Source: Sediminibacter sp. Hel_I_10 (GTDB lineage Bacteria; Bacteroidota; Bacteroidia; Flavobacteriales; Flavobacteriaceae). From it: a stretch of 64,000 nucleotides of DNA. Positions 1 through 64,000 of this stretch are shown one piece after another (the stretch's first letter is position 1; each line of letters starts with the position of its first letter). The stretch spans positions 2,790,001 to 2,854,000 of the forward strand of contig NZ_JHZX01000001.1 of assembly GCF_000688335.1 (NCBI RefSeq). The letters are read 5' to 3'. A program made the translations under genes and the position numbers. The notes under the pieces are model-generated. The model did no database searches, had not been told where the DNA came from, and saw only the letters and a program-made list of their open reading frames with translations.

Positions 1-474
1 ATAATTCGCTTCTTTTGTTTCTATAAGGCAAACTTTAGAGTGATTCCATCCAAACAACACATTTATATTAGCGTACTGTCTATTCACTGTGCTCAGTAGG
101 TCACAGATCATCATATTCCGGCTTAACATCGTATCGCTAACCAAAAGCGTTATCTCATCCACCTTTCCAGTTTGATGAAGTTCTACCAATGCATTTATAA
201 CGCGCTTATTAATACTGTACGTTGTGGCCAACAAATGTTTGGCGCTCTGGTTCTCTAAAACCACAGGTATAAACGTAAATGCATTGAAGGACTTCTCACT
301 TTGCAGAAAAAAGAACTCCTCGGCCTCTGGCAATCGAGTAAGTTCCTTTTTTATGCTAGAAACCTTTTGGTAATGGGCCAACAAATATTTAGAAACAAAA
401 CTTCCAGAAACCGACGCCTGCTCTATAGGAGTAGGCTTAGCATCTGGAAGTGAAAAGAACTTATTACGCTTCAT
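1..474 (-). CDS. Phospholipase D-like prophage protein (3' part off window)
   Basis: The N-terminal 158 codons of a leftward gene that runs off the left edge of the window. It begins MKRNKFFSLPDAKPTP. Near the visible end the segment FGWNHSKVCLIET carries an H-x-K pair resembling the first half of the HKD motif of the phospholipase D superfamily; the rest of the motif would lie outside. The ATG sits 3 bp after the stop of the 322-aa gene upstream, so the two are translationally close and belong to the same late unit, probably driven from the promoter near 1480-1518. PLD-like proteins do occur in Bacteroidota prophages, but their virion or DNA role is not established, and I assign none. Confidence 0.6.
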   Translation of the reverse strand, partial: MKRNKFFSLPDAKPTPIEQASVSGSFVSKYLLAHYQKVSSIKKELTRLPEAEEFFFLQSEKSFNAFTFIPVVLENQSAKHLLATTYSINKRVINALVELHQTGKVDEITLLVSDTMLSRNMMICDLLSTVNRQYANINVLFGWNHSKVCLIETKEANY

Positions 475-477
475 ATA

Positions 478-1446
478 CTAGCTGATCTTAGCAATCCTTG
501 TATCTACGAGCTCCAGTTCTTTTTTTGCGAGGTTAAGCTTGTCTGCAAATTTGGTTTTTGCATCTCCATCATCCATCTTCTCTAATTTTCCGTTGTCACG
601 GCTTATATTGGCGCGCAGTGTTTTTTGACGTTGCGATAATTTAATGCCTGGTAATTCATCTACCTTTTTTTGTAGCATGGTCATTTCAAAAATGGGGTGC
701 TTTCCAAGTATCTCACCTTCATTTTTATAGTAGTTCAGCTCGTCGTAGATATCTAGGTTCAATTCAAAGTTTTCTACGGAAACCTTAGCCAATTCAAAAA
801 TCTCATCTTCTGAAGCTCCAGCTTCTAAAAGTTTTTTGATTTCCTCACGTGAATCTTTAAACTTACCGTAAGCCGTCATTTTATCTGCCACTAAAACCTT
901 AAGTTCGTCCGGACAATCGTCTGCAGATAAAAACGGAAATTCATCACGTAACTTTACGTTTTGCTTTACGTCTTCAGGCGCGTCTAAAAACGGATTTACA
1001 AAAGTTTCCTCTACTTTTTTATAATCTTGAATAAATTTAATAAGGTCCTCTTTTTTGCGAGACTCCAGCTCTACTTTTACAGCTTCAGAAATATCATTGG
1101 CCAGTGGCACAATTTCTTTGTGATAATTGGCAGTCTCAAGATCTATAGCGTTTATCGTTTCTTGAAGTTCTTGAGAAATATCTAGAACAATTTCTAAATC
1201 TTCAGCTTTACGCTCTTCTTTTTTGGCAGATCTGATGTCTGCCTCTGTAATGTGAAATAGCTTTTTTACATCATACTCCAGACTGTCTAAATTTTTGGGA
1301 CTATAACCTCCGGCATTGTAAAATCTTTTTTGAAAGGGGGTAGCATCCTTATGATCTAAAAGGACCTGCAGCAGATCGTTAAAACGGACTTTTAAAGCAG
1401 CAATTAAAAAGATGGTCAACACCTTTTGTTTTAATGTAGTTTTCAT
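478..1446 (-). CDS. Prophage protein of unknown function, charged and coiled-coil rich
   Basis: A 322-aa protein rich in Lys, Glu and Asp with long predicted helices, for example residues 75-150 and 195-320, so it is probably an elongated or coiled-coil protein. The N-terminus (MKTTLKQKVLTIFLIAALKV) is mildly hydrophobic but also charged, and does not look like a clean signal peptide. It is the first gene after the terminator at 1526-1556 and lies 31 bp from the -7-like box of the predicted late promoter (1477-1518). It is followed within 3 bp by the PLD-like gene. The location next to head and tail genes suggests a virion assembly or scaffold role, but I recognise no family. Confidence 0.75.
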   Translation of the reverse strand: MKTTLKQKVLTIFLIAALKVRFNDLLQVLLDHKDATPFQKRFYNAGGYSPKNLDSLEYDVKKLFHITEADIRSAKKEERKAEDLEIVLDISQELQETINAIDLETANYHKEIVPLANDISEAVKVELESRKKEDLIKFIQDYKKVEETFVNPFLDAPEDVKQNVKLRDEFPFLSADDCPDELKVLVADKMTAYGKFKDSREEIKKLLEAGASEDEIFELAKVSVENFELNLDIYDELNYYKNEGEILGKHPIFEMTMLQKKVDELPGIKLSQRQKTLRANISRDNGKLEKMDDGDAKTKFADKLNLAKKELELVDTRIAKIS

Positions 1447-1476
1447 ACGTATGTATTATTAAGTTCTTAAGAAGTC

Positions 1477-1518
1477 ACAATTTAAGAGCAATTGCATACG
1501 CTTACCGTGACATGGTTT
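1477..1518 (-). promoter_or_regulatory. Predicted phage late promoter P1 (17-bp element plus -7-like box)
   Basis: The 17-mer TTACCGTGACATGGTTT (plus-strand reading) lies at 1502-1518. Read leftwards, exactly 17 bp separate it from an octamer TAAATTGT (1477-1484) at the place of a -7 box; this is a weak match to the flavobacterial TAnnTTTG. The same 17-mer with the same spacing precedes two other leftward prophage units (5587-5603 and 8906-8922). It lies just downstream of a terminator, as expected for the start of a new transcription unit. Confidence 0.55.
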
Positions 1519-1525
1519 GATACTA

Positions 1526-1556
1526 AAAAAGGCCCTGCAATACGCAGAGCCTTTTT
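1526..1556 (-). terminator. Rho-independent-type terminator after the 272-aa virion gene
   Basis: Inverted arms 1526-1538 and 1544-1556 (AAAAAGGCcCTGC / GCAGaGCCTTTTT) with one mismatch and a 5-nt loop. Read leftwards the hairpin ends in a T-run. It lies 26 bp after the stop codon of the gene ending at 1583 and directly before the predicted late promoter P1. Confidence 0.75.
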
Positions 1557-1582
1557 AGACCAATTAAATAATTCAAATCATA

Positions 1583-2401
1583 CTAAGCGGTTCTTTGACG
1601 CTCCACCAAGTATATAGTAGCGCCACCGTCAACAACTTCAAAAGAAATGGTTGCACCATCTAGAGCGGTCCATGTGGTACCCGAGCTCAAGATAACGGTA
1701 GCCACTGTTTTATCTCCTGCAGTTAATGTTGCAGGTGCTGCACCTCCAGAACCAATTAAGGTAATGGTATCGCCGTTTTCAAAATCAAAATCTGTAAGAG
1801 AGATCTCATCCGTTACATCTAAAGCTTCTACTTTAAATTGGTACCCTGAAGCTTTCAATAAATCTATTGAAACATCAGTTGCTGCAGGCGCTAATGTTGG
1901 TAAAACACCTCTATAATGACCAGGAACAAAGCGTGTGCCTTGTATTTGCTCAAAGGTTAAGGTGTGGCCAGTTTTGTCCTTATTGGCTTGAAAGTTATTT
2001 TTCAAACGCATTGGAGCACACTTAGTGCCATAGACACGAAGCTCGTTGCTTGTGCAGGTACCATAAATAACAATAAGGTCTACGCCGAGATTGTTTTGCG
2101 TAAACTCTGCAAATTCTAAATCATCGCCAGGGTGAGTAGCAATAAATTTTTGCATATACTGCTCAGCATCTACTTCTCCTGAAGTTTCATACGTTGCGTC
2201 TTGGTTAACGCCTGTCATGTACACGTTAGCTATTTTAGCGCCCGGCTTCAAAACATAATTACCAACCATTAAAACACCTTTGCTGTTTCTTATTGGCGAT
2301 ACGGAAATATCACTAGATCTTACGATATGGACATTTGGATCTTTTGGTACCGCGGCGCCTACGCCTGGTCCCGATATATTTACATCATCAAAAATATACA
2401 T
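1583..2401 (-). CDS. Probable phage virion protein (tail-tube-like or head-associated)
   Basis: A 272-aa protein directly downstream of the capsid gene. Residues 1-175 form a globular domain I do not recognise by motif. From about residue 185 onwards there is a beta-rich, Ala/Gly/Thr-rich region (for example DFENGDTITLIGSGGA) that resembles the C-terminal region of the capsid gene, which carries similar GGA, TLT and NGGA patches. Such shared Ig-like modules are usually surface-exposed on virions. Position after the capsid gene and before a terminator is typical of a major tail or head-decoration protein; the assignment rests mainly on context. A possible attenuating hairpin (2418-2442) lies between the two genes. 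Confidence 0.6.
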   Translation of the reverse strand: MYIFDDVNISGPGVGAAVPKDPNVHIVRSSDISVSPIRNSKGVLMVGNYVLKPGAKIANVYMTGVNQDATYETSGEVDAEQYMQKFIATHPGDDLEFAEFTQNNLGVDLIVIYGTCTSNELRVYGTKCAPMRLKNNFQANKDKTGHTLTFEQIQGTRFVPGHYRGVLPTLAPAATDVSIDLLKASGYQFKVEALDVTDEISLTDFDFENGDTITLIGSGGAAPATLTAGDKTVATVILSSGTTWTALDGATISFEVVDGGATIYLVERQRTA

Positions 2402-2417
2402 AATAAAAAAGATTAAA

Positions 2418-2442
2418 CCTACCCCGAAATAATCGGGATAGG
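2418..2442 (-). terminator. Hairpin between capsid and next virion gene
   Basis: Arms 2418-2427 (CCTACCCCGA) and 2433-2442 (TCGGGATAGG) pair with one mismatch around AATAA. Only a short T-stretch follows in the leftward direction. It may be an attenuator or an mRNA processing/stability stem that lowers expression of the 272-aa gene relative to the capsid, or merely the boundary of the capsid message. Confidence 0.4.
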
Positions 2443-2456
2443 ATTTTGGGTTATAC

Positions 2457-4619
2457 TTAAGGGGCTATGGTTCTGGCAACTTCTGTCCAAACACCGTCAA
2501 TCTTCACAAACGTGATATTATCGGCGGCATCTGCAAGTACAGCTTGAGCCGTAACCTCTATGTTTCCGGTAACGTCATTAATGGTCACTGTTCCACCAGC
2601 GCCACCGTTAACAGTGATTTCCTGACCTTCAAATCCTTCTGTAATACTGTCTAGAGTATCATTTGCACTTCCTTCAAAATCGAATGTAGCGCCTTCAGAA
2701 GCATCAATGCTATCAACATAGGTTGCGTCTTCTGGAGTACTTACTTGAGGAGCATTTGTTCTCTTGATTTCAGTCAATGAAGTATCACCATTAACCCTTA
2801 AGGTCAATGTACCGCCAGAATTTAAATTAAAATCAGCGTTTCCGGCTAACGTGATGTTTCCATCATCAGTAACTTTTCCTGATGCTGCAGTATTGCCAGT
2901 AATCTTAACGATTTGTCCAGGATAGGTGCCTTTGATGTTTTCAATATCTGTAGCCCATGCACTGTTTACTGAAATGTTGCTGTATGGTAAAGTAATTTCT
3001 CCGGTAGTATCGTCATAAAGGCTTACAGAAGTGTCATGAAGATAAGGAGGCATATTACACCAAACTGTCTGTACCTTAAACTCAGCAGGATCACCATCTT
3101 TGACCTTAGTACCAATATGTTTGAATCTTACACCAAACTTATAATCTCCAAAAATGTAGAGTAGTCTAATAAGCATTTCAAAATGTAGCAAAGATTTTTC
3201 TCCAGGTACATTTTCCATAAGCTCAATATTGTTTTCATCGGTAATTAACATGAAGTCAGACCCTTCAAAATCTCTTAACGGATAGAAACGAATGTTAGGA
3301 TAATTTTCAATCTCCATCACATCGTCTTGAGCAAAATTGTTGTCCATACCAAAAAGCTGACGCTTTCTAGATTTATATTTTCTCATCCAGCTAGGAGACA
3401 AATACAAGTATAATCCTTCTTGGTTCTTATCCTCTTCCTTAAGGTTAGATTCAATAAAAGCAGGAATATAATCTACAATATTGGTAACTGTAGGATTGCC
3501 AATATTTGCAATCTTGAATTTTTTATCAATAAAATATGCTCTCCAAAGCTTAACAAGTATTCCTTCAGCTCTGTTTATTGCCCTACCAGGAATAGTTGCG
3601 TTTTCTGGAGTTTTGACATAAACACCATTAATTGCGACTCTACGGTCTTCTTGTCTCGCTTTCTTCATTAACTCAGAAATCAAGAATCTTACAAAACTCA
3701 TTTTATAAGCTTGCGAACCTTCTTTATTATACTGGCTTAACCAGCTAGTCAACATTTCCTGTAAATAATAGCCTTGAAATTCAATATCAATTTGAGCAGG
3801 ATATATCTGCGACTCTTCTGGCTGAATTAGTTGCTTGTTTTTAGCTAACCATCCCTTTTTTCTAGCTTGGGAAATCTCACCAGAAACAATATTGCCATCT
3901 GCAACTTTATCGTCTATATTGGTTCTAACGTTCCAATGAGAAGGTAAACCAAAATTATCTCTCTCCAAAGAGTTAAGATCTGCATTCGTTTCACGAACAT
4001 ACAAATCTGCATCATCATTCAGTTTTTGAACTTCAACTTTAGATAAGCCACTGATATCAAAGTTCTTGATTAGCCCTGCAGCCGCTTGGTTCCAACGTCT
4101 ATCCTCAAACTTATCCCAGGCTTTACCTGAGCCTAAAAAATGCGTTTTACTGTGCATATCCTTAAGGTTTTTTCGATCGCCTGTAACTAAAGGCGAGTCG
4201 CCCTCTGGCTCTTTAAGCAGCTTCTCAATCATCTTGTCAGACTTTTTGATATGCTCGGTCAATCCGGTTAAAATTTCTTTCATCTCTGGGGTTTTGGCTT
4301 TTTTAGGATCTTCCAAAGCTTCCTCGGCATCTTCTTGAGATAAGCCGTGTGCTTTTAGCAAATCCATAGCCTCTTTTTTAAGGTCCACGAGCTGTTGATC
4401 TTCAACATCATCGTTTTGTCCTTTAGCTAAATCTTCTAGCTCTTTGTTCATTGCATCTACAACATCACTAAGCTTTACTTTTTCGCCTAATGCATCCTGT
4501 AACTGCTGCTGTTGCTGTTCGGTCAGGTTAATCTTTCCATCTTCGATCAAAGAGTCCGATTTAAACATAGCGGACATAATTTGAAAAAGCGCGAAAGCTC
4601 CTTTAAATGGGTTTTTCAT
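2457..4619 (-). CDS. Major capsid protein with N-terminal scaffold-like and C-terminal Ig-like regions
   Basis: A 720-aa protein encoded just after the S49 protease, the usual position of a major head protein that the protease matures. Residues 1-145 are Lys/Glu/Gln-rich and helical (for example TEQQQQQLQDALG), like a delta/scaffold domain removed on maturation. Residues about 150-545 form the globular core. From about 560 the sequence changes to Thr/Gly/Asn-rich beta repeats (NITLAGNADFNLNSGG, VNGGAGGTVTIND), like an Ig-like decoration module. 720 aa is long for a capsid protein because of both extensions. The family call is from context and architecture, not from a diagnostic motif; a fused protease-scaffold-capsid system is the alternative reading. 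Confidence 0.7.
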   Translation of the reverse strand: MKNPFKGAFALFQIMSAMFKSDSLIEDGKINLTEQQQQQLQDALGEKVKLSDVVDAMNKELEDLAKGQNDDVEDQQLVDLKKEAMDLLKAHGLSQEDAEEALEDPKKAKTPEMKEILTGLTEHIKKSDKMIEKLLKEPEGDSPLVTGDRKNLKDMHSKTHFLGSGKAWDKFEDRRWNQAAAGLIKNFDISGLSKVEVQKLNDDADLYVRETNADLNSLERDNFGLPSHWNVRTNIDDKVADGNIVSGEISQARKKGWLAKNKQLIQPEESQIYPAQIDIEFQGYYLQEMLTSWLSQYNKEGSQAYKMSFVRFLISELMKKARQEDRRVAINGVYVKTPENATIPGRAINRAEGILVKLWRAYFIDKKFKIANIGNPTVTNIVDYIPAFIESNLKEEDKNQEGLYLYLSPSWMRKYKSRKRQLFGMDNNFAQDDVMEIENYPNIRFYPLRDFEGSDFMLITDENNIELMENVPGEKSLLHFEMLIRLLYIFGDYKFGVRFKHIGTKVKDGDPAEFKVQTVWCNMPPYLHDTSVSLYDDTTGEITLPYSNISVNSAWATDIENIKGTYPGQIVKITGNTAASGKVTDDGNITLAGNADFNLNSGGTLTLRVNGDTSLTEIKRTNAPQVSTPEDATYVDSIDASEGATFDFEGSANDTLDSITEGFEGQEITVNGGAGGTVTINDVTGNIEVTAQAVLADAADNITFVKIDGVWTEVARTIAP

Positions 4620-4630
4620 TTTCTTTGGGT

Positions 4631-5545
4631 TTAATTATTACGGGTTAAATTGTATGCTTCTGCAAGAGCTTTGGCTACTTGCATTGCCTCTTTCATAGAG
4701 CCAACTCTATTGATCATGTTTAATCGCACAGCTTCCTCTGCGCCGAAGGTTCTGCCCGTTAATACGCCTTCCTCTTCTAATAGATTAGGATGTGCTGTTT
4801 TAACGGCTGCCTGAAATTTTTGAGCCATAGGGCTTAAATGCATATCTCTAAGCATTTGTTTTCCCTTTTCTTCATCTTCCTGAATGGCACGCCATATTTC
4901 ATTTTTATGTGAAGACTCTTCCGGATAGACCTCATGAACTTTTACGCCCATTTCCTCGTAGTATTTTGTAGCGTCCATCCATGAGCTTACAACGCCAATA
5001 CTTCCAAAGCGTGCTGATATATCATTATCGGCCATTTGAACATCTGCAATAGCATCTGGTATCCATCTGTGTAAAGACAAAGAGGCATCACAAATAGCCA
5101 CAACTGGCTTTTTCTTACGTTTAGCAAAATCTATAAAAGGCGAAATAGCAGAAACAGCGCCTCCAGGACCATCTATATAAATAACAATAGCTGCTACGTT
5201 CTGTAAATTGTTTACAAAATCAAGTTGTGCAATAACTTCATTAGCCCCAAGCATCCACCAATTGCCATATTTCATCATAGGGCCAACACAGTTAATCTGT
5301 GCAATAGATCCTTCAGGAATTTCAGATACAGATCTTGGAGCAATGCGATTGTAATTATCGTCATAAAAAGAGAGAAGGCTTTCAGAGCGGTCAGTTTCTT
5401 TGCTTTCTGAAGCGTTATTTTGGGTCACTGTTTTGAAAAAATGACCTAATTGTAGGAGACCACTATGGCTAATAAGCCAATGGCCAGTCAAAATCTCATT
5501 TAAAACAGTGCGGTTATCCAGTAGTTTTACGGAAAACTTATTCAT
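4631..5545 (-). CDS. S49-family (SppA/ClpP-fold) prohead protease
   Basis: A serine peptidase expected to cleave the scaffold region of the capsid during head maturation. The hallmark is an AAIVIYIDGPGGAVSA segment (the ID-x-PGG strand of SppA), followed by DASLSLHRWIPDAIAD, where the second Ser aligns with the SppA nucleophile, and FGSIGVV, the conserved GSIGV stretch. The start at 5545 (MNKFSVKLLDN) is preferred over an upstream in-frame ATG at 5572, because it lies 17 bp below the predicted -7 box whereas 5572 would lie upstream of the box. The gene ends 11 bp before the capsid gene. The usual Gly-Tyr after the nucleophile is His-Arg here, so the active-site loop is divergent. Confidence 0.85.
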   Translation of the reverse strand: MNKFSVKLLDNRTVLNEILTGHWLISHSGLLQLGHFFKTVTQNNASESKETDRSESLLSFYDDNYNRIAPRSVSEIPEGSIAQINCVGPMMKYGNWWMLGANEVIAQLDFVNNLQNVAAIVIYIDGPGGAVSAISPFIDFAKRKKKPVVAICDASLSLHRWIPDAIADVQMADNDISARFGSIGVVSSWMDATKYYEEMGVKVHEVYPEESSHKNEIWRAIQEDEEKGKQMLRDMHLSPMAQKFQAAVKTAHPNLLEEEGVLTGRTFGAEEAVRLNMINRVGSMKEAMQVAKALAEAYNLTRNN

Positions 5546-5561
5546 TTGGGTTGCTTTTGAA

Positions 5562-5603
5562 CAAAAAAACAACTTGTAGGCATTTCTTACCGTGACATGG
5601 TTT
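5562..5603 (-). promoter_or_regulatory. Predicted phage late promoter P2 for protease-capsid unit
   Basis: The 17-mer TTACCGTGACATGGTTT at 5587-5603 is identical to the copies at 1502 and 8906. Read leftwards, 17 bp separate it from TTTTTTTG (5562-5569), which matches the TAnnTTTG -7 box except at position 2. The protease start codon follows 17 bp later. Confidence 0.6.
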
Positions 5604-5630
5604 TTAAGTATTTTCTTAAATTATTTAAAA

Positions 5631-5656
5631 AAATTATATCATTTATGATATAATTT
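5631..5656. promoter_or_regulatory. Perfect 11-bp-arm palindrome: operator in divergent region
   Basis: Arms 5631-5641 (AAATTATATCA) and 5646-5656 (TGATATAATTT) are perfect inverted repeats around TTTA. The site lies between the leftward protease-capsid promoter and the rightward regulatory gene pair. It overlaps the expected -33 region of the rightward promoter, whose -7 box TATATTTG is at 5670-5677. The likely ligand is the XRE-type regulator encoded at 6108, by analogy with autoregulated phage repressors; that link is inference. Confidence 0.6.
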
Positions 5657-5669
5657 AAAATAAAAGATG

Positions 5670-5677
5670 TATATTTG
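5670..5677 (+). promoter_or_regulatory. -7 box TATATTTG of the rightward regulatory pair
   Basis: Exact match to the flavobacterial TAnnTTTG -7 element, 69 bp before the ATG at 5746. No clear -33 TTG is present; the palindrome at 5631-5656 occupies that place. Confidence 0.5.
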
Positions 5678-5745
5678 AATATCGAAAGCAATAAAGCTGG
5701 AAAACTAAAAGTCTCGCGCAGGACATTAAAATCGGCAAAATCATT

Positions 5746-6108
5746 ATGACAACTTTATCAACTACAGTATTTAAAATCAACGGCCAATTCGACATCTACG
5801 CTTCTGAAAATACGGTGAGATATCAAAATTACTCTGATCTTGCAGAGGAAATGGGCTTAAATTGGAAAGAAATGTCAAAAAGAGCTCGTTCTAACTTTAG
5901 AAGAAAAAATCAAGAGAACATTAAGCCTATTGCTACCAATATTGAAGCTTTTCACATTACCGCAGAAGTTCCACAAATATTTGATGAACATCAGTTAAAG
6001 GAGGCTACTATACATCACCTTATTTTCCCGTCATCAAACACTATTTTTCTTAAATGCAAAAATGGAAAAACCGGTTACTCTACCTCTAATTTTTCAATAA
6101 CAAAATAA
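5746..6108 (+). CDS. Small prophage protein of unknown function, cotranscribed with an XRE regulator
   Basis: A 120-aa basic protein on the strand opposite to nearly all other prophage genes. The middle (NWKEMSKRARSNFRRKNQE) is strongly positively charged, with an Arg/Lys-rich helix suited to nucleic-acid contact. I recognise no family. Its TAA stop shares one base with the ATG of the next gene, so the two are translationally coupled. A -7 box and a palindromic operator lie upstream. Together they look like an independent regulatory or moron module inserted between the lysis and head genes; a role as antirepressor or toxin-like partner is possible but unsupported. Confidence 0.7.
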   Translation: MTTLSTTVFKINGQFDIYASENTVRYQNYSDLAEEMGLNWKEMSKRARSNFRRKNQENIKPIATNIEAFHITAEVPQIFDEHQLKEATIHHLIFPSSNTIFLKCKNGKTGYSTSNFSITK

Positions 6109-6422
6109 TGAACAACCAAGAAAACACAAACGAGCAGCAATGGAAGCTGCTCGTTCTTCTTTTAAAAGAAATAGCAATTGATAAACACGGCACAGGCTGG
6201 CAAACTCATTTAGCAGACAAAACTAAATTTGCACAAAGCAATATTAGTAGAATGTTCGGGCTAAAATACACGCCCTCTCTAAAAAATTACCTCATTATAG
6301 CCAAGGCTTTAGATGTCAATTTTTTCTTTGAGTCTAAAGATAGCGACACAGATCTAAACCAATGTTTTGAACGCGCCATGGAAGCGCTGGGGAGAAGGCC
6401 CGATAAATTGCCCAAAAACTAA
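6108..6422 (+). CDS. XRE-type helix-turn-helix regulator
   Basis: A 104-aa DNA-binding protein. The segment LADKTKFAQSNISRMFGLKYTPSLKNYLIIAKALDVNFFFE fits the Cro/C1-type HTH: a helix, a turn at Q-S-N-I-S-R, then the LxxYLxIAKAL pattern with the ALDVN continuation found in XRE proteins. The C-terminus (residues 75-104) is acidic and then basic. It is coupled to the preceding gene by TAATG and its 3' end overlaps the convergent spanin gene by 4 bp. The likely operator is the palindrome at 5631-5656, so it probably controls its own pair and perhaps the adjacent protease-capsid promoter (5562-5603). Confidence 0.8.
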   Translation: MNNQENTNEQQWKLLVLLLKEIAIDKHGTGWQTHLADKTKFAQSNISRMFGLKYTPSLKNYLIIAKALDVNFFFESKDSDTDLNQCFERAMEALGRRPDKLPKN

Positions 6423-6952
6423 GGCAAAAAACCAACCCGCTTCCGGAGGACCATGTAAGTGGCAATTATCAAAAGCAGTATCCAAAACCACGTCGGGATC
6501 CTGCTTATCCAGGTATTGGTTTCCCTAGAATTTAATTCTTGATCAATTTTTAATTGTTCTCCAGTACTCAAGCTATCCGCTTTTTTAATATTCTGATCAA
6601 CAGCTTCTATCTCATTTTCTTCAGAAACTTTACTAGACTTAGAGTTTGAAATCTTTAAATTCTTAACGCCTGTAAACGTTTTTTTATAGCCGTTTTCAGT
6701 TTTTTCGGTTAAAACGGTAACATTGCTCGTGCTGTCTGCCTCAATTTCTACGATTTCATTCTCAAGGAGCTCAATGCTTTTTACCTTTTTTGCGCTCTTT
6801 TTTTTGAAATTAATTTCTTCAGAAGAAACCCTGGTTTTAAAAGCCTCCGATTTTAAAGTGCTTACGATCGACTGGCGCTCGACCGTTTTCTTTTTGACAG
6901 AGCAGCTGCTCATTAAGGCTAATATTACTAATACTAAAAGTTGAGTTTTCAT
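6419..6952 (-). CDS. Candidate unimolecular spanin (outer-membrane lipoprotein with C-terminal TM)
   Basis: A 177-aa protein starting MKTQLLVLVILALMSSC, a lipoprotein signal with lipobox Cys17. A long periplasmic stretch rich in Lys, Ser, Glu and Asn follows, and then a C-terminal transmembrane helix (WFWILLLIIATYMVL, about residues 155-169) with a positive tail (RKRV). Lipid anchor at one end and inner-membrane helix at the other is the topology of u-spanins such as phage T1 gp11, which fuse the inner and outer membranes at lysis. It follows the holin and endolysin genes, the expected place. I use the ATG at 6952 because the upstream in-frame start overlaps the endolysin gene and would remove the signal peptide. 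Confidence 0.65.
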   Translation of the reverse strand: MKTQLLVLVILALMSSCSVKKKTVERQSIVSTLKSEAFKTRVSSEEINFKKKSAKKVKSIELLENEIVEIEADSTSNVTVLTEKTENGYKKTFTGVKNLKISNSKSSKVSEENEIEAVDQNIKKADSLSTGEQLKIDQELNSRETNTWISRIPTWFWILLLIIATYMVLRKRVGFLP

Positions 6953-6962
6953 ATCTATATAA

Positions 6963-7427
6963 TTAATTCTTGATTTGAAAATGCATCCAATCGTAATCTT
7001 TCTCAACTCCAAGACTGATAAAGCCATGTTTATAAAAAATATCGATCATGGGCTTGTATTCTGGCCTCGCAAATCTTGCTGTTCTCTTAGATTCTCTTAA
7101 TTCATTACGTGCAGGATCTAAATCTATAGCAATACCCCAAGCGTGAGTAGACCAAGAGGAACCACCTCTCATTCTGCGATAATTAAAACATCCACCAAAA
7201 AGATCAATACCTAATCTTTTTATTTCTGCGAGACCATAATATTGGAGCAGATCTTCAAATACTGCAGTAAATTTATCTGCTAATAATTTATGACAACTCA
7301 TCCTGGTCACAGTTACTTCCAAATCCCAAGCTAAACGCATAGGGTAAGGTAATTGTATCACCGTTAAATAGCCTTTTCCTGTCTCATTTGGCCTTCCGTA
7401 TTTTGCAATAATTTGGTTTGTTGTCAT
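6963..7427 (-). CDS. Endolysin, M15-family peptidase (L-Ala-D-Glu / D-Ala type)
   Basis: A 154-aa zinc peptidase that would cut peptidoglycan stem peptides for cell lysis. The M15 signature is clear: SSWSTHAWGIAIDLDP supplies His95 and Asp102, and the C-terminal DWMHFQI supplies His149, the third zinc ligand. There is no signal peptide, so export through the adjacent holin is expected. The ATG overlaps the holin stop codon by 4 bp (ATGA). The candidate spanin follows 10 bp later. The length is normal for phage M15 endolysins such as the VanY/PeptM15_4 group. Confidence 0.88.
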   Translation of the reverse strand: MTTNQIIAKYGRPNETGKGYLTVIQLPYPMRLAWDLEVTVTRMSCHKLLADKFTAVFEDLLQYYGLAEIKRLGIDLFGGCFNYRRMRGGSSWSTHAWGIAIDLDPARNELRESKRTARFARPEYKPMIDIFYKHGFISLGVEKDYDWMHFQIKN

Positions 7428-7711
7428 CCTAATATATCTTTATTTGTGTTAGAATCTGCTGCTTGATTATTATCTCTTATTTTATCCCATACTGTCAGTG
7501 CACTTGTACCCCCGGAGAGCATTAAAAAGCCATAAAATACTTGTATAGCATATTGATTAACTGGCCTTTCTGTGAAGTAGTGAATCATTACTATCCAAAG
7601 ACCAACAATTACAGCCATTACAAAAGAGAAAAACATGGTTAAGGACTTCCTGCTCCATTTACCGTGATGGTTCTTGAGCGTATCATTTATGATTTGGTTT
7701 AAAAAATTCAT
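7424..7711 (-). CDS. Putative holin with two transmembrane helices
   Basis: A 95-aa protein with hydrophobic segments at about residues 27-45 (MFFSFVMAVIVGLWIVMIHY) and 56-74 (AIQVFYGFLMLSGGTSALTV), a short basic N-terminus and a polar tail. It immediately precedes, and overlaps by 4 bp, the M15 endolysin gene. Size, two-helix topology and position are those of class II holins that release the endolysin into the periplasm. No specific holin family motif is visible, so the call depends on the lysis-cassette context. Confidence 0.7.
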   Translation of the reverse strand: MNFLNQIINDTLKNHHGKWSRKSLTMFFSFVMAVIVGLWIVMIHYFTERPVNQYAIQVFYGFLMLSGGTSALTVWDKIRDNNQAADSNTNKDILG

Positions 7712-7726
7712 GTTATCGTAGGTTTT

Positions 7727-8464
7727 TTATTCGCGTCGTTTTACAAATCTTTTAAAGTCCTGAACGAGCTTTAGGGCATTAAATGACTCATCATTGGTTA
7801 GTGGCTTATCAAAGCTGAAACTGACAAAATACCACTCCTTACTGCTGTATTTAACACAGGACCATGCTAAGGATTTGGTACCCAACATCCTCATGCGCTC
7901 TTTAGAATCGCCGTAGTTGATCATTGGCCACTTCGTAACATCATCAATTGCGGCATACTCATTGTTCTTTACCATTTTTGCCAGATAAAAATAGCCGCCA
8001 TGTAGCTTGGTAGATTCCTGGTAATCAAATTCAATATCACGACTACTAGAGATCATTACCAAAAAATAGGGACGATCGGTATCTCCCTCTCTAATGATTT
8101 CGCCTTGGTTATGAAGCTTCCAATATGTAACGTGGTTGCAGTTTGGGATTTGATACTTGAGCCTTAGGCACTCCTCTTTAATTTCGGCAGCTCTTGCCTG
8201 AGCGGATGAATCTCGCATTTTTTGGAGGAAATCTTCATTTTCTAAAACAATTTCACCCTGCTCCCTGTTTAATTTTTGCACTGCAGGGATGTCTATTTTT
8301 TGATCTCTAATTTCATGAAGTTCTTGACTAAGAAAATTGAACTGCTTAAGAAAAATGAAAACAATTACTGCTATTAATATAATATAGAAGGCATTGGCTT
8401 TATCTCTTGTAGAGATGTCTTTAAAAAAGCCGAGAAAGCTTTCTGTTACTTTTCCGAAGTCCAT
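7727..8464 (-). CDS. Membrane-anchored prophage protein of unknown function
   Basis: A 245-aa protein with one N-terminal transmembrane helix (ANAFYIILIAVIVFIFLKQF, about residues 24-43), a heptad-like coiled coil (about 45-90) and a C-terminal globular domain containing three Cys residues and aromatic-rich strands (KEWYFVSFSFD). The positive N-terminus suggests the globular part is periplasmic. It lies 15 bp upstream of the holin gene in the lysis unit. It could be a lysis regulator, an antiholin or a superinfection-exclusion protein; none can be chosen from the sequence. A strong terminator at 8552-8613 precedes it, so it may depend on read-through or on an unidentified promoter. Confidence 0.7.
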   Translation of the reverse strand: MDFGKVTESFLGFFKDISTRDKANAFYIILIAVIVFIFLKQFNFLSQELHEIRDQKIDIPAVQKLNREQGEIVLENEDFLQKMRDSSAQARAAEIKEECLRLKYQIPNCNHVTYWKLHNQGEIIREGDTDRPYFLVMISSSRDIEFDYQESTKLHGGYFYLAKMVKNNEYAAIDDVTKWPMINYGDSKERMRMLGTKSLAWSCVKYSSKEWYFVSFSFDKPLTNDESFNALKLVQDFKRFVKRRE

Positions 8465-8551
8465 GTAATGAGTAGGTATTAGGTTAATTTGGGTTTCAAG
8501 TCGAGGGATTTGAATGGATTAACTAATCAATATCTACTGTTTATGAATTAA

Positions 8552-8613
8552 AAAAGGAGCGGGTCCCAGTTGGCACTTAACCGCTTAAAGAAAAAGCCAA
8601 CACCGCTCCTTTT
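8552..8613 (-). terminator. Nested hairpin terminator after the 80-aa gene
   Basis: Outer arms 8552-8562 (AAAAGGAGCGG) and 8603-8613 (CCGCTCCTTTT) are perfect. An inner GTTGGC/GCCAAC stem sits inside. Read leftwards the outer stem ends in a T-run. The arm overlaps the last codon and stop of the gene ending at 8612, so termination is tight behind it. Confidence 0.7.
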
Positions 8614-8854
8614 ATTTATGTTTATTGTTACGCAACCATTTCACTAAACGGCTTTTAAATATCTCCAGCATCACCGCGTGATATTTGGTCATCTCCAAAT
8701 CGTCATATTTTTCACTTACCTCATGTGCTGCAGCAGCATCAACTATGCAGAGATGAAACGCCATAAACCGCTGAAGCCAATCACTGCGCCATACTTTTTT
8801 AGTATTATTGAGATGGTCAGCATATTCGGCTGTGGCTTTTTCGTCTTGGGTCAT
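8612..8854 (-). CDS. Small prophage protein, first gene behind late promoter P3
   Basis: An 80-aa, mostly helical protein (MTQDEKATAEYADHLNNTKK...WLRNNKHK) without membrane segments. I recognise no family. It is the first gene after the predicted late promoter at 8881-8923 and is followed at once by a strong terminator, so it would be made as an abundant short mRNA. Its order, ahead of the lysis genes, would suit a late regulator or a lysis timing factor, but there is no sequence evidence for either. Confidence 0.7.
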   Translation of the reverse strand: MTQDEKATAEYADHLNNTKKVWRSDWLQRFMAFHLCIVDAAAAHEVSEKYDDLEMTKYHAVMLEIFKSRLVKWLRNNKHK

Positions 8855-8880
8855 GATCTATGGCATACAATAAGGGAATT

Positions 8881-8923
8881 CAAACTTAACCCTTAGACCA
8901 TTTTTTTACCGTGACATGGTTTT
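8881..8923 (-). promoter_or_regulatory. Predicted phage late promoter P3 (best copy)
   Basis: TTACCGTGACATGGTTT at 8906-8922 is identical to the elements at 1502 and 5587. Read leftwards, 17 bp separate it from TAAGTTTG (8881-8888), a perfect TAnnTTTG -7 box, with the ATG 26 bp further. The element overlaps the stop codon of the gene that ends at 8922. Confidence 0.65.
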
Positions 8924-9491
8924 AAAGAGAATTGAAATATTTGGCGCGATTGCCAGTTTGGTTTTGAATCTTATGAAGTGAGTGATTCTTTTGTATCGCC
9001 CTGTAGTAGCGGCGTATTAATGCCATAGGATCGGTTTCGGTTTCGTAAAGATCATGTTCTACCATAAATTTGTCTACGCCTTCATGCACCAAACTTTTTG
9101 AAGGATTACTATTTTTAGAATAGCCTTTTACAAACTCAACCAAGGCCGTATCGTAGATACTGTCTAAATAATTATTGATGACGATCACATCTTCCGGCAA
9201 GAGCTGCAGCACCGATATTGAGGTTTGGTATTTTTCATGAAATTCCCCAGAGGCTTCCTGGTTCTCAATGATTTTTAAAAACAAACTGTAGCCAGTTACT
9301 TTTTCAATATTGGCCAGCTTCGCTTTTGTCTTAAAGACCGTAATGAGCTGTCCAAGAACTGAAGATTTTACCACCTTGGCCAACTTTACCTTTTTGTCTT
9401 CATAAACTGCGTGATCATCTGCGTATAGCTCCTTGTACAGAAACGATACTAAATGCGGACGAATGTTGCAGGTTATGAGTTCTTGGGGCAT
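8922..9491 (-). CDS. Prophage protein of unknown function in the tail module
   Basis: A 189-aa helical protein (MPQELITCNIRPHLVSFLYKE...) with no membrane segment and no motif I recognise. It ends the tail/adhesin unit that starts at 12614 and its stop codon overlaps the late-promoter element P3. There are 29 bp between it and the LamG adhesin gene upstream. A role in tail assembly or as a fibre chaperone is possible from the position alone. Confidence 0.7.
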   Translation of the reverse strand: MPQELITCNIRPHLVSFLYKELYADDHAVYEDKKVKLAKVVKSSVLGQLITVFKTKAKLANIEKVTGYSLFLKIIENQEASGEFHEKYQTSISVLQLLPEDVIVINNYLDSIYDTALVEFVKGYSKNSNPSKSLVHEGVDKFMVEHDLYETETDPMALIRRYYRAIQKNHSLHKIQNQTGNRAKYFNSL

Positions 9492-9520
9492 GGGTTAAAT
9501 ATTTTATTTTATTGCTTTTA

Positions 9521-11029
9521 TCATACCAAATGTTCATTTTCAGTTAATAGTCTTGTTGTTATTGCTATAATTTCTGAAGAAGAAAGTTTTTTTCTAAAAA
9601 TAGCTTCTAAGTTTATAAACCCGTTTAAACTAAAATTTGTCAATGTTGCAAATTTTCCGAAATTTAATGCTGCCCCTGTATTACTCATAGCCACATAATT
9701 TCCTGTTTCTAAACCAGTTCCTAAAATTTCAGAAGCATTAGAGTAAACTTTTAAGCCCGTAATAGATCCTGAGCCATCATAAGTAAACGCCAAAACATAC
9801 CATGTGTCAACTATAGGCGTAAATGAAACAGTATAATCAATTCTGTTTGAAAAATTACCTCCAGAAACAACTCTAAATAACAATGTGTTGTTAGTATAAA
9901 AACCCTCGTACTCCCTATCTGATAATGATTTAGAAAAAAGAATACTATTGCTTACTTGCGTAAATTTCACTAGTACTACAAAAGAGAAAGGCTGATCTAC
10001 GGTTGCATTTCCAAAAGTTAAACTATTAGCATCTGGAACACTGATTACACTTGTATTTCCAGCTGTAAAATTAGCGCAATTACCTATTAATCCAGCAGTA
10101 TAAGAAATTGCAGTATCTGCACCGTTATTACCATTAACTATATCCTTAGAATTTCCGTTAAAATTCCAATAATTGTAAATTGCTCCAGCTTCATAGTTTT
10201 CATTCGCATTAGTTATTGCTGTTAATGGAATTGAAAAACTTTCTGAAACATTACCCATAACATCAACAGCAATAACCTTTACTGTATAACTGGTTGATGG
10301 GGTTAAATTATTTATAAAAACACTATTAGTTTCAGTAATATTGTAATAATTTCCGTTTACAAATACGACATAAATATCTATGTCATTTATATGTAAATTA
10401 GCATCCCAATTTATTTTCAATGCAGTTGCAAAAGCTTCCTCTATGGCAAGATTATTAACTACAGAAGGAGAAGTAAATTCATTTGAATATCTAATGTTCC
10501 TTACCGATAAAGCTGTAATTATATCTTGATCTGGAGACCCCGCATTGTTTGTTTGGTTGTTTAAATTAGTGTATAGATATTTTAATCTGGTATTTGTAAA
10601 ACAATTATCATTTGCAGAACTTAATCCAATTGGCGTAAGTATAGGAAAAGAAACAACATCTATGGTTCTCACATTTCCTGCATTTTGTAAAAAAACTTGA
10701 TTCGCAATAGAGGTAATGCTTGGAAACAATGCCAATTTGAGATTATTTGTAATAGAAAAAGCCTGAGAACCTAAAGAAGTCACCTTTCCTTGAAGATCTA
10801 AATAATAAGTTAGTGGGTTGCTACCAAATCCAACTGTGTTTATAGTGTAATTTACACCTATATAACAACTCATATTATTATTAGCATCTATCGTTAAATT
10901 TTTAATGTCGTCAATAGATAGACTTGTAGATGAAGCTAAGGAAGCGGCAGAAATACCAGTACCACCAATAAATGTATTGGGTTCAATGTCATTAACCTGA
11001 GAAGCTATATGGTGCATTACATTACTCAT
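9521..11029 (-). CDS. Phage tail adhesin: LRR_5-like, FN3 and LamG/concanavalin-like domains
   Basis: A 502-aa modular protein. Residues about 45-190 have BspA-like repeats (VTSLGSQAFSI, ITSIANQVFL, LKYLYTNL). Residues about 195-275 match a fibronectin type III fold (ALKINWDANLHINDIDIYVVF...LTPSTSYTVKVIAVDVMGNVSE). Residues about 285-500 fit a LamG/concanavalin-A lectin domain (YNYWNFNGNSKDIVNGNNG...PFSFVVLVKFT...WYVLAFTYDG). These are glycan- or protein-binding modules, so it is probably the receptor-binding part of the tail. It has no signal peptide. Its ATG overlaps the stop of the 361-aa gene by 4 bp. The high Asn/Ser content and lower GC than its neighbours suggest recent exchange, common for tail fibres. 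Confidence 0.75.
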   Translation of the reverse strand: MSNVMHHIASQVNDIEPNTFIGGTGISAASLASSTSLSIDDIKNLTIDANNNMSCYIGVNYTINTVGFGSNPLTYYLDLQGKVTSLGSQAFSITNNLKLALFPSITSIANQVFLQNAGNVRTIDVVSFPILTPIGLSSANDNCFTNTRLKYLYTNLNNQTNNAGSPDQDIITALSVRNIRYSNEFTSPSVVNNLAIEEAFATALKINWDANLHINDIDIYVVFVNGNYYNITETNSVFINNLTPSTSYTVKVIAVDVMGNVSESFSIPLTAITNANENYEAGAIYNYWNFNGNSKDIVNGNNGADTAISYTAGLIGNCANFTAGNTSVISVPDANSLTFGNATVDQPFSFVVLVKFTQVSNSILFSKSLSDREYEGFYTNNTLLFRVVSGGNFSNRIDYTVSFTPIVDTWYVLAFTYDGSGSITGLKVYSNASEILGTGLETGNYVAMSNTGAALNFGKFATLTNFSLNGFINLEAIFRKKLSSSEIIAITTRLLTENEHLV

Positions 11030-12111
11030 ACAGTCAATGGTGTATTAGAAATGTTACATCTAAATTTTAAGGTACTGCCAGCTTTCCAATAGCGTATGGC
11101 ATAAAATGCACGCTGTGTTTGGTCCCGCTCACCAACGGTATTAGTGACGTTTAGCGTTCCATCTTCAGTAATCGTAAAGTTTCCGGTAACGTAAAGGCCA
11201 ACGTCATCGTAACGGTTATCTCCTAAAGTTGGAGGTGTAAATGTTAGAGATCCGTTAGCTGTGAAATTTACGTCTGCATGGCCATAAGTGTTAAAGTCAA
11301 TAGTTACTGCTCCAGAGGCATTGTTGTTTGTAAAGGATAACTTTTCTTCTGGGACAGTATTATTAACTGGCTCAGACGAGCTGGCCACCAAATCAAAATC
11401 GGTACCATCTACAGCAGTATTTCCAGATCCAAGAATTATAGGCAGATTTCCTGTGTATTTATAGGTTTGAGAGTCTCCGTTTCTAACGCAGGTAAAATAG
11501 TATTCTGTACCATCATCTGCGAGATTCTCCCAACTTACAGTTTCAGGATCTAAGGCATTGATGTAAGCTTGGATGGTTGCACTACCAATATCGTCTAGAT
11601 CAATATATTGGTCATTTTCGTTAAGCGTGCCAATGATGCGCTCATACCCGTTTTCAATAAGATCGGTATAAATGATGGCGCCGTGCGTAGATCCGGTACC
11701 ATGGGTACCCTCTAAATTGTTTTTTCTGAAACGATAGCGTTTTTCTACAGATTTTACCTGACCATTGATGGTCCGTTTTACATAGGCACTGATCATAACA
11801 GACCTCCCTGCAGTAATGGTAAAGCCTATAGTATTTATGTGCGCGGCCAATTCGGTACCTTGAGTGTTCGCTCCAGAAGTTAAAGCAATGGCTCCAGCTC
11901 CAAAGTAAATAAGTTCTTCTGCGGGAGTGGTGGAAGGCGTCGCCGCTTCACCACCAATATTTTCTCTAAGCCAATTTAAGGCCTGGAGCATGGTATTGAA
12001 TTCTTCAGCAATGACTTTAAAACTAGGATCTACATTTGCTAAAAGCTGAAGCTTCTCCCAAGAGTCCTGTTTAACAGATATATCTAATGGAAACGGATCA
12101 TTTACTGGCAT
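11026..12111 (-). CDS. Phage tail fibre/baseplate-type structural protein
   Basis: A 361-aa protein beginning MPVNDPFPLDISVKQDSWEKL. The first 70 residues are helical. The rest is beta-rich with Gly/Thr/Asn patches (LGSGNTAVDGTDFDL, SGAVTIDFNTYGHADVNFTANG), typical of fibre shafts and knobs. It sits between the 166-aa structural gene (2-bp gap) and the LamG adhesin (4-bp overlap), so all three are one translational unit. It is likely to link the adhesin to the tail. No defined family motif was recognised. Confidence 0.65.
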   Translation of the reverse strand: MPVNDPFPLDISVKQDSWEKLQLLANVDPSFKVIAEEFNTMLQALNWLRENIGGEAATPSTTPAEELIYFGAGAIALTSGANTQGTELAAHINTIGFTITAGRSVMISAYVKRTINGQVKSVEKRYRFRKNNLEGTHGTGSTHGAIIYTDLIENGYERIIGTLNENDQYIDLDDIGSATIQAYINALDPETVSWENLADDGTEYYFTCVRNGDSQTYKYTGNLPIILGSGNTAVDGTDFDLVASSSEPVNNTVPEEKLSFTNNNASGAVTIDFNTYGHADVNFTANGSLTFTPPTLGDNRYDDVGLYVTGNFTITEDGTLNVTNTVGERDQTQRAFYAIRYWKAGSTLKFRCNISNTPLTV

Positions 12112-12113
12112 AA

Positions 12114-12614
12114 CTATAAGTTGTAAAAGTTAATTGGGATATCTTCAGAGATCTGCGCGTCAAAACTCCCATTTGTAAACCCTAAAGGCAACATGGCCTC
12201 ATAAGCGTAAGTTACTTGAGTAATTTTCTCATTGCTGGAGTGCGATACTTTTGGTGCGCTGTTTTGATAATAATCATTTCTGCCAAAAAAAAACACCATA
12301 CCAGTACTCAGTTTTACGTAGAGATAGCGCACTTTGAGATACTCGGTAATGCGTTTGGCCCGTAAAGGATCATTACTAGGAAACTGAAGCTGGAGCTTAT
12401 GGGTGTAGATCTGGCCCGCTCTGGAATCTTTACTGGACTCTGAAATACTAATTTTTGAAGGCGTAGTATAGGCTTTTGAAGGCGCAGAATCCTGAACAAT
12501 CGTATTATAAAAGGATTGCAAACTCGGTTGTATTGAAGGTGTGGCCACTGCAGAAAGATCAATTTCTACTCCGCAAATATTTGGTAATACTAATACTTTA
12601 GGCTCTAAATCCAC
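12114..12614 (-). CDS. Phage structural protein, first gene of the tail unit
   Basis: A 166-aa protein starting at a GTG codon (GTG GAT TTA GAG); no ATG is available nearby. It contains beta-strand patterns (IYTHKLQLQFPSNDPLRAKRI, YLYVKLSTGMVFFFG) reminiscent of tail or baseplate proteins, but no family is recognised. It is the first gene behind the operator-bearing promoter at 12634-12682 and is followed after 2 bp by the fibre-like gene. The GTG start and repressor-type operators suggest its expression is held low in the lysogen. Confidence 0.65.
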   Translation of the reverse strand: MDLEPKVLVLPNICGVEIDLSAVATPSIQPSLQSFYNTIVQDSAPSKAYTTPSKISISESSKDSRAGQIYTHKLQLQFPSNDPLRAKRITEYLKVRYLYVKLSTGMVFFFGRNDYYQNSAPKVSHSSNEKITQVTYAYEAMLPLGFTNGSFDAQISEDIPINFYNL

Positions 12615-12633
12615 AGCAGTTCAAGATTTTAAC

Positions 12634-12682
12634 CAAATATAGGAAAATTACAATAAGTAAACTAAAGTTTACATAATGTAAA
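12634..12682 (-). promoter_or_regulatory. Tail-unit promoter with two repressor-type operators
   Basis: Read leftwards, a perfect -7 box TATATTTG is at 12634-12641. Two 15-bp operator-like sites, ATTACAATAAGTAAA (12647-12661) and TTTACATAATGTAAA (12668-12682), lie upstream with centres exactly 21 bp apart. They share the TTTAC-N5-GTAAA pattern with the sites at 24487 and 24518 beside the repressor gene. The first site sits between the -7 box and the expected -33 position, so binding would block transcription. Confidence 0.65.
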
Positions 12683-12727
12683 AAAACAGCGTCCAAATAT
12701 GATATATGACGTTTTTGGATAAAAAAA

Positions 12728-12909
12728 GTTCAAGCGAGTTAAAAAACTGATTATCAAATATATAATACTTGAACTTCTTGAACTATCCCCTTTTTTCTTG
12801 AACTCCCTTTTTGCGGTTCAAGAAGTTCAAGATTTTTAAGTTAGAGTTCAAGATATATAATGTATTGATTACTAATACTATATATACTATACTACTATAA
12901 ATCTTGAAC
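12728..12909. repeat. Iteron-like cluster of eight CTTGAAC/GTTCAAG heptamers: candidate phage origin
   Basis: GTTCAAG occurs at 12728, 12816, 12825 and 12846. CTTGAAC occurs at 12768, 12777, 12797 and 12903. The pairs 12768-12783 (CTTGAACTTCTTGAAC) and 12816-12831 (GTTCAAGAAGTTCAAG) are perfect inverted copies of each other. An extremely AT-rich stretch (about 12850-12900) lies between the last copies. Direct and inverted short repeats next to AT-rich DNA, in a non-coding gap between replication and structural modules, is the layout of an iteron origin. Alternatively it could bind a regulator. Confidence 0.5.
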
Positions 12910-12961
12910 TATGGAACTGTTTAACGGTACAAAATATATTTTCTTAATTTTTTTATTACAA

Positions 12962-13130
12962 AAAGGGCGCGGGATTTTTTAAAAAATTTCAATCAAAGAT
13001 CAAAGAGGGTTGACAGATCTGAAGCTCGCGGACCAGGACGGCCACTCCAAAGATGAGATCACCGACCGGCGGCCTAATCTGGACGCATTTAATTAGCGAC
13101 CAACAACGGATGGCCACGTAGCCATAAACG
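12962..13130. other. Non-coding stretch with a GC-rich patch
   Basis: No convincing gene. Within it, 13020-13089 is about 61% GC (43 of 70 bases) in a region otherwise roughly one-third GC, with GGCC and CGGCGG clusters. Preserved GC-rich islands in AT-rich phages sometimes mark structured RNAs or protein-binding DNA; no known RNA family was recognised. Confidence 0.35.
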
Positions 13131-13131
13131 T

Positions 13132-13161
13132 AAAAACCACGACCTGGAGAGATCGTGGTTT
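13132..13161 (-). terminator. Terminator at the end of the early/cassette operon
   Basis: Arms 13153-13161 and 13134-13142 form a perfect 9-bp stem (AAACCACGA/TCGTGGTTT) with a 10-nt loop, followed leftwards by T residues. It is the first strong terminator after the leftward small-gene run and separates it from the iteron region. Confidence 0.65.
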
Positions 13162-13191
13162 GGGGTTGGAGATGGACTTGATTACAACAGC

Positions 13192-13251
13192 GTGTAAAAT
13201 TCATTAAAACGAAATTTTACACAGGTGTTATATACAATATGCCTGCCAACG
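13192..13251. repeat. Cassette-boundary repeat C
   Basis: A perfect 10-bp inverted repeat, 13192-13201 (GTGTAAAATT) and 13213-13222 (AATTTTACAC), followed by GCCAACGC at 13245-13252. The same core hairpin sequence (TGTAAAATTCAT) and the same GCCAACGC octamer recur in repeat B (14003-14084). It lies after the last small gene of the cassette-like run. Confidence 0.5.
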
Positions 13252-13300
13252 CTTTTTGCCCACGCGCACAGTAAAGAGTGGCAGAAAAAGCCACACATTA

Positions 13301-13450
13301 CTATTTTACCCGACCAATACTCATCGAATTTGAGTCTATATTTACAATCACTTTTGCATTAAAGCTTTCTATAGCAGTTAAAAAATCGCTCATTGTTTTT
13401 ACGTTTCCCTGCTCAAGCCCAACCATATTTATATTTACAGTAATTTCCAT
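13301..13450 (-). CDS. Very small prophage/cassette protein, unknown
   Basis: A 49-aa protein (MEITVNINMVGLEQGNVKTM...) starting 4 bp after the stop of the 95-aa gene upstream. A longer version from 13486 would overlap that gene, so the ATG at 13450 is preferred. No domain recognised. It is the last of three closely spaced small genes lying between repeats B and C. Confidence 0.5.
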   Translation of the reverse strand: MEITVNINMVGLEQGNVKTMSDFLTAIESFNAKVIVNIDSNSMSIGRVK

Positions 13451-13454
13451 AAGT

Positions 13455-13742
13455 TTAAATATCAATTCTAATTCCATTTTTACCACTATGATAAATATGT
13501 ACCATTTTACTTTGGAGTTTTCCTTTTTTAGTTTTTAAGTTCTCAACCCAAATAACATTAGTTCTTTCTGGTTGGTAACCTTCGCAAGAAATTTCAATAT
13601 TAGATAAATAGCCTTTAGAGCCATTAAAATTCACACTAAACTTGTTTCCTGTTTCCCTATAACCAATCGAGCAAATAGCCTGTACTATATGCAAGTCTTC
13701 AATCATTGGTAATTTAAATTTCATTAATAATTGTTCTTTCAT
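13455..13742 (-). CDS. Small cassette-like protein, unknown
   Basis: A 95-aa protein (MKEQLLMKFKLPMIEDLHIVQAIC...) with a mixed alpha/beta composition and no motif I recognise. An alternative start is the ATG at 13724 (MKFKLPMIED). It begins 12 bp after the 56-aa gene upstream and is followed after 4 bp by the 49-aa gene, so the three form one message. Small orphan proteins between large inverted repeats are typical of cassette-type DNA. Confidence 0.6.
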   Translation of the reverse strand: MKEQLLMKFKLPMIEDLHIVQAICSIGYRETGNKFSVNFNGSKGYLSNIEISCEGYQPERTNVIWVENLKTKKGKLQSKMVHIYHSGKNGIRIDI

Positions 13743-13754
13743 CTTATTTAGTTT

Positions 13755-13925
13755 TTAGTTAATTTCAAATATTTCAACTGATATGTAATTGCTGTCAAAA
13801 AAGATACAACTGTGGCTTACTTCGTATAGCGTTTTATTTATCCACATCAATGTTCCTTTAGGTGGAAATATTGGGTAATCTAATTCCTGTAATATTTCAT
13901 CTTCTAATTCAAATCTTGTTTTCAT
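13755..13925 (-). CDS. Small 56-aa cassette-like protein, unknown
   Basis: A short gene reading MKTRFELEDEILQELDYPIF and ending VEIFEIN. The N-terminal ELEDEILQEL stretch is acidic. It has an uninterrupted frame, an ATG start preceded by a purine-poor, A-rich leader, and a 12-bp gap to the next gene in the same direction, all consistent with a real small gene. No family is recognised. Confidence 0.5.
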   Translation of the reverse strand: MKTRFELEDEILQELDYPIFPPKGTLMWINKTLYEVSHSCIFFDSNYISVEIFEIN

Positions 13926-14002
13926 TCTTTAAGTTTTAGTTTGTTTATTACCGCAAACAGTTTTCCCGAAAAAGGTCAAACACTTTGCTACACTTTATAA
14001 TT

Positions 14003-14084
14003 GCCAACGCTAGCATACTGTAAATAACACGTTGTAAAATTCATCCTCGTACCTCGCACGAAATCTTACAACTATTCGTTGTGC
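14003..14084. repeat. Cassette-boundary repeat B
   Basis: Outer ends GCCAACG (14003-14009) and CGTTGTGC (14077-14084) are imperfectly complementary. The inner stem pairs GTTGTAAAATTC (14031-14042) with GAAATCTTACAAC (14060-14072). Its organisation resembles an attC-like recombination fold. GTTGTGCG is shared with repeat A, GCCAACGC and the TGTAAAATTCAT core with repeat C. Confidence 0.5.
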
Positions 14085-14091
14085 GTAATGG

Positions 14092-14298
14092 CTACCGAAG
14101 TTCACTATACGGAGTTTCGTTCTTTTCTAATAACACACCTTCAAGTGGTTGCCAATCTTTCTGACAAACATTATGCGTTCCACCAGAGTAATCACCCTGA
14201 AGTTCAACCTCTTTTTCTCGAATACCAACCACTTTCATTTGTTCTTTACCCCAATAAATATCTTTGTGGTAAACTTTTTGTCCTAATTTTAAATCCAT
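14092..14298 (-). CDS. Small cassette-like protein with an SH3-like beta pattern, unknown
   Basis: A 68-aa protein starting MDLKLGQKVYHKDIYWGKEQM. The alternation of short strands (LGQKVYHK, MKVVGIREKEVELQG) with turns resembles small SH3/KOW-like barrels found in many cassette proteins, but I cannot name a family. The upstream in-frame start at 14328 lies inside repeat A, so the ATG at 14298 is used. It is flanked by repeat A upstream and repeat B downstream: one gene per inter-repeat unit. Confidence 0.6.
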   Translation of the reverse strand: MDLKLGQKVYHKDIYWGKEQMKVVGIREKEVELQGDYSGGTHNVCQKDWQPLEGVLLEKNETPYSELR

Positions 14299-14323
14299 TT
14301 TCTTTGTTTTAAACCGCCACATA

Positions 14324-14415
14324 CGCACAACAAAGTGTATATGCCATGCAGCGAAAGCTAGTGCCGTAATTCAGTCGTTAGTGGTTTGCACGGCACATAC
14401 ACAAACCGTTGTGCG
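14324..14415. repeat. Cassette-boundary repeat A: large near-perfect inverted repeat
   Basis: Perfect 8-bp ends CGCACAAC (14324-14331) and GTTGTGCG (14408-14415). Inside, 14336-14350 pairs with the 15 bases at 14387-14401 at 13 of 15 positions. The arms total nearly 30 bp around a loop of about 36 nt that itself contains AGCGAAAGCT. This resembles the R''...R' layout of integron attC sites (RYYYAAC...GTTRRRY), although the exact consensus differs. Confidence 0.6.
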
Positions 14416-14425
14416 CAATACAACT

Positions 14426-14644
14426 TTATTGCTTTTTAAGAAACTTAGTAGCAAAGCAGCCGCTAAAACCTTCTAGAAATACAACATCTTGTTTGCTTCG
14501 GTCTTTATAGCTATCGGTTTTACAAGTCCGTATCACACCTGCGTTTTTAGGATTATCAGCTTCAATACAATCAAACATTACTACTTTGTCGCCTTTAGTT
14601 AAGGTTTTAGTTTGGTTCTCGTTTATAAATGTGTCATTTGTCAT
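14426..14644 (-). CDS. Small cassette-like protein, unknown
   Basis: A 72-aa protein (MTNDTFINENQTKTLTKGDKVVMFDCIEA...) whose TKGDKVVMFDC...GVIRTCKTDSY pattern suggests a small beta-barrel, similar in style to other short Bacteroidota cassette proteins. Three Cys residues are present without a clear zinc-binding arrangement. It ends 10 bp before repeat A. Function not recognised. Confidence 0.6.
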   Translation of the reverse strand: MTNDTFINENQTKTLTKGDKVVMFDCIEADNPKNAGVIRTCKTDSYKDRSKQDVVFLEGFSGCFATKFLKKQ

Positions 14645-14696
14645 AAGGCTTGGGCTAATTTTGATATTTCGTCTTTTTTTTCAATTATTTTAATAA

Positions 14697-15200
14697 TTAA
14701 GAATATACGGGCTCCTGGCGATTGGAAGTCAATAAATGGTTGGCGCAACGGCCACAACAGCTGGAGTGTATTTTTTTGGACCCGTAATACACATCACATG
14801 GGCTGTGATAAAATTTACCTTGGCAACAATCACAACTAAACGTCCCGTAATCTGCGTGGAAACTGTGCTGCATGAAATGTAAATGAATGCGGTAGTTGGA
14901 CTCAAAAGCTAAACGGCGCTCTTTTTTGCGCTCAGCTCGTCTCGCTTTATATTGTTCTGCAGTTTGCTCAAACCACTCCCTGCCTTCACCAAATTTACCG
15001 CCTATTTTAATCCTGAATGCCAAATTATATGCCCTCATCTCGAAAGCTCTGTACATCTTGTAAGTGTCATAGTGTTTGTCTATACTATCTGATGTTCGGG
15101 CTTTGTTCCATTTTTTATTATAAAATTCAGCCTTTTTGTTGATGCTTTCCCAAAGTTGTGTTGCTCTGGAAAGCTTGATTTCTGTTGAAGTCATAATCAT
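14697..15200 (-). CDS. Cys-rich zinc-binding-type early prophage protein
   Basis: A 167-aa protein. Residues 10-115 are helical and very basic (YKARRAERKKERRLAFE). The C-terminal part, FSCDCCQGKFYHSPCDVYYGSKKIHSSCCGRC, contains eight Cys and two His in pairs, consistent with one or two structural zinc sites. A nucleic-acid-binding role is plausible. The ATG at 15200 overlaps the TGA of the DUF550-like gene (ATGA); an alternative ATG is at 15194. It is the last large gene before the cassette-like region. Confidence 0.65.
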   Translation of the reverse strand: MIMTSTEIKLSRATQLWESINKKAEFYNKKWNKARTSDSIDKHYDTYKMYRAFEMRAYNLAFRIKIGGKFGEGREWFEQTAEQYKARRAERKKERRLAFESNYRIHLHFMQHSFHADYGTFSCDCCQGKFYHSPCDVYYGSKKIHSSCCGRCANHLLTSNRQEPVYS

Positions 15201-15682
15201 GAGTTGTCTTTTATGTGAGAATAACTATTATCAGGGTTTTTAATCCAGGTACGCTGCTTATTTTTTTGGATCTTATTAGCATAGTACAACATTACTACAC
15301 TTGCATTAATACCCATCCTTCCTGCAATGTCAAAAATGCACATGATGGCATCTGCATACTCTTCAGGGTCTCTTCTTCCTTTTGAAATCTCGGCTAAAAT
15401 TTCTTGGAGCTCTTCTTTTGCTTTAGCGAGAGATCCTTGAGGTGTAGCCTCTGGAAAGGTCTCTAAAGACCAATTAAATCTTACCTTTTCAAGTGCAATG
15501 ATATCGGTATGATCTGGATAAGTATTTCTTTTTATCTCTTCTACAGCAAGATCCCTCATGTCTCTTAATGCGTTTTGAATTTCCGCCACGCCTATACTTG
15601 CGGGGTTTGAAGCTTCGGCTATAAGCTTGTCTTTAGTGCTCTCGTAAACGTCGCACAATTGGTCTATGGTTTCAATTTTCAT
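15197..15682 (-). CDS. DUF550/MazG-like dATP/dGTP diphosphohydrolase
   Basis: A 161-aa protein whose C-terminal half matches the DUF550/MazG-like all-alpha NTP pyrophosphohydrolase pattern: W-S-LETFPEATPQGSLAKAKEELQEI, then RRDPEEYADAIMCIFDIAGRMG, with the E-x-x-E and E-x-x-D metal ligands in the expected helices. Such enzymes hydrolyse dNTPs, commonly dATP/dGTP, and phages use them to adjust nucleotide pools. I choose the ATG at 15682 (MKIETIDQL), which overlaps the upstream gene by 11 bp; a longer start at 15724 would overlap more. Confidence 0.8.
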   Translation of the reverse strand: MKIETIDQLCDVYESTKDKLIAEASNPASIGVAEIQNALRDMRDLAVEEIKRNTYPDHTDIIALEKVRFNWSLETFPEATPQGSLAKAKEELQEILAEISKGRRDPEEYADAIMCIFDIAGRMGINASVVMLYYANKIQKNKQRTWIKNPDNSYSHIKDNS

Positions 15683-15953
15683 GATTTTTTGATTTAAGTT
15701 GTCGTTCAATTTTTGAAATATCACTTTGGATATTCTGTAAGTGGTCTGTCCGGTGTTTTTCTGCAGCTGCTCTTTTTAAGGGGTCTCTATGTAGCGGACT
15801 TCTATTATAAAAACTAATGGCCCTTAAAATTACATCGAGATCTCCTTGACGTCTCAACAGCTGCTCTTCTAATGGTCGCTCGTTACCGTCTTGATCAAAC
15901 TTCCAGAGCGTACAAGGTTTACTGGTTTTTTGCTTTGATTCTTCAGTATACAT
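15672..15953 (-). CDS. Small early prophage protein, unknown
   Basis: A 93-aa hydrophilic, mostly helical protein (MYTEESKQKTSKPCTLWKFD...) with a Lys/Arg-rich second half that could form a coiled coil (IQSDISKIERQLKSK). The start at 15953 lies 2 bp after the stop of the P-loop gene. It resembles no family I know. Its place between the ATPase and the nucleotide hydrolase is compatible with an accessory role in replication. Confidence 0.6.
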   Translation of the reverse strand: MYTEESKQKTSKPCTLWKFDQDGNERPLEEQLLRRQGDLDVILRAISFYNRSPLHRDPLKRAAAEKHRTDHLQNIQSDISKIERQLKSKNHEN

Positions 15954-15955
15954 AA

Positions 15956-16579
15956 TCAATACCATTTGGTTTCAATAATGTTAAACCCATCAATACTCTT
16001 AAAGTCTTTGTCATTAGTTAAGTATATGACGTTTTTAACCTTATTCAAGGGTTCAATTACATCCCTGTTTATGTTAATTATACGTTTAGCATCCAAGCAC
16101 TCGTCAAATATTATTAAATCATAATCGCCTAAAGCTATTTCCCTTTTAATGGCTGTTATGGTCTTGGAAAAAGCATCAATTCTTAATACTTTTTCAGGAT
16201 GAAAAAAATTGGCAATAATTTCTGAGGTATATGACTTACCGGAAGCGTGAGGACCTCTGAATATCACATTTTTTGTTTTTACAAATTGATGATTTTTAAT
16301 AAAAATACTATGTTTAAATACCGGAGCATAAACATCATCGAGATCTGTAATCTCTAGATCTCCATGCTTTGCTTCGTCAAAAGGTTCGTGTCCCCATATA
16401 TAGTTATGACCTTCCTTTACTTTTAATGAATTTATTCCAGTAAGTCGCTCAACAATATTTTCAGCTTGTTCTTGCAAAAGATTATGATTTTCTTCTTCAG
16501 GATATTCTAAGAACATTTTTCCGTAAAATGTTACTTTTATATTGTTAACCTCGGTTACTACTTTCAATACTCTTTCCAT
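15956..16579 (-). CDS. Small P-loop ATPase of the early region
   Basis: A 207-aa protein with a Walker A motif GPHASGKS at residues 109-116 and a Walker B DLIIFDEC at 154-161. A C-terminal ITLTND-like sensor (NVIYLTNDKD) follows. The N-terminal 90 residues are unrelated to the ATPase core. The arrangement resembles a compact AAA/SF3-type helicase-like or DNA-packaging ATPase core that lacks the extra domains of large helicases. Given the position in the replication region, a DNA-transaction role is likely; the substrate is unknown. Confidence 0.75.
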   Translation of the reverse strand: MERVLKVVTEVNNIKVTFYGKMFLEYPEEENHNLLQEQAENIVERLTGINSLKVKEGHNYIWGHEPFDEAKHGDLEITDLDDVYAPVFKHSIFIKNHQFVKTKNVIFRGPHASGKSYTSEIIANFFHPEKVLRIDAFSKTITAIKREIALGDYDLIIFDECLDAKRIININRDVIEPLNKVKNVIYLTNDKDFKSIDGFNIIETKWY

Positions 16580-16581
16580 TA

Positions 16582-16764
16582 TTATTTGTTTAGTAAATTA
16601 TTGTTTTTTGTTTCACAAGCACTGCAGAGATCTGGTTCTACCCAGTAGCATGGCCTGCCGAGTTTTTTAATACATTGTCTGCAGTCGTCATTGGTACAGC
16701 CGCACTTTCTGCAGACACGGCTGTTAATTGGTACCAATTTTTTAGGTTTCGTCTGTGCTGTCAT
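16582..16764 (-). CDS. Small zinc-ribbon-like protein
   Basis: A 60-aa protein with RVCRKCGCTNDDCRQC...RPCYWVEPDLCSAC: eight Cys arranged as C-x2-C-x-C-x4-C-x2-C and a later C-x9-C-x2-C, a good treble-clef/zinc-ribbon pattern. Similar tiny zinc proteins accompany phage replication genes in Bacteroidota. It ends 2 bp before the ATPase gene and overlaps the upstream gene by 23 bp in another frame. Probably nucleic-acid binding; partner unknown. Confidence 0.75.
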   Translation of the reverse strand: MTAQTKPKKLVPINSRVCRKCGCTNDDCRQCIKKLGRPCYWVEPDLCSACETKNNNLLNK

Positions 16765-17068
16765 CGTCGCTTGTGTATTTAGATTCGTGCTGTATTTGAT
16801 AAATGCAACCGTGCCATGATCCTGGCACGTATACCGTTTCGTATTTATCTTTAGAGTCCATCAAACCAAACTCTAATCTAATTGGCTTGCATCTGTTATG
16901 CGTTTCGTTCAGTTCCTGAAGCTTTGCCTTGAGCATTTTTTTAAATCGCTTTAAACGATCCTTACCGTGCATCAATGTGCCATCGACGCTTTCAATAAAC
17001 TCCCTGAATTCTTTGTAGAGTTTATTTTTATCGGTGTAACTCATGCTTATCTTGAAAAAATACTTCAT
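16742..17068 (-). CDS. Early prophage protein, unknown
   Basis: A 108-aa basic, helical protein with a C-terminal acidic tail (DDDSTDET). Its ATG at 17068 overlaps the TGA of the preceding gene (ATGA); the ATG at 17044 (MSYTDKNK) is an alternative. The middle (DRLKRFKKMLKAKLQELNET) is strongly positive. No family recognised. Confidence 0.6.
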   Translation of the reverse strand: MKYFFKISMSYTDKNKLYKEFREFIESVDGTLMHGKDRLKRFKKMLKAKLQELNETHNRCKPIRLEFGLMDSKDKYETVYVPGSWHGCIYQIQHESKYTSDDDSTDET

Positions 17069-17307
17069 ATCGTATATAAGATTTTGAGTCCTGGCCCTGA
17101 TCTCTGGAGACTCACGTTTTTGAAATTGTACTTATCCTGCAGGTAGAGAAAACCATCAATGGCTTTTTCATCAAGTACTTCATTGGTGTTTACCTTAGCT
17201 TCAGTAATATTTGTTTCTGAAACATCGGTTTTTAAAGCGACCGAGAAATTTTCATTTAAAAATGTCTCCAGGTCTTTTTTGAATTGTTGGTAGTGTTTGT
17301 CTGTCAT
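17065..17307 (-). CDS. Small early prophage protein, unknown
   Basis: An 80-aa protein (MTDKHYQQFKKDLETFLNENF...) with no recognisable motif. It shares an ATGA stop/start overlap with the next gene. It appears to be part of the run of tiny ORFs between the primase and the ATPase. Confidence 0.6.
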   Translation of the reverse strand: MTDKHYQQFKKDLETFLNENFSVALKTDVSETNITEAKVNTNEVLDEKAIDGFLYLQDKYNFKNVSLQRSGPGLKILYTI

Positions 17308-17345
17308 GATTATCGAATTATTTGGTTATTGTTTATAATGAATTT

Positions 17346-17456
17346 TTAATCCTCGTAAGTTCTGTTGATGTAGTACAGGACCATGAAAACAATCGCTAAT
17401 ACCGCGACCACACCAATGATCAATTCTTTTAGATTTGTTCCTATTTCTATATCCAT
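17346..17456 (-). CDS. 36-aa single-pass membrane protein
   Basis: A very short gene reading MDIEIGTNLKELIIGVVAVL and ending YYINRTYED. Residues 12-29 form one transmembrane helix, flanked by an acidic N-terminus and a short C-terminal tail. ATG start, intact frame and tight spacing (21 bp from the 71-aa gene upstream) support it. Small phage membrane proteins of this type often interfere with host functions or exclusion, but no specific function can be given. Confidence 0.55.
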   Translation of the reverse strand: MDIEIGTNLKELIIGVVAVLAIVFMVLYYINRTYED

Positions 17457-17477
17457 CTCTTTTAAGTTATTTGGTTA

Positions 17478-17693
17478 TTATTTGCGTCTTCGTCTAGCTA
17501 TAGCATCATAGTTACGTTGAAGTGGTTTTTTGATGATCGCTTTTGCTTGCATGAGCTTATCGAAATTAAGTTCATGTACTTGAGATTTAAGGCTCAACAT
17601 TTTGGCACCTGCTAAATCAAGTTGGTTCATTGCTTCTAAAAGATGCTTTTCTACAGCTTCCTTAGTTTTTTCTTTATCGGTTAAAATGCTCAT
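17478..17693 (-). CDS. Small helical early prophage protein
   Basis: A 71-aa protein, helical and leucine-rich, ending in a strongly basic tail (YDAIARRRRK). Its ATG overlaps the upstream stop codon by 4 bp. No family recognised; the basic tail suggests nucleic-acid contact. Confidence 0.6.
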   Translation of the reverse strand: MSILTDKEKTKEAVEKHLLEAMNQLDLAGAKMLSLKSQVHELNFDKLMQAKAIIKKPLQRNYDAIARRRRK

Positions 17694-17914
17694 GATCTGT
17701 AGTTATTGCCGTTTTCACGTAATTCATGTTTCAGTTCCAGGATCTGGCCATTTAAAAAGAAAAGGCCTAAAAAGATGATGATGGCCACGATCTTTATATT
17801 TAGTCCTATAGCCCGGTTATAATATTGGGTATAGACCATGTAGCCAAAACAGGAGAGTAATGCCAGATAGCCTATTACTCTTAAGATTTTAAAAATTCTA
17901 AGTTGCTTTTTCAT
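17690..17914 (-). CDS. Small two-helix membrane protein of the early region
   Basis: A 74-aa protein with transmembrane segments at about residues 13-28 (VIGYLALLSCFGYMVY) and 38-55 (LNIKIVAIIIFLGLFFLNG), separated by a short loop, and a charged C-terminus. It overlaps both neighbours by 4 bp (ATGA type). Early expression and small membrane topology would suit a superinfection-exclusion or host-takeover protein; that is inference. Confidence 0.6.
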   Translation of the reverse strand: MKKQLRIFKILRVIGYLALLSCFGYMVYTQYYNRAIGLNIKIVAIIIFLGLFFLNGQILELKHELRENGNNYRS

Positions 17915-18099
17915 GTCGTGAAGATTTGATTTAAACGGTTATGAGCGCACTCCTTGAAATACACAAGGTCAATGGTGGCTCCTAAGTCTGATAAATGCTT
18001 TATCCGGAGAGAGACGTTCTCGATTTCCTCGTAACTATGGCATAAGAATGCCAGGAACAGCAATTCGATATTGCTAAAGGTGGGTGTTGGTGGTGTCAT
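17911..18099 (-). CDS. Small early prophage protein, unknown
   Basis: A 62-aa protein (MTPPTPTFSNIELLFLAFLCHS...) with a mildly hydrophobic helix at residues 10-21 and two Cys residues. It starts 4 bp after the upstream stop and overlaps the membrane-protein gene by 4 bp. No family recognised. Confidence 0.55.
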   Translation of the reverse strand: MTPPTPTFSNIELLFLAFLCHSYEEIENVSLRIKHLSDLGATIDLVYFKECAHNRLNQIFTT

Positions 18100-18103
18100 A
18101 ATT

Positions 18104-18259
18104 TTAAAAAAGGGTTCTGCAGAGCCTACAACGCTCTAGGGTTAAAAATTCATCTTGAGGGACGCAGGGCGTGCTTTTATACGCTGGTCTGCAGATCTCC
18201 TCTTTATTGTTATTGGTGATGGTAAATACATCACTTTTGTTTATTGTTTCGGCAATCAT
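18104..18259 (-). CDS. Small early prophage protein, unknown
   Basis: A 51-aa protein (MIAETINKSDVFTITNNNKE...) ending with a C-x2-C pair (RCRLCRTLF), plus two further Cys. The ATG at 18259 overlaps the preceding gene by 29 bp; the ATG at 18280 would overlap more. Function unknown. Confidence 0.45.
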   Translation of the reverse strand: MIAETINKSDVFTITNNNKEEICRPAYKSTPCVPQDEFLTLERCRLCRTLF

Positions 18260-18440
18260 AAAGTTCTGTTTGCAAAGCATACCCAAACTCTTTTTGCAAC
18301 CTTAAAACATGTTCAGATACTTGTGTTTTATTGAAATACACGTATATCGTTCTTGTTTTGATATTCAAGGTGTACCCTTCGCGTTTCACCTTAAAATGAA
18401 GGTTGTACCTAATTTGGTTCTGCCTTGATTTTAAATTCAC
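18231..18440 (-). CDS. Small early prophage protein, unknown
   Basis: A 69-aa protein (VNLKSRQNQIRYNLHFKVKR..., GTG start) with alternating basic beta strands (YTLNIKTRTIYVYFNKTQ). The GTG lies 2 bp after the stop of the 104-aa gene. No family recognised; start codon choice is uncertain. Confidence 0.5.
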   Translation of the reverse strand: MNLKSRQNQIRYNLHFKVKREGYTLNIKTRTIYVYFNKTQVSEHVLRLQKEFGYALQTELYDCRNNKQK

Positions 18441-18442
18441 TT

Positions 18443-18757
18443 CTATGCGATTTTCTTGCTAGTCTTAGCATCTTCAACAACTTCTAATTGTCGCCTCTCA
18501 CGGCTAAACTGCGTTTGAAATACCATTTCTATATCAGAGTCAATGCCCGCAACAGCTTTGTAAATTCGTTTTGCTGTAAAAAACGCCTGCAGCTCTTTGG
18601 CATTTGTAAATCTGTCTATCACGTATGGCCCTGAGATCTTCCCGGTTATAAAACTTCTTAAAAAAATGACTTGACCAATGTTGAGAACGCCTGGCGCTAT
18701 TAATAGATCCCTATTTTCTGCTAGGGTAACTTCAATGCTTAATAATGATTTTGTCAT
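18443..18757 (-). CDS. Early prophage protein next to primase, unknown
   Basis: A 104-aa protein (MTKSLLSIEVTLAENRDLLIAPGVLNIG...) starting 12 bp after the primase-helicase stop. Mixed alpha/beta composition, no motif recognised. Its immediate coupling to the replication gene makes an accessory replication role plausible. Confidence 0.6.
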   Translation of the reverse strand: MTKSLLSIEVTLAENRDLLIAPGVLNIGQVIFLRSFITGKISGPYVIDRFTNAKELQAFFTAKRIYKAVAGIDSDIEMVFQTQFSRERRQLEVVEDAKTSKKIA

Positions 18758-18769
18758 GATTTTATGGTT

Positions 18770-21700
18770 TTATTGAAAAGGAAAATCTTGCTGTTTTGAT
18801 TGTGGTACCTGATCACCATCTGCAGAGCTCGTGGCCACAGGAACCGAAGGTTCGTCTTCAGTTGAGTAATCACGTTCTAGGTTCACCACGTTTAGATTGG
18901 CCATCTGCGTATAATTAAACACGTATGCACTGGTGCTACCGTTTTTAAACTGTTCTGCTTTTACGCTGCCATAGAAATAAGGTTTGCTTTTAAAATATCC
19001 TTTAAGCGTACTCTCGCCAATAGGTTCTTCTCCTTTACGCTTACTCACCGCCTCCATATAATCTTGATGCACTTTGCCTAGGCGTATGAATAAAATATCT
19101 TCCATGGCTGAGTTTGTGACCTCTCGATATTGTGCCACACCTTCTTTTTTGCCTTCGTAAATTTTGAAGCTGAGTTTCTTTTCAATCTTAAAGTCGTAGC
19201 CTTCTTTAATGATCCTACGGTCCACCAAATAACTAAGTGTCTGCCAAAATTTAGCCGTTCCTTCAGTTTCTGATATCATATCGCTACTTTCTTGAATAGC
19301 GTCAACACAATGGGTGTAGAACTCATTCCAAGTAAATGGAAAGGCAAACTTTTTCCATAGAATTTTGACTGGCGCCATGATCACTGTAAAGTTCTCAAGC
19401 ATACGCTCCATGTACTCGTCTTTTTCAAAACGTTTGATCAAATCTTTGTTAAGTTCATTAATGGTAAGGGTTAGTTCTTTCTCGATCTCCTCTCGATATT
19501 TTAGGAGCTCCAGCAGTATTGAGGTCATCCCTTTTTTCTCTTCATTTTTTAGCTCAGCAAACAAAAGTTTTTGTTCAACCGTATAATTTCTTTCCAAAAA
19601 GTGCTCAGTAAGAGATCTAGAAGACAATGAGTTATCGTCACGCACAGATCTGTACTGAGATAGAATGATGCACGCGCATTTAATACGGTCTAGGTTGGTT
19701 TTTTTATCTGTAGAAGCCACACCGGTTTCACGCGATCTATTATCAAAAGCAGCTTTTAAAACCTGAAATTTAATTTCGTGAATGTTGGTGTCGTGATATT
19801 CCTCCAGAGCTAAAACAATGTTTGAGATCCTTGACACACGACGGAAAAAACCAACTACAGATCCAGAGTTCAAGTCGAATCCCTTTTGATTTGGGGTGAA
19901 TACATTGGTCAAGGATTCTGAAAATTTTGTTTTACCCGATTGTTTTTGACCCGTTAAAAATAGGTGCGGAAATGCCCCAAACTGATCAACAATAATATCC
20001 CTGAAGATGGCGGCAATGGTAAAACCAATACCTGTCAATGCTTTTTTCCCGTAGACCTTATACATGAGGTCCATCCATTTAGAAAAAGTAATACTGCTAT
20101 TTATGTAGGTGAAGCTTCTCACGCCTTCATAGCTGTCATCATCTTCACGATTACCTAAATTGACTTTTGAAAATGCCGGAGAATAGAACAAATCAATTTT
20201 TGATTTATCCTTTTGAAAATTCTGGTCCTTGACTTCTACAATACCATATTCATCAACCTCTCTAAACTCATCGCCCAGGACAACACCATTTGCAAAGGCG
20301 TAGAATCCTTCTGGCTGTTGGCCAAGTGTTGTAAACTCGTATGCCTTATCAAAGCTATATAGCAAACGATTTCGAAATTGCTTAAAATTATAGGCACTTA
20401 CTGCAGGCTCAAATGCAAAGTTGTGACTGTCTACAATTTTTTCTTGAAAGAGGTTAAAAGATGATATTTCCTTATTGGTAAAATCTACGACACCAACTTC
20501 GCCGATATCGTTTTTCATTTCTAATATTCGCTTTCCATCATTTTTACTTGAAATGATATGAAACAATGGATTGACCGTAAAATTGGTACCCTTGTAAAAG
20601 ATGTTGCTGGAGGTCTGGAAGTAGATTGCTTTTTCCTTTTCTGAAGAGACAAAGCCATCCCTTTTGTAGCTCATGAGATCCCCATCGGTTGGAAACCCAC
20701 GGCTTTGCATTTGCATGAGCTCTGTATCTTCATCTAAGCGCTCTTTTTTGAGCCCTGCCAATTTCATTTGAGAAAACACCTTGAGTTTATAGGTAAGATC
20801 TGCAGCTTTGATTTTTAATTTTCGAGCGCAATCCTTAATGAATTCTTTTTGCTTGATAGGATCTGTGATTAAATCCAATGTCTTTACAATACTGTCTGCA
20901 GCATTGGCTATTTCATCTGGAGTCTCACATTCTTTTCTAAAGTTTAAGGTTTTCCAACCTAAGGCATCAACAGTATTGTTGCGTAAAAAGGTTTTAAGAT
21001 CTTCATGCTGCTGAGCTAGAGTGTCTGGATCTTCACCATCTTCCAACGGTACAATGGAAACTTTAAAGCCACACTGCAGTAACATATCAAGATCACGATA
21101 TGCTGCAGCTGTGCCTGCCTTATCACCATCACGTACTAAAATAACGTGATGGCATAGCTTTTTGATCATACGGCACTGCTCTAAACCGAGCGCTGTACCG
21201 CAGGTTGCTATCACGTTGTTGATGTCTCGATTTGAAAATGCAATCACATCGGTATACCCCTCAAAAAGATAAACCGCGTTATATTCTCTAATCGATTTTT
21301 TAGCCTGAAACAACCCATAGAGCGTCATTTCTTTTTTATACAATGGCGTATCTGGGGAGTTTAGGTATTTAGGGAATTCAGCAACAGCTTTTTTATTGCT
21401 GCGTCGGCCGCCAAAACCAATGACCCTGCCCAGGGAATTGTGTATGGGGAAAATGAGACGGTCTATAAAAAAATCGTAATACTTAGGGGATTTATGAGTG
21501 ATCAAACCTAGAGTCACACCATCTTCGACTTTGGCCTGCTCATGTAATTCTTTATGAACATCATGAAATTTATCACTGGCGTAACCAATTTCAAACCTGG
21601 TTAAAATATCTTCGGAAAATTTACGATCCTTTAAGTTTTTCTTTGCCCAATGCGTCGGTTCTAAGGCGTCAAAGTTTTTCTGAAAACGTTTGTTTGCCCA

Positions 21701-22057
21701 ATCTACAATAGCTTTATAACTATCAAACTTATTTTCCTCTGCCTGCTCTTCTGGAGTAAGCACCTCCTGCTCCAGAATAATGTTTGCAGTTTTGGCGACG
21801 ATTTTAATAGCTTCTATCCATGTCTCGCCTTTATGCTCCATAATGAAGGACACCGGACCATAACCACCCTTACCTGTAGAAAAACATTTCCAAATATTTT
21901 TGACTGGAGCAACTACAAATGAAGGTGTTTGATCATCAGGATTAAAAGGAGACGTCCCTTTTAAATTGGTTCCCGCTTTTTTAAGCGCGACAAATTTTGG
22001 AATAACATCTGAAACTTCGACATCTAGCACTCGGTCTATGGATTCTTTTTTGATCAT
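18770..22057 (-). CDS. Phage primase-helicase (DnaG/Toprim plus SF3-like ATPase)
   Basis: A 1095-aa replication protein. Residues 1-95 resemble the DnaG CHC2 zinc-ribbon module (TSPFNPDDQTPSFVVAP...KCFSTGKGG), but three of the four zinc ligands are replaced, leaving only Cys58. Residues about 105-255 are the primase N-domain, and 260-350 the Toprim domain, with LFEGYTDV (264-271), DGDKAG (310-315) and DGEDPDTL. The C-terminal part contains a Walker A GQKQSGKT (703-710) and a Walker B-like IVLALEEY (747-754), so it also has a helicase-like motor. It would synthesise primers and unwind DNA for prophage replication, probably at the iteron region near 12.8 kb. It is by far the largest early gene and indicates a self-replicating rather than transposing phage. 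Confidence 0.85.
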   Translation of the reverse strand: MIKKESIDRVLDVEVSDVIPKFVALKKAGTNLKGTSPFNPDDQTPSFVVAPVKNIWKCFSTGKGGYGPVSFIMEHKGETWIEAIKIVAKTANIILEQEVLTPEEQAEENKFDSYKAIVDWANKRFQKNFDALEPTHWAKKNLKDRKFSEDILTRFEIGYASDKFHDVHKELHEQAKVEDGVTLGLITHKSPKYYDFFIDRLIFPIHNSLGRVIGFGGRRSNKKAVAEFPKYLNSPDTPLYKKEMTLYGLFQAKKSIREYNAVYLFEGYTDVIAFSNRDINNVIATCGTALGLEQCRMIKKLCHHVILVRDGDKAGTAAAYRDLDMLLQCGFKVSIVPLEDGEDPDTLAQQHEDLKTFLRNNTVDALGWKTLNFRKECETPDEIANAADSIVKTLDLITDPIKQKEFIKDCARKLKIKAADLTYKLKVFSQMKLAGLKKERLDEDTELMQMQSRGFPTDGDLMSYKRDGFVSSEKEKAIYFQTSSNIFYKGTNFTVNPLFHIISSKNDGKRILEMKNDIGEVGVVDFTNKEISSFNLFQEKIVDSHNFAFEPAVSAYNFKQFRNRLLYSFDKAYEFTTLGQQPEGFYAFANGVVLGDEFREVDEYGIVEVKDQNFQKDKSKIDLFYSPAFSKVNLGNREDDDSYEGVRSFTYINSSITFSKWMDLMYKVYGKKALTGIGFTIAAIFRDIIVDQFGAFPHLFLTGQKQSGKTKFSESLTNVFTPNQKGFDLNSGSVVGFFRRVSRISNIVLALEEYHDTNIHEIKFQVLKAAFDNRSRETGVASTDKKTNLDRIKCACIILSQYRSVRDDNSLSSRSLTEHFLERNYTVEQKLLFAELKNEEKKGMTSILLELLKYREEIEKELTLTINELNKDLIKRFEKDEYMERMLENFTVIMAPVKILWKKFAFPFTWNEFYTHCVDAIQESSDMISETEGTAKFWQTLSYLVDRRIIKEGYDFKIEKKLSFKIYEGKKEGVAQYREVTNSAMEDILFIRLGKVHQDYMEAVSKRKGEEPIGESTLKGYFKSKPYFYGSVKAEQFKNGSTSAYVFNYTQMANLNVVNLERDYSTEDEPSVPVATSSADGDQVPQSKQQDFPFQ

Positions 22058-22089
22058 TAAATATGGGTTAACTGATATATTATTGTCCT

Positions 22090-22440
22090 TTACTGTGTAT
22101 CGCTACTTTGTTCGTCCTCAAATTGTTTCTCAAATTCACTCTTCCCTAATTTGCTAATTGCTGCCGCTACATCCCTAAAACCATTTAATTGCGCAAATTC
22201 AAGCTTAAGTTGATATGTGTCCTTAGGATTGATTTTAAGAAAAGTTTCTTCGCCCATCATAAAATTTCCAATATTTGGATTCTTAGAGATTTTAGCGGCC
22301 TGAAGCATTAATTTTGCATTGTTAGAAATAGCATTACTTACGTTAACCACGGCTTGTGCTTTCCTGATGTCCATAGTACCATCTTCGAGTCCGTCAAGGA
22401 CTTTAAATAGCTTATTATTCAGTTCTATTATATTACTCAT
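22090..22440 (-). CDS. Early prophage protein ahead of primase, unknown
   Basis: A 116-aa protein starting MSNIIELNNKLFKVLDGLEDG. The N-terminal half is helical (IRKAQAVVNVSNAISNNAKLMLQAAKI), which resembles small phage proteins placed just upstream of primases. Start at 22440 (second of two adjacent ATGs), overlapping the end of the HNH gene by 8 bp. A longer version from 22473 would extend further into it. Function unknown. Confidence 0.65.
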   Translation of the reverse strand: MSNIIELNNKLFKVLDGLEDGTMDIRKAQAVVNVSNAISNNAKLMLQAAKISKNPNIGNFMMGEETFLKINPKDTYQLKLEFAQLNGFRDVAAAISKLGKSEFEKQFEDEQSSDTQ

Positions 22441-23227
22441 CATCTTTGATTTTAGAATTAATTGTTTTTTCAATTTTTTTAACGAGCCTTATATTTTTCT
22501 TAAGCTCTTCAGGATAATTATGAATCGTGTTGCGCTTCATGTTTTTGGATTTTGATATTATCTCAAGGTTATCTAATTTGCAATTCAAAGAATTCCCATC
22601 CTTAAATACCACATTCATACCTTTTGGTATACTTCCATGTTCTTGAATCCAGATATATCGATGCAAAGGCATTGACTCTCCTTTACTTAATCTTATATAG
22701 TAGTACTTCCTACCGCCATTTCGATGAGGATGATCATGCCTAAGAGTTATGGCGCCATCATATAAGGTATTATGAGGCTCATTACCTACTTTAAAAGCAG
22801 TGGATAACATCCTTTCCCGAGTTTCTATGTCAATACCCATTTCATCCCATGTCTTTCCTTTGTTGCTAGGAACATGACCTTTATTGAAAGTAGATTCGAT
22901 TCTTTTCTTTTCAATCAAATCTGTAAAACCAAGCTCATGTGCTGCTCGACTTATATGAGCAGAAGTACGATGCAGTTCTTTAGATATTTGCTTAATTGAT
23001 TTTTCTTGAATGTTTTCGGTTATGTATTTTTTTTCTGCAGAAGTAATAGGCCTTTTAGTCGCTTCGGACCTCCATTTAACAATCAAGTCTCTCGGGACTT
23101 GTAGTTTGTTTCGTTTTAGATATCTGTAAACAACACCCTTATCCAAATCAAATTTCTCAGCGATTTTTGATCCTGGCATTTTTAGATAATTTTCTTTTAT
23201 AAAATTTGACACTTCCTTAGTTATCAT
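22433..23227 (-). CDS. HNH homing-type endonuclease with HTH modules
   Basis: A 264-aa protein. Two N-terminal helix-turn-helix-like segments (SKIAEKFDLDKGVVYRYLKRN, residues about 19-39; IKQISKELHRTSAHISRAAHEL, about 77-98) read like NUMOD/HTH DNA-recognition modules. The HNH_3-type nuclease domain follows at about 180-235: YYYIRLSKGESMPLHRYIWIQEHG...NVVFKDGNSLNCKLDNLEII, where LHRYIWIQEHG supplies the first His and N-x-x-x-x-K-L-D-N-L the Asn/Asp. Free-standing HNH nucleases of this class cut DNA lacking their own gene and are common passengers in phage genomes. It is inserted between the lipoprotein and the primase-linked gene and is probably selfish. Confidence 0.85.
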   Translation of the reverse strand: MITKEVSNFIKENYLKMPGSKIAEKFDLDKGVVYRYLKRNKLQVPRDLIVKWRSEATKRPITSAEKKYITENIQEKSIKQISKELHRTSAHISRAAHELGFTDLIEKKRIESTFNKGHVPSNKGKTWDEMGIDIETRERMLSTAFKVGNEPHNTLYDGAITLRHDHPHRNGGRKYYYIRLSKGESMPLHRYIWIQEHGSIPKGMNVVFKDGNSLNCKLDNLEIISKSKNMKRNTIHNYPEELKKNIRLVKKIEKTINSKIKDDE

Positions 23228-23256
23228 TTATTTACAAGTTTTACGTTTTCTAAAAT

Positions 23257-23490
23257 CTAATCTTCACTGTCATTTATTGCCAGATCATTTTTAGCGGGTT
23301 GTTTTCTGTAGTTGTCTTGAGACCAAATAGTATCACCCTTTATGGTTACTATTTGATAGTAAATCTTACCACGAGCTGTAAAAACACTTTTAGTCACGGA
23401 GACAACATCTTCAGGATTTATTTTGATAGAAGCGCAAGAGCTTATTGCTATGAGTAGTATTGCGAGTAGAGGGATATTGAAAAGTTTCAT
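23257..23490 (-). CDS. Small prophage-encoded lipoprotein
   Basis: A 77-aa protein with the signal MKLFNIPLLAILLIAISSC, lipobox ISSC (Cys19), and a short mature domain (about 58 aa). An exported lipoprotein made from an early or lysogenic operon is typical of superinfection-exclusion (surface-altering) factors, although no homology is visible. It lies behind the terminator at 23511-23536, so it may be transcribed separately from the two small genes upstream. Confidence 0.7.
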   Translation of the reverse strand: MKLFNIPLLAILLIAISSCASIKINPEDVVSVTKSVFTARGKIYYQIVTIKGDTIWSQDNYRKQPAKNDLAINDSED

Positions 23491-23510
23491 TAGTTATGGA
23501 TTAAAGGTTA

Positions 23511-23536
23511 AAAAAACCGCCACCTAAATGGCGGTT
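23511..23536 (-). terminator. Terminator upstream of the small lipoprotein gene
   Basis: Perfect 8-bp stem AACCGCCA (23515-23522) / TGGCGGTT (23529-23536) around CCTAAA. Read leftwards it is followed by a T-run. It separates the 190-aa regulator-like gene from the lipoprotein and may make the two early segments separately controlled. Confidence 0.7.
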
Positions 23537-23577
23537 ACCATTGTTACGCTTCAAGTGAAGCAATTGAAAGAACGTAT

Positions 23578-23596
23578 ATTTGCGCACTGCGCAAAT
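23578..23596. promoter_or_regulatory. 19-bp perfect palindrome
   Basis: ATTTGCGCA (23578-23586), one central base, and TGCGCAAAT (23588-23596): a perfect 9-bp-arm palindrome directly after the stop of the 190-aa gene. It has no T-run, so it is more likely a protein-binding site or an mRNA stem than a terminator. Another short palindrome GCTTCAAGTGAAGC lies nearby (about 23548-23561). Confidence 0.4.
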
Positions 23597-23599
23597 GCT

Positions 23600-24172
23600 T
23601 TAAATAATATTGAGGACGGCCAATACATTTACAACACATTGACGTGTTGAAGCATTTAGCTTACCGTAGAGTATTTTTTTAAGTTTGTGGAGTTGGCCAA
23701 AAGAGACTTCATGTATTTCTGCTATGACCTCATTGGTATAATTGGTTGCCAGAAGCTTCATTAACTGTATATCTGAAGTCTCTAGTTCTACACCTTTGTA
23801 TGTTGCATTTCTACAAACAATACCTTCACCTATGCATTTGCCACGCTTGGGACATTCCCAATATTCACCATGTTGTAATTGATTGTTAGAGATATCTGGA
23901 GTGTAATCCAACCCACCGAAACGACACTCTGTAAACTTCTGGAGTTGGTTCATTTCAGAATTTGGGTACCATTGTTTTAAAATGGCTAGGGCAGGAGCAT
24001 CGGCCTTCATGCTTTCGTTGAGAATATTAAAAGTTACAGGAGGTAAATCTTTGAAATCGAAAATGGATCCCTTGCTAATAACCTTTAAATCGTTTCCTGT
24101 TTTAAAAAACTCCGTATCTGCATCTAGGAGTCCGGCATAAATTCGCGTTGTTGGTGCTGGTGTTGTGTTCAT
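23600..24172 (-). CDS. LuxR-like helix-turn-helix early regulator with Cys cluster
   Basis: A 190-aa protein. The C-terminal 65 residues (LETSDIQLMKLLATNYTNEVIAEIHEVSFGQLHKLKKILYGKLNA) have the organisation of a LuxR/GerE-type HTH: an L-T/S-x-x-E/Q-x-x-x-L-L-A start, N-x-E-I-A, and a recognition helix V-x-x-x-K-x-L-Y. The middle has Cys residues in ECRFGG...ECPKRGKCIGEGIVC, possibly a metal site. It is the second gene of the early operon, so it is probably a transcriptional regulator of later prophage genes, perhaps the activator that recognises the 17-bp late element; that link is inference. Confidence 0.65.
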   Translation of the reverse strand: MNTTPAPTTRIYAGLLDADTEFFKTGNDLKVISKGSIFDFKDLPPVTFNILNESMKADAPALAILKQWYPNSEMNQLQKFTECRFGGLDYTPDISNNQLQHGEYWECPKRGKCIGEGIVCRNATYKGVELETSDIQLMKLLATNYTNEVIAEIHEVSFGQLHKLKKILYGKLNASTRQCVVNVLAVLNII

Positions 24173-24182
24173 AAATTTTAGT

Positions 24183-24458
24183 TTAAATTTTACTTAGTTT
24201 TTCAGCTTCAGTCTCTGCAACAGACTGATGCTCTTTGGCCACTTCAATGATGATGTTCAGTATCTGAATGTTGATTCGGAAAAAGCACTTTACATTTCTA
24301 ACCACACCGTTTGTAGTAATTATACCTGCACTTTTTGCCCGGTCAACAACTATTTGAGAGTAACCCCATGGGAGATAAGTGTTTAAAAGCTCGAGAACTT
24401 TAACGGCCTTATGCGTTTGCATACCGTACCGCTTTGTTAAAATGTCTATATTTGTCAT
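24183..24458 (-). CDS. First gene of the early operon, small regulator-like protein
   Basis: A 91-aa protein (MTNIDILTKRYGMQTHKAVKVLELLNTYLPWGYSQIVVDRAKSAGI...) containing a helix-turn-helix-like segment: YSQIVVDRAKSAGIITTNGVVRNVK resembles a short winged-helix or Cro-like recognition region. It starts 21 bp after the early -7 box and immediately faces the repressor gene, the usual place of a Cro- or Ner-like lytic regulator. That analogy is from position and a weak HTH match only. Confidence 0.6.
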   Translation of the reverse strand: MTNIDILTKRYGMQTHKAVKVLELLNTYLPWGYSQIVVDRAKSAGIITTNGVVRNVKCFFRINIQILNIIIEVAKEHQSVAETEAEKLSKI

Positions 24459-24478
24459 GGAATAACACTAATTGTCAT

Positions 24479-24550
24479 CAAATATATTTACAATACGTAA
24501 ACAAAACAAGTAAAATGTTTACAAATTGTAAACTTTAACATTTACGTAAA
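24479..24550 (-). promoter_or_regulatory. Early leftward promoter with repressor operators
   Basis: Read leftwards, -33 TTG (24507-24509, inside TTGTTTTG) and -7 TATATTTG (24479-24486) are 20 bp apart. Operator TTTACAATACGTAAA (24487-24501) lies between them, a second, TTTACAAATTGTAAA (24518-24532), is centred 31 bp away, and a third, half-matching site TAACATTTACGTAAA (24536-24550) touches the repressor ATG. The arrangement would repress the early operon and autoregulate the repressor. Confidence 0.75.
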
Positions 24551-24864
24551 TGAAATTTGGAAGTCGTTTAAAGGAAATTTTGGAAGAAAAAAACATCTCT
24601 CAGATTGATTTTTCTAAAGGAGCTGAATTGAACTCAGGTCTTGTAAGTAGAGTACTTAATGGAGAAAAGCCAAGCTCTCAATTCATTTATAAAACGGTAG
24701 AATATTTGCCGGAAGTAGATATGAATTATCTCCTTAAAGAGGATGTTCAAGGAGTATTAAATGAAAGTCATTCTACCTATGAAAAAACTCTAGATCCAAT
24801 GGACCTTATTGTAGATATCGAGAATAAAATCAAGAATTTAAAACGTGTATTGACACAAAAATGA
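24550..24864 (+). CDS. Prophage CI-like XRE repressor
   Basis: A 104-aa protein with an N-terminal XRE helix-turn-helix: MKFGSRLKEILEEKNISQIDFSKGAELNSGLVSRVLNGEKPSSQ..., where ISQIDFSKGAELNSGLVSRVL contains the two helices and the recognition helix. The C-terminus is helical and charged, so it is a compact repressor without a visible RecA-responsive peptidase domain. It is divergent from the early operon and its gene is preceded by three palindromic operator candidates (24487-24550), with two matching operators also at the tail-unit promoter (12647-12682). It therefore probably represses both early genes and the tail operon in the lysogen. Confidence 0.85.
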   Translation: MKFGSRLKEILEEKNISQIDFSKGAELNSGLVSRVLNGEKPSSQFIYKTVEYLPEVDMNYLLKEDVQGVLNESHSTYEKTLDPMDLIVDIENKIKNLKRVLTQK

Positions 24865-24937
24865 CACAAAACCAAAAAACTACAACTGATTAACAGCGTG
24901 TTAGTTCGAATGTCGTAATTCCTTCGCGGTCACGAAT

Positions 24938-25001
24938 AAACAACAATGCACCTTAAAAATATCTGAGCTTGCTCAAGTATTTTTAAGGTGCATTGTTGTT
25001 T
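24938..25001. repeat. Long perfect hairpin at the prophage/host junction
   Basis: Arms 24938-24961 and 24978-25001 are perfect 24-bp inverted repeats (starting AAACAACAATGCACC). Inside is TGAGC (24964-24968) / GCTCA (24971-24975). The right arm is also the start of the 103-bp tandem repeat units, so the left arm is an inverted copy of part of the repeat. Confidence 0.75.
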
Positions 25002-25235
25002 TCAAAGCGGAGCTTTGAGGGATCTGTAATCCCTTTAAACGACACTAGCTTTAAGTTCAGCTGGGTTGAGCTTGCTCAAGTATTTTTAAGGTGCATTGTT
25101 GTTTTCAAAGCGGAGCTTTGAGGGATCTACAATCCCTTCAGACGGCACCAATTTTAAGTTCAGCTGGGTTGAGCTTACTCAAGTATTTTTAAGGCGGATT
25201 GTTGTTTTTAAGCGGGTCTTTGAGAGGGTCTGTAT
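24964..25235. repeat. 103-bp tandem repeat array (about 2.6 units)
   Basis: Units begin TGAGCTTGCTCAAG at 24964 and 25067 and TGAGCTTACTCAAG at 25170, i.e. an exact period of 103 bp; the third is truncated near 25235. Each full unit contains small hairpins: CAAAGCGGAGCTTTG and GGGAT...ATCCC. The first two are nearly identical, the third more diverged. It lies between the prophage repressor and the host mannan locus. Confidence 0.8.
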
Positions 25236-25386
25236 TACTTTATAATCTCCTTTCCATTTCCGTGATCTATACAAATTTGTCACTTACATTTACTATTTAG
25301 TCAATTCTTGCCTTTAATTTTAGAAATTGCCAATAAACAGATACATTAGTTGTCAAATCATTAATGCGTCTAACACCATTGTCAAA

Positions 25387-26403
25387 ATGAATTATAGAAT
25401 TTTAAGTATCTCTTTTCTTTTTCTAGTTCAAATTATTTGCTTTAATCTTAGTGCTCAAACACAATTACCGCGCATCAGTGTTGTGGGTAATAATTTTGTT
25501 AATGAGAAACAGGAAACTATGGTGTTTAGGGGTCTAAATGCCAGTGACCCCGATAAGCTAGAAACCCAAGGGCATTGGACAAAATCTTATTTTCAAGAGA
25601 TGAAAAATTGGGGTGCAAATATAGTGCGACTGCCAGTGCATCCAACAGCCTGGTCCCGTCGAGGAAAAGAAGATTATTTAAGACTCTTAGATCAAGCCGT
25701 GGAATGGGCTACAGAACTCGATTTATATCTTATTATTGATTGGCATAGCATCGGGAATTTAAAAACCGAAATGTTTCAGGATGGCATTTACGATACGAGC
25801 TTAAAACAAACCTATGATTTTTGGAGAACCATAGCAGTACATTACGGTAAGCATAATACGGTTGCTTTTTACGAATTGTATAATGAGCCCACGACGTATC
25901 ATAATACCTTAGGAACCATAAGTTGGGACTGGTGGAAATCAATTAACGAAGAATTTATCACTATCATTCGAGCCAATGGAGGAGAGGGCGTTCCGTTAGT
26001 GGCGGGCTTTAATTGGGCTTACGATTTAACCCCGGTACGTGACCAGCCCTTGGAGGTAGAGGGTATAGGCTATGTAAGTCATCCCTATCCTGAGAAAAAG
26101 GAAAAACCTTGGAAAGAAAAATGGACTGCAGATTGGGGGTTTGTAAAAGAGAACTATCCTATCATTCTTACTGAGATTGGATTTTGTGGTCCAGATGATG
26201 TTGGCGCGCATTCCCCGGTTATTGGTGATGAATCATATGGAGATGCCATTACCAACTATTGTGACGCTAATGAGATCTCCTATATTGTTTGGGTGTTTGA
26301 TGCTGAATGGGCGCCAAGGTTATTTCAAGATTGGGAAAATTATAAACCCTCTAGACATGGTAAGTACTTTAAGAAAAAACTCCAGAGTTATACCTATGAG
26401 TAG
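25387..26403 (+). CDS. GH5 endo-glycanase (cellulase/mannanase family), exported
   Basis: A 338-aa glycoside hydrolase with a Sec signal peptide (MNYRILSISFLFLVQIICF, cleavage near SAQ). The ATG at 25387 is chosen because the upstream extension would precede the signal peptide. Catalytic residues of clan GH-A are visible: acid/base Glu167 in FYELYNEP and nucleophile Glu263 in IILTEIGFCG. It probably cuts beta-1,4 bonds in glucomannan or galactoglucomannan. Subfamily cannot be fixed without alignment: it differs clearly from the GH5_7-like enzyme at 31559. It is the first gene of the + strand set with two esterases and GH3. Confidence 0.85.
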   Translation: MNYRILSISFLFLVQIICFNLSAQTQLPRISVVGNNFVNEKQETMVFRGLNASDPDKLETQGHWTKSYFQEMKNWGANIVRLPVHPTAWSRRGKEDYLRLLDQAVEWATELDLYLIIDWHSIGNLKTEMFQDGIYDTSLKQTYDFWRTIAVHYGKHNTVAFYELYNEPTTYHNTLGTISWDWWKSINEEFITIIRANGGEGVPLVAGFNWAYDLTPVRDQPLEVEGIGYVSHPYPEKKEKPWKEKWTADWGFVKENYPIILTEIGFCGPDDVGAHSPVIGDESYGDAITNYCDANEISYIVWVFDAEWAPRLFQDWENYKPSRHGKYFKKKLQSYTYE

Positions 26404-26436
26404 TAAAATAATTCAGTTTTAATTTATTAAAGGCAC

Positions 26437-27528
26437 ATGAAAATCATAAAATTAGCAACAGTATTTAGCTTATTATTAATGTATGGGTGTAACGCGCAAG
26501 ACTTGAAAACATTTGAGTCAACTGACGAGCATTTTAATTACTCTGGGAGATTTGAATATCTACAGGAAGGCGGCGTGGGTCTCATTGGTTCGGCTGCTTA
26601 TGTTGAATTTATCGTCGAAGGCGATGTTCTAAACATACGCCTCCAATCAGAATCTGCAGCACGTAATTATTATGTGCTGCGTATTAACGATGCTATTCAC
26701 AAACGTAGCGTTATAAAGGGAGACACTGTTCAAACTATAGCGGTCAAATTGCCGCATAAGGGAAAGCATACTATTGGTATTTATAAAGCAACAGAAGCCT
26801 TTAATGACAAAATTATTTTTCATGGTATTGAGGCCAAATCTTTGATGGCTTCGGAAAAAAAACCGTTTACAATTGAATTTATTGGCGACTCTATAACTTG
26901 TGGGGCTTTATCCGATGCTTCTGAGATGCCTTGCATTGAAGGGGCGTATCAAGATCATCACAATGCCTACATGGCTTATGGACCCGTCATGGCACGTGAG
27001 CTCAATGCTGATGTCCTGCTAAGTTGTGTATCTGGAATAGGAATGTATCGCAATTGGAATGATGAGCATATTGATGAACCAATAATGCCTCAAGTCTATG
27101 ACAATCTATATTTAAATACAGATGCTTCTAAACCTTTTAATGCCTCATATCAACCTGATATTACGAGCATTTGTTTGGGCACAAATGACATGTCTTCTGG
27201 AGATGGAACGAAAGAAAGATTGGTTTTCAATTCTGAAAAATTTACGGAAAATTACATTGCATTTGTTGAACACATATATGCGCAACATCCTAAAACCAAA
27301 GTGATTCTACTTAATAGTCCTATGGTAGAGGCCCAGCAAAAGAAAACTCTTATGGCGTGTTTGAAAAAGGTACACACTTATTTTAAAAACCATCATAACA
27401 AGACCATTACAATAGTTGAGTTTGATAAGATCTATGCAAATGGATGCAGTGCACATCCCAGCGTAAGCGATCATAAGGCTATGGCAGAGGCATTGCTTCC
27501 AGATTTTAAGAGTTTACTTCAACAATAA
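26437..27528 (+). CDS. CE2-like acetyl-esterase lipoprotein (SGNH fold)
   Basis: A 363-aa lipoprotein (lipobox LMYGC, Cys18). Residues about 30-135 form a jelly-roll-like domain and 145-360 an SGNH hydrolase: EFIGDSITCG has nucleophile Ser152, LGTNDMSSG gives the Asn block, and the C-terminal SAHPSVSDH provides His340. This two-domain plan is that of carbohydrate esterase family 2, which removes acetyl groups from mannan/xylan. It starts 33 bp after the GH5 gene. Acetyl removal would let the mannanases attack acetylated galactoglucomannan. Confidence 0.85.
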   Translation: MKIIKLATVFSLLLMYGCNAQDLKTFESTDEHFNYSGRFEYLQEGGVGLIGSAAYVEFIVEGDVLNIRLQSESAARNYYVLRINDAIHKRSVIKGDTVQTIAVKLPHKGKHTIGIYKATEAFNDKIIFHGIEAKSLMASEKKPFTIEFIGDSITCGALSDASEMPCIEGAYQDHHNAYMAYGPVMARELNADVLLSCVSGIGMYRNWNDEHIDEPIMPQVYDNLYLNTDASKPFNASYQPDITSICLGTNDMSSGDGTKERLVFNSEKFTENYIAFVEHIYAQHPKTKVILLNSPMVEAQQKKTLMACLKKVHTYFKNHHNKTITIVEFDKIYANGCSAHPSVSDHKAMAEALLPDFKSLLQQ

Positions 27529-27575
27529 ACTCCATTAGCTTCAAAATTAAATCCATTAGACATTGTAAAAAGGCC

Positions 27576-28961
27576 ATGAGAAATTTCTTATTAGTTATCA
27601 CACTTTTTGTCTCACAGTTAAGCTTCGGAAATGTTACGCTACCTTCTGTATTTTCAGACCATATGGTGCTACAGCAAAATGAAAAAATTAAAATCTGGGG
27701 ATGGGCAAGTCCTAACGAGGTAATTCAAATCAAACCTTCATGGACGGATGAGATATATAAAACAGGAGGCCTTAGCAGCGCAAAGTGGGAAATCATCATA
27801 CAGACGCCGTTAGCGTCGCCCGACAGTCATTCCATTACTGTTTCAGGATACAATAAAATTACCATTCAAGATGTGTTGGTGGGAGAAGTTTGGTTGTGTT
27901 CAGGGCAATCTAATATGGAGATGTCTGCTGCTTGGGGCATTAAGAACGGAGAAGACGCAGTGCAAAAGGCAGATTATCCCACCATTCGTTTTTTTAGGGT
28001 TGAAAAATCTTCAGTAAAATACCCTCAAGATCATATCATTGGCAAATGGGAAGTGTGTTCTCCAGAAACAATGAGAAATAATAGCGCCGTAGCTTATTAT
28101 TTCTCACGTCAACTTCAGCAACATTTAATACAGATACCCGTGGGATTGATAATTTCAGCTTGGGGCGGAACCCCTGCAGAAATATGGATGCCAGAGTCTG
28201 TAATTGAAACAGATAAGGAACTATCTCAAGCGGCTAACAACTTAACACCTCAAGAATGGGGTCCGCATCAACCTGGAAGGGCATTTAACGCCATGATTTA
28301 TCCTATCTACAGTTATCAAATTGCAGGAGTACTTTGGTATCAAGGTGAGTCTAACGTGGGATCCAAAGTTTATGATCTTACACTAACGGCCTTGATTAAA
28401 TCTTGGCGTCAACTTTGGCAAAAGCAGTTTCCATTTTACATCGTTCAAATTGCGCCTTATGATGATGGCAATGACCATGACGGTGGTGTGCAAATTAGAG
28501 AGGCGCAACGTAAGGTTGCTAGTAAGGTGAAGAATTCTGGATTGGTTGTGATTTCCGACGTGTCAACTGTAGACGATATCCATCCTAAGGATAAAAAGCC
28601 AGTTGGTGTAAGATTGGCCAATTTGGCATTAAAACAACATTATAAGCAAATTACCGGTGTGGTAGAATCTCCAGAAATAGATACCGTGCTTTTCAATAAA
28701 AGAAAGGCAGTAATTCATTTTGAAAATGCTGAGGGCTTATATACTAATAATGAGCTCTCCTTATTTGAGATTGCTGGTGAGGAGAATAAGTTTTACCCAG
28801 CGACTTCAAAATTGAAAAATGAAGTGATCACCTTATCTTCATCTAAAGTGAAACATCCCGTTAAAGTAAGATTTGCTTGGGGAAATGCGTCGAAGTCCAA
28901 TGTTTTTAATGCGGTTGACCTACCTTTGTCTAGTTTTTTTTTCGATTCATCAAAAAATTAA
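27576..28961 (+). CDS. SASA-domain carbohydrate acetylesterase
   Basis: A 461-aa protein with signal peptide MRNFLLVITLFVSQLSFG. It belongs to the sialate O-acetylesterase-like (SASA, PF03629) group: SGQSNMEMS (Ser112 nucleophile), WYQGESN in the middle, and DDIHP in the C-terminal block. In plant-polysaccharide loci such enzymes deacetylate mannan or xylan rather than sialic acid. It lies 47 bp after the CE2-like gene, so two distinct acetylesterases are encoded side by side. It ends 4 bp before the GH3 start. Confidence 0.85.
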   Translation: MRNFLLVITLFVSQLSFGNVTLPSVFSDHMVLQQNEKIKIWGWASPNEVIQIKPSWTDEIYKTGGLSSAKWEIIIQTPLASPDSHSITVSGYNKITIQDVLVGEVWLCSGQSNMEMSAAWGIKNGEDAVQKADYPTIRFFRVEKSSVKYPQDHIIGKWEVCSPETMRNNSAVAYYFSRQLQQHLIQIPVGLIISAWGGTPAEIWMPESVIETDKELSQAANNLTPQEWGPHQPGRAFNAMIYPIYSYQIAGVLWYQGESNVGSKVYDLTLTALIKSWRQLWQKQFPFYIVQIAPYDDGNDHDGGVQIREAQRKVASKVKNSGLVVISDVSTVDDIHPKDKKPVGVRLANLALKQHYKQITGVVESPEIDTVLFNKRKAVIHFENAEGLYTNNELSLFEIAGEENKFYPATSKLKNEVITLSSSKVKHPVKVRFAWGNASKSNVFNAVDLPLSSFFFDSSKN

Positions 28962-28965
28962 TACC

Positions 28966-31257
28966 ATGCAATCAAGACCACTATTTTTTCAATTTTCCAT
29001 CGTCATAATGACGTTAGCTTCAATAAAAATTCAAGCTCAAAATTATAATACAATGACTAAAAATCCATCCATAGAAAAGAAAATCGACTCATTGTTATCC
29101 ATCATGACTGTAGAAGAAAAAGTTGGACAAATGAATCAATATAATGGCTTTTGGGATGTTACTGGTCCGGCACCAGCAGACGGCAATAGTGCTTTAAAGT
29201 ATGAACACTTGAGAAAAGGGTGGGTAGGGTCTATGCTAAATGTTAGAGGCGCGAAAGATGTAAGAGCTGTTCAAAAAATAGCGGTAGAAGATACGCGTTT
29301 GGGCATTCCGCTCATCATTGGTTTTGATGTCATTCACGGTTATAAAACCTTGAGCCCAATTCCTTTGGCAGAATCGGCTAGTTGGGATTTGCAAGCTATA
29401 GAGAGATCTGCTCAAGTAGCGGCGGCCGAGGCTTCAGCTGCAGGGATTAATTGGACCTTTGCACCAATGGTTGATGTCACTAGGGATGCAAGGTGGGGGC
29501 GTGTTATGGAAGGAGCGGGAGAAGACCCGTTTTTGGGGAGTCGCATTGCCGAGGCGCGTGTCAAAGGATTTCAGGGAGAAGATTTATCTGCGGTAAATAC
29601 TATTGCAGCCTGTGCAAAACATTTTGCGGCTTATGGTTTTTCTGAAGCAGGAAAAGAATATAATACGGTAGATATCGGGACTTCTACTTTGCACAATGTG
29701 GTTTTACCACCTTTTAAAGCAGCTGCAAAGGCAGGCATTCGCACCTTTATGAATTCGTTTAACGAGTTAAATGGGGTGCCCGTTACAGGTAACTCCTATT
29801 TACAAAGAGATATACTAAAAGGCGATTGGGGTTTTGATGGTTTTGTTGTGTCTGATTGGGCTTCTATTAACGAAATGATTCTTTGGGGACATGCAAAAGA
29901 TAAAAAAGAAGCCGCTCAAAAGGCCGTTACAGCAGGTTCTGATATGGATATGGAAGGCTACGTTTACATTGAAGCCTTAGCCAAATTGGTTAAAGATGGT
30001 ACCGTTAGAGAATCACTTTTGGATGATGCTGTTGGAAGAATTTTGAGAGTAAAATTTGAATTAGGTCTTTTTGATGACCCTTATAAATACTGTGACGAGG
30101 CTAGAGAGAAAGACGTTATAGGAAATGCGAAGCATCACGAGGCGGTTTTAGATATGGCTAAAAAATCCATCGTGCTCTTAAAAAATGATAATAACCTGTT
30201 GCCTTTAAAAAAGACCGGACAAAAAATTGCATTGATTGGTGCTTTGGCTTCAGACAAATCTAGCCCATTAGGCAGTTGGAGAATTGCATCAGATGATGAG
30301 ACTGCGGTATCAGTTCTTGAAGGTATGAAAGCTTACCAAGATAATGAACTGGTGTACGCTCAAGGCCCTAAAGTTGCTATGGAGCAAACCTCATTTTTGC
30401 AAGAGGTTAAGATAAATACCAGTGATAATAAAGGTTTTGAAGACGCTATAAAGGCTGCTAAAACTGCCGATGTGGTAGTGATGGTGTTAGGGGAATACGG
30501 ATTTCAAACGGGAGAGGGTAGAAGTCGTACCAATTTAGAATTACCCGGCTTACAGCAAGAACTCTTAGAAACCATTTATGACGTCAACCCAAATATTGTC
30601 TTAGTGTTAAATAATGGACGTCCTTTAGCCATTTCTTGGGCAGACGCGCACATTCCTGCAATTGTCGAGGCATGGCAATTGGGCACTCAAACAGGACATG
30701 CAGTAGCACAAGTACTCTATGGTGATTACAACCCGAGCGGGAAACTCCCAATGACTTTCCCAAGAACTGTTGGGCAAGTGCCAATTTATTATAATTATAA
30801 GAATACGGGAAGACCAAGCAACAAAGACAACAACGTCTTTTGGTCCCATTATGTGGATGTAGAAAACACGCCGTTGTATCCTTTTGGTCATGGGTTAAGT
30901 TATACCACATTTGAGTATTCAGATTTAAAACTTAATAAGGCAAATTATGCTCAGAAAGAGGATGTTAAGGTGTCTGTAAAAGTGACCAATACCGGTAAAG
31001 TTACAGGTAAGGAGGTCGTGCAATTGTACATCAGGGATTTGGTAGGGAGTATTACTCGTCCGGTTAAGGAGCTCAAAGGCTTTGAATTAATTGAATTAAA
31101 AGCAGGGGAAACCAAAACGATAAATTTTGTCTTGAATAAGGAAACCTTGGGTTACTATAATAATCAAGGAGAATATATTGTGGAAATGGGCGACTTCGAA
31201 GTTTTTGTTGGAGGAAGTTCTGTGACCACTTTAAAGTCAGATTTCACATTGGAGTAA
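28966..31257 (+). CDS. GH3 beta-glycosidase (beta-glucosidase/mannosidase type)
   Basis: A 763-aa enzyme of the BglX type: N-terminal TIM barrel (about 35-365), alpha/beta sandwich (about 400-610) and C-terminal fibronectin-III-like domain (about 665-760). The nucleophile is Asp297 in GFVVSDWASI; KHFAAYG and RDARWGRVMEGAGEDPF are signature segments. The signal peptide is MQSRPLFFQFSIVIMTLASI. The start at 28966 is used because an upstream extension lies inside the SASA gene. It would release glucose (or mannose) from the non-reducing ends of gluco-manno-oligosaccharides in the periplasm. Confidence 0.9.
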   Translation: MQSRPLFFQFSIVIMTLASIKIQAQNYNTMTKNPSIEKKIDSLLSIMTVEEKVGQMNQYNGFWDVTGPAPADGNSALKYEHLRKGWVGSMLNVRGAKDVRAVQKIAVEDTRLGIPLIIGFDVIHGYKTLSPIPLAESASWDLQAIERSAQVAAAEASAAGINWTFAPMVDVTRDARWGRVMEGAGEDPFLGSRIAEARVKGFQGEDLSAVNTIAACAKHFAAYGFSEAGKEYNTVDIGTSTLHNVVLPPFKAAAKAGIRTFMNSFNELNGVPVTGNSYLQRDILKGDWGFDGFVVSDWASINEMILWGHAKDKKEAAQKAVTAGSDMDMEGYVYIEALAKLVKDGTVRESLLDDAVGRILRVKFELGLFDDPYKYCDEAREKDVIGNAKHHEAVLDMAKKSIVLLKNDNNLLPLKKTGQKIALIGALASDKSSPLGSWRIASDDETAVSVLEGMKAYQDNELVYAQGPKVAMEQTSFLQEVKINTSDNKGFEDAIKAAKTADVVVMVLGEYGFQTGEGRSRTNLELPGLQQELLETIYDVNPNIVLVLNNGRPLAISWADAHIPAIVEAWQLGTQTGHAVAQVLYGDYNPSGKLPMTFPRTVGQVPIYYNYKNTGRPSNKDNNVFWSHYVDVENTPLYPFGHGLSYTTFEYSDLKLNKANYAQKEDVKVSVKVTNTGKVTGKEVVQLYIRDLVGSITRPVKELKGFELIELKAGETKTINFVLNKETLGYYNNQGEYIVEMGDFEVFVGGSSVTTLKSDFTLE

Positions 31258-31558
31258 AAGCGCTATTTTTAGCAGTGATGATTCTAAAAGCATTCCGAAT
31301 TGTAGGCGAAGGATACTTTTTTTGATTTTATTTCGTACATAAAAATAATGCTTCGGAAATGGTCTTTAAAGAAATCATTCTGAACACCTCGCAAGCTCAA
31401 TGTATTTAGCGAATGATTCCCTTATTGCTGAAATGAAAGACATTGAATTTTAAGTAAATTTTCCGAAGCTATTATAAGAGTACTGGAGATTAATAGTTGA
31501 TTTTATGGTGGAGTGTTGTAGAGTTTTACTTTGTAAATAAAACAGCTTAACATATAAA
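31258..31558. other. Intergenic gap between convergent GH3 and GH5_7 genes
   Basis: About 300 bp with no supported gene. Nothing with a clear terminator stem was seen on either strand, although convergent transcripts end here. Confidence 0.4.
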
Positions 31559-32881
31559 TCAGTCTTCCAATAAGAGAAAATTATATTTTTTAATAAGCGC
31601 CAATGTTGAGGTATCTGAGGCAAATACAGAGTTGAGTCCCTGCGGTTCTTGAGGAGGATCTGCCGTAAAATCATCACCGTGTAACCACTTGCCGTTTTTA
31701 GGATTGGTTTTAGCAAAACCAGCATAACCCCAAAAATTTAGACCTGCCAAAGCATTGTTCTCTTTCTTGCTGTCAATAATCATTTTAAAAATACTGGTAA
31801 AAAACACATCTCTGTTTATTACGGAAGACTCTAGTGCCAAGCTTTCCTTTTCGCGAGGAAAACCAAATTCAGACATCACGATGGGTTTATTGAGCGCTTT
31901 AGCGACTTCTATATGTTCATTCATGTAGTCGTAAGCTTTTTTAATAGACACTTGTGTTGATTCTTTTTCATTTTCAATATCATACCAGCCCCAATTTTTA
32001 GGCCACATGTGCATGGCGAGGTAATCAATATTGTCATTGTCGTGTAATCTTTTAAACATATCGATATCTTCCAAAAATCCGTGCTTTCCTTCGGTTCCTG
32101 TAGATACTAATTGTTTTGGAGCTAAACGTTTTAAAAGACTCACGGTTTCGTCTAACCAAATCGCAAAATCAGCTTCGTGATTCTTATTCATGAGTACTCT
32201 AGGCTCGTTAGCGACTTGCCAAGACATCACAGTTGGGTCTTCAGTATACTTCTTTCCGGAGTAAGTATTGGTACGATTTAAAATAAATTTGATGTGATTG
32301 TAATAGGCTTCTTTGCAAGGATCACAACTGTGGAATTGTTTTGTGTAGGTCATATACTCATCCCAAGAATACGCTTCTAAAAATGGATTTGGAACTTCTC
32401 CGTAGCCGTTCCATTTTAAATATTCAGACATGCCTCCAGACCAAATCCAATTGTTATTTAAATAGAGCACGGCGTACATATTCCGTTTTTCCATTTCTGC
32501 TATTAAAAAGTCTAGGCCATCTAACAAATCGGCATTGTAAAGTCCTTGCTTTGGTTGTAATGCAGGGTGTACTCTAGAGTCTCCACCATCGCCCTCTGCA
32601 CCAACTAAAATTCTGAGATTATCAATCCCTACAGACTTCATGTCGTCCAATTCCTTGATTAACCGTTCTCTATCACCGCTTTGACGTGCGCCAATTAACG
32701 GTCCATACCAATAATTGGCACCTACAAAATAGTAGGGACGATCTCCCTTAAAAAACTGATGGTCTTTGACGGTAATAAAACCTGATTTCAGTTCCTGGTT
32801 TTTTATAACGGAAGTCTTGCTCTTACAAGAGGAGAGCATCAATACCGTGAGGCTAGTAACTATTAATTTAAAATATTTCAT
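31559..32881 (-). CDS. GH5_7-type endo-beta-1,4-mannanase, lipoprotein
   Basis: A 440-aa lipoprotein (lipobox LSSC, Cys19). Clan GH-A catalytic residues: acid/base Glu226 in WQVANEPR and nucleophile Glu338 in VMSEFGFP. The N-terminal FVGANYWYG...RILVGAEGDGG and the WNGYGEVPNPF segments are characteristic of bacterial GH5_7 beta-mannanases. Lipid anchoring suggests a cell-surface or periplasm-facing enzyme. It is the last gene of the leftward operon, 14 bp after the Calx-beta GH26 gene. Confidence 0.88.
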   Translation of the reverse strand: MKYFKLIVTSLTVLMLSSCKSKTSVIKNQELKSGFITVKDHQFFKGDRPYYFVGANYWYGPLIGARQSGDRERLIKELDDMKSVGIDNLRILVGAEGDGGDSRVHPALQPKQGLYNADLLDGLDFLIAEMEKRNMYAVLYLNNNWIWSGGMSEYLKWNGYGEVPNPFLEAYSWDEYMTYTKQFHSCDPCKEAYYNHIKFILNRTNTYSGKKYTEDPTVMSWQVANEPRVLMNKNHEADFAIWLDETVSLLKRLAPKQLVSTGTEGKHGFLEDIDMFKRLHDNDNIDYLAMHMWPKNWGWYDIENEKESTQVSIKKAYDYMNEHIEVAKALNKPIVMSEFGFPREKESLALESSVINRDVFFTSIFKMIIDSKKENNALAGLNFWGYAGFAKTNPKNGKWLHGDDFTADPPQEPQGLNSVFASDTSTLALIKKYNFLLLED

Positions 32882-32895
32882 GGTAGGATAATGTG

Positions 32896-34437
32896 TTATA
32901 AAGGTAAGCTGTACATATCTGGTAAATCATTTTCTAAAACCGTTCTTGGTTTATTGATAAACTCTAAAAAATCAGGGGTACTTTCAAGCTCTGGAGTGGG
33001 TGTACAATAAGTATCTACCTTGTTTGACCAGAACATCATAAACCCTATTTCAACCTCATTGTTAGATAAGGCATCGTAAAGGTTGTTGGCGTAAAATCCT
33101 TCAATTGGCATATTTTGACCTGGAGTTACAAAAAAGCAAGACTCTGTTAAAGCTGCAATTTTAACCTTCTCTTTGGAAAGATGAGAGAGTATTTGCAACT
33201 TTTCATTGGCATTTTCAAGAGCCATTTGACCTTGGTTATTGAAATCGCCATAATTGTCCATCCCTAGAATATCTACATAAGCATCACCTGGATATCTGCT
33301 TAGATAATCAGCATCATTTAAAAAGTTATTATCTGGAGAATAGGCAAAGAGCATATTGTTTACACCCAAAGTTCCTTTTAAATAATCTACGGTAAATTGC
33401 CAAAGCGTTCGGTATTTTTGCGGTGTACAATAAGCAGCACCCCACCAAAACCAATCGCCATCAAATTCATGAAAAGGTCTAAATATAAACGGGGTTAAAG
33501 TGCCATCATCGCCAAACATGTTTTGTGCTACTTCTGCTACTTTTTGAAGTTTCAGCTTATAATAGTCATGATTTTCACCACCTGGTAAGATGCTCATCAA
33601 CGCATTGTCTTTTTGAAATTGCGTCATTTGGCTGGTATAAAAATGCTCACCTGCAAAGGGTTCTCTCATGTGCCAAGTAAACATATTTACCATACCCTTG
33701 TTGTAAGCTTCTACAGCATCTGACATAATAATTTGTTCTTGCTGATAAAACCAATTAGATGAAGCCCCGTCATTACTATCATCTGTAATAAACATAAAAT
33801 CAGACCCTAGTAAGCCGGGGTCACTTCCTGTGGTTTTCTTGATATCAGAAATACCGTCGTTGTCATTATAAAAGCTGTTAAATGCATCTTGTTGCCCAAC
33901 AATGAATTTTGTTTTTGAGAGCTCTTTTAAATTGTAAAACAGAGCTATGGTCTCTGAGGTGGCATTGGGATTAACCATATATGCCGAGGCTTCTTGTGGT
34001 AGTAATACGAAATCTTCTGGTGATTCAGATATAGTCACCGTTGCCGAGTTTGATGCGCCTAAAATAGCAGTTGTATTGTTAGGTGATATCAATATAACTG
34101 TTACAGTTTCATTGCCCTCTGTAATACCATCCTCTAGAGTAATTATATTTATAGATTGGCTGGAAGTATTTGGAGGAATGGTTATGGTGTTGGGTAGGTT
34201 TTGGTAATCGGTGCCATTTGTGGCAGAACCACTAATCTCATAGTTTATGAGCGTTGCCGCGTTTAAGGTACTTGATAATGTGAATGTAAATTGGCCGTTA
34301 TCGCTGCCTTCTGTCGCCGTGTTTATGGTTGCGCTAACACTTATTTCTACTAGGGTTTCCTCTAGATCTGTGTCATCTTTAGAACAACTCAAAATGAAAA
34401 AGGACGCAAGAACACTCCATAGGATTATTTTTTTCAT
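32896..34437 (-). CDS. GH26 beta-mannanase with N-terminal Calx-beta domain, lipoprotein
   Basis: A 513-aa lipoprotein (LSC, Cys18). Residues about 30-138 form a Calx-beta-type domain (SVSATINTATEGSDNGQFTFTLS...EDGITEGNETVTVILIS), which is not usual in GH26 enzymes. The GH26 domain (about 160-500) has acid/base Glu324 in FRPFHEFDGDWFWWG and nucleophile Glu432 in AALTESCF. The start is the ATG at 34437; a TTG two codons earlier is not needed. It would cut mannan at the surface; the Calx-beta domain probably acts as a spacer or calcium-binding linker between lipid anchor and catalytic domain. Confidence 0.88.
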   Translation of the reverse strand: MKKIILWSVLASFFILSCSKDDTDLEETLVEISVSATINTATEGSDNGQFTFTLSSTLNAATLINYEISGSATNGTDYQNLPNTITIPPNTSSQSINIITLEDGITEGNETVTVILISPNNTTAILGASNSATVTISESPEDFVLLPQEASAYMVNPNATSETIALFYNLKELSKTKFIVGQQDAFNSFYNDNDGISDIKKTTGSDPGLLGSDFMFITDDSNDGASSNWFYQQEQIIMSDAVEAYNKGMVNMFTWHMREPFAGEHFYTSQMTQFQKDNALMSILPGGENHDYYKLKLQKVAEVAQNMFGDDGTLTPFIFRPFHEFDGDWFWWGAAYCTPQKYRTLWQFTVDYLKGTLGVNNMLFAYSPDNNFLNDADYLSRYPGDAYVDILGMDNYGDFNNQGQMALENANEKLQILSHLSKEKVKIAALTESCFFVTPGQNMPIEGFYANNLYDALSNNEVEIGFMMFWSNKVDTYCTPTPELESTPDFLEFINKPRTVLENDLPDMYSLPL

Positions 34438-34439
34438 AA

Positions 34440-35621
34440 TCAAAATTTGCTTAAAATCATTAAGGCTCTAGAGGTATGGTACGGCGCTTTCCACATGCTC
34501 ACTTTATCTTCAGAGGTGTAAGGTTTTCCGTTTTTGTCAACTCTAAAATACCACTCTCCGTTGATGTGATCAATGAGATGTTTTTTTGTAAAATCCCAAA
34601 TATTAGAAGCATGTTTTAAAAAATCTTCATTCTTATTAATTTGATAGGCATAGTTTAAGCCAACTAAAGCTTCCACTTGTGGCCACCAATGCCTGTCATC
34701 ATCTAAATGGTTGGTATCCTCATTTTTTTCATTGGTTATGGCACCCTCCTTATCTATGGCTTCATCTATAAAAGTGTTTGCAACATCAATGGCTATCGTT
34801 TCGCATTGTTTTAATAGTGAGGCTTCGTTAAGCGTTTTTGCTGCTTCAATCATAAGCCAGACCGTTTCAATATCGTGACCATAGGAAACGGTGTTGCTAA
34901 GTAGTTTCCACTGCTCGTCAAAAAACAGGTCAAAATGATGCTTTTTGTTTAGAAATTTCTCCTGAAATAAAACCACAAGCATGTGCAGTGATTTTCTAAG
35001 ATGGTCATCATCGTATATTTTCAGTAATGAAGTATAGGCTTCTAAAACGTGAAGGTGCGTGTTCATTGTTTTTGCAGCGTTCATGTCTTTGTTACTAAGC
35101 CTCATGTCGTCTATGGACTGCCAATTACTTTCAAAAGCCTCTAGATAGCCTTCTTCTGGATGCTTGGCGTGGTGTTCTATGAGGTTAAATATTTCAATGG
35201 CCCAATCTTTTGCGGCTTCGTTTTTTGTAAATACATAGTATTCTGATAAAGCGTAGATAGTAAACGCTTGCGCGTAAATTTGCTTTCGCTTATTGATGGG
35301 CTTGCCTTGATGGTCCACTTCCCAAAAAACACCCTGATGAACGCCATCATTAAAGTATGTCTTGATATAGTCATAAGCTCTATCGCAAATAGCCTTATAG
35401 ACATCCGTTTTGTAATGATTAGAGGCTGCTGAAAAGCTCCAAAGAATTCGAGAATTTAAAATGATGCCTTTAGAGGCTTTCGGTACAACTGTATTGTAAT
35501 GGTCAATTTGACCATAAAACCCACCGTGTTTATGATCTAGGGTGTGCTTTGACCAATATTTTAAAATGCGATCGAGTTCATTTTTGAACTCCGCTTTAAG
35601 ATCTATATCATTCTTAGCCAT
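34440..35621 (-). CDS. Mannobiose/cellobiose 2-epimerase (AGE family)
   Basis: A 393-aa cytoplasmic enzyme (no signal peptide) with the (alpha/alpha)6-barrel pattern of N-acylglucosamine 2-epimerases. Catalytic His residues occur in NTHLHVLEAY, VSYGHDIETVWLM and DDRHWWPQVEAL. Cellobiose 2-epimerases convert mannobiose to mannosyl-glucose. Its neighbour is a GH130 mannosylglucose phosphorylase, the next enzyme in the pathway. Start and stop overlap the GH130 stop by one base, so the two are translationally coupled. This pairing is the established mannobiose pathway of Bacteroides fragilis. Confidence 0.9.
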   Translation of the reverse strand: MAKNDIDLKAEFKNELDRILKYWSKHTLDHKHGGFYGQIDHYNTVVPKASKGIILNSRILWSFSAASNHYKTDVYKAICDRAYDYIKTYFNDGVHQGVFWEVDHQGKPINKRKQIYAQAFTIYALSEYYVFTKNEAAKDWAIEIFNLIEHHAKHPEEGYLEAFESNWQSIDDMRLSNKDMNAAKTMNTHLHVLEAYTSLLKIYDDDHLRKSLHMLVVLFQEKFLNKKHHFDLFFDEQWKLLSNTVSYGHDIETVWLMIEAAKTLNEASLLKQCETIAIDVANTFIDEAIDKEGAITNEKNEDTNHLDDDRHWWPQVEALVGLNYAYQINKNEDFLKHASNIWDFTKKHLIDHINGEWYFRVDKNGKPYTSEDKVSMWKAPYHTSRALMILSKF

Positions 35622-36787
35622 TAATAAAGCCCCTTATTTTTGTTGATGAGGTCGATAATTGTTTGAACAGAACTTGATGAGGTATACCCATCTTTAGGAG
35701 AGTTCATAACGTAATCAATTAATTTGTCTACAGTAGAAACGGCTACATGCATTCTCGTGTCTGAAGAGGCGTAATAGATATACACGGTGCCATCTTCATC
35801 TCTAATCCAGCCATTATTAAACAGTACGTTAGACACATCTCCTACACGTTCCTTATTTAACGGACTCATAAAATGACCTGCGGGTTGGTGGATTATTTTA
35901 GAGATATCATTAAGGTCTGTCATAAACATATATAGCGTATACCTCAATCCCGCCGCTGTATTTCGTACACCGTGAGCAATATGTAGCCAACCCTTTTCTG
36001 TTTTTATAGGAGCAGGGCCAAGACCATTCTTAAGTTCGAAAATAGTGTGATACACTTTGTTACTAATGATCTTTTCATTTTGAACCACGGGATTCGTCAT
36101 GTCCTCAACGTAGCCAAGGCCAATGCCTCCGCCTTTTCCTACTTCAATAAAGCCATCTTGCGGTCTCGTGTAGAGCGCATATTTTCCGTTTACGAATTCT
36201 GGGTGCAAAACAACATTACGTTGCTGGCCAGAGTTTGAGATCAAGTCAGGAAGCCTCTCCCATTGTACCAAATCTTTAGTTCTCACAATACCTGCATTGG
36301 CTATGGCCGAGCTAGTGTCTCCTGATGGAGCTTCAGGGTTTTTTCGTTCTGTACAGAAAATACCGTAAATCCAGCCGTCCTCGTGCTGGGTTAGGCGCAT
36401 GTCATACACATTGGTGTCTGGCACTTCATTTTGAGGGATCACACAAGGTTTGTCCCAAAATTCAAAGCCATCAATACCATTCTCGCTTTCTGCAATCGCA
36501 AAAAATGATTTTCTGTCATTTCCTTCAACGCGCACACATAAGATGTATTTATCCTTCCATTTGATGGCTCCCGCATTAAAGGTGGCATTAAACCCAATAC
36601 GTTCAATCCCGTTTGGGTTGGTATCATGGTTTAAGTCATATCTCCAATGAATGGGTATGTGGCGTGCGGTAACTACAGGGTATTTATATCTTTTGTAAAT
36701 ACCATTGGTAAGCGCAACAGGGCTGTTTTTTCTTTTGATAATCTTAGCGTATTGCTTTTTTGCCTTGTCAAGGTTGTTGCTGGTCAT
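35621..36787 (-). CDS. GH130 4-O-beta-D-mannosyl-D-glucose phosphorylase
   Basis: A 388-aa cytoplasmic enzyme. The fivefold beta-propeller of GH130 is recognisable in [50 protein letters not shown] (the Asp of YDMR is the catalytic proton donor position) and [23 protein letters not shown]. With phosphate it splits mannosylglucose to mannose-1-phosphate and glucose. I use the ATG at 36787; the in-frame GTG 6 bp upstream is less likely. It lies between the SSS symporter and the epimerase, the conserved order for mannobiose catabolism. Confidence 0.92.
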
Positions 36788-36805
36788 ATACACGGTAAAG
36801 TATTT

Positions 36806-38638
36806 TTAGTTAAGTTTTTCGTTTAAATTGTTCCACCAGAATTTTTTCAGCAGAAAAATACATGCTATTAAGATGGCTACAGAAATATATACAGGTGTTT
36901 GTTTTCTAAAGATAATGTACATTGGCAATATGACGAGGACTGTTTGGGCGATAATTCCTACTGCCACATTAAACATATCTCTTCGGAAATTCGGATTTCT
37001 TTTAAAGTCAGGATTTTCTTCTAATAGTTTATCATGGATTGGTTTCCAAAAACCCCATGGTCTTACCGTTGAATAGAAGTTTTTTAAGGTTACCTCATCT
37101 GTTGGTGGTGCAGAATAGGTGCCTATCCAACAACCAATAATTGAGGTAAGTAGTAATATTGGGAAATAATACAAATCTAAAGTTTCATTAAAAACAGAAG
37201 GAAGTATCAATGCAGGGATCATGCCGGCGACCATTCCCCAGAAGAACCCATGACCGTTAAAGCGCCACCAGTGCCATTTTAATATGTTTGCTACCACGTA
37301 ACTTCCAAACAGGGCAGATACCAACCATTGCAGTATAGAGTTGACGTCTTCTACAAAAAATCCCAAGATAATGCTTACAACTACAACCAATATCCCAGAA
37401 CCGTAATTCATAAATTTAATTTGAGTTTGACTGGCTTCGGTTTTTTTATTTTTTAAATAGATGTCATTAATAAGGTAAGCTTGAGCGGCATTGAGCGTGC
37501 CCGCAAAAGTAGACATGAAAGCTGCCAAGAGGCCTGCCAAAAGTAAGCCCATGAGCCCTACCGGAACAAACTCTTTGATTGCAGCAGGTAGAATCAATTC
37601 AAAATCAATAGTTCCCGCTGGAGTATAAAGATCTAGTTTGTCGTAAAAAATTAGGGCTAGAGCAGCAAATCCTGCGATCATTAAATAGCGAATAGGCATT
37701 AATACTACAGATACAAAACCACTCATTTTAGAAGCTTCTTCTGGAGATTTTGTAGACAGTATTTTTTGCATATCGTAGTTAGGTGCAGGGCCTGCTACAC
37801 TAACTAAAACCCCTTTAAAAACCATCATCATAAAGAAGATGGAGAATAGACCGTAGCCATCTGATGCTATTTTATCATTGACCTTCGGTATGATTTTGCT
37901 CCAATCCATATCAAGTTCCCATCCAAAAAACGGACTCATCCAACCATCAGGAACGTTGAGATCATTTGTTCCTACGGCGTTAAAGCCGATATATGCAATT
38001 ACAAAAGCAGAAACCGTCATGATGGTAAATTGAATGACATCTGCCCAAACAATTCCAGACATACCTCCTAAAAGTGAATAAAAAACAGCGAAAAGTGTAA
38101 AAATAATACCATAGAAGTGTGCAACATAATGGGGCGCCACATAAAATGGAATATAGTCGCTCACGATTTCCCATGGAATAAAGATCTCGACAAATTTTCC
38201 GAGTCCGATGAAACCGTAAGCCAAGAATCCTAAACAGCTCAGTAAAGCGAAAACAACTACTACGGTATGGGACAAACTGCCACCTCTACCTGATCCAAAT
38301 CTGGTTTTGATCCATTCTGCTCCAGTTGTAACATTAGATCTTCTCAACCATTTAGAGAGATAAACCATTAAAAACACCTGATTAAATACTGGCCAAAGCC
38401 AAGGAATCCAAGCGCTTTTTATACCGTACACAAACATTAAGGTCACCAGCCAAATAGTCCCAGAAATATCGAACATCCCCGAAGCATTGGAGAGGCCTAG
38501 AAGGTACCAGGGAATGGATTTGCCGCCCAAAAGATAATCATCTGTGCTTGTCTGGGCTTTTTTTCTAACAATAAGCCCAATGACAATTGTAGAGATTAGA
38601 TAGATTAAAATGATAGAGATATCAAGTGTTTGTAGCAT
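36806..38638 (-). CDS. SSS-family sodium:solute symporter, likely mannobiose importer
   Basis: A 610-aa inner-membrane protein with about 14 hydrophobic helices. The SSS signature is seen in the N-terminal DYLLGGKSIPWYLLGLSNASGMFDISGT and in FAVFYSLLGGMSGIVWADVIQFTIM, matching the sodium/sugar symporter signature. Within this operon, between the GH26 enzyme and the mannosylglucose phosphorylase, its most likely cargo is mannobiose or mannosylglucose. The start is 6 bp after the stop of the GH26 gene. Confidence 0.88.
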   Translation of the reverse strand: MLQTLDISIILIYLISTIVIGLIVRKKAQTSTDDYLLGGKSIPWYLLGLSNASGMFDISGTIWLVTLMFVYGIKSAWIPWLWPVFNQVFLMVYLSKWLRRSNVTTGAEWIKTRFGSGRGGSLSHTVVVVFALLSCLGFLAYGFIGLGKFVEIFIPWEIVSDYIPFYVAPHYVAHFYGIIFTLFAVFYSLLGGMSGIVWADVIQFTIMTVSAFVIAYIGFNAVGTNDLNVPDGWMSPFFGWELDMDWSKIIPKVNDKIASDGYGLFSIFFMMMVFKGVLVSVAGPAPNYDMQKILSTKSPEEASKMSGFVSVVLMPIRYLMIAGFAALALIFYDKLDLYTPAGTIDFELILPAAIKEFVPVGLMGLLLAGLLAAFMSTFAGTLNAAQAYLINDIYLKNKKTEASQTQIKFMNYGSGILVVVVSIILGFFVEDVNSILQWLVSALFGSYVVANILKWHWWRFNGHGFFWGMVAGMIPALILPSVFNETLDLYYFPILLLTSIIGCWIGTYSAPPTDEVTLKNFYSTVRPWGFWKPIHDKLLEENPDFKRNPNFRRDMFNVAVGIIAQTVLVILPMYIIFRKQTPVYISVAILIACIFLLKKFWWNNLNEKLN

Positions 38639-38644
38639 CAGATG

Positions 38645-39760
38645 TTAAGGGTTTAAATTGTTGATGTCTTCTAAAAACAATGTTTGGGGTAGGGATTCAA
38701 ATTTTTTAAAATCCGATTCGCTTTTATGTCCCTGATAGGGCATGTAATGATGTGTAGTATCATGGTTTCTCCAAAGGAGCACCCAACTGATGCCGGAGTC
38801 TTTTATACTTGGGTAAAGTACTTCTGTAAACCAGTTTTCAGTAGTCACTTTTTCAAGACCAGTTTCTGTAAATGCGAAGAGCTTCTCTCTTTTATTGGCG
38901 ATAGTTTTGACTAGATTGAGATCATTTTTAACCGCACTTATGTATTCTCGAGTATTTTCAAAATCATAAATATCAGAACCTAATATATCCACATAAAGAT
39001 CCCCTGGATAGTACTCCATATAATCGTCTTCGGGATTGAGTTTGTTTGGTGAGTAAGTATATAGAACATTGTGAACTTTGTGTTTGTCTCTTAAAAGCTG
39101 GATGGTTTGGTGCCAGAGGAGTTTATATTCCGTTGAGCTACAATTGCCTTTCCCCCACCAAAACCAGGAACCATTCATTTCATGAAAGGGTCTAAATATA
39201 ATTGGGATTTCTTTATTATCATTGCGTAGAGACTTGAAGAATGAGGCCACTCTCTCTATCCACTTTTCATATTTTTCTCTATGTGTGCCACCTTTTAAAA
39301 TATTGGCAACAGTAGGGGTTTGGTCCCAAGAGTTTCCGCCTGTGGTAGGGTTGTCAGGATGCCAACTCACAGTAACGATACCGCCATTTTGATGCGCATC
39401 TATGATGAGATCTTTCATCTCACTAAAAGGGACGCCGTCAATGTTGTTGTCTTGTCCATTTTCAATTTTACCAATATCAAAACCATAAACCGCAGGGTAT
39501 TTTTCTACCATGTCATAGACATCGCATTTTGTTATGTTTTGATATTCAGAATTTTTCCAGCCAATACCGTAAGAGGTGCAATCTTGATGGCCAATTGCAA
39601 AACCTTTTTTTGAAATTGAAAACAAGCGTTTTCTTAATAGTTTTGAGCTTTTTGATATTTTTTTATCAACAAGAGATGGTTTTTTATATCCACCTGTATA
39701 CAAAGACTGGCAAGAAACTAAAATTAAAACGGTTAATAGGGCTATTGTTTTTTTAATCAT
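38645..39760 (-). CDS. GH26 beta-mannanase, lipoprotein, first gene of the import operon
   Basis: A 371-aa lipoprotein starting MIKKTIALLTVLILVSC (Cys17). The GH26 catalytic residues are Glu194 in FRPFHEMNGSWFWWG and Glu299 in AFTETGLEK, with GHQD and SWHPDNP as further family segments. It is probably the enzyme that releases mannobiose from mannan oligosaccharides in the periplasm for the adjacent SSS symporter, as in Bacteroides fragilis. The start is set at 39760, where the signal peptide begins; upstream in-frame codons are AT-rich and improbable. Divergent to the AraC gene across a 187-bp gap. Confidence 0.9.
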   Translation of the reverse strand: MIKKTIALLTVLILVSCQSLYTGGYKKPSLVDKKISKSSKLLRKRLFSISKKGFAIGHQDCTSYGIGWKNSEYQNITKCDVYDMVEKYPAVYGFDIGKIENGQDNNIDGVPFSEMKDLIIDAHQNGGIVTVSWHPDNPTTGGNSWDQTPTVANILKGGTHREKYEKWIERVASFFKSLRNDNKEIPIIFRPFHEMNGSWFWWGKGNCSSTEYKLLWHQTIQLLRDKHKVHNVLYTYSPNKLNPEDDYMEYYPGDLYVDILGSDIYDFENTREYISAVKNDLNLVKTIANKREKLFAFTETGLEKVTTENWFTEVLYPSIKDSGISWVLLWRNHDTTHHYMPYQGHKSESDFKKFESLPQTLFLEDINNLNP

Positions 39761-39874
39761 ACGCTTAGTACATACACTATTCTTAAAAAAGAGACTATGT
39801 TTGCTGAATTTATTGATATTTTTACCTTGTAAATTATATAAATTAGAATTTTGGCTGCTGTATTTTATAAATTT

Positions 39875-39882
39875 CAAATTTA
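39875..39882 (-). promoter_or_regulatory. -7 box of the leftward mannan operon
   Basis: Read leftwards TAAATTTG, a perfect TAnnTTTG. No good -33 TTG is at the expected distance, which would fit an activator-dependent promoter; the AraC gene is divergent from it. Confidence 0.4.
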
Positions 39883-39947
39883 GGCAACCTGTTGTTATAT
39901 AGTTGGTATTATTTTATCAAAGTATTACACTATTATAAATTTCGATC

Positions 39948-40826
39948 ATGGATATACTTAAAAACATACATAGGGAAATTACACCATTATCACCAGAGGA
40001 TAGTTTCTTGGTTTTTGATAGAATAAAGCAGGACTTTGATTTTCCTGTGCATTTCCACCCAGAATATGAGCTCAATTTTATTCATAATGGCAAAGGCGTA
40101 AAACGAGTTATTGGGGATAGTATGGAGGAAATTGATGATATTGAATTGGTGTTGGTTGGACCAAATTTACATCATGGCTGGGTTACTCACAATTGTGAAA
40201 GTGATGCTATTCACGAAATTACCATTCAGTTTGATGAAAATTTATTTGATCAAGGTTTTTTAAAGAGGCGCATCATGAAACCCATCAAAGATATGTTCGA
40301 TAGATCTATACACGGCATTTTGTTCTCAAATAATACAGCTACTAACTTGCGCGAGAGATTAGCTCAAGTACCGCGCTTAGATGGTATGGACTACTATTTG
40401 GAGTTGGTTTCCATTCTTCATGATTTAGCGATTTCAAGAAATCAACGTCTTTTATCTACCTATACTGTAAACAGAGAGAGCTTTGAGAATAGTGATAAGA
40501 TAAAAGCAGTCTATGAATTTGTACAAGAAAATTTTAATAGAAAAATCACATTATCTGAAGTTTCTGAGATAGTTAATATGAGCAACGTATCGTTTAACCG
40601 ATTTATGAAAAAGCGAACTGGGAAAACGTTTGTAGATTACGTGAATGATGTAAGAATTGGTTATGCTGCTATGTGGCTTTTAGAAAAGGATACTAGCATT
40701 TCTGAAATTGCTTTTAAATCGGGCTTCAATAATATGGCGAATTTTAATCGCGTGTTCAAAAAGTTAAAAAATGCAACACCCAGTCAATATAAAAATGAGT
40801 TTTCTGGAATAAAAAGAATACTCTAA
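39948..40826 (+). CDS. AraC-family regulator of the mannan locus
   Basis: A 292-aa regulator. The N-terminal half (about 20-110) is a cupin-like ligand-binding domain (DFPVHFHPEYELNFIHNGKGVKRVIGD). The C-terminal 100 residues contain two HTH motifs of AraC: KITLSEVSEIVNMSNVSFNRFMKKRTG and STEIAF-like ISEIAFKSGFNNMANFNRVFKK with the typical GF-x-N-x-x-x-F-x-R-x-F-K pattern. It sits at the centre of the locus between the import operon and susCD and probably activates both in response to a mannan oligosaccharide. No hybrid two-component sensor is present, so a one-component switch is likely. Confidence 0.9.
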   Translation: MDILKNIHREITPLSPEDSFLVFDRIKQDFDFPVHFHPEYELNFIHNGKGVKRVIGDSMEEIDDIELVLVGPNLHHGWVTHNCESDAIHEITIQFDENLFDQGFLKRRIMKPIKDMFDRSIHGILFSNNTATNLRERLAQVPRLDGMDYYLELVSILHDLAISRNQRLLSTYTVNRESFENSDKIKAVYEFVQENFNRKITLSEVSEIVNMSNVSFNRFMKKRTGKTFVDYVNDVRIGYAAMWLLEKDTSISEIAFKSGFNNMANFNRVFKKLKNATPSQYKNEFSGIKRIL

Positions 40827-41123
40827 ATCACTTCTCTTTGTACTTCGAAAGGAGATGCGTAATTAGGTCAAATGATTTTTTTTAAGGAACCATCTCTTCA
40901 TTTAATGGTGCTCCTACATGCCTAATTTTAAGGAATAAGATGATAAATTTTGATTAGATAGAACATATTTTATTGGTAAATGACAAAATACTATTAACAT
41001 AGGCTTAACATTTGCTTTACTTTTGAATTCAATAATTAACACCCTATTTAATTATAAATTCATCAATTATGAAGGTGCTTAAATCAAAAATTAACAATCA
41101 ACCTTTAATTAACATCAGATAAT
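40827..41123 (+). promoter_or_regulatory. susC upstream region with -7 box at 41018-41025
   Basis: About 300 bp without a gene. TACTTTTG at 41018-41025 matches the TAnnTTTG -7 element, leaving a leader of roughly 90 nt before the susC ATG. The expected -33 position lacks TTG, consistent with an activator-dependent (AraC) promoter. No other structure was noticed. Confidence 0.45.
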
Positions 41124-44100
41124 ATGCAAAAACATAGTTTGAAAAACATGTATGGTAATAAGTTTTGTCTTTTATTCCTGATTTCATTTTTGCTGGGACA
41201 AATGACCTTTGCTCAAAATGAAATTACCGGTACCATAACAGATGCCAACGGCATGGTCATCCCTGGGGTTAGTGTTCTAGAAAAAGGCACGACCAATGGG
41301 GCGCAATCAGACTTCAATGGTACATATGTTATTACGGTAAACGATGGTGCAACATTGCTTTTTTATTACTTAGGGTTTATAACACAAGAGGTTGTCGTTA
41401 AAGAACAAAACGTCATAAATGTGACACTTGAAGAAAATGTGGAGGCTTTGGGAGAAGTGGTGGTTATAGGGTACGGTACGCAAAAACGAGAAGACGTAAA
41501 CTCTGCAATTTCTAGTGTAAATGCTGAAGATTTGGAAGACTTACAACAAGTCAATGTCGATCAAATGCTTCAAGGCAAAGTTTCTGGAGTTACTATTAAA
41601 AATAGTTCAGGGGCCCCAGGAGCAAATGCTTCAGTAAATATTAGAGGGATTACCTCTATATCTGGATCTAGTGAACCCTTATATATCATAGATGGTGTTC
41701 CTATTTCAGGAGACGCCACTAATGGTGCTACCACAGGAAGGACGATTGCTGGAACAGATTTTACATCCCAAGGAAATATAGCACAGAGCCCAATGTCTAT
41801 GATAAATCCAAATGACATTGAGTCTATTGATGTGTTGAAGGACGCCTCTGCAACGGCAATTTATGGCTCTCGTGGAGCAAATGGTGTTATTATAATAACA
41901 ACCAAATCAGGTAAAAAGGGTGCCGGTAAAGTGAGTTATGAAACCTTTACAAGCTTTCATACAATACCGAAATTGTTGGATGCCATGAATTTGAGAGAAT
42001 ATGCCGTATTACAAAATGCTTTGGCAGAAATTTACGGTCAGACCCCGAGATCAGAATTCGCTCAACCCCAATTATTAGGAGAAGGTACTGATTGGCAAGA
42101 GGAAATATCGAGATCTCCTGCACTTGTAAAGAGCCATCAGTTATCTTTTTCTGGAGGTGGTGAAGATATTACTTATTATTTATCTGGAGGATTTCTTGAT
42201 CAACAAGGAACTCTTATAGGCTCAGGGTTTAAAAGATATAGTGTAAAACTGAATTTGAATGCTGAGGTGAAACCTTGGTTAAAGGTTGGGGCTAATTTAA
42301 GTGGAACCATTACCAATCAAGATATTTTGGTGAATTCGAATTATAATGGCGTATTGTCTAACACTTTAAATATCGCTCCTGATATTCCGGTAAGAAATTT
42401 AGATGGTAGTTTTGCGGGCCCACCTGCGGGTCAAGCTGTGTCCTATTTTAATCCTGTAGCAGTAGCATTGAGCAACGACAATAAATTGATTAGAAAAAAC
42501 TTCTTTGGAAATATATATGCCGAGGCTAATATCTTCAATGGTTTAAAATATCGTGTAGAAATTGCTGCAAATACAGAATTTTCAGAAAATAATGAGTTTT
42601 TCCCTGCTTATCAATGGGGAACAACTGTTAACGACGAGGCAGATTTGAATACGAGAAGACAAAATTGGTATTCCACAAATTTCAAAAACTTACTAACGTA
42701 TGATAAGGCGTTTGGTAAACATAGAGTGACCGTGCTGGCTGGTAATGAAATAAATGACACGCGATGGGAGGGGCTTGTTGCTACAGCTACGGGATTCGTG
42801 TCTAACGATATCCAAACCATTAGTGTTGCAGATGCAGAGAGGTCTACAGTTACAGATTATAAAGGGAGTCAAGGTATCCTGTCATTTTTTGGCCGTGCCA
42901 TTTATGATTTTGATAACAGATACAGTTTAACAGCGTCTTATAGAGCAGATGGTTCTTCTAAGTTTGATCCTAATGGTGAAGGTAAGCAATGGGGATATTT
43001 TCCTTCTTTAGCGTTTGGATGGAAACTGTCTAATGAAGCTTTCATGAAAGATGTTGAGTTTATAGAGAATATTAAGTTTAATGTAGGTTATGGTGAAACT
43101 GGTAATTCACAGATCCCGAATAACCAATATTCTTCGACGTTATCAGCTTTTGGGTCGGGTTTAGGTACTGGATTCTTGCTAGATAATATTCCAAACCCTG
43201 ATCTAACTTGGGAGTCTCAACAACAAACGAATATAGGAGTTGGTTTTAGCCTCTTTAATTCAAACTTAACTGTTGATTTCGATGTGTATGAAAAGAAATC
43301 AAAAGATTTCTTGTTCAGGCTTCCGCTTCCATTGTATCTTACTGGAGGAGAGTCTTACGAAGGAGGAATATCATCACCTATCAAGAATCTTGGTAGTATG
43401 CGAAACAGAGGGTTTGACTTGGAGCTGAATTATAAAATGATCACAGAAGCGAATTTTAGTTGGAATTCCTCATTTAACATTTCACATTATAAAAATGAAG
43501 TAACCTCTATACCTAATGGCTTGAGTCTTACAGGAGATATCAACACAAATGGCTTTATAAACTTGACAGCCACAAATACTGTTGAAGGCCAGCCCATAGG
43601 CATGTTTTTCGGTTATATAACAGACGGATTATTTAGGAATTTAGACGAATTAAATTCTGCACCCACACAATTTGGACAGGCAGTAGGTGAGGCTCCTGGG
43701 GAAACCTATTTAGGAGATGTTAGATACAGGGATATTAGTGGTCCTGAAGGTGTCCCAGACGGCGTAATTGATGAAAATGACCGTACTTTTATAGGTAGTC
43801 CACACCCAGATTTCACATTTGGTTTTACTAATAATTTTAGATATAAGGGCTTAGATTTATCGCTTTCGCTTCAAGGATCCTACGGTAATGATTTGCTTAA
43901 TTTAACTAGACGAAGTGGTACTACCAATTCAACCTTATATCAAAATCAACTTTCTGAAGCAATTGATTTCTGGACCCCAGAAAATGTCGATGCTAGTCTG
44001 CCAAGACCTATAGCAAGCTCTAGTAACCCTAACATTAACATGTCTGATAGATATTTGGAGGATGGCTCTTATTTGAGGATTCAAAACTTGACTCTTGGTT

Positions 44101-44309
44101 ACAGCTTACCTACAAAAGTGATATCACGTTTGTCGCTGAGCAGATTGAGAGTTTATGGAACCGTTCAAAATCTATATACGTTTACAAACTATAAAGGCTA
44201 TGATCCAGAAGTGGGATCTGTAAATCAAAACCCGTTTTTAAATGGTATTGATAACGGAAGGTATCCCTCCGCCAGATCGGTGTCATTAGGAATCAATTTA
44301 GAATTTTAG
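41124..44309 (+). CDS. SusC-like TonB-dependent outer-membrane transporter
   Basis: A 1061-aa protein: signal peptide ending in QMTFAQ, a CarboxypepD_reg-like domain (about 33-110: TITDANGMVIPGVSVLEKG...DFNGTYVITVN), the TonB-box region (EVVVIGYGTQKREDV), plug (NVDQMLQGKVSGVTIKN...VNIRGITSIS...YIIDGVPI) and a C-terminal beta barrel. It imports mannan oligosaccharides across the outer membrane with the adjacent SusD lid. SusD begins 5 bp after its stop. Confidence 0.95.
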   Translation: MQKHSLKNMYGNKFCLLFLISFLLGQMTFAQNEITGTITDANGMVIPGVSVLEKGTTNGAQSDFNGTYVITVNDGATLLFYYLGFITQEVVVKEQNVINVTLEENVEALGEVVVIGYGTQKREDVNSAISSVNAEDLEDLQQVNVDQMLQGKVSGVTIKNSSGAPGANASVNIRGITSISGSSEPLYIIDGVPISGDATNGATTGRTIAGTDFTSQGNIAQSPMSMINPNDIESIDVLKDASATAIYGSRGANGVIIITTKSGKKGAGKVSYETFTSFHTIPKLLDAMNLREYAVLQNALAEIYGQTPRSEFAQPQLLGEGTDWQEEISRSPALVKSHQLSFSGGGEDITYYLSGGFLDQQGTLIGSGFKRYSVKLNLNAEVKPWLKVGANLSGTITNQDILVNSNYNGVLSNTLNIAPDIPVRNLDGSFAGPPAGQAVSYFNPVAVALSNDNKLIRKNFFGNIYAEANIFNGLKYRVEIAANTEFSENNEFFPAYQWGTTVNDEADLNTRRQNWYSTNFKNLLTYDKAFGKHRVTVLAGNEINDTRWEGLVATATGFVSNDIQTISVADAERSTVTDYKGSQGILSFFGRAIYDFDNRYSLTASYRADGSSKFDPNGEGKQWGYFPSLAFGWKLSNEAFMKDVEFIENIKFNVGYGETGNSQIPNNQYSSTLSAFGSGLGTGFLLDNIPNPDLTWESQQQTNIGVGFSLFNSNLTVDFDVYEKKSKDFLFRLPLPLYLTGGESYEGGISSPIKNLGSMRNRGFDLELNYKMITEANFSWNSSFNISHYKNEVTSIPNGLSLTGDINTNGFINLTATNTVEGQPIGMFFGYITDGLFRNLDELNSAPTQFGQAVGEAPGETYLGDVRYRDISGPEGVPDGVIDENDRTFIGSPHPDFTFGFTNNFRYKGLDLSLSLQGSYGNDLLNLTRRSGTTNSTLYQNQLSEAIDFWTPENVDASLPRPIASSSNPNINMSDRYLEDGSYLRIQNLTLGYSLPTKVISRLSLSRLRVYGTVQNLYTFTNYKGYDPEVGSVNQNPFLNGIDNGRYPSARSVSLGINLEF

Positions 44310-44314
44310 AAAAA

Positions 44315-45871
44315 ATGAAAATGAAAAAACTATACAAATTATCAGCCCTAACATTGTTTACTTTGATGTTGGGCTCCTGTGAACCTGAATTTTTAGATAG
44401 ACCTTCAGAAGATTCTATCAGTTTAGATAACTTCTACTCCACAAATGCACAAGTAGAAACAGCAACCAATGCCATTTATAATAAAACGTGGTTTAACTTT
44501 CATAATAAAGCATTTTTTGCCATTATGGAAGTGGGGTCTGGGAACATGCACTCTTATTCTAGTGATGTCACAAGCATGCGTAATTTTTCGATCTCCTCTA
44601 CAGACGGAGAATTGGAGAACGCATGGAAATCATTATGGTCTGTCATTGCTCAAACCAATGCTCTAATTAACTTTTTAGAAGTGAGAGTTGGTCCAGATGT
44701 TAGTCAAGAGGTAATAGATAATACTTTAGGCGAAGCTCATTTTTTGAGAGCCACCGCTTATTTTTATTTAGTACGTCTCTGGGGCCCCGTCCCAATTATT
44801 GAGAACAATCTTGATTATGTAGATGCGCCGCAGATAAATACCAATTTGGTTGAAGATGTCTACACGTTTATAGAGTCAGATTATTTAATGGCAATCAACA
44901 AGTTGGATGAAAAAATAAGAGGGACTAATTATGGAGAAAATGGTCGTGTTTCTAAAGGATCTGCCAAAGCCATGTTGTCAAAAGTATATTTAACAATTCA
45001 AGATTACCCTAATGCAAAACAGTATGCGCAAGAAGTAATTAATTCAGGAGAATTTAAACTTTATGGAGGGAGCGCTCTGCCGGAGAAAACCTTTGGCGAT
45101 TTATTTCTTACTAACAATAATAATAACGAGGAGTCCATTTTTGCACTGCAGTGGAAGGTGACTGGCAATTACGGTTTTGCAAGTAACTGCAACACTCAGT
45201 TTGGATATTCCTCATATATTACAAATGCAAACTACGGCGGTGTATTTGGTCCTTCTCAAGATATTCTATCTCTATACGAAGATTCAGATTTAAGGCGAAA
45301 ACAAACCATCATGTTGCCAGGGGATGAGTACCCACTCATCACTACTGCAGACGGCCCCGGATTGGTCGTCCCAGATAATATTGATGCCCAGGGTTCTGGA
45401 GCTGGTATTAAAAAATATGTAGTAGGTAAAATAAGTGAGATAGCCGGTCCTGCCGATGCGTGGGCTATGATGGAAAACAATACCTACATTATGCGTTATG
45501 CAGAATTGCTATTGATTTATGCAGAAGCCTCTATAAACGGAGGTGGCAGTACTAGTGATCAAGCAGCTTTAGATGCATATAACCTTGTTAGAAATAGAGC
45601 AGGGTTGGCTGATGATAGTGATAACGTTTTGACCTTTGAAGAGGTGTTTGCAGAACGAAGAAAAGAATTGGCCTTTGAAGGTGATTATTGGTTCGATTTA
45701 GGGAGAATCCCTAGGTCTGAAGCAATTGCTATTATGAGTAATCAGAACAGAGGAGATCAAAATGTAGAGGCCTATTTTACGCCTACTGAAAGTGATTTTA
45801 TATTGCCTTATCCAGATACAGAGGTCATAAAAAACCCGTTGTTATTGGATGAGCCAGTGCCGTATTATTAA
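44315..45871 (+). CDS. SusD-like substrate-binding lipoprotein
   Basis: A 518-aa lipoprotein with the signal ending LGSC (Cys22). It has the RagB/SusD pattern: LDRPSEDSISLDNFYST at the N-terminus (as in many SusD), TPR-like helices in the first half, and a C-terminal VRNRAGLADD...FEEVFAERRKELAFEGDYWFDLGR. It forms the lid over SusC and binds mannan oligosaccharides. The reading frame starts at 44315 with MKMKKLYKL; a start at the second Met (44321) is equally possible. Confidence 0.95.
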   Translation: MKMKKLYKLSALTLFTLMLGSCEPEFLDRPSEDSISLDNFYSTNAQVETATNAIYNKTWFNFHNKAFFAIMEVGSGNMHSYSSDVTSMRNFSISSTDGELENAWKSLWSVIAQTNALINFLEVRVGPDVSQEVIDNTLGEAHFLRATAYFYLVRLWGPVPIIENNLDYVDAPQINTNLVEDVYTFIESDYLMAINKLDEKIRGTNYGENGRVSKGSAKAMLSKVYLTIQDYPNAKQYAQEVINSGEFKLYGGSALPEKTFGDLFLTNNNNNEESIFALQWKVTGNYGFASNCNTQFGYSSYITNANYGGVFGPSQDILSLYEDSDLRRKQTIMLPGDEYPLITTADGPGLVVPDNIDAQGSGAGIKKYVVGKISEIAGPADAWAMMENNTYIMRYAELLLIYAEASINGGGSTSDQAALDAYNLVRNRAGLADDSDNVLTFEEVFAERRKELAFEGDYWFDLGRIPRSEAIAIMSNQNRGDQNVEAYFTPTESDFILPYPDTEVIKNPLLLDEPVPYY

Positions 45872-45887
45872 TTTGAAAAAAATAACT

Positions 45888-46919
45888 ATGAAAAGTCTAA
45901 TGATTAAAAATGCGTGTCTCGCATTTGCAGTATCCATTTTTTTATTTGTGAGTTGTGACACAAATGATTACGCAGAGAGTTCGTCAGAACCGCCTATAAT
46001 AAATCAGGTAAGTGAGGCTGTTGAGGACGTCCCTGTGACGGTTGGCTTTGCAGGAAATGTATATATAGTGAGAGGCTCTGGTCTATCATCTACACAAAAG
46101 GTATATTTTAATGGTTTAGACACGTATTTTAATCCTACGTTGGTTACAGATACAGTGCTTATAATCCAAGTAGATCAGGATACACCATATGCCAATGTTT
46201 CTAATGAATTATTAGTTGAAACAGTTAATGGCTCTGCAACTTATGAGTTTGTCATTGCTCCTCCTGCGCCAGTTTTTAAAAGCTTTAACCCGATCAATCC
46301 TGAGCCAGGAGAAGAAATCACTATTTACGGTAATTACTTTTTAGATCCTGTGGTAGAAGTGGACGGCGTAGAGGCTACGATTATCTCCTTTTCAATTGAT
46401 GAAATTGTAGCAATTTTACCAGCCGACTCTAACAATAAATACATCACAGTTTCAACCATTTCAGGTTCATCACAATGGTCAACGGCAGTAGGTACTGCAT
46501 TTATGTATGACGATGATTTTATCGGGTCATGGACTATTCCTTCATGGAACAACCATGAATTTATAACAAATGAGGAAGAAGCGTTTCAGGGCACTACTTT
46601 TTTTACGAAAGAAATTGCAGGTTATGATAACATTCAGTCAGATTGGACTTGGGTAGATGACCCAGCGATATTCACCGAATATACAGGTATCAAATTTGCC
46701 ATAAAATCGGATGTTCCAGGAAAGCTCGTTTTGATTTTTAACGGTGCAAATTGGGGAGATGCAAATTTTTCATTTGAAACGTCTTCAGATTGGCAAGAGA
46801 TTGAGTTTACTTGGGCCGAACTTTCAAATCCAACTTTTCTACAAAATATTTCTTTTCAAGAATTTACCGGGAATACTATAAATTACTCCTTTGATAATTT
46901 TGTATATACCTTAGATTAG
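45888..46919 (+). CDS. SusE/SusF-position surface glycan-binding lipoprotein with TIG domains
   Basis: A 343-aa lipoprotein (signal MKSLMIKNACLAFAVSIFLF, lipobox VSC). Residues about 30-115 and 120-205 look like two IPT/TIG Ig-like domains (VYIVRGSGLSSTQKVYFNG; FKSFNPINPEPGEEITIYGNYF), followed by a C-terminal beta-sandwich with aromatic residues (GSWTIPSWNN, WTWVDDPAIF, ANWGDANFSFE) that could bind mannan. Third gene of a susCD operon is the usual slot for surface glycan-binding proteins. The ATG at 45888 is 17 bp after the SusD stop. Followed by a terminator. Confidence 0.82.
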   Translation: MKSLMIKNACLAFAVSIFLFVSCDTNDYAESSSEPPIINQVSEAVEDVPVTVGFAGNVYIVRGSGLSSTQKVYFNGLDTYFNPTLVTDTVLIIQVDQDTPYANVSNELLVETVNGSATYEFVIAPPAPVFKSFNPINPEPGEEITIYGNYFLDPVVEVDGVEATIISFSIDEIVAILPADSNNKYITVSTISGSSQWSTAVGTAFMYDDDFIGSWTIPSWNNHEFITNEEEAFQGTTFFTKEIAGYDNIQSDWTWVDDPAIFTEYTGIKFAIKSDVPGKLVLIFNGANWGDANFSFETSSDWQEIEFTWAELSNPTFLQNISFQEFTGNTINYSFDNFVYTLD

Positions 46920-46952
46920 GATTTTTACTTGAGTTAGTCTAATAACTATAAG

Positions 46953-46985
46953 AGCATCTTGGTATGACACCAAGGTGCTTTTTTA
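46953..46985 (+). terminator. Terminator after the susCDE-like operon
   Basis: Stem AGCATCTTGG (46953-46962) / CCAAGGTGCT (46970-46979) with one T-G wobble, followed by a T-run. The GH27 gene begins 12 bp later, so it may need read-through or its own promoter. Confidence 0.75.
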
Positions 46986-46996
46986 ATAACATTACA

Positions 46997-48202
46997 ATGA
47001 AAACAGACCTACTTCTTATTAGTTTATTGTTTATACAGTTAATACATTCTCAAAAATTTGAGGGATTGGCACAAACACCTCCTATGGGTTGGAATAGCTG
47101 GAATACGTTTGAAACAAATATTAATGAACAACTCGTAAAGGATATAGCAGATAAGTTTGAAGAGCACGGATTTAAAGAAGCGGGCTATGAATATATCGTA
47201 TTGGATGACGGTTGGATGGCAAAAGAGAGAGATGACAATGGAAATCTTATTGCAGATCCTGAGAAATTTCCAAGCGGGATGAAGGCGCTTGCAGATTATA
47301 TTCATTCCAAAGGACTAAAATTCGGACTTTATAACTGCGCTGGTTCTAAGACCTGCGCAGGCTACCCAGGAAGCAGAGGCTACGAATATCAAGACGCTAG
47401 AGCTTACGCGTCTTGGGATGTAGATTTTCTTAAATACGATTGGTGCAATACCGAAAAACTGAATGCAGAAGGAGCTTACATCACCATGAGGGATGCTTTA
47501 AAAAAAGCGGGTAGACCAATGGTTTTCAGTATTTGTGAGTGGGGAGATAATGAGCCATGGAAGTGGGCAGAAGATGTTGGACACATGTGGAGAGCAACAG
47601 GTGATATTATAAATTGCTGGGACTGTGAAGTGGGACATGGTTCTTGGTCTTCAAGAGGAATATGGAAAATCATCAATTTACGTGACAAGATCAGGAAATT
47701 TTCTGGACCAGGGCATTTTAATGATTATGACATGATGGAGGTTGGTAATGGTATGACCAATGCTGAAGACCGAAGTCATTTTGCAATGTGGAGCATGTTA
47801 GCATCTCCTCTAATAATGGGTAATGACTTAAGGAGCATGTCAAATGCCACCATTGAAATACTTACGAATAAAGAGGTGATTGCAGTTAATCAAGATCCAT
47901 TGGGTATTCAAGGGTTTAGATTTACAAATGAAAACGATATGGAGGTATGGATAAAACCTTTAGAGCATGGGAGTTGGGCAATGGTGTTTGTAAACATGAA
48001 GGATCATGATGTCATACTGGATTTTGATTTTACAAAACATGATATAGGCGATGATCTTAAAGGCTTAAGAATGGATTTAGATTCGAATACCTATACCATT
48101 CGAGATCTATTGAAACATTCCGAAATGGGCAATACCAAAAGGAATCTTAAGTCCACTATTAATAGTCATGACGTATTAATGATACAATTGAATAAAAAAT
48201 GA
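46997..48202 (+). CDS. GH27 alpha-galactosidase
   Basis: A 401-aa enzyme with signal peptide MKTDLLLISLLFIQLIHSQ. GH27/clan GH-D features: TPPMGWNSWNTF at the mature N-terminus, LDDGWMA, nucleophile Asp in FLKYDWCN, and acid/base Asp in FNDYDMMEVGN (normally NDPDMLEVGN). It removes alpha-1,6-galactose side chains from galactomannan, making the backbone accessible to the GH5/GH26 mannanases. The start at 46997 is chosen because upstream codons lie in the terminator hairpin. Confidence 0.92.
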   Translation: MKTDLLLISLLFIQLIHSQKFEGLAQTPPMGWNSWNTFETNINEQLVKDIADKFEEHGFKEAGYEYIVLDDGWMAKERDDNGNLIADPEKFPSGMKALADYIHSKGLKFGLYNCAGSKTCAGYPGSRGYEYQDARAYASWDVDFLKYDWCNTEKLNAEGAYITMRDALKKAGRPMVFSICEWGDNEPWKWAEDVGHMWRATGDIINCWDCEVGHGSWSSRGIWKIINLRDKIRKFSGPGHFNDYDMMEVGNGMTNAEDRSHFAMWSMLASPLIMGNDLRSMSNATIEILTNKEVIAVNQDPLGIQGFRFTNENDMEVWIKPLEHGSWAMVFVNMKDHDVILDFDFTKHDIGDDLKGLRMDLDSNTYTIRDLLKHSEMGNTKRNLKSTINSHDVLMIQLNKK

Positions 48203-48582
48203 TTTTCGAATTATGATCGCTCTATTACAATTGATTTATAACATGCTATTTATCAAATGAGAGTTTTGTAAATCATTTTAAGGTACATTTGAGATTAATA
48301 TCCTCAAGGCTTTGAGAAAATTTCTAGGTAAGCTTATTTTTACTGCTTTAAAATGGCTTATCTCAAAATTTAATGGAGGGGGGATGTTGAGCAAAAATAA
48401 ATTTGGTAAAGCTTAAAAGCTTGGGATTAAAATATAGGCATAATATCTTACCGACAAAAATGGTTGAATGAACACAGTAAACCTATGAAACAAAAAAGCG
48501 ATCTAAATAATTTAGAGCGCTTTTTTGTTTCATCTTAGTAGGGCTCATCGCCTCTTAAAAAAAATCTTAGCCTATATTAAAA
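48203..48582. other. Intergenic gap between convergent genes, with one terminator
   Basis: No supported gene in this gap of 380 bp. It contains the bidirectional terminator at 48485-48533 and AT-rich sequence with no other recognised signal. Confidence 0.5.
48485..48533. terminator. Strong bidirectional terminator
   Basis: Nearly perfect palindrome: ATGAAACAAAAAAGCG (48485-48500) pairs with CGCTTTTTTGTTTCAT (48518-48533), and CTAAAT with ATTTAG inside. It lies between the convergent GH27 and beta-barrel genes and carries T/A-runs on both strands. Confidence 0.85.
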
Positions 48583-49167
48583 TTATAATTTAAACGTAGC
48601 TTGTACGGAATGGATCCAATGGTTGTTATCAAACTGTCTATCAGGATGGTTAAACGCAAATTTACCAGTACTTTGAAGCTTTAAACCTATAGTTCTATTA
48701 CTATTGATCCAGAAATTTACACCACCAGAAACGTTTGCTGAAGTGTTCAGTTCATCTATAGTGAAAATACCAACACCACCAGAAACATATAGATCCACCC
48801 AGGTGGCATCATACAAATAATCAGAAAAATAGAATTTCAAATTTGTATTTGTAGAAAAATAAAGGACATCATCACTTAAAACGCCATTATCTATAAACTC
48901 ATTCTTTTCGTATCCATTAAATATAAAGTCTTGTTCAATAGACAAAAATTTCGCCCATTTATGCTCTATAGAAACCATTAAAGGATTTTTAAGTGCAAAG
49001 TCATCAATACGTTCAACAGGATTTCTTGTTCCTAAATTACCAAGCGCATTCACACCTACACTCAAAATCCAATCACTTTGAAAACTTCGGTAAGCTTGTT
49101 TAGTCGGTGATTGGCTATAAGATAACGTGCCTAAAAGCATCATTACAATAAGCAATACATTTTTCAT
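48583..49167 (-). CDS. Outer-membrane beta-barrel protein
   Basis: A 194-aa protein with signal peptide MKNVLLIVMMLLGTLSYSQ followed by alternating amphipathic strands (WVDLYVSGGVGIFTIDE, VSGGVNFWINSNRTIGLKLQS) and a terminal strand ending in Phe-Lys-Leu (VQATFKL), as in OmpA-like eight-stranded barrels. It lies 37 bp after the nucleotidyltransferase gene in the same direction, so it may be the last member of the peptide/kinase operon, or an unrelated porin-like protein. Confidence 0.75.
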   Translation of the reverse strand: MKNVLLIVMMLLGTLSYSQSPTKQAYRSFQSDWILSVGVNALGNLGTRNPVERIDDFALKNPLMVSIEHKWAKFLSIEQDFIFNGYEKNEFIDNGVLSDDVLYFSTNTNLKFYFSDYLYDATWVDLYVSGGVGIFTIDELNTSANVSGGVNFWINSNRTIGLKLQSTGKFAFNHPDRQFDNNHWIHSVQATFKL

Positions 49168-49204
49168 ATCTTAAATTTGGTCAAAAATAGCTATTTAGAA
49201 TTAA

Positions 49205-50269
49205 TTATAAAATAAAATTGGCCGAACTTTTAACAAAGATTTTATTTTTTAGTAAGTGTTTCAAGTAACTGGTGTTTCTAAATACCAGAATAAGACGTTG
49301 GCTAATATTCAAAATATAAAATTTAGCCTTAAAAACAAAGGACGCCAAGCGTTTATGCTTAATTTTTAATTGATAAAGTCTTGTTTGATTTTTGAGATAA
49401 TATGATTTTCCAGTAATGATTCTTGAGTTTGTCCAAATTTGATATAAACTTAAAAAATGGTTGATGTATTTATTTCTGTAGGATTGGTTTAATGAGAAAT
49501 AATCTTTTTTCTGCTCAAGAATCATATGGTCATAAATATTCTTAAGATTTACCTGATTGTAATAGTAATTGTAATTATTGATCTCGGTCGTCAGAATATT
49601 GATGTGTTGAAGAAAATCAATTCTTGGAATATTAATTCCATTTACAGAAATCTTGGTCTCAAAAAGATTGTCAAGGTTTATCAAATCTTTATGTCGTTTA
49701 ATTAATATCTGATCATGAAGTTCAATAGCTGCCAAGCGATTTTCATCAATTTGACGGTCTAGATGTCTAAATTCTTTCACTTTATAATTAAAACCCTTGC
49801 TTTCAGAATAGCCATTGTTTTGAATGAGATCAAATGCACGCTGCAAGTCTACAGACTTAATCAAAACATCGATATCACCAACCATTCTTTCGGCAGGATC
49901 CTGATAACAATTACTCACTAACATGGTTGCTCCCTTGATAAAAACGTGTTCGATATCATTCTGATTCAAAATATTTCCGATGAAATCGATTTCCTTTATC
50001 AAGCCTAAATTTCTATTGCGATTGATGCTTGATAATTCAAAGAGGTATGATTTTAAATCTTCAGGGAGATGATGCAATAGTTGCTTTTGCTCGAGCCTAC
50101 AATAAACTGCTGTTAGCACTAAATGACTACTAGCGATTTTTACCAAGTTCTCCCAATCAATTGATGAAGCGCTTAGAAACTGATCTAATTTTTGATGAGA
50201 ATGTTTAAAACTTAAAATATCAACAATAAGTTGAAATGTAGATTGGTATGATGAAGAGCTTATATTCAA
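49205..50269 (-). CDS. Nucleotidyltransferase-family protein (NTP_transf_5 type)
   Basis: A 354-aa protein with the nucleotidyltransferase core: VFIKGATMLVS (Lys112-Gly113), DPAERMVGDIDVLI (Asp132 and Asp134, the catalytic DxD). Such proteins transfer NMP groups; members of this group are found next to HPr-kinase-like proteins in polysaccharide and peptide loci. Its start is TTG (TTG AAT ATA), because an in-frame TAA lies 3 codons upstream and the next Met is residue 115. It follows the PqqD-HPrK fusion by 34 bp. Substrate unknown; the adjacent peptide or a linked glycan are possibilities. Confidence 0.82.
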   Translation of the reverse strand: MNISSSSYQSTFQLIVDILSFKHSHQKLDQFLSASSIDWENLVKIASSHLVLTAVYCRLEQKQLLHHLPEDLKSYLFELSSINRNRNLGLIKEIDFIGNILNQNDIEHVFIKGATMLVSNCYQDPAERMVGDIDVLIKSVDLQRAFDLIQNNGYSESKGFNYKVKEFRHLDRQIDENRLAAIELHDQILIKRHKDLINLDNLFETKISVNGINIPRIDFLQHINILTTEINNYNYYYNQVNLKNIYDHMILEQKKDYFSLNQSYRNKYINHFLSLYQIWTNSRIITGKSYYLKNQTRLYQLKIKHKRLASFVFKAKFYILNISQRLILVFRNTSYLKHLLKNKIFVKSSANFIL

Positions 50270-50303
50270 ACCTGCTTAGAATTAAAATCAAATATAGGCT
50301 TAA

Positions 50304-51452
50304 TTAAGCTTTAAATAAAGAAGCAAAATTTGATAAGGCAAACTGGTTATCGTTGTAACGAAGCTCGTAAAATTCTACATCACTCAACCAGTCTAAAAAC
50401 AATTTAGCATGGCTAGCTTTTGGAGATAGCCATGAATCGGGAATTAAGGTCTCTAAAATATATTTAGCGTTTGATTGGTTAAAGCGCTGGGGAGTGTTTT
50501 TTGAATAGGTAACGTGTACAATTTTTTTACAAGGGAGTTTCTTTGGTTCATCATTTAGGCACTTAGAAGGAGGGAGGTACCTTATTTCAATACCTTTGGA
50601 GCCGTTTTGATGAGTTTTTAGTTTTTCAAATTGAAAAATTTCCTCGTTCAAACTATTAAAAGCACCTTTTTTTATAGAGATGGCGTTTGGATATCTGTAG
50701 ATATTAAGATCTTCGGCGTACATCGGCGTGAAATCATCCGCTAATAAGTCAAATCCGTCGTTCATCAATAAAGCTGAAAGTGTGCTTTTGCCATTACCGG
50801 AATCTCCAATGAGCATTATAGCCTCTTGATCGTTGCCAATGGTAGAGGCGTGGAATGTGGCTAGCCATTGGTCTTGTTGTTTTTGATGAATCGCATTAGT
50901 GAGTTCCATCGCAAAGTGACCCTGAACAAAATGATAGGTTTTGGTACTGCTACTAAAAATAAAATCGCCGTCTTTATAGAGGCAAAGGTTGTCATCAACT
51001 TTTAGAATCTTAAACTCACATGTAATTTCTTTGTTTGAGTCTAGAGCGTTATGTGCAAGCTGAGGGTGAAATATATGGTTTATGCTCTCTGAGCCGTAAA
51101 GCACTTTAACAATTATATTTCCAAAGGAATACCTATAGGATTCGATGTTTTGCCTAACGGTTTTTGTTTGAACCGTCTTTAAGCCAGACACTACGGCCTT
51201 CTCATTTAGTGTGTTTAATCTAATTAAGAGTTGTTTAAATTCTTTAGAAACCAGAGCAGCTTCTTTGAAATTTAGATGCTCATGGTTAATAAGATGCGTT
51301 ATAAATTCTTCTTCGGAAATAGCATCCAAATATATCTTGATAATCTCATGAGTATGAGTTGAGATGATTACATACTGGTTAGAGCATTCAAACCAAAGTA
51401 TTGTATTTTGATCGATGCTCTTTATATATTTCGGAGATAAGTCCGTATTCAA
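50304..51452 (-). CDS. PqqD-like domain fused to HPr-kinase/phosphorylase-like P-loop kinase
   Basis: A 382-aa protein. Residues 1-about 90 have the compact alpha/beta pattern of PqqD-like recognition domains (QYVIISTHTHEIIKIYLDAISEEEFITHLINHEHL). Residues about 180-330 are HPr-kinase-like: HASTIGNDQEAIMLIGDSGNGKS with Walker A at 216-223, and FDLLADDFTPMY with the conserved Asp pair (239-240). It would bind a peptide through the first domain and phosphorylate it with the second. The start must be TTG (51450-51452): an in-frame TAG lies two codons upstream. The peptide gene ends 16 bp before it. Confidence 0.78.
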   Translation of the reverse strand: MNTDLSPKYIKSIDQNTILWFECSNQYVIISTHTHEIIKIYLDAISEEEFITHLINHEHLNFKEAALVSKEFKQLLIRLNTLNEKAVVSGLKTVQTKTVRQNIESYRYSFGNIIVKVLYGSESINHIFHPQLAHNALDSNKEITCEFKILKVDDNLCLYKDGDFIFSSSTKTYHFVQGHFAMELTNAIHQKQQDQWLATFHASTIGNDQEAIMLIGDSGNGKSTLSALLMNDGFDLLADDFTPMYAEDLNIYRYPNAISIKKGAFNSLNEEIFQFEKLKTHQNGSKGIEIRYLPPSKCLNDEPKKLPCKKIVHVTYSKNTPQRFNQSNAKYILETLIPDSWLSPKASHAKLFLDWLSDVEFYELRYNDNQFALSNFASLFKA

Positions 51453-51468
51453 AACCTAATTGATATTA

Positions 51469-51645
51469 TCATCCCCCATTTAAAGGGTTGCCTCCTGGAT
51501 CTATGCCATCGGGAGGTGAACCAGCATGAGCCTGTTTTGGATTAAGTATAAGAAAAGTACCCACTGCAGTCAATGCGGCGTATTTGCCCATCTTTTTCAT
51601 GGCTTCTTTTCTAGTGATTTGATCTTTAGTTGTGTTTTTTTTCAT
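51469..51645 (-). CDS. Candidate precursor peptide with Tat-like leader, 58 aa
   Basis: A short gene reading MKKNTTKDQITRKEAMKKMG, then a hydrophobic helix (YAALTAVGTFLIL, residues 22-34), then NPKQAHA, a signal-peptidase-I-type AHA site at 39-41. The predicted mature tail is 17 aa (GSPPDGIDPGGNPLNGG). The TRKEAMKK segment is like a Tat motif but has Arg-Lys instead of Arg-Arg. It is the first gene of a tight leftward operon: 16 bp later comes the PqqD/HPrK fusion. I infer a small exported, possibly modified, peptide; alternatively it is a small Tat-exported periplasmic protein of unknown type. Confidence 0.7.
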   Translation of the reverse strand: MKKNTTKDQITRKEAMKKMGKYAALTAVGTFLILNPKQAHAGSPPDGIDPGGNPLNGG

Positions 51646-51884
51646 TTCTTAAAATAATAGCGAGTCAAAAATAATTAAAAAAATATAATATAACAGATAA
51701 ACCCTATTTTAATTAGGCTCAATTATTTAATTAAAACTTTTAACGTCTATTTGTGTTTTTAATCTATAAATTTAGTCTCCCCAGAAAATTAAAACTCCAT
51801 TTTTATAAGTGATTTGACGTGTATCTGTGGTTTACTATAATCTTATTTGTCTCAATCTAACTTGATATAAATACCTGTGAAAAT
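51646..51884 (-). promoter_or_regulatory. Intergenic gap with -7 box (51666-51673) for the peptide operon
   Basis: About 240 bp with no gene. Read leftwards, TATTTTTG (51666-51673) is a perfect TAnnTTTG -7 box 20 bp before the peptide ATG. The -33 element is unclear. Confidence 0.45.
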
Positions 51885-54800
51885 TTATTTTAAAATAATC
51901 TTTTTACTAAGATTTGAATTTGTGTTACTTATTTTGAAGATATAGACACCCGCACTTAGATGGGATACATCAATGTGCTGTTGGTTTTTGTCTGGATTTA
52001 TTTCAAAAGTATATACATTCCTCCCCTGAAGGTCTAATAACTTAGATTTTGTGTTCTTAGGAAGATTTCCATTGATAATTAGTTCTGAGTTTTGTTGAGA
52101 AACAATAATGTTCAAAGATTGAAAATAGGTTTCCATACTTGAAAGCACATCATTAGAAAACCTTAGGAAGAAGCGTCCTGTTCCATCCAAAACAGTCGTT
52201 GTAACGATAGAGTACTCATTTGTATTTAAAAGTGTTGATGTATTCTCATGATTGTCATCAAAGAATACTTGTGTGCCCAATGGCAGAGTAGAGCTGTCAA
52301 TGCTAAAGGTCAATTGTTGACCCTGTACAGCTTCAACGCCTATTGGAATTGTAACGTCGTTTAGGTCTGTGAGGGCTAATGCCTGTATCGCCATGTTTCG
52401 TCCTTGGTTGCTATCTACAAGATGGGAATATACCATAAGCGGGGAAGCAAATGCACTCATAACCGCTGCATCATATCCTGGGTCAAGACCTTGGCTCGCA
52501 TTTTCAGTAAAATAGATCTCTGTTGCAAAATCACTATTGCTATTGGAGATCCTTAAACGCAACATAAAAGTTTCATTGGAGTTTCTGTTATTTATTATAA
52601 AATCGTCGGTTCCGGTTACGGTAGCCATCTCAGGGTTGAATGTAACAGTAGTAGGGGTGTTGTTATCGGGGTCATGGGCAACAAAGAACCCTTGTCCTGG
52701 TGCTATGTTCACCTCGCTATTTGTCAATGCGTTAATAATCGTGAAATTGCCAATTGTTCCAGGGCCAGACATCGTGCCGCTGTTGTAACCGTAAATGGCA
52801 ATGGCCTCATCATCTAGAGCGGCAATGTTGTTGCTGTTTAAGAAGGAGTCTGTCCCGTTTGATTTTATATAACTTGGGTAAGGATTTCCAATAAGGTTCC
52901 AGTTGGTACCTCCTTCAGGATAAGTAATGGTCATTGATGGACTTCCGGTCTCTATAGCTCCATTGAATGTAAGTGTTTGTCCTGTATTGGTGGCTGCCCT
53001 ATAGCCTTTTCCACTAATCAATGTATTTGTGGAGCTTACTGAGAAGTTGGTGTATTGGCTTATCAGATTGTCAAATGGTGCCCAGGCATAGACTGTTCCG
53101 TTAGTAGGCAATATAGTTGAATTTGGAGATCCTTCTCCAAAAGTTAGGAAATTGTCAAAGCCAGGATCTGCTGATATGAGCGGCGCGGAAACGAGATCAT
53201 TGCCTCCAGGGACACCTGAGGTTCCTATAACATTTGTATAGCGATTGTAGGTGATGTTTCCTAAGATGGATGCTGTACCATTAAGAATTAAGCCAGAATA
53301 CAGATTGGCCGTAGATTGTAATATGGTATTCGTAGTTGTTAGTATTACGTCTTCTGAAATTGTCAATGTTGCTCCAGGATGTATTGTGATGTCATTGATT
53401 GTTAAGTCGGAATCAATTTCGGCGTTTCCAGATAAAATTTCAACAGTATCGATGAGTTCTGGGCTTTGATTATTGGGATCGTTAGGCAGCCATAGTCCAT
53501 CATTAAAGGTATAGTTTATTGATTGTGGAACTTGAATGCCCATAAGTTTAAAATTATCAAAACCAGAATAGCCGCTACCTCCATTATTTCTAATGCTAAC
53601 AGAAAGGCTAACGGTTGTGACGGTATCTGGAATGTTAACTGTTACAGATCCTTCGTCCGACTCGAAGTCTACACCTCCATCTACTAAATAGATGGCTCCT
53701 TGTGCAACACCGTCAAAAAACAATTCATATGTAGCATCATCAGAATTAGCATTATATCCCACAATATCCCAATCAAAAGATAATACAGCATTGTTAAATC
53801 CAGTAATATCAATTTCAGTAAAGGTTATTGTAGCAAAATCTGAAGTGCCACCATTGTTGTTTTCAAGATCATTCTCACCTAGTATATTGTTGGAGAAATT
53901 AGAATTGTCAATTGGGCTAGCGTTATTTATAGGTATGATGCCGTAGTAATCATCAAAACTAAAAGGATTTGTAAAAAACGGGATGCTTGTAGTATAGGTC
54001 CACTCCGGAGTTGTAGCATCAAAATCTTGTATGGCAATGGTGATAGGCCCAGAAACAACGTCAAAGGGTTCACTAGTTATATCAGGAAAAAGAACCTCGC
54101 TAGCGGTTAAAACGAAATCACTTCCTGTTTCTGTATGAACAAGATTATCAAAAGTAGCTACGCCATTGATACTAGTTTCAATATGTGGAGACTCAAATAG
54201 GCTTCCAGAAGATGATAGAACGATTTCAAGCCCGTCATAATCAATGTCGGTATTGCCATTGGCATCAGTTGCTGTAACTGTTACGGCTGGAGACATTGCA
54301 ATGTTGGGAGCAACAGTTGAAGGTTGCTGCAAAAATATAATTTCGGTAGCATCAACGTCAATGGTATATAGATTACCAACAATGTCCTCAGAAGTAAAAG
54401 GATCGATAAAACTAGAGCCATTTTCGTCAGCTTCAAATCCACTAGAAGTTCTATTTATTTGAAATTGAATACGACTACCATCTACAATAGCTGTGGGGTT
54501 TAAATAAAAGCCTAGAAAGAATTCTAAAGAATTTCCGTCAGGTATCGAAATTGGAGTTGAGAACTCTAATATTAATTCGTTGTCTTCAATACTGACGGTT
54601 GGTGAATAGTCTACAGAATTTTCATCATATAGAGTAACTCCTTGAAGATGATCTGTCCAGTCAGCAGTATTGTTTTCTCCAGGTACAAATCGCATGGTAG
54701 TAATGTTCGTGGAAAGGTTGTCACCAGATGCTTGATCTTCCACAACAAAAGCCAGAGCGTCTTTAGAGGTTGATGGGGTAATAACATCTATAGCCGTGAC

Positions 54801-56138
54801 TATACTTCCATCAATTTGGGTATTCAGAAAAACTTCTGTAGTAGCATCGTTTGTGTTGGCCTCAACGATTTGAATAGTATAATCTTCAATCTCACCGTCA
54901 TCAGTTCCATCACAGGGTCCTGAAGGATCAGAACCATATCTACTAGCAATACGTATTCTCGTATCACCTAATGTTGCATTTGATGGCACTGTAATGCTTA
55001 ACGGGCTCAAATTAGTAGGGCCATTTTCTGTTCCATTGGCATCACCTAAGTCATATTGTTCTGTGGTCTCATCAAAAATAAAATCTTGATTCCAGTCAAT
55101 CCAAGCAACAGCGTGGATGGTATAAAGACCATCTGTATTCAAATTAACACTTAAATCATAGGTGCCATTCAATTCTACGGTAAAAACAGAGCTTGTAAAA
55201 TCAATATAACCAGAGGGGGCATCTGCTCCAAACAAACTACTGCTATTGGTGGTATCAGCAAATGAAACTTCTGTAATTGAAGTCTCATAAGTGTTATTTC
55301 CCGTAACCTCGCAATAGCTAGGCTCAGTCACCTCACCATTTAAACTAAGGTCTTGCGGGTTGGCACCTCCACCGCTAATAATAAGATTTCCAGTGTAATT
55401 TGCCGTACTAAGATTTTCTATCAAGCGCACCCATATTGTAATTGCTGTACCATCAAAGGAAGATAAGTTAACTGTGTCGTTATACGAATCAAATTCTGAA
55501 GTAGAAACCTCAAAATTTGCTGGTGCGCCAACCATTACAGCGGTTCCATCAAGATTTGATCCTGAGAGCTCAAAGGATTTTGAAGGTGTTGAAGGTCCAA
55601 ATCCCTCAAAATAGTCCAGTCCTGAAATAGAGGTTTCAGAAGACATTAATGAGGGAAGGGAAGATGATACATAAGTAACCTCAAAACTATCAACATAAAT
55701 TCTTTTTCCGCTAGAGCTGTTTCTTTGAAAAAACTCAACTTCAGACAAGCCTGTAATTCCGCTTATCTCATAAGTATTAGTAGTTGAAAGGTTGGTTTGA
55801 GAACCGCCGTCAACAGTATATCCAGCAGGACCTGTGGTGCCCGAAGCGTTAACAACGATGTTAGTGATAGTAACCCCATTGTTGGCATATATTTTTATGG
55901 AGCCTCCCTTTGTTGCATTTTGGTATAATCTTAGCTGATTGCTATTTATTACAGGATTGGAAGTTCCACTGTTTTTGAATGCTCCAAATCCAATATTTGC
56001 ATCCAAAGGAATGCCTGGTGAAGTTTGATTTAGTCCAGAGGTAGCTCCAGATGCTGAAAATTCATAGGTTACTGTGGTTTGCCCAAATGCAAAAAAAGCA
56101 ATAAAAAAGCTAAGCGTAAAAAGGTAAAAGTGTCTCAT
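51885..56138 (-). CDS. Giant T9SS-secreted surface protein with GEVED domain
   Basis: A 1417-aa protein: signal peptide MRHFYLFTLSFFIAFFAFGQ, beta-sandwich and Ig-like regions, a GEVED domain at about 345-425 (VAWIDWNQDFIFDET...GDTRIRIASRYGSDPSGPCDGTDDGEIEDYTIQI), further Ig/jelly-roll regions and a C-terminal T9SS type A sorting domain (SKLLDLQGRNVYTFEIN...DVSHLSAGVYIFKISN). The C-terminal domain directs export by the type IX secretion system and attachment to the surface. It probably works as a large adhesin or glycan-binding protein. No enzymatic motif was seen. It is followed leftwards by the peptide operon. Confidence 0.85.
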   Translation of the reverse strand: MRHFYLFTLSFFIAFFAFGQTTVTYEFSASGATSGLNQTSPGIPLDANIGFGAFKNSGTSNPVINSNQLRLYQNATKGGSIKIYANNGVTITNIVVNASGTTGPAGYTVDGGSQTNLSTTNTYEISGITGLSEVEFFQRNSSSGKRIYVDSFEVTYVSSSLPSLMSSETSISGLDYFEGFGPSTPSKSFELSGSNLDGTAVMVGAPANFEVSTSEFDSYNDTVNLSSFDGTAITIWVRLIENLSTANYTGNLIISGGGANPQDLSLNGEVTEPSYCEVTGNNTYETSITEVSFADTTNSSSLFGADAPSGYIDFTSSVFTVELNGTYDLSVNLNTDGLYTIHAVAWIDWNQDFIFDETTEQYDLGDANGTENGPTNLSPLSITVPSNATLGDTRIRIASRYGSDPSGPCDGTDDGEIEDYTIQIVEANTNDATTEVFLNTQIDGSIVTAIDVITPSTSKDALAFVVEDQASGDNLSTNITTMRFVPGENNTADWTDHLQGVTLYDENSVDYSPTVSIEDNELILEFSTPISIPDGNSLEFFLGFYLNPTAIVDGSRIQFQINRTSSGFEADENGSSFIDPFTSEDIVGNLYTIDVDATEIIFLQQPSTVAPNIAMSPAVTVTATDANGNTDIDYDGLEIVLSSSGSLFESPHIETSINGVATFDNLVHTETGSDFVLTASEVLFPDITSEPFDVVSGPITIAIQDFDATTPEWTYTTSIPFFTNPFSFDDYYGIIPINNASPIDNSNFSNNILGENDLENNNGGTSDFATITFTEIDITGFNNAVLSFDWDIVGYNANSDDATYELFFDGVAQGAIYLVDGGVDFESDEGSVTVNIPDTVTTVSLSVSIRNNGGSGYSGFDNFKLMGIQVPQSINYTFNDGLWLPNDPNNQSPELIDTVEILSGNAEIDSDLTINDITIHPGATLTISEDVILTTTNTILQSTANLYSGLILNGTASILGNITYNRYTNVIGTSGVPGGNDLVSAPLISADPGFDNFLTFGEGSPNSTILPTNGTVYAWAPFDNLISQYTNFSVSSTNTLISGKGYRAATNTGQTLTFNGAIETGSPSMTITYPEGGTNWNLIGNPYPSYIKSNGTDSFLNSNNIAALDDEAIAIYGYNSGTMSGPGTIGNFTIINALTNSEVNIAPGQGFFVAHDPDNNTPTTVTFNPEMATVTGTDDFIINNRNSNETFMLRLRISNSNSDFATEIYFTENASQGLDPGYDAAVMSAFASPLMVYSHLVDSNQGRNMAIQALALTDLNDVTIPIGVEAVQGQQLTFSIDSSTLPLGTQVFFDDNHENTSTLLNTNEYSIVTTTVLDGTGRFFLRFSNDVLSSMETYFQSLNIIVSQQNSELIINGNLPKNTKSKLLDLQGRNVYTFEINPDKNQQHIDVSHLSAGVYIFKISNTNSNLSKKIILK

Positions 56139-56509
56139 TATCTATGTGATTTACTAATAGTTGTCATTTAAAATAAGCGTAGTAAACTTGGTAGATAGGG
56201 AGTGGCAATTTAGCTTGTAATAGGATCTTGGGCGTAAACTAAATATTAAGAGAATATTATAAAACTGTCTTTTTGAGTGTATATAAATGGACCTGATCTT
56301 TTAATTTGATGCATAAACATCTATTTTTAATTTCAATCTTATGCTATTTTACTATGAGGAATGCATATGTTTCTAAATAGAAGTGTTAAAGTAGGGCTAG
56401 ACCGTTTCTTAGTATGGGTTTGAGTTTTGTGAAAATTTTATTGAAAAGAATAGCATAAAAAAAAGCGCACCGATTATGGTGCGCTTTTAATAATTGAGGG
56501 AGGCCTCTT
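56139..56509. other. Gap between the two T9SS protein genes, with terminator
   Basis: About 370 bp without a supported gene. It contains the terminator of the 1263-aa gene at 56461-56488 and presumably the promoter of the 1417-aa gene; no convincing -7/-33 pair was found for the latter. Confidence 0.5.
56461..56488 (-). terminator. Terminator of the 1263-aa T9SS protein gene
   Basis: A perfect 11-bp stem AAAAGCGCACC (56461-56471) / GGTGCGCTTTT (56478-56488) with a 6-nt loop, 21 bp after the stop codon on the - strand, with a T-run in that direction. Confidence 0.85.
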
Positions 56510-59500
56510 TTATTTGATAATCACTTTTTGTGTTTTATCTTGTTTTGAATTGTTTAATTTAACAACATAAATACCAGTGCTTAGATTAGATACATCTATT
56601 TGATTGTTTGATGAACCACCATTTAATTGTGTTTTGAACACGGTGCGACCTTGGATATCATAAATAGTGACATTAGAATCTTCTAAAAGTTGGCCATTAA
56701 CAAAAAGGGATCTATTGTTTGTAAATACCTCAATGCTGTTTACGGTATTATCAATTGTAGACAACGCTTCATTTGATGTTCTCAAGAAGAAACGCCCTGT
56801 TCCATTTATTGCGCTATTAGCTGTGAACGTGTAGTCTCCAGTATTAAGCAATGTAAATGTATTGGTTAGGTTGTCTTCTAAATAGATGTCTATATTTTCA
56901 TCTAAGGTTGATTCACCTATACTAAATGTAACTTGTTGTCCTTGAGATGCTTTTAGTCCTAAAGGAATGATTGCATCGTTTAAGTCCTCATTAGACAAAG
57001 ATTGAATCATCATTGATCGACCATTGTTTTCCTCAACTAAATGCGAATACAAATAGAAATTAGGAAGGCCTATGGTCATTAAGGCAGCATCATAACCAGG
57101 ATCTAAGCCTAAACTTGAATTATCATTAAAGTAAAAATCAGTATGGTACGTTTTGGAGTTACTAGTCACATTTAATTTCAAATGTGAATCTACCGCATTA
57201 CGTCCTAAAATAAAATCATCGTTAGATGCTACAGTTATCATATCTGGAGTAAATAGAATGGTTCCATTGCTTTCAGCAAAAATCAGAAAGCCTTGACCCG
57301 GTGCAATATTGTTGGCTGAGTTCATGTTTGCTAAATTGATAACAGTCCATCCGTCCTGAGCTGACCCATCATAGCCATAGATACCAATACCTTCTTCATC
57401 CATGATGTTTTGATTACTTTGTAAAGATAAAAATACAGCGGGATCTATAAAACTCGGATAAGGATTACCAATTAAGTTATAAGAACTTGTGCTGTTTAAG
57501 ATAGATACGGAAACATCTCCAGTCGCAACATTTCCGGTAAAGGTAAATAGGTCGCTCGTTGTACTGCTAGAAGCAGACCGGTAACCTACACCTGGCGTTA
57601 GAACTTGATTGTCATTGGCACTAGTCCAATTGATGTAACCGGGTGTACCAGTATTGTTATATGGTCCGAACAAATAATATGTTGTAGGGTCAGTACCAAT
57701 GGTTCCTGATGGTATGTTATTACCGTCTGTAGTTCTAAAACTTCCAAAAGTCTGCGATAAGCTTGTTAAAGGAGCAGATATAAGGTCATTGCCACCAGTG
57801 GTACTTCCTTGCGGCGCTAAATCATTTACATGTCTATTATACTTAAGAGTTCCTGTACCTTCAATACTTCCATTTCTTATATCTAAGCTAGAATAATTTT
57901 GCGAATTGGAATCCAAGATAAGCTCATCAGACACATTAAGTATCGCATCATTACTAAGTGTTAGAGATGCACCTGGTCTTATGTTTACAACATCAGCCAT
58001 AGTGCTAGAGTCTGAAAACACGATATCACCGGTGTTGATCTGTATTAGATTTCCATTTGCATCTGATCCTTCTGGACTATTTGGAGACCAATTAGTACCA
58101 TCGTAAGTGTATAAAATATTGACAGACGTATTGAAGGTAACCTTGATGTCATCTATAGCGAACTCATCATAAGAAGCGCTGTCTCCATCTGTAATTCTCC
58201 ATCTCATATAGAAAAATCCATTATCGTCATTTGGAATATTTAATCCAGTTATAATTATAGTACGGTCATAAGCAACCCATCCTTCGGTATCGGCAGTTGA
58301 GGGCGAAACGACGGCTTGATTTGTTAATGGTGTATAAGAGCCTGCATTAGATGTACTATAAGCGAATCTCAAAGTATTGCTGGCGTTTTTATCATTATTA
58401 ACATAAACCGTATATTGAAGCAGTACACTAGTCACTTCACTTCCTGTGACGTTTCTCGCTCTTAAGGTTGCATTTCCTGGAGTAAATACTGTATTATTAG
58501 GCTGAATTCCAAAAGCATAATTTTGAGCCCCAGCATTATCATTATTATCAATATCAAAAGCATGGAACCCACCTAGATCTGTGTCTCCTTGACTAATTCC
58601 TCTTGTAAAAACCGCATTAGTATTGGATTGATTGAAAGTTGAGGCGCCTGTCGCCGTTGTTGTTGATAATGACCAGCTATTAGAATCTAATTGGCCAAGA
58701 CTTGGCGAAGTTACATTACCAGCACCTGCATAGGCACCATTATTAACGCCATCAACAGTATTGTCAAAGTTCACACGGTACTCTGTGTTGATTTGAGAAA
58801 TTTGCCAACCCGCACCAGTAGGTGCAATAACATTAAAGCTGGAACTTTGAGAAGAATTAGCTAATGATCCTCCCGATGCAGATAGGGTATACCCTGAACC
58901 GCCAGTTTGAAATATGAGATTATTAAAGATAGCTTGACCAGAAACCGCGGTAACCGTCTTTGTTGCGGCACCTGCAAATATACCTGCAGTAGATGGAAGC
59001 AAAGTGATGTCTGAGTTAAAATCTAAGTCAATGTTTCCATTGCTGTCTTGAGCTCTTACAGTAGGGCTAGGAGACATTACAGTGTTCACAGAAACTGATG
59101 TTGGTTGGTTATTAAAAGCCAGAACAGTAGCAGTTACTAATATCTGATTGTCATCTGCAACAAGTGGGGTAGATGCGCCACCTGCGTTGGCATTAGTAAA
59201 CTGAGAACTGTTAGTTCCTGTACTGGCAGTATTTACTGTTAAAGCAATTTTTTGATTGTCAGTTACTGTGGATTGAAAAGTTGCGTAAACAGAAAAAGTT
59301 TTTGATCCGTTGTCTAAAGCAGTTAAGCCTGCACCACCATTAATTGCAGAAAAACTTGTGGTAGCATTTACTGAAGTCACCTCAGAAACATTAGTAGAAC
59401 CGTCAAAAATAGCTAAAGCGGCTAAATTTGAAAAATTAGAGACATTAAAGCTAATGTTGGAAAGATTAGTGTTGAGATCATCATCGTCAGTTAAATCGTC

Positions 59501-60301
59501 TCCACCATCTTGTATGGTAAACTCACCTATTTTTATAGAGTTAGCTTGAGTTAATCCAGAGGTGGCCGTTTTTGTTAAATAATCTGTAATTGCTGATGGA
59601 TTGTAAGAGGAGGCTATGATATTAGACTCGGCAGTAATAAGTACATCGTCAAGAGGGTCACTTACAGCACCAAGCACTCTTACTCCTGGACCAGATCCAT
59701 TAGTCGTATTGATACCAAATGCGTCCCAGCTAGATATTGGAAAAATTCGAAGATACGCAGAAGCATTTTCACTACTACCTCCCCAGGCATACATTCTAAA
59801 AGTGATTGTACCTGCATCTGCTGTAATAACATTAAAACCGTTAAAGGTTTTAATCATATTGTTAAAATTGCTGTTGTATCCTAGTGAAGAAGTGCTAGAT
59901 GAACTTACAGGGATTCCCGCTGTAGCAAAGTTATCCAAACTATAGAAAATTCGGAACGCTGTAGGGCCATTGGCGCCATTTCTGGCTAAGGCAATACTCA
60001 CTTCAGTTGCATTAATTGAATAACCGGCGTCGGCAGATAGAGACCAGGATAAATATTCATCATTAGCAATCGCCGCCGCCTCGCTAGTAGCACCAAGACC
60101 TCCCCAAGTGTAACTATCACCAGTTTGTGGTCCAGCTAAAGTTCCGCTACCTCTTGTAAAGCCTACGCCTTGAGTGTTGGCTGGAGACCCAGTGTTTGTA
60201 ATGTTTGTAGTAAGTGTTGCATCTACGACTAAAACAGTAGACTGCGCAAAAGACATAATGCCAATACTAAAACAAATTAGTATTAAGTAAATTTTTTTCA
60301 T
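56510..60301 (-). CDS. Giant T9SS-secreted surface protein, paralogue-like neighbour
   Basis: A 1263-aa protein with signal peptide MKKIYLILICFSIGIMSFAQ, long beta-rich regions with Thr/Ser/Asn bias, and a C-terminal T9SS type A sorting domain (VTIYDIQGRTVFKTQLN...VSNLSTGIYVVKLNNSKQD). Parts of its C-terminal half (NNIAPGQGFLIFAES, NLIGNPYPSFIDPAVF, GTGRFFLRTSNE) closely match the 1417-aa protein (NIAPGQGFFVAHD, NLIGNPYPSYIKS, GTGRFFLRFSND), so the two genes are diverged duplicates at that end. The N-terminal parts differ. Likely secreted adhesins; no catalytic motif seen. Confidence 0.85.
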   Translation of the reverse strand: MKKIYLILICFSIGIMSFAQSTVLVVDATLTTNITNTGSPANTQGVGFTRGSGTLAGPQTGDSYTWGGLGATSEAAAIANDEYLSWSLSADAGYSINATEVSIALARNGANGPTAFRIFYSLDNFATAGIPVSSSSTSSLGYNSNFNNMIKTFNGFNVITADAGTITFRMYAWGGSSENASAYLRIFPISSWDAFGINTTNGSGPGVRVLGAVSDPLDDVLITAESNIIASSYNPSAITDYLTKTATSGLTQANSIKIGEFTIQDGGDDLTDDDDLNTNLSNISFNVSNFSNLAALAIFDGSTNVSEVTSVNATTSFSAINGGAGLTALDNGSKTFSVYATFQSTVTDNQKIALTVNTASTGTNSSQFTNANAGGASTPLVADDNQILVTATVLAFNNQPTSVSVNTVMSPSPTVRAQDSNGNIDLDFNSDITLLPSTAGIFAGAATKTVTAVSGQAIFNNLIFQTGGSGYTLSASGGSLANSSQSSSFNVIAPTGAGWQISQINTEYRVNFDNTVDGVNNGAYAGAGNVTSPSLGQLDSNSWSLSTTTATGASTFNQSNTNAVFTRGISQGDTDLGGFHAFDIDNNDNAGAQNYAFGIQPNNTVFTPGNATLRARNVTGSEVTSVLLQYTVYVNNDKNASNTLRFAYSTSNAGSYTPLTNQAVVSPSTADTEGWVAYDRTIIITGLNIPNDDNGFFYMRWRITDGDSASYDEFAIDDIKVTFNTSVNILYTYDGTNWSPNSPEGSDANGNLIQINTGDIVFSDSSTMADVVNIRPGASLTLSNDAILNVSDELILDSNSQNYSSLDIRNGSIEGTGTLKYNRHVNDLAPQGSTTGGNDLISAPLTSLSQTFGSFRTTDGNNIPSGTIGTDPTTYYLFGPYNNTGTPGYINWTSANDNQVLTPGVGYRSASSSTTSDLFTFTGNVATGDVSVSILNSTSSYNLIGNPYPSFIDPAVFLSLQSNQNIMDEEGIGIYGYDGSAQDGWTVINLANMNSANNIAPGQGFLIFAESNGTILFTPDMITVASNDDFILGRNAVDSHLKLNVTSNSKTYHTDFYFNDNSSLGLDPGYDAALMTIGLPNFYLYSHLVEENNGRSMMIQSLSNEDLNDAIIPLGLKASQGQQVTFSIGESTLDENIDIYLEDNLTNTFTLLNTGDYTFTANSAINGTGRFFLRTSNEALSTIDNTVNSIEVFTNNRSLFVNGQLLEDSNVTIYDIQGRTVFKTQLNGGSSNNQIDVSNLSTGIYVVKLNNSKQDKTQKVIIK

Positions 60302-60933
60302 GATAGTAAAGATTCTTATTCGATTAAAGGCTTATTCCCAGCAAAGATATATGGCAAAAGCTTTACTTTTAGAGAAACCCTAAAATACTAGTTGTTAGTA
60401 TTTAATTCTTGACTAAAACCTCGAAAATGTAAGAAAATACATAATTAAAATTGTGTTTTATAAATTTTTAAATCTAAAACGTATAAAGCACTGATTTATA
60501 ACAATAAAGCACGCTGCTTTGTGCCTTTTTTAGAAGAGGCGCCAATATCACTGTTGCTCATATGATTAACTATAATTAAGTTTTGGTAGAACCAATTAAG
60601 AAGTTCATATGCTTCGCTTATTTTTAAGCGGTATGTTAGCATACTACAAAACTCTAGTGATTATGCCATTGCTTCGCCCAATCCTATTGCAAAATAGTGA
60701 GCAACAAAAAGCTTAAGACCAGATGGTTTCTATATCTAAATATATAACGACCAAGAATATAAAACATCTCTATGAAGACCTAATCTTTACTTATGATGAA
60801 TTGATAATAAGTATTTTTAGAATTTGGGATGTTACAAAATGCTATCCTATATTTGTTTATCATAATTTAAAAAATGAAACCGTCCAGTATAACTAAGCGC
60901 CTTGAGTCCTCTCTCTATTAAATTTAAATCATT
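60302..60933. other. 632-bp non-coding stretch upstream of the broken wecB
   Basis: No supported gene. Contents: a candidate -7 box for the leftward gene (CAAAGATA at 60342-60349, reading TATCTTTG leftwards), short palindromes (AAAGCACGCTGCTTT; GTATG...CATAC at about 60630) and the wecB promoter at 60823-60855. Nothing else recognised. Confidence 0.45.
60823..60855 (+). promoter_or_regulatory. Promoter of the wecB-like gene
   Basis: A -33 TTTG (60823-60826) and -7 TATATTTG (60848-60855) are separated by 21 bp, close to the flavobacterial sigma-A consensus, about 80 bp before the TTG start. Confidence 0.55.
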
Positions 60934-62031
60934 TTGAAAAACTTACTTCTTGTTGTTGGTACCCGCCCAAATTATATTAAAGTCACACAATTTAAGAAAG
61001 TGGCTGCAGAGCAATTCCCTGGTCAGTTTGATGTAAAAATTGTTCATACAGGTCAGCATTTTGATGAAGCCATGGCAGATGTTTTTTTTAAGCAATTGGA
61101 TATTTGGCCAGATTTTTTCCTTAAAATACCTTAAGCATCAGCAAACATACAAATGGGTGAAATCATGATTCGTTTAGAAGAGGTCATTGCCAAAAAGTTT
61201 CGCCCTGATGTCATTTTAGTCCCTGGAGATGTCAACTCTACTTTAGCTGCGGCTTTAACGGCGAATAAATTGGGTATTCCATTAGGGCATTTAGAGAGCG
61301 GCTTACGAAGTTTAGATAGAAGCATGCCAGAAGAAATCAACCGTATTTTGGTAGATGAAATCACCGATTTGTATTTTGTGACAGAGCAAAGTGGCTTAGA
61401 AAATCTAGTAAAAGAAGGCAAGCCCCAGGATACCATTCACTTTGTAGGAAATACTATGATTGACACCTTGGTTGCTTTTGAAGATGAGATTGCTTCTCAG
61501 CCCGTGCTTAAAGACTATGCGTTAGAAAATGACAACTTTATTTTGGTAACCATTCATAGGCCAGCTGCGGTTGACCATAAAGAGGGCTTGATCAAGTTAG
61601 CAGATCTGTTGACTCAGTTGCAATTTGGGAAAACTATTGTTTTTCCGATGCATCCAAGAACCCGTAAGAATATTAGTAAGTTTGGACTTCAACAAACGTT
61701 TGATGCAATCGATAATTTATTAATATTAGACCCCTTAGATTATTTTAGCTTCCAAAGTCTCATCCATAATTGTTGTTTAGTGTTAACTGACAGTGGAGGT
61801 ATTCAAGAGGAAACCACGTTTAAACAGAAACCATGTCTCACCTTAAGACCAAATACTGAGAGGCCAAGTACTATAGATATAGGAACAAATACACTGCTAA
61901 ATTTTAATATCGCGCAAATTTTAGAAGAAATAGAACTTGTCTTTAATGGGGGTTACAAAAAAGGTCAAGTGCCTAAATTTTGGGATGGTCAAGCAACACA
62001 GCGTATTTTAAAGGTGCTCTCAAGCATGTAG
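60934..62031 (+). pseudogene. wecB: UDP-N-acetylglucosamine 2-epimerase, interrupted by an in-frame TAA
   Basis: Conceptually about 365 aa in one continuous frame: GTRPNYIKVTQFKKVA, HTGQHFDEAMADVFFKQLDI, VPGDVNSTLAAALTANK, HLESGLRSLDRSMPEEINRI, DSGGIQEE and TLRPNTERPSTIDIGTN are all WecB signatures. It converts UDP-GlcNAc to UDP-ManNAc for surface polysaccharides. Codon 67 is TAA (61132-61134), exactly where relatives read a Gln in LGIPQASAN; one C-to-T change explains it. The frame also starts at TTG instead of the usual ATG. Translation could restart at the ATG at 61153 (292 aa), but the N-terminal nucleotide-binding part would be missing. It is either a recent pseudogene or a sequencing error. 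Confidence 0.85.
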
Positions 62032-62148
62032 TATTTGTTATGACAGTACTCTTAGATAGACATGTTTTTGTGATGATTTAAATAGTAGCAAACTCAATTT
62101 GATGAAATTATCGTTGTTGACAAATCACCATTAAACAATCAAAAAAAC

Positions 62149-62178
62149 TTGTGCATTTCTTTAAAGTGAGTACTTTTG
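62149..62178 (+). promoter_or_regulatory. Promoter upstream of the NusG-like gene
   Basis: A -33 TTG (62149-62151) and -7 TACTTTTG (62171-62178) 19 bp apart. The start codon is about 160 bp downstream, a long leader as expected for an antiterminator-controlled polysaccharide operon. Confidence 0.5.
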
Positions 62179-62276
62179 CGTTTAATTATAATCAGCTTGA
62201 TAATAGGTTTCTTCATGTGCTCTAAAAAACCTTCATCTCTTTCATATCAGTATGTTAGAATTTTGATGGGTATAGT

Positions 62277-62298
62277 CATATATCCGGACATATATCCG
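62277..62298 (+). repeat. Direct repeat in the leader of the polysaccharide operon
   Basis: CATATATCCG occurs at 62277-62286 and 62289-62298, with a 12-bp period; CGGA...TCCG within it is palindromic. It sits in the leader before the NusG-like gene and may be an RNA or protein recognition element. Confidence 0.4.
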
Positions 62299-62337
62299 TT
62301 TTATTCACAATATCATAGATAATTTAAAAACCAGTAG

Positions 62338-62808
62338 ATGGCTTGGCACGTGCTATATACCAAATCCCGTAACGAAAAAAAAGTCGCAGATTTGTTAGGG
62401 AAATCGGGGTTGGAAGCGTATTGTCCAGTGATTGAGCAGGTGAAACAATGGTCTGATCGAAAGAAGAAGGTCACTGTCCCATTGATTAGTTCATACGTAT
62501 TTGTTAATATTGAAGAAAAAGACAGGGATAAGGTGTTTCTTGTCCCAGGAGTAGTGCGCTATCTCTTTTGGTTGGGACGCCCCGCTATAGTAAGAGATGA
62601 GGAAATTATAGCTCTAAAAAAAGGATTAAAAGGAAGTCTGTCTTCAGTAGAGGTTTCAGATTTCAACGTTGGAGATGTGGTCCCTATTCCAGAAGGGCCC
62701 TTTAGGGATAAGGAAGGGACAGTCAAAACCGTAACTAATAATAAATTACAGCTTGTGCTAAAGGAGTTAGGTGTATTAATTACCTTAACCAAAGAAACCA
62801 AGTTGTAA
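62338..62808 (+). CDS. NusG/UpxY-family transcription antiterminator
   Basis: A 156-aa protein with the NGN domain ([31 protein letters not shown]...SYVFVNI) and a C-terminal KOW domain ([22 protein letters not shown]). Stand-alone NusG paralogues of this type (UpxY, RfaH-like) lie at the head of capsular polysaccharide operons in Bacteroidota and prevent early termination. The gene is preceded by a long leader and followed after 112 bp by ugd, as expected. It probably promotes transcription of the downstream polysaccharide genes. Confidence 0.9.
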
Positions 62809-62920
62809 AACTATAAATACAGTTTATGATGAGCTTGTTAGACCAAATTATGGGACTGACCAAGCGAAGCTGTGTTTTGGGTGTATTCAATTAAGATCTA
62901 AGTTCATAAATTTAAAAATA

Positions 62921-64000
62921 ATGCAAAAAATAAAAAACATTTGTTGTATTGGTGCTGGTTATGTTGGCGGCCCAACAATGGCAGTGATTGCGCAAAAGTG
63001 CCCAGAGATTAATGTGACGGTTGTTGATATTAATGAAAAAAGGATAGCAGCTTGGAATGATGAAAATGTAGAGAATATTCCTATTTATGAACCAGGCTTG
63101 TCAGATGTGGTTAAAGAGTCTAGGGGTAGAAACTTATTTTTCTCAACGGACGTTGATGCGGCTATAAAGAATGCTGAAATGATTTTTATATCTGTAAATA
63201 CGCCAACTAAAACTTATGGTGTAGGTAAAGGTATGGCAGCAGATTTAAAATGGATTGAGCTTTGTGCAAGGCAAATTGCAAGAGTATCTATCACCGATAA
63301 AATTGTTGTTGAAAAATCAACCTTACCCGTAAGAACTGCAGAGGCTTTAAAGAGTATTTTAGAAAATACCGGTAACGGGGTTAAATTTCAAATACTGTCA
63401 AATCCTGAATTTTTAGCAGAAGGTACGGCAGTGGAAGACCTCATGGATCCAGACCGTGTACTTATTGGTGGCGATATCGATACCGAAGAGGGAAGAACCG
63501 CAATCCAAACGTTGGTAGATGTGTATGCGCATTGGGTCAATAAAGAAAATATTTTAACCACTAATGTCTGGTCATCAGAGCTTTCAAAGCTCACAGCTAA
63601 TGCCTTTTTAGCCCAGCGGGTATCAAGCATCAACGCTATGAGTGAACTCTGTGAAAAAACAGGAGCAGATGTTAACGAGGTAGCTCGTGCCATTGGGATG
63701 GATTCCCGTATAGGTTCTAAGTTCTTAAAATCTTCAGTTGGTTTTGGGGGCTCTTGTTTTCAAAAAGATATCCTGAATTTGGTATATATCGCCAAGCGTT
63801 TTGGATTGCAAGAGGTGGCAGATTATTGGGAGCAGGTTATAATTATGAATGATCATCAAAAGAGACGCTTCGCAATGAATATTGTAGAATCCTTATTTAA
63901 TACCGTTTCCGGAAAGAAAATTGCACTTTTAGGATGGGCATTTAAGAAAGACACAAACGATACTCGAGAATCTGCAGCCATCTATGTAGCAGATTATTTG
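62921..64000 (+). CDS. ugd: UDP-glucose 6-dehydrogenase (3' end off window)
   Basis: The first 360 codons of UDP-glucose 6-dehydrogenase, which oxidises UDP-glucose to UDP-glucuronate for polysaccharides. Features: dinucleotide-binding [10 protein letters not shown] (residues 11-20), [52 protein letters not shown], and the catalytic Cys279 in [24 protein letters not shown] is the start of the UDP-binding domain. The form with the insertion GVGKGMAAD is the eukaryote-like/bacteroidotal long type. It runs off the right edge, so about 100 residues are missing. Confidence 0.95.

Follow-up and report, generated by a model that had tools for sequence, protein, structure and literature searches.

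What can a peptide of 58 amino acids be doing beside a kinase and a nucleotidyltransferase? The question is raised by four leftward genes lying close together in the window, which is the whole stretch of 64,000 nucleotides analysed here. An earlier note read them as a leader-binding kinase beside a tiny exported peptide, an interpretation that the present work supports.

Gene set and location

All four open reading frames were recovered on the minus strand as they had been described: a precursor-like peptide, A (58 aa, 51469-51645; ORF call and family alignments); a kinase fusion, K (382 aa, TTG start, 50304-51452; sequence and predicted structure); a nucleotidyltransferase, N (TTG start, 49205-50269; PF14907 match); and a probable small outer-membrane beta-barrel, B (48583-49167; signal-like N terminus and weak PF13505 matches in relatives). 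The four genes stand as one unit, but not its proposed start, as the unit begins further upstream with a gene for a cargo protein of type IX secretion (T9SS). This gene, T1 (51885-56138, minus strand), encodes 1417 aa with GEVED and Por_Secre_tail domains, and T2 (56510-60301, minus strand) encodes a further cargo protein that shares its C-terminal domain. A, K, N and B together with a T9SS cargo gene, T, are a conserved gene set. Just past T2, about 10-11 kb upstream of K, lie a UDP-GlcNAc 2-epimerase gene and an UpxY antiterminator.

Purifying selection is seen on A (median dN/dS 0.089, from the 194 of 253 pairs with dS below 2). The medians of K (0.24, 94 of 253 pairs), N (0.40, 61 of 253) and B (0.24, 143 of 231) were obtained in the same way, and all four values are rough because dS is high. 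A defence or phage system was rejected, with 0 PADLOC and 0 PHROGs matches at 0.01, as was an RNA element, with no Rfam match within 46000-61000. Promoter and terminator scans yielded no more than shuffled sequence, and no leader peptidase or transporter gene adjoins the set.

Co-occurrence and gene order

A is present in 42 of 397 genomes of the host's family, 40 of them solidly. In independent scans of these genomes for A and for K, K was found in 35 of the 40 A-bearing genomes versus 1 of the 357 without A (Fisher test 1e-43, which ignores relatedness). The A hits of G196 and G427 and the K hit of G290, all weak, were scored absent; scored present, they give 9e-41. The five A-bearing genomes without a K hit are all 82-92% complete, and the peptide of one (G358) is broken. 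The two genes also occur together when unlinked: one genome (G363) has six T-A pairs but just one K, which lies on a different contig, and another (G167) has two copies of A and one K elsewhere on the A-bearing contig.

The earlier proposal had been made to depend on a conserved neighbourhood of the peptide gene, and in relatives A does keep T, K and N as neighbours. The order T-A-K-N-B is kept in 21 of 22 K-bearing relatives besides the window, at loci found through K. Around the 72 A hits, A lies upstream of K within 1.5 kb in 50 cases, and B follows within 4.5 kb downstream in 33. A Bacteroidota-wide scan with K gave 5 positive genomes out of 345, all in the host's family. K loci also exist in genomes titled Mariniphaga and Prolixibacteraceae, found in a scan of named genomes, so the sample of 345 is too thin to map the edge of the distribution. 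No Tat-like peptide was found near K at one Bacteroidota locus (L147).

T9SS cargo proteins

The closest partner of A is the upstream T9SS cargo gene, which lies outside the span covered by the earlier note. The T domain, for which a 200-bit line was set post hoc with the scores already known, is immediately upstream of 64 of the 72 A hits. In T1 this C-terminal domain of about 550 aa (51888-53543, minus strand) belongs, by domain comparison, to a subfamily going with A and K. It shares 41% identity with that of T2 (E 2.6e-100), and both proteins match the T9SS type A sorting domain TIGR04183 above its cut-off of 23 bits (33.8 bits for T1; 45.2 bits, E 6.9e-12, for T2).

The T-A pairing (64 of 72) is tighter than the A-K pairing (50 of 72). 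This favours another explanation, in which A is an unmodified short envelope peptide assisting T9SS cargo while K and N act elsewhere, for example on a cell-surface polysaccharide, hence the shared operon. The epimerase and UpxY genes fit such a role, as does a Poly_export gene that adjoins an alphaproteobacterial set (L196; one of the ten neighbouring proteins examined at four loci). The genome-wide co-occurrence of A and K, unlinked cases included, argues against it, as do the leader-binding fold predicted for K and the K-type kinases of Pseudomonadota that stand beside a Tat-like peptide with no T hit alongside, both described below. An unmodified A is unlikely, though it deserves to be kept in mind.

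Peptide A

The leader (residues 1-41, 51523-51645, minus strand) contains QITRKEAMKKMGKYAALTAVGTFLILNPKQAHA and ends in an AxA-type site, where cleavage would leave a 17-aa tail, GSPPDGIDPGGNPLNGG, as the putative core (51472-51522, minus strand; ORF translation). The motif TRKEAMKK, the hydrophobic stretch, the AHA end and the tail GSPPDGIDPGGNPLNGG agree exactly with the earlier description. Conservation was read from an alignment (A5) of 47 of the 68 A sequences, 10 of 23 from one set and 37 of 45 from another; broken, near-duplicate and some start-less sequences were left out. Leader residues R12, A15, K21, T26 and P36 are kept in 47/47 aligned peptides, Y22 in 46 and K13 in 43.

The Tat consensus is given as S/T-R-R-x-F-L-K in the part of the source available (PMC3383694). 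The likeness of the leader to a Tat signal stands, but a twin arginine does not, since nearly all aligned peptides of the host's phylum have Arg-Lys; the pair at this site is RK in 43 sequences, RN in 3, RT in 1 and RR in none. A is likely exported by Tat, judging from its leader, and the Arg-Lys pair leaves this unproven. TatC was found in 40/40 A-bearing genomes, which is weak evidence as A-bearing genomes alone were scanned.

Directly after the leader stands a single invariant serine, Ser43 (codon 51517-51519, minus strand), which is the candidate modification site. It is Ser in 47/47 aligned peptides, within AQS in 14 and ASS in 12, and Tyr in one sequence outside the alignment (L099); the tail itself is variable among relatives. 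The ring of a lasso peptide closes at an acid in core position 7-9, and the window's own A has an acid at tail position 8 (Asp8), as in a lasso core. Counted from the residue before Ser, an acid is present at position 7-9 in 19/47 tails and absent in 28/47. A might thus be a paeninodin-type lasso precursor whose cyclase is encoded elsewhere, and enzymes of the same types as K and N do tailor lasso peptides (PMC8498205, as far as the available text goes). The missing acid in most tails, the leader motif [YW]xxP in 0/47 aligned peptides, and the neighbouring genes in the window, which are T and B and include no B2 or cyclase gene next to K, all count against this. The lasso reading is very unlikely, and we go no further than that because of the acid in 19/47 tails, the window's included.

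Kinase K

Some 80 N-terminal residues of K fold, in a predicted structure, as a RiPP recognition element (RRE; residues 9-80, 51213-51428, minus strand), with the order beta-beta-beta-alpha-alpha-alpha. The lack of an RRE fold at this place had been named beforehand as a refutation, and an RRE fold is what was predicted. The model (mean pLDDT 92.7) has a three-stranded sheet followed by three helices and resembles leader-bound RREs, a comparison made on models only. When this domain was compared with the PDB by Foldseek, each of the top ten matches was a protein of RiPP biosynthesis, and six were lasso proteins with their leader bound; the best E was 0.05. TbiB1 with leader takes ranks 1-3, 5 and 6 (TM 0.62-0.69) and McbBCD ranks 4 and 9; the others are the lasso B1 protein with leader 6jx3, the sactipeptide enzyme 5why and ThcOx.

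The earlier note had called this domain PqqD-like. The RRE fold upholds this reading, but recognition as PqqD by sequence does not: the models PF05402, TIGR03859 and TIGR04353 gave no match in the window's copy at E up to 10 (HMMER, filters on), and kinship is drawn from the fold and a weak profile-profile match (hhalign, probability 12-26% with PqqD-type domains). PqqD itself (3g2b) comes at Foldseek rank 22 (E 1.3). A sequence profile of the domain matched no solved RRE in the PDB, its low-E matches being designed TPR proteins and other unrelated chains. An RRE on a kinase points to a peptide leader as its ligand.

The rest of the chain (residues 104-379, 50316-51143, minus strand) is predicted to be an HprK/PEPCK-type kinase domain. 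The closest solved folds are PEP carboxykinases (Foldseek 1.8e-7), followed by HprK (6.2e-5). The Walker A motif GDSGNGKST (residues 216-224, 50781-50807, minus strand) contributes G216, S218, G219, G221, K222 and S223 to the residues invariant in 34 aligned sequences (A6), together with H201, D239 and D240. By sequence, TIGR04352 matches residues 197-378 at 1.7e-15 and 56.9 bits, below its curated cut-off of 200, and Pfam Hpr_kinase_C matches at 3.8e-4, also below the model cut-off. The HPr-kinase-like P-loop domain claimed earlier is borne out by this sequence likeness, by the predicted HprK/PEPCK fold and by the Walker A and DD motifs; with fold and motifs of this kind, K is assigned to the HprK-like kinase superfamily.

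Nucleotidyltransferase N and barrel B

N matches NTP_transf_5 (PF14907) at 1.3e-30, with 107.2 bits against a gathering cut-off of 31.2. Its DxD motif (D132 and D134, 49868-49876, minus strand) and E183 are invariant in 30 aligned sequences (A7), which confirms the DxD nucleotidyltransferase named before. Searches by sequence against solved structures gave nothing meaningful for N or for B. B has a signal-like N terminus, and OMP_b-brl (PF13505) is weakly matched by 11 of 22 members of its family (best 4e-4) and not by the window's copy, so that a barrel is likely, not proven. As to the outer-membrane partner role suggested for it, B is the less constant member of the set.

The N family is listed as uncharacterised in Pfam, and this, with the nearness of the K fold to PEP carboxykinases, leaves some room for a product other than a phosphopeptide. 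In that case A would still be a precursor, with K as an activating kinase (for amide or ester formation, for example) and N transferring a nucleotide (AMP-ylation). The RRE-associated HprK homologues reported so far in the accessible parts of three papers phosphorylate Ser (PMC13381572, PMC10368454, PMC8498205), and a product of this other kind is improbable.

Related kinase loci in Pseudomonadota

Similar arrangements occur outside the host's phylum. In Thalassobius, four tandem peptides of the pattern [ST]RR[DE][AV]L...VGKY lie upstream of a kinase whose N terminus is PqqD-like and of an N gene, and in a gammaproteobacterial MAG one NRRAFLKKAGKF peptide lies upstream of a PqqD-kinase fusion and N. 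The fused K of one relative (L156) matches PF05402 at 1.6e-13. The Tat-like leaders of these Pseudomonadota relatives do have RR, and no T hit adjoins the loci.

A Tat-like small ORF was found near K at 11 of 12 alphaproteobacterial loci versus 1 of 13 weakly matching control loci, under a rule framed post hoc from examples that include one of the 12 loci themselves (L208). Of the 18 nearby ORFs, about 4 resemble chance reading frames, and discounting them leaves 10 of 12 loci. The 12 were taken from 14 (L206, without a K-profile hit, and L207, with a weak one, were excluded), and the controls are 13 of the 15 loci L178-L192, which are probably ordinary HprK genes, given their weak, short TIGR04352 matches. 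No Tat-like peptide was found at a second kinase locus (L166) of the gammaproteobacterial MAG, and a comparison of the Thalassobius kinase with plasmids gave two weak hits, neither with a convincing Tat-like peptide under a loose regular expression.

Proposed pathway and its meaning

The reading preferred here, to which we give a probability of roughly 0.7, is a RiPP-like peptide-modification system in which the leader of A is bound by K, Ser43 is phosphorylated, N elaborates the product, the leader drives export, and the peptide is tied to T9SS cargo. The genes, their order and co-occurrence, the intact conserved motifs and the predictions of an RRE fold and a kinase fold are observed; leader binding, the site and chemistry of the modification, the route of export, the cleavage and the link to T are inferred. 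In the cytoplasm, the RRE of K would bind the conserved leader, and the HprK-like domain would phosphorylate Ser43 just past it, perhaps repeatedly. N, with its active site intact, may then add a group to the phosphate, either a hexose as in pseudomycoidin or a nucleotide. The leader would also direct export by a Tat-like (or Sec) route, and signal-peptidase cleavage behind AHA would free the modified 17-aa peptide in the envelope. Its role there may be to serve the dedicated cargo proteins whose genes lie just upstream, and B might act as a partner in the outer membrane.

Such a system would couple RiPP-type logic to a signal-peptide leader and type IX secretion, and would add marine Bacteroidota to the Bacillota and lasso clusters in which phosphorylated RiPPs are known. 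A cargo subfamily that tracks a peptide may explain the special C-terminal domain of some T9SS proteins. The related sets in other bacteria suggest that A is one case of a wider, uncharacterised way of decorating exported peptides, and the work offers a likely substrate for a set of kinase, chaperone and nucleotidyltransferase for which no named target was found in the literature. The system lends itself to direct testing, as the product would have 17 aa, the enzymes are a single pair and just one Ser is invariant.

Comparison with known systems

The earlier note held that the role of the kinase and nucleotidyltransferase pair was not established. This no longer holds, as RiPP phosphorylation and the attachment of a hexose in pseudomycoidin have been reported (PMC8498205, PMC13381572). 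In the accessible accounts of the paeninodin and pseudomycoidin type, an HprK-like kinase phosphorylates a core Ser, and the kinase BsfK is assisted by the RRE protein BsfB1 (PMC8498205, PMC10368454); in pseudomycoidin the nucleotidyltransferase attaches a hexose to the phosphate (PMC8498205). The A set has the same three components, an HprK-like kinase, an RRE and a nucleotidyltransferase; unlike the lasso tailoring sets as described there, it has no lasso cyclase or B2 gene beside it and no YxxP leader.

The linear polyphosphorylated peptides (LPP) of the lpp clusters of Bacillota, described in 2026, are also close (PMC13381572, from the part available). Both sets combine an RRE, an HprK-like kinase and an NTP transferase with no adjoining cyclase, so that a linear product is expected, and both have a short precursor with a conserved N terminus and a variable C terminus. 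Leader removal by a signal-peptidase-type enzyme, presumed for A, is a further likeness. LppK phosphorylates Ser3 of a core starting AQSNWK, and the AQS and ASS tails of A recall this site; LppN showed no activity in the host used for its test. In contrast, the RRE of LPP is discrete and here it is fused to the kinase, the LPP leader is YxxPxVLxHQxIxFETxxS and that of A Tat-like, and LPP has a dedicated SpI peptidase and an MsbA-like exporter, neither of which adjoins the window set, where the neighbours are T and B.

The HPr-rel-A set of NCBIfam (kinase A, TIGR04352; PqqD-type chaperone, TIGR04353) has a kinase of the same superfamily as K. The seven loci above the TIGR04352 cut-off all have a Tat-like small ORF within about 2 kb of K; PqqD-type domains could be extracted from five, and in four the N profile has a hit next to K. 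The window's K differs in scoring far below that cut-off and in having its RRE in the same chain as the kinase. Nothing was found in open-licence literature on "HprK-related kinase" or PF14907/NTP_transf_5, nor any paper joining PqqD, twin-arginine, RiPP and kinase, or two of HprK, Tat signal and PqqD, and a small sample of it does not mention HPr-rel-A.

In Porphyromonas gingivalis T9SS cargo is anchored by the PorU sortase, the acceptor being an N-seryl linking sugar on LPS; the available part of the account names no peptide (PMC13086638). The pairing of T9SS cargo with a dedicated envelope acceptor is a likeness offered as a hypothesis; in the window set the putative acceptor would be a peptide. 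On a speculative and decidedly doubtful extension, modified A could act as a genetically encoded anchor at the cell surface: after export the sortase would join the C terminus of T to the free N terminus of A (x-Ser...), and the phospho-sugar made by K and N on its Ser would tie A to an envelope glycan, so that A does for T what the linking sugar does for cargo in P. gingivalis. A Tat-like leader with RRE-HprK and NTP_transf_5 would, more broadly, mark out one class of peptides shared by Bacteroidota and Pseudomonadota, and this class would supply the HPr-rel-A substrate. Leaving this extension aside, the best reading of the A system is a variant of the paeninodin-type lasso tailoring or LPP kind, with a Tat-like leader, a fused RRE and a T9SS partner.

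Gene set and its conservation

On the minus strand of the window, T1, a large gene for a T9SS cargo protein with the T C-terminal domain (51885-56138; ORF and domain search), precedes four ORFs: A, a 58-aa precursor-like peptide (51469-51645); K, a 382-aa RRE-HprK-like kinase fusion (50304-51452); N, a nucleotidyltransferase of the NTP_transf_5 family, PF14907 (49205-50269); and B, a probable outer-membrane beta-barrel (48583-49167). The previous description of peptide A, including its 17-aa tail, agrees exactly with the ORF. A TonB-dependent receptor and an alpha-galactosidase (41124-48202), convergent to this set, probably form a polysaccharide utilisation locus. A UDP-GlcNAc 2-epimerase ORF (61153-62031), whose match begins at profile position 52 and whose N terminus may be short judging from this alignment, and a nearby UpxY-type antiterminator (62338-62808) likely mark the border of a surface polysaccharide locus.

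Of 57 genomes searched, 23 carry K; they comprise that of the window, 20 of 22 from the same genus and 2 from other genera. With the window left out, T, A and N lay near K in all 22 K-bearing genomes, in the order T-A-K-N-B in 21; the exception, G026, shows T-A-N-K without a B match. Because these loci were found via K, the adjacency of A in them alone is not independent. In separate scans of 397 Flavobacteriaceae genomes (the family set), the A profile matched 42 (40 solid, spread over 25 genera) and the K profile 37 (36 solid), with both in 35 (Fisher's P 1e-43, a value that ignores relatedness). A occurred without K in five genomes (G180, G318, G326, G338, G358; completeness 82-92%) and K without A in one (G092, 82% complete). 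The neighbourhood that the earlier note expected in relatives is thus kept, and the separate scans agree with it.

Genome G363 carries six T-A pairs with one K on a different contig, and G167 two A genes with one K elsewhere on the same contig; these are cases of several precursors per single enzyme, as in RiPP systems. The peptides of all six G363 pairs (L090-L093) end in SPE[AVP]PG[EGS]GF. Broken copies were seen in G358 (L108), with peptide and T spread over several frames, and in G085 (L084), with a stop within the kinase.

The kinase and its RRE domain

As modelled, K is a fusion of an RRE and a kinase. The AlphaFold model of the whole protein, built on 34 aligned sequences (mean pLDDT 92.7), places strands at 9-13, 16-21 and 26-31 and helices at 32-43, 47-58 and 62-79 in the N terminus, and among solved structures it matches PEP carboxykinases at 1.8e-7 and HPr kinases at 6.2e-5 in Foldseek. 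Residues 1-95, modelled separately from 36 sequences (pLDDT 80), had as their ten top PDB matches five chains of TbiB1 with leader peptide, two of microcin McbBCD, 6jx3 (lasso B1 with leader), 5why (a sactipeptide enzyme) and ThcOx, at E 0.05-0.5, none below 0.001, and Foldseek probability 0.69-1.00. All ten titles concern RiPP biosynthesis, and in six a lasso protein is named together with its leader peptide; the other four also contain RREs.

Sequence searches with this domain (PqqD models; profile against PDB) gave no PqqD/RRE match. Profile-profile comparison with ten PqqD-type domains of other phyla gave P = 0.0024 in one direction and 0.0007 in the other, at a low probability of 12-26%; three controls gave P 0.35-0.69. 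The related K of L156 is also a fusion; its N-terminal domain matches PF05402 (PqqD) at 1.6e-13, and the K-profile alignment to it runs from position 11 onward. Of the PqqD-like domain proposed earlier, the RRE fold stands in the model, and the assignment to PqqD by sequence does not (PqqD itself, 3g2b, ranks only 22nd, E 1.3).

Both enzymes look active from their alignments, because H201, the Walker A residues and D239/D240 of K (34/34 sequences) and D132, D134 and E183 of N (30/30) are invariant; in these families they are the catalytic residues. K opens with TTG (51450-51452). Among 23 loci (the window plus the corresponding positions in L024-L045), 19 have this codon at the same place, and in L037 and L044 it lies one codon further upstream; conservation of so rare a start codon throughout the genus suggests that translation is tuned.

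Peptide A and its T9SS cargo neighbour

Among 47 aligned A peptides the leaders are more alike than the tails. R12, A15, K21, T26 and P36 occur in all 47, and the motif is RK in 43 and RR in none; tails are 6 to 55 residues long when the position preceding the conserved Ser is taken as the first. This Ser, close behind the leader, is present in 47/47, with Pro next in 44; its context is AQS in 14/47 and ASS in 12/47; the L099 peptide, outside the alignment, has Tyr instead. The nearest precedent is LppK, for which PMC13381572 describes phosphorylation of Ser3 in a core beginning AQSNWK. TatC is found in 40/40 A-positive genomes, which is consistent, if weakly, with Tat export of A.

In 67 loci scanned, 72 A-profile matches were obtained, some being pieces of broken genes; 50 had K within 1.5 kb downstream and 33 had B downstream. 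The T profile matched 93 of 249 family genomes at 1e-40. Of 26 genomes scoring at least 200 bits, 23 were A-positive. The other three are G092, where K is present, G110, which is 80% complete, and G165, which the T profile matches in part; a second A profile found no A in any of them. The best score among all other genomes was 196 bits. Since strong T matches fall in A-positive genomes at this rate, and 64 of 72 A matches lie under 700 bases behind the end of a T domain on the same strand, T is, on profile evidence, a cargo group that tracks A. Five T proteins besides the window's have diverse N termini (GEVED, FG-GAP, PKD, laminin-G and peptidase M43 domains). The window's genome holds a third, stand-alone T C-terminal domain (G000:C1:801939-803501, a 548-aa frame) without adjacent A, and its sole A match is the window's own.

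Relatives beyond the family

Six more Bacteroidota loci with long K matches (L147-L151, L153) came from the named-genome scan. Their titles or their distance place them outside the family; two are titled Prolixibacteraceae and one Mariniphaga. T-A-K-N was found in L149 and L150, and likewise in L151, whose N is cut by the contig end; L148 has A-K-N behind a fragment of T, L147 has T, K and N with no A found, and L153 only a partial K at a contig end. At L157-L160, where the kinase matches are weaker, the A profile found nothing. In L158 (Desulforhopalus), a separate PqqD gene and a kinase piece have a divergent neighbour (8687-9169) that encodes a 160-aa protein with RRKAVKTIVGG close to the N terminus, possibly a remote cousin of A.

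In Thalassobius vesicularis (L155), four tandem peptides, YSRRDALRAVGKYS, YSRRDVLASVGKYM, FTRREALRAVGKYS and LTRREVLKSVGKYS, directly precede a kinase and N, and make a good test case; the N terminus of the kinase resembles PqqD (PF05402 at 1.1e-4, narrowly short of the cut-off). These Tat-like peptides (L155:8309-9565) carry NPP in the Cys-containing tails of three of the four. A gammaproteobacterial MAG has a peptide with NRRAFLKKAGKFAVYTPP at one kinase locus, and none of that kind at its second (L166).

TIGR04352 (HprK-related kinase A) matched 25 of 289 genomes in the class of Thalassobius at 1e-10, seven above the 200-bit cut-off. A rule for Tat-like small ORFs, devised after the first examples were seen, was run on 12 of 14 fetched loci, one such example (L208) among them. 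In the 59 kb that lie no more than 2 kb from K it picked out 18 ORFs, compared with 1 in 119 kb farther off, and 11/12 loci were positive near K; at 13 control loci, whose HprK genes are probably ordinary, it gave 1 match. Four of the 18 look like chance frames (two from L202 and one each from L201 and L204), and 10/12 loci stay positive without them. L204 also has a convincing peptide, found only with a looser regex and reading by eye, and L205 yielded no such ORF near K. In L203 (G531), two Tat-like peptides (5759-6578) lie opposite in strand to the kinase genes.

Proposed mechanism and known systems

We conclude, at a probability of about 0.85, that A is the substrate of K. In the likeliest scheme, the RRE of K would bind the leader of A, K would phosphorylate its Ser, and N would extend the phosphate; the product would then leave by its own leader and be cut by signal peptidase. 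Ser43, just after the leader, is probably the modification site. That the product serves T is slightly favoured, and the chance that N puts a sugar or nucleotide on the Ser43 site is even. This chemistry is borrowed by analogy from published accounts of linear polyphosphorylated peptides (LPP; PMC13381572), BsfK (PMC10368454) and pseudomycoidin (PMC8498205).

The literature searched gave no precedent for the Tat-like leader, the fused RRE, the T9SS cargo partner or a gene neighbourhood with neither peptidase nor exporter. The set is classed as neither LPP nor lasso, because the leader motif and accessory genes of either were not encountered beside the window's genes. The enzyme trio is nevertheless shared with LPP, and such a trio of kinase, nucleotidyltransferase and RRE acting on peptides is already known.
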